Below are positions 1-13,927 of a stretch of DNA of 13,927 nt, in pieces. The stretch's first letter is position 1, and each line of letters begins with the position of its first letter. Under the pieces are notes generated by a model. That model ran no database searches and had not been told where the DNA came from. It was given only the letters and a program-made list of their open reading frames with translations. Origin of the DNA: Victivallales bacterium (GTDB lineage Bacteria; Verrucomicrobiota; Lentisphaeria; Oligosphaerales; Oligosphaeraceae); the NCBI GenBank assembly GCA_017431185.1, contig JAFRLP010000384.1, positions 1 to 13,927 of the forward strand, written 5' to 3'. The position numbers were made by a program, and so were the translations under genes.

Positions 1-354
1 ATCGAAAACACCAGCGACGACCCTGGGCTCAACGTCTCCCGACTGGCGCAGAATTTCCATCTGCACCGCGGAAGTTTCAGCCGCGCCTTCCACAAGGCGT
101 TTGACACCACCGCCCAGGACTACATAACCCTGGTGCGCCTGCGCAACGCCATGACGATGCTCGCGGAGTCCTCCTTCTCCATCAAGGAAATCGCCACCGC
201 CTGCGGCTTCAGCGCCGCCAATTACTTCTCCAAGGTCTTCCTCGCCAAACTCGGCATCTCCCCCCTCAAATACCGCCGCCAGGCCTCCGCCCAGGCAGAG
301 CAGCCCCGCACCCCATCAGGCAACACGATTGCCGATGGCAAGGCGTCTGATTGA
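1..354 (+). CDS. AraC-family transcriptional regulator, C-terminal part (5' truncated by window edge)
   Basis: Frame 1 is open from the first base to a TGA at 352-354, giving 117 residues of what must be a longer protein. The visible part is the paired helix-turn-helix DNA-binding domain of the AraC/XylS family. The first HTH lies around visible residues 10-32 (NVSRLAQNF, then a recognition helix with GSFSRAFHKAF). The second is at about 59-84 (SIKEIATACGFSAANYFSKVF), followed by the typical GISPLKYRR end. The sensor or ligand domain lies upstream and cannot be seen. A hydrophilic tail of about 20 residues follows. The gene points towards the pseudopilin/hydrolase unit starting at 502, 147 nt away, so it is a plausible local activator of that unit. 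The family call rests on motif pattern and is secure; the regulatory target is inferred from position. Confidence 0.92.
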   Translation: MENTSDDPGLNVSRLAQNFHLHRGSFSRAFHKAFDTTAQDYITLVRLRNAMTMLAESSFSIKEIATACGFSAANYFSKVFLAKLGISPLKYRRQASAQAEQPRTPSGNTIADGKASD

Positions 355-398
355 AGCGAAACTGCGGACGACACCTCCCTTCACGGGCGCAAGGATTG

Positions 399-405
399 TT
401 TTTTT
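399..405 (+). terminator. T-run after the AraC gene, weak terminator at best
   Basis: Seven Ts (399-405) follow the AraC stop by 44 nt. The only preceding stem is short: CCTT at 378-381 pairs with AAGG at 391-394 around a 9-nt loop. This is weak for intrinsic termination, so read-through from the regulator cannot be excluded. Confidence 0.25.
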
Positions 406-422
406 GCTGGTTCCGCATCCGT

Positions 423-451
423 TTGAAAACCATCTGACCGAGATATATATT
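423..451 (+). promoter_or_regulatory. Sigma70-like promoter for the pseudopilin/hydrolase unit
   Basis: TTGAAA (423-428) and TATATT (446-451) are separated by exactly 17 nt. Each differs from the consensus by one base. A start would fall near 458, leaving a leader of about 44 nt before the ATG at 502. The surrounding AT-rich stretch contrasts with the GC-rich genes. I found no clear AraC direct-repeat site. Confidence 0.55.
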
Positions 452-469
452 ATTTCAGTCAATGAATCT

Positions 470-479
470 CCGCGCCTGG
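470..479 (+). repeat. Intergenic 10-mer CCGCGCCTGG, copy 1
   Basis: This lies between the promoter and the start codon of pseudopilin 1. It is part of a 12-mer TCCGCGCCTGGA (469-480) shared with 1196-1207. Further copies are at 7161-7170 and, inverted, at 8901-8910. I found the 10-mer in no coding region of the window. Confidence 0.6.
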
Positions 480-501
480 AAAAAAACATCAGGGGAATTC
501 C

Positions 502-1188
502 ATGAGAAAATCCTTCACTTTAATCGAATTGCTCGTAGTCATCGCCATCATAGCCATACTTGCCGCAATGCTTCTTCCTGCATTGAGCAAGGCGCGCGAA
601 AAGGCCAGGACGGTTTCCTGCATCAGCAACCTGAAGCAGCTGGGGCTGGGGTGCGCCATGTACCAAAGCGATACACAGGGATGGCTCTACGCCGGCTCAA
701 CATACATCGTGCCGTTCTGGAATGAACTGGCCGAATACCTCGGAGTCAACAAGAAGACCTCAATGACGTCCACGGCAGGGGGTTCGCTGAAAGGACGCCC
801 TGCGGGCGTGCTGCACTGTCCGTCCGCCCCGACAGCCCCGATATGGGCCTCCATTCTCACTGACTACGGGTTCAACATGTGCCTGGGCGCCAAAGGGGAG
901 TATGCGCCGTGGCCCAGATTCAGCAACGGCTTCTTCTTCGCGGAAAAGGTCGCCTGGCCGACACGTATCCTGTATTTTGCGGACGTGCAGCACGGCTCGT
1001 CCTCCATCACGCCATACTGGGGCGGCGACCAGGAAGGCAACCATAACCCCCGACACAACGGCATGCTCGGATTAAACGCCTTGCTGCTGGATGGACATGC
1101 GGAGAATTTCCGCAGGGACAAGTTCGAGTCCCGCTACAAGGGCTACCGTTATCGGTGGACTGCCACCGACACCAACGGGGAACGCTGA
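502..1188 (+). CDS. Pseudopilin-like protein with type IV prepilin N-terminus (copy 1)
   Basis: This 228-aa protein has a 4-residue leader (MRKS), then FTLIE and a hydrophobic helix to about residue 27, ending [12 protein letters not shown]. This is the prepilin-type cleavage/methylation signature, with the conserved Glu at mature position 5. The residue before the cleavage site is Ser rather than the usual Gly. The rest is a soluble domain of the kind seen in the large pseudopilin families of Lentisphaerota and Planctomycetota. It contains a PRH triad (183-185) followed 11 residues later by DGH (197-199), the hallmark C-terminal DGH motif. AGGGGA (491-496) lies 5 nt before the ATG and supports this start. 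The stop is 27 nt upstream of the exported hydrolase, so the two are probably cotranscribed. Family membership is secure. A role as a secretion or surface partner of the downstream enzyme is inference. Confidence 0.9.
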
Positions 1189-1196
1189 CCATCCAT

Positions 1197-1206
1197 CCGC
1201 GCCTGG
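1197..1206 (+). repeat. Intergenic 10-mer CCGCGCCTGG, copy 2
   Basis: This lies in the 27-nt gap between pseudopilin 1 and the exported LamG hydrolase and overlaps the hydrolase's GGAG ribosome binding site (1205-1208). Confidence 0.6.
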
Positions 1207-1215
1207 AGCCAGAGT

Positions 1216-4200
1216 ATGCGCACAATGATCCGAAACCTATTGTGTGTCCTGACGGTTTTGTCAACGGCAGCGCAGGCCACCGAGTACATTGAGCAAAGCT
1301 ACACCCAGAAGATGCGCTCGTTCACCAAGGCGGGCGGCTTTCCCGATGACGCCAAACTCTTCGGTGTCTCCTTCGAGCATCTTCACTTGAACTCAGACTG
1401 GAGCCGGGGCAGCGGCACGCCGACTGGAGTCACCGACATCAACCTGGCCCTTCGAGGAGTCATCGGCTTTGACGCCAAAAACGCCTATAAGGCCGAGCCG
1501 GACGAAGACCTCAAATACCCCGCGCCAGGCAATGTCAACCCCCACCAAGGCACCGTGATGTTCTGGGTGGCCGGACTTGACCATAACCCAGGCGATGAAC
1601 TGACCAACGGCCAAAAGCGCACCAACATCGCGCTCTCCGAACTGCGTTTCGGTGACGGCAAGGAGCATATCTCCATCAAAATCTACGAATACAACAGTTT
1701 CCTGGCGGCGCTATGGTCCAGTTCGGCCATGCCCGAGGTCAAGGGATACGGGGCAATCGGACTGTGCGAGACCAAACTTGATTTCCGGCGCGGCCAATGG
1801 TACCTGCTCGCCGTCACCTGGGACTCCGAGACGCTGGCCCTGTTTGTGAACGGCAAACTCCGTTCGCGTTCAGGTATGCCGCCGAAAATCAAATTCACCG
1901 CCAACCTGAAGATGGTTCGGGAGGACTCCTTCATCGGCGTGCGCAGCAAATTCTACGATGACGACCACCGCCATGCCGTCGGAATAGACGATTTTGTCAT
2001 CCTCAACCGCCCTCTCACGGACATCGAGATGGGCAACTCCTACCGTGGCCTGTGCAAGGGAGGAACAGACCCGGCGCAGATTTTCAACGTCCATTTCAAC
2101 GGCGTGGACACAGGCGCCAAGACGATAGACAAACTGGAGGCGGTGTTCGACTTCTCCGGTCTGGACAACCAGGAGCGGAGCCTGCTCAACGACGGCAAGT
2201 TGCCCGTTCTCTACACGCTGCTCAGTCCGGACAGGCAGAAGATATCCTCTGGCGCTCTGGATATCCGCAAGGTCAGCGATTCGTATGTGTTCGGAGGAGT
2301 GGACACCCCCGGGCGCTACGAACTGCAACTTCAGGTTGGCGACCACAAAGGCGTGTTTTCCGTGGAGCGTCCCGACTTCAGTTGGCTGGGCAACGGCATC
2401 GGCGAGGAGCCGACCATCCCCGACTCCTTCCCCGACTTTGCGGTCCAAGGGCGCAAGGTGCAGCTGTGGAACCGTTGCTACCATTTTGGCAAGGGGCCAC
2501 TGCCGGAACGCGTGGAATACTGCGGAAACACCCTGCTGGTGCATCCACCCGCCTTGTCACTGGACAAGCGGAAAATCAAATGGAGCACAGGCAAGACCAT
2601 CCAGGGGCCGACCTCGGTCACCTTCACGGGGACAGGACGAGCCTCCGACTGCACCATCGACTACCAGACCAAAGTCGAGTATGATGGTCTGATAGACCTG
2701 AAATTCACCGTCCATGGCACCCCCACGGTCAGTTCCATGACCTTGGACTGGCAGGTGAGACCAGAATCCGCGGAGTTCCTGATGACGCCGAAACTGAAGC
2801 CCGCAGGCCCGCAGGCCTTCACCTTCCCCGTCAGTAAACTGGACAACCAGCTCTGGCTGGTCGGCGAGGGGACGGGCGGATTCTGCTGGACTACCGAGAA
2901 TGACGCCAACTGGGTCTATGGCGACCGCGAGAAAGTCCTCTTCGGCGACACGGTGACGGGCAAGTGCCAAGTCAGGATGATCACCCGACAGGCTGCCATC
3001 CCCAATGGAGCGCAGTACTCCGCGCTGTTCATCGCGACTCCGACCCACCCGTTCCGCACTCCGCTTCGGTTCAATGCCTACGACATCGGAAGCAAGCGCT
3101 ACCCATGGGCCATCACCTGCACGGGGGCGGACAAATCCTCAGGGGCATACACGGGGGTGTTCAACCTGCGCCCCAGCAAGTACGCCAGTCGTTTCTGGGG
3201 CAAATCCCTGCCACGCAGTCTCTGCACCTACAATGCGGCGGAGAGCGGCACGGAGGTGATGCCCGAGGCGATGTACCTGCGAAAATACGCGGAGGTGCCA
3301 GGCGAGTACAGTTATCGGATGCCCTACTGGCGAGTGGTGGATGACACGGGCAAGCAGGTGCGCGAGTACCAGAATTCCATCTCCTTCTGCAATGGCTGCT
3401 TCATCACCGATTTTCTGATGTACAACAACAAGATTCTGCTGGATTCGGAATTCGAGGAGAAGATCGGCATGCTCAACTACGATTTGTCGGAGAACACGCT
3501 ATGCTCCAACATTCACCACGGCTGCCAGTTCAAGGACGATTTCGGACGCTATGTGAAGACCTTTGTCCTGCGAAAGAAACGCCAACTGTTCGAGCGCACC
3601 ATCCGGCTTTGCCATCCCAAGGGAATCTTCTTGTCGTTGCACGCGCAGAACCGCTATTGTCCGATGCTTCACGGCATTGGGGACGTGTGGGACCCGGGCG
3701 AGGAGAACTGCGCCGTGCTCAAGGACAGGCCGTATGCCCTGATTGACGGAACCATTGACGAACGGCTCTTCCGCTCGGAGTACAACCGCGATGTCATCGG
3801 AGTCAATGTCAGAATGAGCTGCGCCATCGCGCAACTGAACTCCAAGAATCACGAAAACGCGGGAGCGGCCATCGCCGCCATGACCATGATGATGCTCTAT
3901 GACATTGATTTCTCCCGCCTGTGGATGAATTATCAGGAGGTCTGCCGTCTCTGGGACATTCTGGCGCGCTTTGATTTCCGCAACGCCTCCGTCGAGGCCC
4001 ACAAGTTCTACCGGCAACGCGAGGTGCTGGCCGGCAATGACCAGGTGCTGGTCACCTGGTACGCCTGTCCACAAGGGAAGAAACTGCTTGTCCTGGGCAA
4101 TCGGACAACTGAGCCGCAGACCACTGTCATTGACCTGAATCGGCTGCTGCCAGGCAACCGCACGGCCAGAGAGGAGATGCAGCGTCAGGACATCGCCATC

Positions 4201-4266
4201 GTCAACGGCCTGTTTTCGGCAACCGTTCCGCCACGGGCATTCCTGCTCGTGAGCGTTTCCGAATAA
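1216..4266 (+). CDS. Exported LamG-domain protein with putative glycoside hydrolase region (GH123/DUF6067-like)
   Basis: This is a 1016-aa protein. A Sec signal peptide is visible at residues 1-21 (basic MRTMIRN, hydrophobic core, AQA before TEY). Residues about 105-270 form a LamG/concanavalin A-like jelly-roll, with TVMFWV near 112 and AVTWDSETLALFVNGK at 199-214. A further beta-rich segment runs to about 550. GFCWTTENDANW (555-566) resembles the block preceding the barrel in GH123/DUF6067-type proteins. HHGC (767-770) and the stretch around H809, D823, D826 and E829-E830 resemble their C-terminal catalytic half. It would act in the periplasm or outside the cell on a glycan; the substrate is unknown. 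GGAG (1205-1208) lies 7 nt before this ATG; a second ATG at 1225 is possible but shortens the basic n-region. Export and LamG are well supported. The hydrolase family is a tentative reading from motif resemblance. Confidence 0.7.
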   Translation: MRTMIRNLLCVLTVLSTAAQATEYIEQSYTQKMRSFTKAGGFPDDAKLFGVSFEHLHLNSDWSRGSGTPTGVTDINLALRGVIGFDAKNAYKAEPDEDLKYPAPGNVNPHQGTVMFWVAGLDHNPGDELTNGQKRTNIALSELRFGDGKEHISIKIYEYNSFLAALWSSSAMPEVKGYGAIGLCETKLDFRRGQWYLLAVTWDSETLALFVNGKLRSRSGMPPKIKFTANLKMVREDSFIGVRSKFYDDDHRHAVGIDDFVILNRPLTDIEMGNSYRGLCKGGTDPAQIFNVHFNGVDTGAKTIDKLEAVFDFSGLDNQERSLLNDGKLPVLYTLLSPDRQKISSGALDIRKVSDSYVFGGVDTPGRYELQLQVGDHKGVFSVERPDFSWLGNGIGEEPTIPDSFPDFAVQGRKVQLWNRCYHFGKGPLPERVEYCGNTLLVHPPALSLDKRKIKWSTGKTIQGPTSVTFTGTGRASDCTIDYQTKVEYDGLIDLKFTVHGTPTVSSMTLDWQVRPESAEFLMTPKLKPAGPQAFTFPVSKLDNQLWLVGEGTGGFCWTTENDANWVYGDREKVLFGDTVTGKCQVRMITRQAAIPNGAQYSALFIATPTHPFRTPLRFNAYDIGSKRYPWAITCTGADKSSGAYTGVFNLRPSKYASRFWGKSLPRSLCTYNAAESGTEVMPEAMYLRKYAEVPGEYSYRMPYWRVVDDTGKQVREYQNSISFCNGCFITDFLMYNNKILLDSEFEEKIGMLNYDLSENTLCSNIHHGCQFKDDFGRYVKTFVLRKKRQLFERTIRLCHPKGIFLSLHAQNRYCPMLHGIGDVWDPGEENCAVLKDRPYALIDGTIDERLFRSEYNRDVIGVNVRMSCAIAQLNSKNHENAGAAIAAMTMMMLYDIDFSRLWMNYQEVCRLWDILARFDFRNASVEAHKFYRQREVLAGNDQVLVTWYACPQGKKLLVLGNRTTEPQTTVIDLNRLLPGNRTAREEMQRQDIAIVNGLFSATVPPRAFLLVSVSE

Positions 4267-4298
4267 TAATTCCCCACTCTTTCACAAGGAGAACACCA

Positions 4299-5042
4299 AT
4301 GCAATACTTGAAGATGCTTCCCTACCAGGTGCGCACGGCGATAGACGCCAACGTGCCTGTTGTGCTTCCCATGGGAGTCATTGAATACCATGCCGAACAT
4401 CTACCGCTGGGTGTGGACTGCTTCACCTGCATCAACGCCATCGAGCGGGTCGAGAAGCGCCATCCTGAAATCGTGGTGCTGCCGCCCTTCTACTACGGGG
4501 CTGCCTCGCTGGCCGTGGCCGCTCCCGAGCGCAACGGCACTGTGCATGTGGACGCCTTGAAGCTCATCCCCGTCGCGGAGGAGATTTTCCATGGACTGCT
4601 GCGTGTGGGCTTCCGCAACATCCATGGCTTCATCGCCCACCAGACCGAGGAGTTCCACCAGGGAATGCCGACCGACCTGGCCTTCCGAATGGCAGCCAGG
4701 CATGTCATCTTCAACTGGCTCGAAAAGGAGAGCGGCGAAGGCTGGTGGGGCACCGAGCAGTTCAGCAACTACTATTCGGGGAACAACAACCCGTTCAACT
4801 GGATTCAAATCCACACCTGCCGCGAGCACCGCGAAGACCCCAACGCCATCCCTGGCGACCACGCCGGCAAGGTCGAGACCTCCGAAACCATGGCCATCTA
4901 CCCCGAACTGGTGGAACTGGACCGCATTGACGGCTCCCTCTGGTATGCACGGGAGGGCAAGGAGGCCACCGCGGAATACGGCAACATGGCCATGGAGGCC
5001 GCAGCCGACGACGTGGAGCTCACCCTGTTCGGAAAAAACTGA
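4299..5042 (+). CDS. Creatininase-family metal-dependent amidohydrolase
   Basis: This 247-aa protein has the usual length of the creatininase family. Predicted metal ligands E29, H31 and D40 (in PMGVIEYHAEHLPLGVD) match the spacing of E34, H36 and D45 of creatininase. H114 (IAHQTEE) occupies the place of the His in the usual NGHGGN/NGHYEN block, which is otherwise rewritten. GDHAGKVETSETM (186-198) is the conserved late block. There is no signal peptide, so it is cytoplasmic. AAGGAG (4286-4291) lies 7 nt before the ATG. The gene sits 32 nt after the exported hydrolase and 17 nt before a glycosidase-like gene, so a role in glycan or polyol breakdown is likelier than creatinine metabolism. Family members hydrolyse cyclic amides and related ring compounds; the real substrate is unknown. 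The final codons GGA AAA AAC TGA carry a possible frameshift site. Confidence 0.88.
   Translation: MQYLKMLPYQVRTAIDANVPVVLPMGVIEYHAEHLPLGVDCFTCINAIERVEKRHPEIVVLPPFYYGAASLAVAAPERNGTVHVDALKLIPVAEEIFHGLLRVGFRNIHGFIAHQTEEFHQGMPTDLAFRMAARHVIFNWLEKESGEGWWGTEQFSNYYSGNNNPFNWIQIHTCREHREDPNAIPGDHAGKVETSETMAIYPELVELDRIDGSLWYAREGKEATAEYGNMAMEAAADDVELTLFGKN
5033..5042 (+). other. Candidate -1 ribosomal frameshift site at the end of the creatininase gene
   Basis: The heptamer A AAA AAC (5033-5039) is in the correct X XXY YYZ phase and is followed directly by the TGA stop (5040-5042). After a -1 slip the reading frame continues through CTG ACC CGT CCC AGT GCA GCC into the ATG at 5060 without a stop, giving a fusion of about 940 residues. 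A Shine-Dalgarno-like GTGGAG (5013-5018) sits 14 nt upstream, roughly where bacterial stimulators are found. No stable structure lies at the usual 5-9 nt downstream. This is a sequence match only; ordinary termination and reinitiation is the alternative. Confidence 0.35.
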
Positions 5043-5059
5043 CCCGTCCCAGTGCAGCC

Positions 5060-7138
5060 ATGACGCAAGAGCGCAACTACGATTTCCGTGCCAGGCACTG
5101 GCAAGTCCATCTGCCTGGCCGCCGCAATTCCGCCAGAGTCCCGCAGCCCGCCGAAATCCTGCTGGACGAAGGCTGGAAACTGGGTTTTCCCGCCGATGCA
5201 GGAACGGTCATCGTCAACGCGATGAACGACTTCCAGGACTACCTGTTCGTCTCCATGGGCATATCCCTGCCCCTGACCCACACGCGCGGACAGCGTACCC
5301 TGTGGATGGAGAGGAGCAATACCCGAAAGCGTGGCTTCGACCTGACGGTGGAGGAGGCCAACGTCACCATCCAGACGGCGGAGGAGGACGCCTTCAAGGC
5401 GGTCGTCCATCTGGAGGACATGATGGGCCTGGAGGGCGCCCCTGTGCTGACCAAAGGCTGTTTTGACCGCACCCCGCTCTATGACTACATCAGCATCCAT
5501 TCGGGCTGCGGCATAGACGACTACAACGACAATGAGCTGCTGGCGATTGTCCATGCGGGCTACGACGCCATCAACATCATGGTCAAGGACTTTGACGTCA
5601 CGGCGGCTGGCCCAGCCAACATCAACGACATCATCGAGCGGGCGGCCAGGTTCGGGGTCAAGTCCTTCCTGTTCAACTACATGGAGTGCTACCACCATCC
5701 AGATGAGGATAATGTCCAGCAACACTTTGACGCAATCTACGGCGAACTGTTCCGGCGCTATCCCAAGGCGATAGGCATAGGCTTGTGCGGAGAGTCGCTG
5801 AGCTTCCCCAGCAAAGACCCGCACACATCGGGCAAGCCGTACCGAAAGAGCGTGATAGACGGGATACCCGACACCCGCCCCAGCCCGGGCTGGTACCCGT
5901 GCTGCGACTATCCAGCCTACCTGGAGTGTGTCCGCAAGGCCGTCCATGCGGTCAAGCCGGAGGCGAAAGTCCTCTGGAGCACCTACAACTGGGGCTACAC
6001 TCCCCTGGACATCCGCCGCAAGTTTCTGGAGGCGTTGCCCAAAAGGCTTTCGCTGGAAGTGACCTACGAGATTTTCTCGCAGCGCGAACTGGAGGGGATG
6101 AAGACCCCCGTGATGGACTACACGATTTCAGCCCAGGAGCCAGGGTACTACTTCACCAGCGAGTGTACGGAGGCCCACCGCCTGGGCATTCCCATCGAGG
6201 CCAACTGCAACGTGGCGGGGGTCGCCTGGGACTTTGGCGTGGTGCCCTATGTGCCCGTCCCCGACCGCTGGCTGGTCCGCTGCCGGCGACTGCGGCAGGC
6301 GCACTATGACTGGGGGGTGACCACCCTCTACGCCACCCACCATTACGGATTCTGGAACTGCATCGCCTCCGACATCGTGAAATGGACGAGTTGGGAGGGT
6401 TTTGAGCCAGACTACGGGGAACTGTTCCGCAAGGTCGCCGTCCGCGACTATGGGGAGCAGCATGCTGAGCAGGTCTTGCGCGCCTGGAGTCTGTGGGGCA
6501 AGGCGATGGACCACTACATCGCCAGCAACGAAGACCAGTACGGGCCGTGGCGTGTCGGCGCCTCCTACCCGTTCATCTTCCAGCCCAACATCACGCGCAC
6601 GATGGCCCCCAAGGAAATCCAATTCCCCACGGCTCCTCACGCGCATTTCGGGCACCGCATCATCAAGACCTTCTACACGCCCTACGAAAACGAGAACCAG
6701 ACGCCTGGCTTCCTGCGCTATCCAGCCGAACTGCGCTCCCTGGATCGTATGCTGAAACTCTGGGAAGAGGGGTTGGCCGCCGTCCAGTCCCTGAAAGGGA
6801 CGCCTGCGGGCGACCGCCTGGAGGCACTGGGGCATTTCATCCGCAACTCCATCCGCACCACCATTCACATCAAGCAATGGTGGCGGCTCAACATGAGGAT
6901 GCAGAACAGCGAGACACGCGAAGAGGCCCTGGCGATTCTGGACAGAATCGAGGAACTGGCCAAAGTCGAGATGGACAACGCCCGCGACACCATCCCCGCC
7001 GTGGAGACGGACTCCCGGCTCGGCTGGGAACCCAGCATGGAGTATGTCACCGACAAGTGGCACCTGGAATGGAAAATCCGCCAGGTGGAGGCCGCCCTCC
7101 GTGAAATCGCCACCTACCGCGGCTGCCTGAAACAGTGA
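5060..7138 (+). CDS. Cytoplasmic glycosidase-like TIM-barrel protein, family uncertain
   Basis: This 692-aa protein has no signal peptide or membrane segment. Residues about 28-75 (AEILLDEGW to SMGISL) resemble the small alpha/beta domain that precedes the barrel in GH20, GH67 and GH84 type enzymes. The middle part (about 145-470) reads like a TIM barrel, with strand-like motifs such as AINIMVKD, SFLFNYMEC and VLWSTYNWGY (304-313). IGIGLCGESLSF (238-249) places E245 at a strand end, a candidate catalytic acid. The C-terminal 200 residues are mostly helical and include DSRLGWEPSMEY (651-662). The gene starts 17 nt after the creatininase stop and has no good Shine-Dalgarno site, so translational coupling or frameshifting is plausible. 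It probably cleaves short imported sugars, but I do not recognise the exact family. Confidence 0.6.
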   Translation: MTQERNYDFRARHWQVHLPGRRNSARVPQPAEILLDEGWKLGFPADAGTVIVNAMNDFQDYLFVSMGISLPLTHTRGQRTLWMERSNTRKRGFDLTVEEANVTIQTAEEDAFKAVVHLEDMMGLEGAPVLTKGCFDRTPLYDYISIHSGCGIDDYNDNELLAIVHAGYDAINIMVKDFDVTAAGPANINDIIERAARFGVKSFLFNYMECYHHPDEDNVQQHFDAIYGELFRRYPKAIGIGLCGESLSFPSKDPHTSGKPYRKSVIDGIPDTRPSPGWYPCCDYPAYLECVRKAVHAVKPEAKVLWSTYNWGYTPLDIRRKFLEALPKRLSLEVTYEIFSQRELEGMKTPVMDYTISAQEPGYYFTSECTEAHRLGIPIEANCNVAGVAWDFGVVPYVPVPDRWLVRCRRLRQAHYDWGVTTLYATHHYGFWNCIASDIVKWTSWEGFEPDYGELFRKVAVRDYGEQHAEQVLRAWSLWGKAMDHYIASNEDQYGPWRVGASYPFIFQPNITRTMAPKEIQFPTAPHAHFGHRIIKTFYTPYENENQTPGFLRYPAELRSLDRMLKLWEEGLAAVQSLKGTPAGDRLEALGHFIRNSIRTTIHIKQWWRLNMRMQNSETREEALAILDRIEELAKVEMDNARDTIPAVETDSRLGWEPSMEYVTDKWHLEWKIRQVEAALREIATYRGCLKQ

Positions 7139-7152
7139 TGCCACAAATCGCA

Positions 7153-7183
7153 CAGGTTGCCCGCGCCTGGCGCGGGCAACCTG
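7153..7183 (+). terminator. Strong GC-rich hairpin closing the catabolic unit
   Basis: CAGGTTGCCCGCG (7153-7165) pairs perfectly with 7171-7183, and C7166-G7170 can close further, leaving a tiny CTG loop. It lies 15 nt after the stop of the 692-aa gene. No U-tract follows (the next bases are ATATCAAAATC), so it may be a transcript-end stabiliser or a factor-assisted terminator rather than a classical intrinsic one. Its centre contains the repeated 10-mer CCGCGCCTGG. Confidence 0.55.
7161..7170 (+). repeat. Intergenic 10-mer CCGCGCCTGG, copy 3
   Basis: This forms the top of the hairpin 7153-7183 behind the first catabolic unit and in front of the AAA-ATPase gene. Confidence 0.6.
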
Positions 7184-7220
7184 ATATCAAAATCAAAGGC
7201 TGCCCTCTCTACCCTATTTC

Positions 7221-7249
7221 TTGACAAATGTAGATAACTGGAGTATAAT
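7221..7249 (+). promoter_or_regulatory. Consensus sigma70 promoter for the AAA-ATPase gene
   Basis: TTGACA (7221-7226) and TATAAT (7244-7249) match the consensus perfectly with a 17-nt spacer. A start near 7256 would leave a leader of about 20 nt. AGATA (7232-7236) and TATCT (7249-7253) form a small inverted repeat across the -10 region, possibly an operator. The gene is therefore an independent transcription unit with potentially high expression. Confidence 0.85.
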
Positions 7250-7263
7250 ATCTGCCTACGACG

Positions 7264-7275
7264 GGAGACGACTCC
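7264..7275 (+). promoter_or_regulatory. Ribosome binding site inside a small hairpin
   Basis: GGAG (7264-7267, within GGGAG 7263-7267) is the Shine-Dalgarno site, 8 nt before the ATG at 7276. It can pair fully with CTCC (7272-7275) around an ACGA tetraloop, ending directly at the start codon. This could dampen translation from the strong promoter, but a 4-bp stem is marginal. Confidence 0.35.
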
Positions 7276-8826
7276 ATGAAGGATTTAACCAGCAGCGTTT
7301 ATAGTTTTGAAGACTTGATACAGGGAAATTTCCTGTATGTGGATAAGACGGAATACATCTGGCGCCTGATAAGACCCGCCAAAGGTATGTATTTTCTCTC
7401 CCGTCCGCGCCGTTTTGGAAAATCGCTGACGATTTCGACCATAAAAGCCGTTTTTGAGGGGAAGAAGGAACTGTTCCAGGGCCTGAAGTTCCACGATAAG
7501 CCATACGACTGGAAAACCTATCCTGTGCTTCATCTGGATTTGAATGGCTTTGACTTCAGCGACAGCGATGCGGTCAGAAGCAGTTTATGCCGACTAATGC
7601 GTGAAGTGGCGGAATCCCATCATCTGAAATTGACGGAATCCAAACCAGACCAGATGTTCAGGGAGGTCATTACGAAACTCTCGAAGAAAAAGAAACTAGT
7701 CATTTTGCTCGATGAGTATGACAAGCCGATTTTGAACAATATCGACAAATCGGAATGCAAACAGATTTTAGAGGATTTAAAATCTTTTTACTCTGTGATA
7801 AAGGCTTTTGAAGGAAGACTTCGCTTTGCCTTCATCACTGGAGTAAGTAAATTCTGCCATGTATCGCTATTCTCCGACCTGAACAACCTCACCGACATCA
7901 CAATGGACTACGACTACGCCACGATGCTGGGATACACGCAGGAAGAGTTGGAATCCTGTTTTGCCGACCGAATCGAATCAGCCTCCAGGCATCTGAATAT
8001 GCCAAAGGAGCAATTGCTTCCGAAAATCAAGGAGTGGTACGACGGCTATCGATTCCACGAAGAGGCCCCAACCGTCTATAATCCAGTATCTTTGGCGGAA
8101 TTCTTTGGCAAACGCTTCAAATTCGACAGTTACTGGTTCGCCACTGGAACCCCGTCGTTTCTGATGAAACTCGTCAAAAAGACCAGATTCGACTTTGACG
8201 ACATGCTTGCAAAACCAGTTTCCTCCATGGCTTTCAACGCCTTTGAAATTGAGCGGCTCGACCCGCTGACGCTGCTGTTGCAGACAGGCTATCTGACCAT
8301 CAAGTCCATGGTGGAGAAATACAATATGCCGTGGTATTGGCTTGATTTCCCGAATCGGGAGGTCAGTTTCTCCTTCAACACCAGCCTGGTGAACGCCTAC
8401 GCCAGAAAATCGGACACCCAGGTCGTCAATTTCTGTGAACGGCTGGCGGAGGCCATGGACACAGGAGATGTGAAGCAACTTCGCAAAGTCATGGAGGTCT
8501 TCTTCGCCGGAATATCATACGAGGTCCACCACAAGGACGAAAGCAATTTCCAGAACATCTTCTTTGCGCTGTTCCGTCTGCTGGGATACTACATCAAGGC
8601 GGAGTCCCATACCAACGACGGACGCATAGACGCAGTGGCCGAAACGGAGAAATACGTCTTTCTCTTTGAATTCAAACTGGACGGCGATGACACCGCCCTT
8701 TCCCAAATCAAGAAGAAGCAATATTACAGGCAGTATGAACTGTCCCAGAAAAAGATTTTTTTGAACGGAGTCTCCTTCAACACCCAAACTGGCCAGCTCT
8801 CCGACTGGCAAACCATCACCCTATAG
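7276..8826 (+). CDS. AAA-ATPase-like protein with C-terminal PD-(D/E)XK nuclease-like domain
   Basis: This 516-aa protein has the two-domain layout of the AAA-ATPase_like (PF09820) plus PD-(D/E)XK (PF08011) family. FLYVDKTEYI lies at 19-28. The unusual Walker A is RPRRFGKS (43-50), Walker B is LVILLDEYD (141-149, D146/E147), and a sensor-like ITGVSKF lies at 187-193. The nuclease-like core has D452 (GRIDAV) and E465-F-K467 (FEFK), with E443 upstream, so the active-site residues are present. The family is abundant and often multicopy in Bacteroidota, Fusobacteria and Lentisphaerota, and its function is not settled. The gene has its own consensus promoter and is more AT-rich than its neighbours (for example 7770-7830). 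Structured GC-rich repeats lie on both sides. This suggests a later insertion unrelated to sugar use. Confidence 0.92.
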   Translation: MKDLTSSVYSFEDLIQGNFLYVDKTEYIWRLIRPAKGMYFLSRPRRFGKSLTISTIKAVFEGKKELFQGLKFHDKPYDWKTYPVLHLDLNGFDFSDSDAVRSSLCRLMREVAESHHLKLTESKPDQMFREVITKLSKKKKLVILLDEYDKPILNNIDKSECKQILEDLKSFYSVIKAFEGRLRFAFITGVSKFCHVSLFSDLNNLTDITMDYDYATMLGYTQEELESCFADRIESASRHLNMPKEQLLPKIKEWYDGYRFHEEAPTVYNPVSLAEFFGKRFKFDSYWFATGTPSFLMKLVKKTRFDFDDMLAKPVSSMAFNAFEIERLDPLTLLLQTGYLTIKSMVEKYNMPWYWLDFPNREVSFSFNTSLVNAYARKSDTQVVNFCERLAEAMDTGDVKQLRKVMEVFFAGISYEVHHKDESNFQNIFFALFRLLGYYIKAESHTNDGRIDAVAETEKYVFLFEFKLDGDDTALSQIKKKQYYRQYELSQKKIFLNGVSFNTQTGQLSDWQTITL

Positions 8827-8879
8827 CGGGGGATTGCAAAACCATCGGGGCAATTGCTCATTCACGGCATGGTCAGCCA

Positions 8880-8913
8880 CCCCCGCCGCAAAGCGCAATG
8901 CCAGGCGCGGGGG
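8880..8913 (+). other. GC-rich inverted repeat between the AAA gene and lacI
   Basis: CCCCCGC (8880-8886) pairs with GCGGGGG (8907-8913) around a 20-nt loop that itself contains CGC-AAA-GCG (8887-8895). It may end the AAA transcript, but no U-tract follows. The right arm overlaps CCAGGCGCGG (8901-8910), the reverse complement of the 10-mer at 7161-7170. Otherwise the 204-nt gap 8827-9030 holds only the lacI promoter region. Confidence 0.4.
8901..8910 (-). repeat. Intergenic 10-mer CCGCGCCTGG, copy 4 (inverted)
   Basis: CCAGGCGCGG on the + strand is the reverse complement of the other copies. It sits behind the AAA-ATPase gene, inside the inverted repeat 8880-8913. Confidence 0.6.
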
Positions 8914-8973
8914 AGGTAGGCGCCCACCACGTGCCCCCAACAGCCATCGCGCCAAAAAATGCAAGACATTGGC

Positions 8974-9001
8974 TTGACAAATCGGAAAGGGGATATAAAT
9001 T
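8974..9001 (+). promoter_or_regulatory. Probable lacI-type gene promoter
   Basis: TTGACA (8974-8979) is a perfect -35 and is embedded in CTTGACAAAT, the same 10-mer as at the AAA-gene promoter (7220-7229). The -10 is ambiguous: TAAATT (8996-9001, 16-nt spacer) fits spacing best, while TATAAA (8994-8999) fits the sequence but with a 14-nt spacer. The AT-rich stretch 8993-9015 contrasts with the GC-rich DNA before it. Confidence 0.5.
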
Positions 9002-9019
9002 GATAATACGTATAACCAA
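9000..9019 (+). promoter_or_regulatory. Candidate LacI-family operator (autoregulatory)
   Basis: TTGATAATACGTATAACCAA is an imperfect 20-bp palindrome, with 8 of 10 base pairs symmetric around a central CG (9009-9010) and a perfect ATACGTAT core. Even length with a central CpG is the usual form of LacI-family operators. It lies just downstream of the probable -10 and touches the Shine-Dalgarno AAGGA (9018-9022), so bound repressor would block its own gene and the genes behind it. Binding is inferred. Confidence 0.5.
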
Positions 9020-9030
9020 GGATAGATGCC

Positions 9031-10098
9031 ATGAATGTGACGATGAAGAGCATAGCCCGTGAAATCGGGGTGAGCCAGCCGGTGGTATCGGCGGTTTTGA
9101 ACAATCGGAGTTATTGTCGCGTTTCGGAGGAGAAGCGGGAGGCGATTCTGGCGTTGGCCAGGAAACTGAATTTTCGGACAAATAGCGCGGCGCGTCGTCT
9201 GAAGGGGAAGAAGACCAACACCATTGTGATTTTCACGGGGCGGAACTGTTCCGTCTTGCAGAATGAGATTCTGCGGAGCATGCTTGGGTTGCTGGAGATT
9301 CGTCATCTGCATTCCTACACGATAGCCGTCAGCGACGAGCAGGAGTTGAACGAGAAGCTTCTGGACATGAACGCACTGGGAGTGGATGCGTTCATCGGAT
9401 TTTACCTGGATTTTGAACTGAACATTCAGGAGATGGCGTTGCCGGGAGTAAGCGTAGGGGTTCAGCGTCGCCACCCGGACATCGCCGCGAATGCCCACCA
9501 GGGCGCGGAACTGCTTTGCCGCCATGTGCTGGGACACGGGTATCGGCGGATCGCCTTTCTGTGCAACACGGTTGAGGCCAATATAGACAAGTACTCGGCG
9601 ATAGAGCATTGCATTCGCGCGTCACGGAGGAGGTCGGCGTCCCTGAAGACGCTGGAATTCCATCACAATCCCAATGTCGTCGAAGAGATTTTTGACGCGG
9701 TGAAAAAGGACAAAACAGAGGTGTTCATGGCCTCGAATGACTTTGTCGCCGCCAGGCTGATGTCCTTGTTGCAGCATTCTGGAATAGAGGTTCCGGGGCA
9801 GGTGGCGATTACGGGATTCGACGGCTTGTCCGTTGGCATGATGACCTCGGTTTCTCTGACCACCGCCGTTCAGCCGGCTGCTCTCATTGCGGAGCAGACA
9901 GCCGAATTATTGTGTGCCCGAATGGAGCACAGGGAGACGGAGCGGAGAATCCTTCTGCCAGTCGATGTCCTGGTCGGCGAAAGCTGCGGCTGCCGACAAA
10001 CATTTCAACCAGGGTTCTACTGGGATGTCATGTCACCATTGATTGACGCATCCTTCGGGATTCCGCCCTTCGGAGAAAACTTTGCAAAACATGAATAG
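9031..10098 (+). CDS. LacI-family transcriptional regulator
   Basis: This 355-aa protein has the family's usual length. The N-terminal HTH is at about residues 5-24 ([19 protein letters not shown]), followed by [26 protein letters not shown] and a hinge helix NSAARRL at about 51-57. The remainder follows the periplasmic-binding-protein fold that senses a small ligand, usually a sugar. Visible landmarks are GVDAFIGF near 113, the interdomain [10 protein letters not shown] near 170, [12 protein letters not shown] near 232 and VAITGFDGL near 259. The end is VLVGESCGC plus a short tail. AAGGA (9018-9022) lies 8 nt before the ATG. It leads a probable operon with pseudopilin 2 (31-nt gap) and the second exported enzyme, so it likely controls that set and itself. 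The effector is unknown. A second ATG at 9043 (M5) would only trim four residues. Confidence 0.95.
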
Positions 10099-10117
10099 TT
10101 TCTTTGTCTGCAAAAAA

Positions 10118-10123
10118 AAGGAG
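10118..10123 (+). promoter_or_regulatory. Ribosome binding site fixing the start of pseudopilin 2
   Basis: AAGGAG (10118-10123) lies 6 nt before the ATG at 10130. The frame is open further upstream to an ATG at 10043 inside lacI, but that start has no such site and would bury the prepilin leader 38 residues deep. The start is therefore set at 10130. Confidence 0.85.
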
Positions 10124-10129
10124 TTTGAA

Positions 10130-10780
10130 ATGAGAATCCCCAATTTGCGAAAAACGTTCACTTTGATTGAGTTGCTCGTCGTCATAGCCATCATCGCGAT
10201 ACTTGCGGCGATGCTGCTTCCCGCCTTGAGCAAGGCTCGGGAGAAGGCGCGGAGCATCTCCTGCTGCTCGAATCTCCGGCAGATAGGGCTCTCCCTGCTG
10301 ATGTATGCGTCTGACAACGATGACATTTTCCCGCCCCACATAACCTACGACGGCACGACCTACGGGATACGCTGGCCTCATCGGGTAATCAGCGACAAGC
10401 GGGTGGCCTCCTGCCCCTCCCACGACTACGAGATGACCTGGGCGGCGGGCAAGACCTCCTATGGAATCAATGTCTGGATGGTTCCTCCCAACGGGGTGTG
10501 CAAGACCGCCAGCATCAAAAGGCCTTCGGAGAAACTGCTGGTGGCGGACATCATCAATCTGCAGAATTACGGGACGAAGTACACAGGCGCTTTGTACAGC
10601 AATGGGACGTCCGCCTATACCGAGGGGATTTTCTATCCCCGACATGATTGGGGGGTGAATATTGGCTGGGTGGACGGGCATGTGTCGCATTTCAAATGCG
10701 CAGCCAAGAGCCAAACGGGTTTCTACGTGTTCACCAACTATTCCAACAGCAATAGCTGGATGTGGATGCCGAAGGAGTAA
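10130..10780 (+). CDS. Pseudopilin-like protein with type IV prepilin N-terminus (copy 2)
   Basis: This protein has 216 aa from the chosen start. The leader is MRIPNLRKT (9 residues), then FTLIE and the hydrophobic helix, ending [12 protein letters not shown]. Residues 10-36 match copy 1 (502-1188) almost exactly. The -1 residue is Thr instead of Gly. The soluble domain diverges from copy 1 but keeps PRH (170-172) and DGH (182-184) with nine residues between. The two genes use different synonymous codons in the shared block, so they are old paralogues rather than a recent duplication. It follows lacI by 31 nt and precedes a large exported enzyme by 89 nt, the same order as in the first unit. 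Family membership is secure; partnership with the enzyme is inference from the repeated arrangement. Confidence 0.9.
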
Positions 10781-10785
10781 AGGTA

Positions 10786-10806
10786 GCGGCGGCGTCTCGC
10801 CGCCGT
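10786..10806 (+). other. GC hairpin directly after pseudopilin 2
   Basis: CGGCGGCG (10787-10794) pairs with CGCCGCCG (10798-10805) around a TCT loop, and G10786-T10806 can add a wobble pair. It starts 5 nt after the pseudopilin stop. No U-tract follows. It may stabilise the upstream message or partly terminate it, so that pseudopilin and enzyme are made in different amounts. Confidence 0.5.
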
Positions 10807-10819
10807 CAACACAACGCAG

Positions 10820-10836
10820 GAAACACGGTGTGTTTC
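10820..10836 (+). promoter_or_regulatory. Perfect inverted repeat upstream of the second exported enzyme
   Basis: GAAACAC-GGT-GTGTTTC is a perfect 7-bp inverted repeat with a 3-nt centre, 18 nt before the Shine-Dalgarno site of the enzyme gene. It could be a regulator binding site or an RNA hairpin. It does not match the candidate operator at 9000-9019, so a different protein or an RNA role is more likely. Confidence 0.4.
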
Positions 10837-10854
10837 ATAGGAGTGATTTTCAAG

Positions 10855-10860
10855 AAGGAG
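10855..10860 (+). promoter_or_regulatory. Ribosome binding site fixing the start of the second exported enzyme
   Basis: AAGGAG (10855-10860) lies 9 nt before the ATG at 10870, which is followed at once by a good signal peptide. The frame is also open from an ATG at 10762 inside the pseudopilin gene, but that start would place 36 unlikely residues before the signal peptide. Confidence 0.85.
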
Positions 10861-10869
10861 ACAACGTAC

Positions 10870-13779
10870 ATGAAGTCGAATAGGGCATTCCGCCGTCTGC
10901 TGCCCGTCCTTGTGGCCTTGGCTGCCCTGGCCCAGGGAAGCCAGGATTTCCATGAAATCCATCTGTCGGAAAGCGAACCAGTCAGCCATCTGGGGGACAT
11001 TGATTTTTTCGCCAATCCCAAGTTCACTCCGCCGCCTGCCACAATGACCGAAAAGGCCTTTCTGAAGGAGCCTCTGGTTGACTTTGCCACCAATCTGGCA
11101 TGGACGGCAAGGCTGTTCCATTGCGAGGGATTCCTGTGCCTTTCCCGAGACCAGAGCATCCGAAATCGCCCAAACCTGAAACTGGAACTGACCAATAGTT
11201 GCCCGGACTCCCAGGCGGAGTTGCGCCCAGAGAGGCCGCTCCAGGCAATGCATGACTTTGACACTTTCATGCTGTTGGCCTATGCGAAGAACCTGACCGC
11301 CGTCACAGTGAGATTTAGAATGCCGAACGGCACACCATTCACCTGGAAAAGCCGAAACGACGACTTCAACGAAGTGCTGACAGGTTGGAATCTGCTGCGG
11401 ATTCCCCTGAAAACCACCCTGCCGGCGGGCACGCTGGTGGAGTCGATAGGCTTTGCCACCGTCCCTTTCCGCGCCAACAGGCCTCCGGACATTTGGCATC
11501 TGGAGCAGTTTGACGTCGCCATGGGAGCCGACCATCTGAAAAGGCCGCCCGTGGAGTTCCATCCCGGGCCGATTGTCAGGATTCCAGTGTCCCCAGAGGG
11601 AGCGCGCCCCGTTTCCCGTGAACCCGTCACCACGCGCGTATGGCAGGAGGGCGACTCCTTCCGCCTCGGCTATGCCAACGCGGAGGGGGATAGCGTCACC
11701 TACGTGTACCGTCCAAGGACTGGAACGCTGGAGGACATTGCGGTGTCCTGTGGTTCCGATGCGGAATTTCGCCCAGCCGTGGGGGGCGGGCCGATGTTTG
11801 AGGCGGAGGGAAAGGAGTTTGACTGCCGGACTCCTGGTCAGGTGGCTGCCGCGCCTCTGTCCGTGAAACTGGAGGTCAACCGTGTTTCCGCCATCTGGCA
11901 ATACCGCTTCGGCGACGCCGTGCAGGTCATCAGGTGGCAATTGACAATCCGCGAAAAAAGCCTGGTCGTGGATTTGGACTCCAGGGAGTGCTTCCTAAAG
12001 GAATGGAGACCTGGATATGCGGACGGCATGGCGGCGGAGGCCAAGGTCTTTGACGTTCCCTTCATGAACCATTCGCCGCGAATTGTCTGGAATGACGGTT
12101 GGTTCCTTTCCCATTTCCTTGACCACTACAAGGGAAACTTCTCAATGCATGCCCACGAGGCAGGAAATCAGGTCGTGGACGGCAAGGCGTTCTACCATTT
12201 TCTCCAGGGCGGATACTATTATGTTCCGCGCAGTGACGGCAGTCGGCATCCGCTTCGGGAAACGGTCTATCTGACCGTGGCAAGGAAATTCGAGGAGGTG
12301 CTGCTCAACCCCTCGAATCCGCAGTCGCCGCACCAGGGAATCATGAGCGACAATCTCTACAAGAAATTCGAGGTTCGCGCCGAAATCTTCGCGAAGGCCA
12401 AGGAACTGACCGACCTCTATGACCAATATGGGGTCAACCACATCTTCTTCGATGTGTTCTCCTTTGTCTGGATGTCTGGGGTCTGGGGAAGCCCCGAGTC
12501 CTCCTTCCATGCGGACAAGACCTCGTATATCCATCAGAAGAACGGCGGAGACCAGGGATTGCGCGAGATGCTGGCGGATGTGCAAAGGAAGGGGATGGTG
12601 CCTGGAGTCTATGAGACGTACAACGCCATGCAGGTGAAATCCAGCCAATGGGACCCGGCCAAGGTCGCCATCTCGCCCGAAGGCCATTGGCGCTACGCCA
12701 ACGTGCAGGCCTATATGCACAAGATGTGGGCGTTGCCGGACTGGGAACAGGGGTTCTTCCGGGAACGAAACCAAAGGTTCCAGCCGCGCCAGACAGGCTA
12801 TGTTGACGGTTTCACCTCGCGTCTGCCCTTCATGTACAACGACTACGACCATCGGTATCCCGAGGCGGGTAAGATGATTGACACAATCCGCGCCATCGGA
12901 ACAGGCTTCCAGCGCATCCGTGAGAATTACCAGGGGCCGGTGTTTGCCGAGGGACGCGGCGCTGACTATTATTGGGCCGGACTTAACGATGGGGATTACG
13001 GCAAACTGCCTGGCTTCGGTCATCGGCTGAAGCCTCGTCAGGCGCGCTATCCGCTGCTGGTCGATTTCCGGCTGAAGAAACTCAATCCGCTGGCTCCCGC
13101 CTGGGGATTGAACATCGGCTACTCCCTTTTCTGCGGCAATCCCTCGTTCATGACGGATGACTACAGTCTGCTTTACCACTACCTGGCGATGAACATCGCC
13201 TTCGGAACCGTCGGCTTCATCGAGCCATGCGGGGACGCCTACCCCGACCCGCACACGCACTTTGACAAGACGCTGGAGACATACTACCTGGTACGCCAAC
13301 TGCAGAAACGCTACCTGATGCAGCAAGTCAAGGCAATCCGCTATTTTGATGGTGACCGCCTGGTCTCCACCGAAGAGGCGCTTGTCTCCGGAAAATACCG
13401 CGACAATATGCTGTATGTGGAATATGCGAACGGCCTGGAAATCTACATCAACTGCAATTGGGAGGACCGCGTCTGGGAAATCACGGTGGATGGACAGCAG
13501 GTTCTGCTGCCTGGCGGCGGGTGGTTCGCCCGCCAGGGAAACGATTTCCTGGAATATTCCGCACTGCGGAACGGCTCCAGAGTCAGTTTCGTGGACTCGC
13601 CCGAATATCGGTATTTGAATGGCTATGGCCAGAAAGTAGATGTGGGCGGTTGCGTCTCCGACCGCATTCTGATACAATGCAAGAGCGGCAGAAGGGCCGG
13701 GGAAACCCTGCTTTATCCTCCTTTGCAACCCTTGCCCTCACCCGCCCCTGACAGCAGAACACAACCGCCCGCGCCATAA
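10870..13779 (+). CDS. Large exported glycosidase-like protein, family uncertain (GH101/GH36-type layout)
   Basis: This protein has 969 aa from the chosen start. The signal peptide is residues 1-23 (MKSNRAFRRLLPVLVALAALAQG). Residues about 90-225 read as a carbohydrate-binding-like beta-sandwich. Residues 255-390 look like a beta-supersandwich (RLGYANAEGDSVTYVYRP; SLVVDLDSRE). A barrel-like region follows, with HIFFDVFSFVW (524-534, D528), GYVDGFTSRLPF (643-654, D646) and VFAEGRGADYYWAG (691-704, E694). D646 and E694 at strand ends are reasonable nucleophile and acid/base candidates. A beta-rich C-terminal part (about 830-945) ends in a Pro-rich tail that merges into the repeat DNA beyond. 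The order of domains recalls GH101, GH36 or DUF5696 proteins, but I cannot assign a family. It should act outside the cytoplasm on a glycan. It is the last gene of the LacI/pseudopilin unit. Confidence 0.65.
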   Translation: MKSNRAFRRLLPVLVALAALAQGSQDFHEIHLSESEPVSHLGDIDFFANPKFTPPPATMTEKAFLKEPLVDFATNLAWTARLFHCEGFLCLSRDQSIRNRPNLKLELTNSCPDSQAELRPERPLQAMHDFDTFMLLAYAKNLTAVTVRFRMPNGTPFTWKSRNDDFNEVLTGWNLLRIPLKTTLPAGTLVESIGFATVPFRANRPPDIWHLEQFDVAMGADHLKRPPVEFHPGPIVRIPVSPEGARPVSREPVTTRVWQEGDSFRLGYANAEGDSVTYVYRPRTGTLEDIAVSCGSDAEFRPAVGGGPMFEAEGKEFDCRTPGQVAAAPLSVKLEVNRVSAIWQYRFGDAVQVIRWQLTIREKSLVVDLDSRECFLKEWRPGYADGMAAEAKVFDVPFMNHSPRIVWNDGWFLSHFLDHYKGNFSMHAHEAGNQVVDGKAFYHFLQGGYYYVPRSDGSRHPLRETVYLTVARKFEEVLLNPSNPQSPHQGIMSDNLYKKFEVRAEIFAKAKELTDLYDQYGVNHIFFDVFSFVWMSGVWGSPESSFHADKTSYIHQKNGGDQGLREMLADVQRKGMVPGVYETYNAMQVKSSQWDPAKVAISPEGHWRYANVQAYMHKMWALPDWEQGFFRERNQRFQPRQTGYVDGFTSRLPFMYNDYDHRYPEAGKMIDTIRAIGTGFQRIRENYQGPVFAEGRGADYYWAGLNDGDYGKLPGFGHRLKPRQARYPLLVDFRLKKLNPLAPAWGLNIGYSLFCGNPSFMTDDYSLLYHYLAMNIAFGTVGFIEPCGDAYPDPHTHFDKTLETYYLVRQLQKRYLMQQVKAIRYFDGDRLVSTEEALVSGKYRDNMLYVEYANGLEIYINCNWEDRVWEITVDGQQVLLPGGGWFARQGNDFLEYSALRNGSRVSFVDSPEYRYLNGYGQKVDVGGCVSDRILIQCKSGRRAGETLLYPPLQPLPSPAPDSRTQPPAP

Positions 13780-13927
13780 TTGCCGCGCCACCACCCGCGC
13801 CGCAACCACCCCCGCCGCACCACCCGCGCCGCACCACCACCCGCGCCGCAACCACCCGTGCCGTAACCACCCGCGCCGCACCACCACCCGCGCCGCACCA
13901 CCACCCGCGCCGCACCACCACCCGCGC
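13780..13927 (+). repeat. C-rich tandem repeat array, continues past the window edge
   Basis: From about 13782 the sequence consists of tandem units of 14, 15 and 17 nt. The long unit is GCGCCGCACCACCACCC, the short one GCGCCGCAACCACCC, with a variant GTGCCGTAACCACCC. About nine units are visible, and the last three complete units are identical 17-mers. The + strand is C-rich with hardly any T, and the other strand carries GGG/GG runs. Units of 14 and 17 nt break any reading frame, so it is non-coding. It starts directly after the stop of the exported enzyme gene and leaves no room for a classical terminator. Confidence 0.9.

What the first reader, a model, noticed from the sequence alone, without database searches (positions are those of the whole stretch)
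502..13779. Repeated module: regulator, pseudopilin, giant exported enzyme
The order regulator (AraC or LacI), then a prepilin-type protein, then an exported glycosidase-like protein of about 1000 aa occurs twice (1-4266 and 9031-13779). The regulators and enzymes are unrelated between the two units; only the pseudopilin class is shared. This suggests a system in which each exported enzyme has its own pseudopilin partner for secretion, assembly or surface display. The order is visible; the partnership is inference.
Basis: partly seen in the sequence, partly recalled or inferred. Interest (0 to 1): 0.72.

Follow-up and report, generated by a model that had tools for sequence, protein, structure and literature searches.

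The report
Regulator, pseudopilin, exported enzyme cassette
Lentisphaerota bacteria carry many small gene sets that each join a sugar-type gene switch, a pilus-like protein with a constant tail and a changing head, and a large exported, often carbohydrate-related protein, so enzyme export or display may be matched one enzyme at a time; that last step is still untested.

Summary
Both units lie where stated: AraC fragment, pseudopilin, LamG/GH123_N protein (1-4266); LacI, pseudopilin, orphan exported protein (9031-13779).

Pseudopilins are abundant in relatives, yet adjacency exceeds copy number. In 1.1 Mb not centred on pilins, 18 of 46 pilins follow a regulator (shuffles: mean 1.9, maximum 7), 15 precede an exported protein (4.5, 11) and 9 have both (0.2, 3). 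Ten of 20 GntR and 8 of 15 LacI genes precede a pilin, 0 of 13 AraC genes. One genome (G002) lacks the pattern.

Unit 2 recurs with orthologous LacI, pilin and enzyme. In 5 of 5 close enzyme orthologues the pilin keeps its place and its head is the best match among 128. At 24-41% enzyme identity the pairing is labile; I found no long-range co-evolution.

The tail is nearly constant in protein, heads vary, and pilin 2 folds as a pilin. Best reading: self-regulated cassettes whose pilin joins a shared pseudopilus and serves its enzyme. Physical partnership is inferred; substrate binding by the head is a close rival. 'Each enzyme has its own pilin' is too strong: 12 of 28 large exported proteins do.

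The parts
1..354 (+). AraC-type regulator, C-terminal HTH part (cut by the window start)
   Evidence: Pfam HTH_18 8.5e-21, HTH_AraC 3.7e-16
423..451 (+). promoter-like site between the AraC gene and pilin 1 (TTGAAA-17-TATATT)
   Evidence: consensus scan, 1 found, shuffles mean 0.5; weak evidence
502..1188 (+). pseudopilin 1, 228 aa, [10 protein letters not shown]-terminus, C-terminal H-X11-DG variant
   Evidence: N_methyl 4.5e-7 and DUF1559 4e-8, over cut-offs; motif
1216..4266 (+). enzyme 1: exported 1016-aa LamG + GH123_N protein
   Evidence: Pfam; signal peptide by crude rule
8974..9001 (+). promoter-like site upstream of lacI (TTGACA-16-TAAATT)
   Evidence: consensus scan, 2 sites in the region scanned, shuffles mean 1.1; weak evidence
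9000..9019 (+). LacI-type operator-like 20-bp palindrome with central CG (8 of 10 pairs), 11 nt before lacI, overlapping the end of the -10-like hexamer
   Evidence: mononucleotide-shuffle p 0.02; only copy in the window within 3 mismatches
9031..10098 (+). LacI-family regulator, 355 aa
   Evidence: LacI 2.7e-9, Peripla_BP_3 8.1e-18
10130..10780 (+). pseudopilin 2, 216 aa, [10 protein letters not shown]-terminus, H-X9-DG motif, pilin fold
10870..13779 (+). enzyme 2: exported 969-aa protein of an orphan family (beta-sandwich region modelled with confidence, the rest not)
   Evidence: no Pfam; 13 homologues; model and Foldseek

Best explanation
Each unit is a self-contained, locally regulated cassette for one carbohydrate target. 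A GntR-, LacI- or AraC-family regulator senses a breakdown product and controls a pseudopilin and a large exported enzyme, in one transcript or from a promoter beside its own gene. The pseudopilin's constant N-terminal helix lets it enter a shared type II secretion / type IV pilus-like machine; its variable head makes that fibre fit the enzyme made with it, as an export adaptor or as a surface tether. Shown: gene order, its enrichment, inheritance of pilin with enzyme between close orthologues, constant tail and variable head, pilin fold of one member, carbohydrate-related domains in many cargoes. Inferred: substrate sensing, assembly into the shared machine, contact between head and enzyme.
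For: Enrichment over label shuffles in stretches not centred on pilins, 9 of 46 full trios against a mean of 0.2, and in pilin-centred stretches, 13 of 103 against 0.9. Of regulators with a readable next gene, 10 of 20 GntR and 8 of 15 LacI are followed by a pilin (binomial 2.6e-8 and 3.6e-7). Close orthologues keep the pilin (5 of 5) and its head is the best match among 128 pilins apart from the query itself; the regulator, readable in part, is orthologous in 3 of 4 testable pairs. Tail block 82-92% identical in protein within four genomes while identical residues share codons about as often as codon usage predicts. Canonical GspG over cut-off in 64 of 78 relatives, against many pilins per genome. 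Cargo domains include GH5, GH9, GH42, GH123, DUF4838, CBM9, LamG. CG-centred palindromes upstream of LacI genes followed by a pilin, 6 of 16 at shuffle p<0.05. Independent: in Verruconatronum a pulG-like pseudopilin gene lies in an alginate cluster reported as upregulated on alginate, and another pseudopilin outside it is over-expressed (PMC13274419, passages).
Against: 16 of 28 large exported proteins have no pilin directly upstream, and 31 of 46 pilins have no called exported protein next to them. Among enzyme homologues of about 20-40% identity, heads are no more alike than random ones (p 0.41; p 0.10), and the slot is kept in 25 of 62 places (counted), about the class-wide rate. G002 shows 0 of 19 and the G001 part of the unbiased sample 0 of 7 trios. 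The short pilin-to-enzyme gap is not special: median 24 nt against 29 nt for other same-strand genes. The palindrome count is only 6 of 16 against 3 of 15 for other LacI genes. The T2SS ATPase family that I found in 78 of 78 relatives also scores over cut-off in 13 of 14 control genomes, so it proves little. No direct evidence of head-enzyme contact or of assembly.
Confidence: 0.5

Rival explanations
1. The pilin head binds the polysaccharide, not the enzyme: it is an adhesin or capture subunit on a surface fibre, co-expressed with the enzyme because both serve the same substrate, much as SusD-like proteins accompany enzymes in Bacteroidetes loci (recalled).
For: Many cassette cargoes carry carbohydrate-related domains; heads vary between cassettes; co-expression alone explains adjacency and inheritance with the enzyme in close orthologues.
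Against: The one head modelled matched pilins and no lectin convincingly, which does not exclude binding; binding was not testable here.
Confidence: 0.32
2. Hitch-hiking: pilin genes spread with mobile regulator-enzyme cassettes or mark insertion points, without any functional partnership.
For: Enzyme families are patchy: at E <= 1e-60 the L027, L098 and L030 enzymes are found in 3, 7 and 16 of 78 relatives, and enzyme 2 has one close orthologue in 78; pairing turns over at long range.
Against: The tail is held at protein level while synonymous codons match near the codon-usage expectation, so DNA exchange at a shared site does not explain it; the order is directional and the partner is a large exported protein (12 of 28 against 0 of 46 small exported ones).
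Confidence: 0.15
3. Copy-number artefact: so many pilins exist that some fall beside enzymes by chance.
For: High copy number, 58 to at least 150 N_methyl matches in six genomes. In single genomes of the smaller sample some shuffles reach the single-neighbour counts (e.g. exported downstream in G070: 6 observed, shuffle maximum 7).
Against: In both pooled samples none of 1000 label shuffles reached the observed counts.
Confidence: 0.02

Closest known systems
DUF1559 / H-X9-DG pseudopilin-like paralogue family (PF07596, TIGR04294)
   Same: N-terminal prepilin motif, PF07596 over cut-off, massive paralogy. DUF1559: 74 genes in Rhodopirellula (PMC2754498, passages) and 68 paralogues in Planctopirus (PMC10632474, passage)
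   Different: Those passages describe unknown or solute-binding function and no regulator-pilin-enzyme order; here only the first 29-41 of 268 profile positions match
Type II secretion major pseudopilin GspG/PulG
   Same: Prepilin motif, pilin fold, structural neighbours PulG and EpsG
   Different: Far below the GspG equivalog cut-off (31.6 and 33.5 of 88.85 bits); many copies, often beside one exported protein each
Alginate cluster with pulG-like pseudopilin of Verruconatronum alginivorum (PMC13274419)
   Same: Pseudopilin gene inside a polysaccharide-degradation cluster reported as upregulated on alginate; 67 homologues in the genome
   Different: Verrucomicrobiota; a long operon, and the passages do not describe a repeated regulator-pilin-enzyme trio
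Polysaccharide utilization loci (Sus-type; recalled)
   Same: Local regulator plus exported carbohydrate enzymes per substrate
   Different: No SusC/SusD-type family among the nine window proteins; a pseudopilin takes the extra place

Membership tests
Type IV pilin / pseudopilin superfamily | N-terminal prepilin peptidase/methylation motif | tested here: met
   PF07963 over cut-off in both; TIGR02532 22.0 and 22.1 bits against 16.3
Type IV pilin / pseudopilin superfamily | Long N-terminal helix and pilin beta-sheet head | tested here: met
GspG equivalog | score over TIGR01710 cut-off 88.85 | tested here: not met
   31.6 and 33.5 bits
DUF1559 (PF07596) | score over Pfam cut-off | tested here: met
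   34.1 and 40.0 against 23.3 bits, but only the first 29-41 of 268 profile positions
H-X9-DG domain (TIGR04294) | score over cut-off 19 bits | tested here: not met
   pilin 2: 13.0 bits; pilin 1 not listed at E 0.01. The motif letters are present in variant form and 60 of 81 members of A3 match at E <= 0.1
Verru_Chthon cassette protein D (TIGR02596) | score over cut-off 70 bits | tested here: not met
   21.4 and 21.3 bits
Sus-type polysaccharide utilization locus | SusC/SusD pair beside the enzymes | tested here: not met
   no such Pfam family among the nine window proteins; limited to 13.9 kb
Type II secretion substrate-adaptor system | physical contact of the pseudopilin with its cargo | not testable with these tools
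   no complex predictor
Type II secretion substrate-adaptor system | T2SS machine genes in the same genome | not testable with these tools
   no genome is held for the window; in 78 relatives GspG is over cut-off in 64 and PF00437 in 78, but PF00437 is also over cut-off in 13 of 14 control genomes

The most novel reading that the evidence does not exclude
A plug-in secretion or display system: one shared T2SS/T4P-like machine is loaded with tens to hundreds of interchangeable pseudopilins that have one constant assembly tail and enzyme-specific heads, each switched on by its own sugar regulator together with the enzyme it exports or holds.
Probability: 0.3. Interest if true: 0.85.

Novelty: new variant of a known kind. 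Interest (0 to 1): 0.6.

Why it matters
Why bacteria of the Planctomycetes-Verrucomicrobia-Lentisphaerae group carry dozens to hundreds of pseudopilin-like genes of unknown function is an open question. A positional rule - sugar-type regulator, pilin, large exported protein - gives a testable answer: many of the paralogues are cassette parts tied to carbohydrate attack. If the heads are cargo adaptors, it would be a new way to give one secretion machine many specificities; if they bind glycans, it would be a pilus-based counterpart of SusD. Either way the pilin flags candidate carbohydrate enzymes without a family name, such as enzyme 2.

Tried and rejected
Co-evolution at long range: 87 pilin/downstream-gene pairs (gap up to 400 nt, downstream gene of 200 aa or more). 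For 47 homologous enzyme pairs the head similarity was not above that of 3562 non-homologous pairs (Mann-Whitney p 0.41). The mean exceeded most within-genome shuffles (32.1 against 26.2, sd 2.0, max 35.2), and I put that down to three pairs of 40% enzyme identity or more with 57-209 bits. Pairs with enzyme E between 1e-20 and 1e-3, or coverage under half, or near-identical pilins were dropped there. A rank test on 23 distant slots, with ranks copied by me, was also not significant (p 0.10).

Recombination-site idea for the constant tail: not supported; same-codon fraction at identical residues is 0.49-0.51 within four genomes against 0.44-0.51 expected, slightly above in three of the four; one G001 pair shares a 53-nt exact run.

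Lectin-type fold for the head: no convincing match by Foldseek or the second look; absence is no proof. Enzyme 2 by structure: the model is poor (mean pLDDT 58), so the Foldseek rows (CBM61 and glycosidases among them) are only hints. Solved-structure searches by sequence: 0 matches for enzyme 2, and 8 weak ones at E 0.07 or more for enzyme 1.

My first gene calls missed pilins lying under antisense ORFs or trimmed their starts (one search ended in an error); counts rest and later.

Papers: searches listed no paper that I recognised as describing the regulator-pilin-enzyme order; of the listed papers I opened passages of four only. Subscription journals are mostly not in that library.
Full report
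WHAT IS IN THE WINDOW. The stated order is there twice, all on the + strand. Unit 1: AraC C-terminal part (1-354), pseudopilin (502-1188), exported 1016-aa protein (1216-4266) with LamG and GH123_N domains. Unit 2: LacI (9031-10098), pseudopilin (10130-10780), exported 969-aa protein (10870-13779) without any Pfam name. Between them lie a creatininase-family gene, a 692-aa protein without Pfam match and an AAA-ATPase/PDDEXK_9 gene. The enzymes are not detectably related; the pilin heads are weakly related, 27%. The contig is 16,324 bases long according to the homologue table, and no genome is held for it. Of 19 loci with relatives of enzyme 1, 18 come from MAGs labelled Lentisphaeria, Lentisphaerae, Victivallales or Victivallaceae (rumen and sheep colon among the sources named) and one from a MAG labelled Smithella.

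IS IT MORE THAN CHANCE? I wrote a codon-usage gene caller and a crude signal-peptide rule, and built HMMs for GntR, LacI and AraC regulators from the loci. Sample A: 80 stretches that I chose around pilins among the listed best N_methyl matches of six genomes. Of 103 pilins with both neighbours, 24 have a regulator within 300 nt upstream on the same strand (1000 label shuffles within genomes: mean 6.3, max 14), 40 have an exported protein downstream (13.2, max 22) and 13 have both (0.9, max 5). Trios by genome: G001 4 of 25, G003 1 of 8, G004 3 of 16, G005 1 of 8, G006 4 of 27, and G002 (14.1 Mb) 0 of 19, with no same-strand regulator and no exported protein within 300 nt either. Sample B: 60 stretches, 1.1 Mb, not centred on pilins: G070 (evenly spaced on one 3.9-Mb contig), G001 (contig starts) and G071 (fixed offsets on contigs, most of them known to me from earlier pilin or T2SS listings, which may bias the choice a little). 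Of 46 pilins with both neighbours, 18 have a regulator upstream (mean 1.9, max 7), 15 an exported protein downstream (4.5, max 11), 9 both (0.2, max 3); trios by genome: G070 6 of 23, G071 3 of 16, G001 0 of 7. Of regulators with a readable next gene, 10 of 20 GntR, 8 of 15 LacI and 0 of 13 AraC are followed by a pilin. Of exported proteins, 12 of 28 of 600 aa or more, 3 of 24 of 400-599 aa and 0 of 46 of 150-399 aa have a pilin directly upstream; for genes without a called signal the figures are 12 of 88, 2 of 119 and 4 of 309. Of 38 same-strand genes directly after a pilin and not themselves called pilins, 24 code for 600 aa or more (counted from the list). So the module is real, but partial: 16 of the 28 large exported proteins have no pilin, and the same-strand AraC order of unit 1 is unusual.

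WHAT FOLLOWS THE PILIN. Of those 38 genes, 29 were scanned with Pfam; left out were 6 cut by a stretch end, 2 regulators and 1 pilin-like gene. Matches include DUF4838 (3 members), GH42 (3), DUF4832, GH5, GH123 catalytic, CBM9 and GH39 (2 each) and single DUF6259, GDSL lipase, beta-helix and CBM4_9, but also an oxidoreductase and GrpE; the tool gives members per family, so I cannot say how many of the 29 have any match. Of seven cargoes that I picked from sample A, four had a match over cut-off: GH9 with CelD_N, LamG, DUF6259 and a pectate-lyase-like domain. Many of the named families are carbohydrate-related.

INHERITANCE OF THE PAIR. I followed five enzymes into relatives (searches; analysis). 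Five distinct close orthologues with upstream sequence exist (54, 56, 66, 68 and 76% identity); two further close places are cut by contig ends. All five have a pilin in the same place, and its head is the best match to the query head among 128 pilins apart from the query itself (41, 57, 51, 59 and 86% identity). The regulator, of which 152-229 aa are readable, is also orthologous in 3 of 4 testable pairs (window LacI/L100 57%, L030/L171 74%, L098/L161 59%); unit 1 is the exception, with AraC in the window and GntR in L001; for the fifth pair no regulator could be read before the contig end. The creatininase and the 692-aa gene of unit 1 were not found in the 23-kb L001 stretch. Among homologues of 24-41% identity a pilin lies within 350 nt in 7 of 8 (L098 family), 16 of 27 (L030 family), 0 of 1 (L027 family), 0 of 8 (enzyme 2) and 2 of 18 places (enzyme 1; 5 more have a pilin within 1.5 kb, in L003, L006, L009 and L010 with a gene of 183-336 aa between). 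That is 25 of 62, counted by me with duplicate and truncated places removed, no better than the class-wide rate. It is a lower bound, since pilins cut by a locus edge (as in L135) and matches under 150 bits (as L103, which has a pilin-like gene upstream) were not counted. Head similarity there is at background as a whole. The pairing is stable on short and labile on long time scales.

REGULATION. A 20-bp palindrome with central CG, of the kind typical of LacI-family operators (recalled), lies at 9000-9019, at the end of a promoter-like site and before lacI. Of LacI genes followed by a pilin, 6 of 16 have such a palindrome at mononucleotide-shuffle p<0.05, against 3 of 15 other LacI genes, so this is suggestive only. 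LacI-pilin-enzyme can be one autoregulated transcript; in unit 1 a promoter-like site lies between the AraC gene and the pilin. Pilin to exported gene: median gap 24 nt in 57 cases; other same-strand genes: 29 nt, so closeness alone is not a sign of coupling.

LITERATURE. Passages of PMC2754498 and PMC10632474 treat DUF1559 as a large paralogue family of solute-binding or unknown function; a passage of PMC5352709 mentions one such protein on plasmids. Passages of PMC13274419 report, in the verrucomicrobium Verruconatronum, an alginate cluster upregulated on alginate that contains a pulG-like pseudopilin with 67 homologues, another over-expressed pseudopilin outside the two clusters, horizontal transfer, and a suggested role of the T2SS in alginase export; the passages do not say whether the cluster's own pseudopilin is among the proteins measured as over-expressed. 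That is independent support for the link, and it means that pseudopilins in polysaccharide clusters are not wholly new. My ten searches brought up no statement of the regulator-pilin-enzyme rule in the titles, abstract starts and passages that I saw.

VERDICT. A real, recurrent, locally regulated three-gene cassette of Lentisphaerota; partnership of pilin and enzyme plausible, not shown.

Noticed in passing
window 13782-13927: GC-rich tandem repeat, 17-bp unit, 9.1 copies, running off the window end right after enzyme 2.
   Followed up: no
window 7276-8826: AAA-ATPase_like plus PDDEXK_9 protein between the two units; no evident link to the cassettes.
   Followed up: no
window 4299-7138: Creatininase-family gene and a 692-aa protein without Pfam match follow enzyme 1 closely; neither was found in the L001 stretch.
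   Followed up: partly
window 10870-13779: Enzyme 2 belongs to an orphan family: 13 homologues, no Pfam, one close orthologue in 78 relatives.
   Followed up: partly
L012 1762-12529: Homologues of enzyme 1 in tandem, without a detected pilin in the stretch.
   Followed up: no
L098 8053-10167: A 704-aa protein with a GntR domain takes the regulator place; its C-terminal part is kept in L161.
   Followed up: partly
L082, L089 (G002) and L097 (G005): Runs of consecutive pilin genes, mostly without a called exported protein next to them; a different arrangement of the same family.
   Followed up: no
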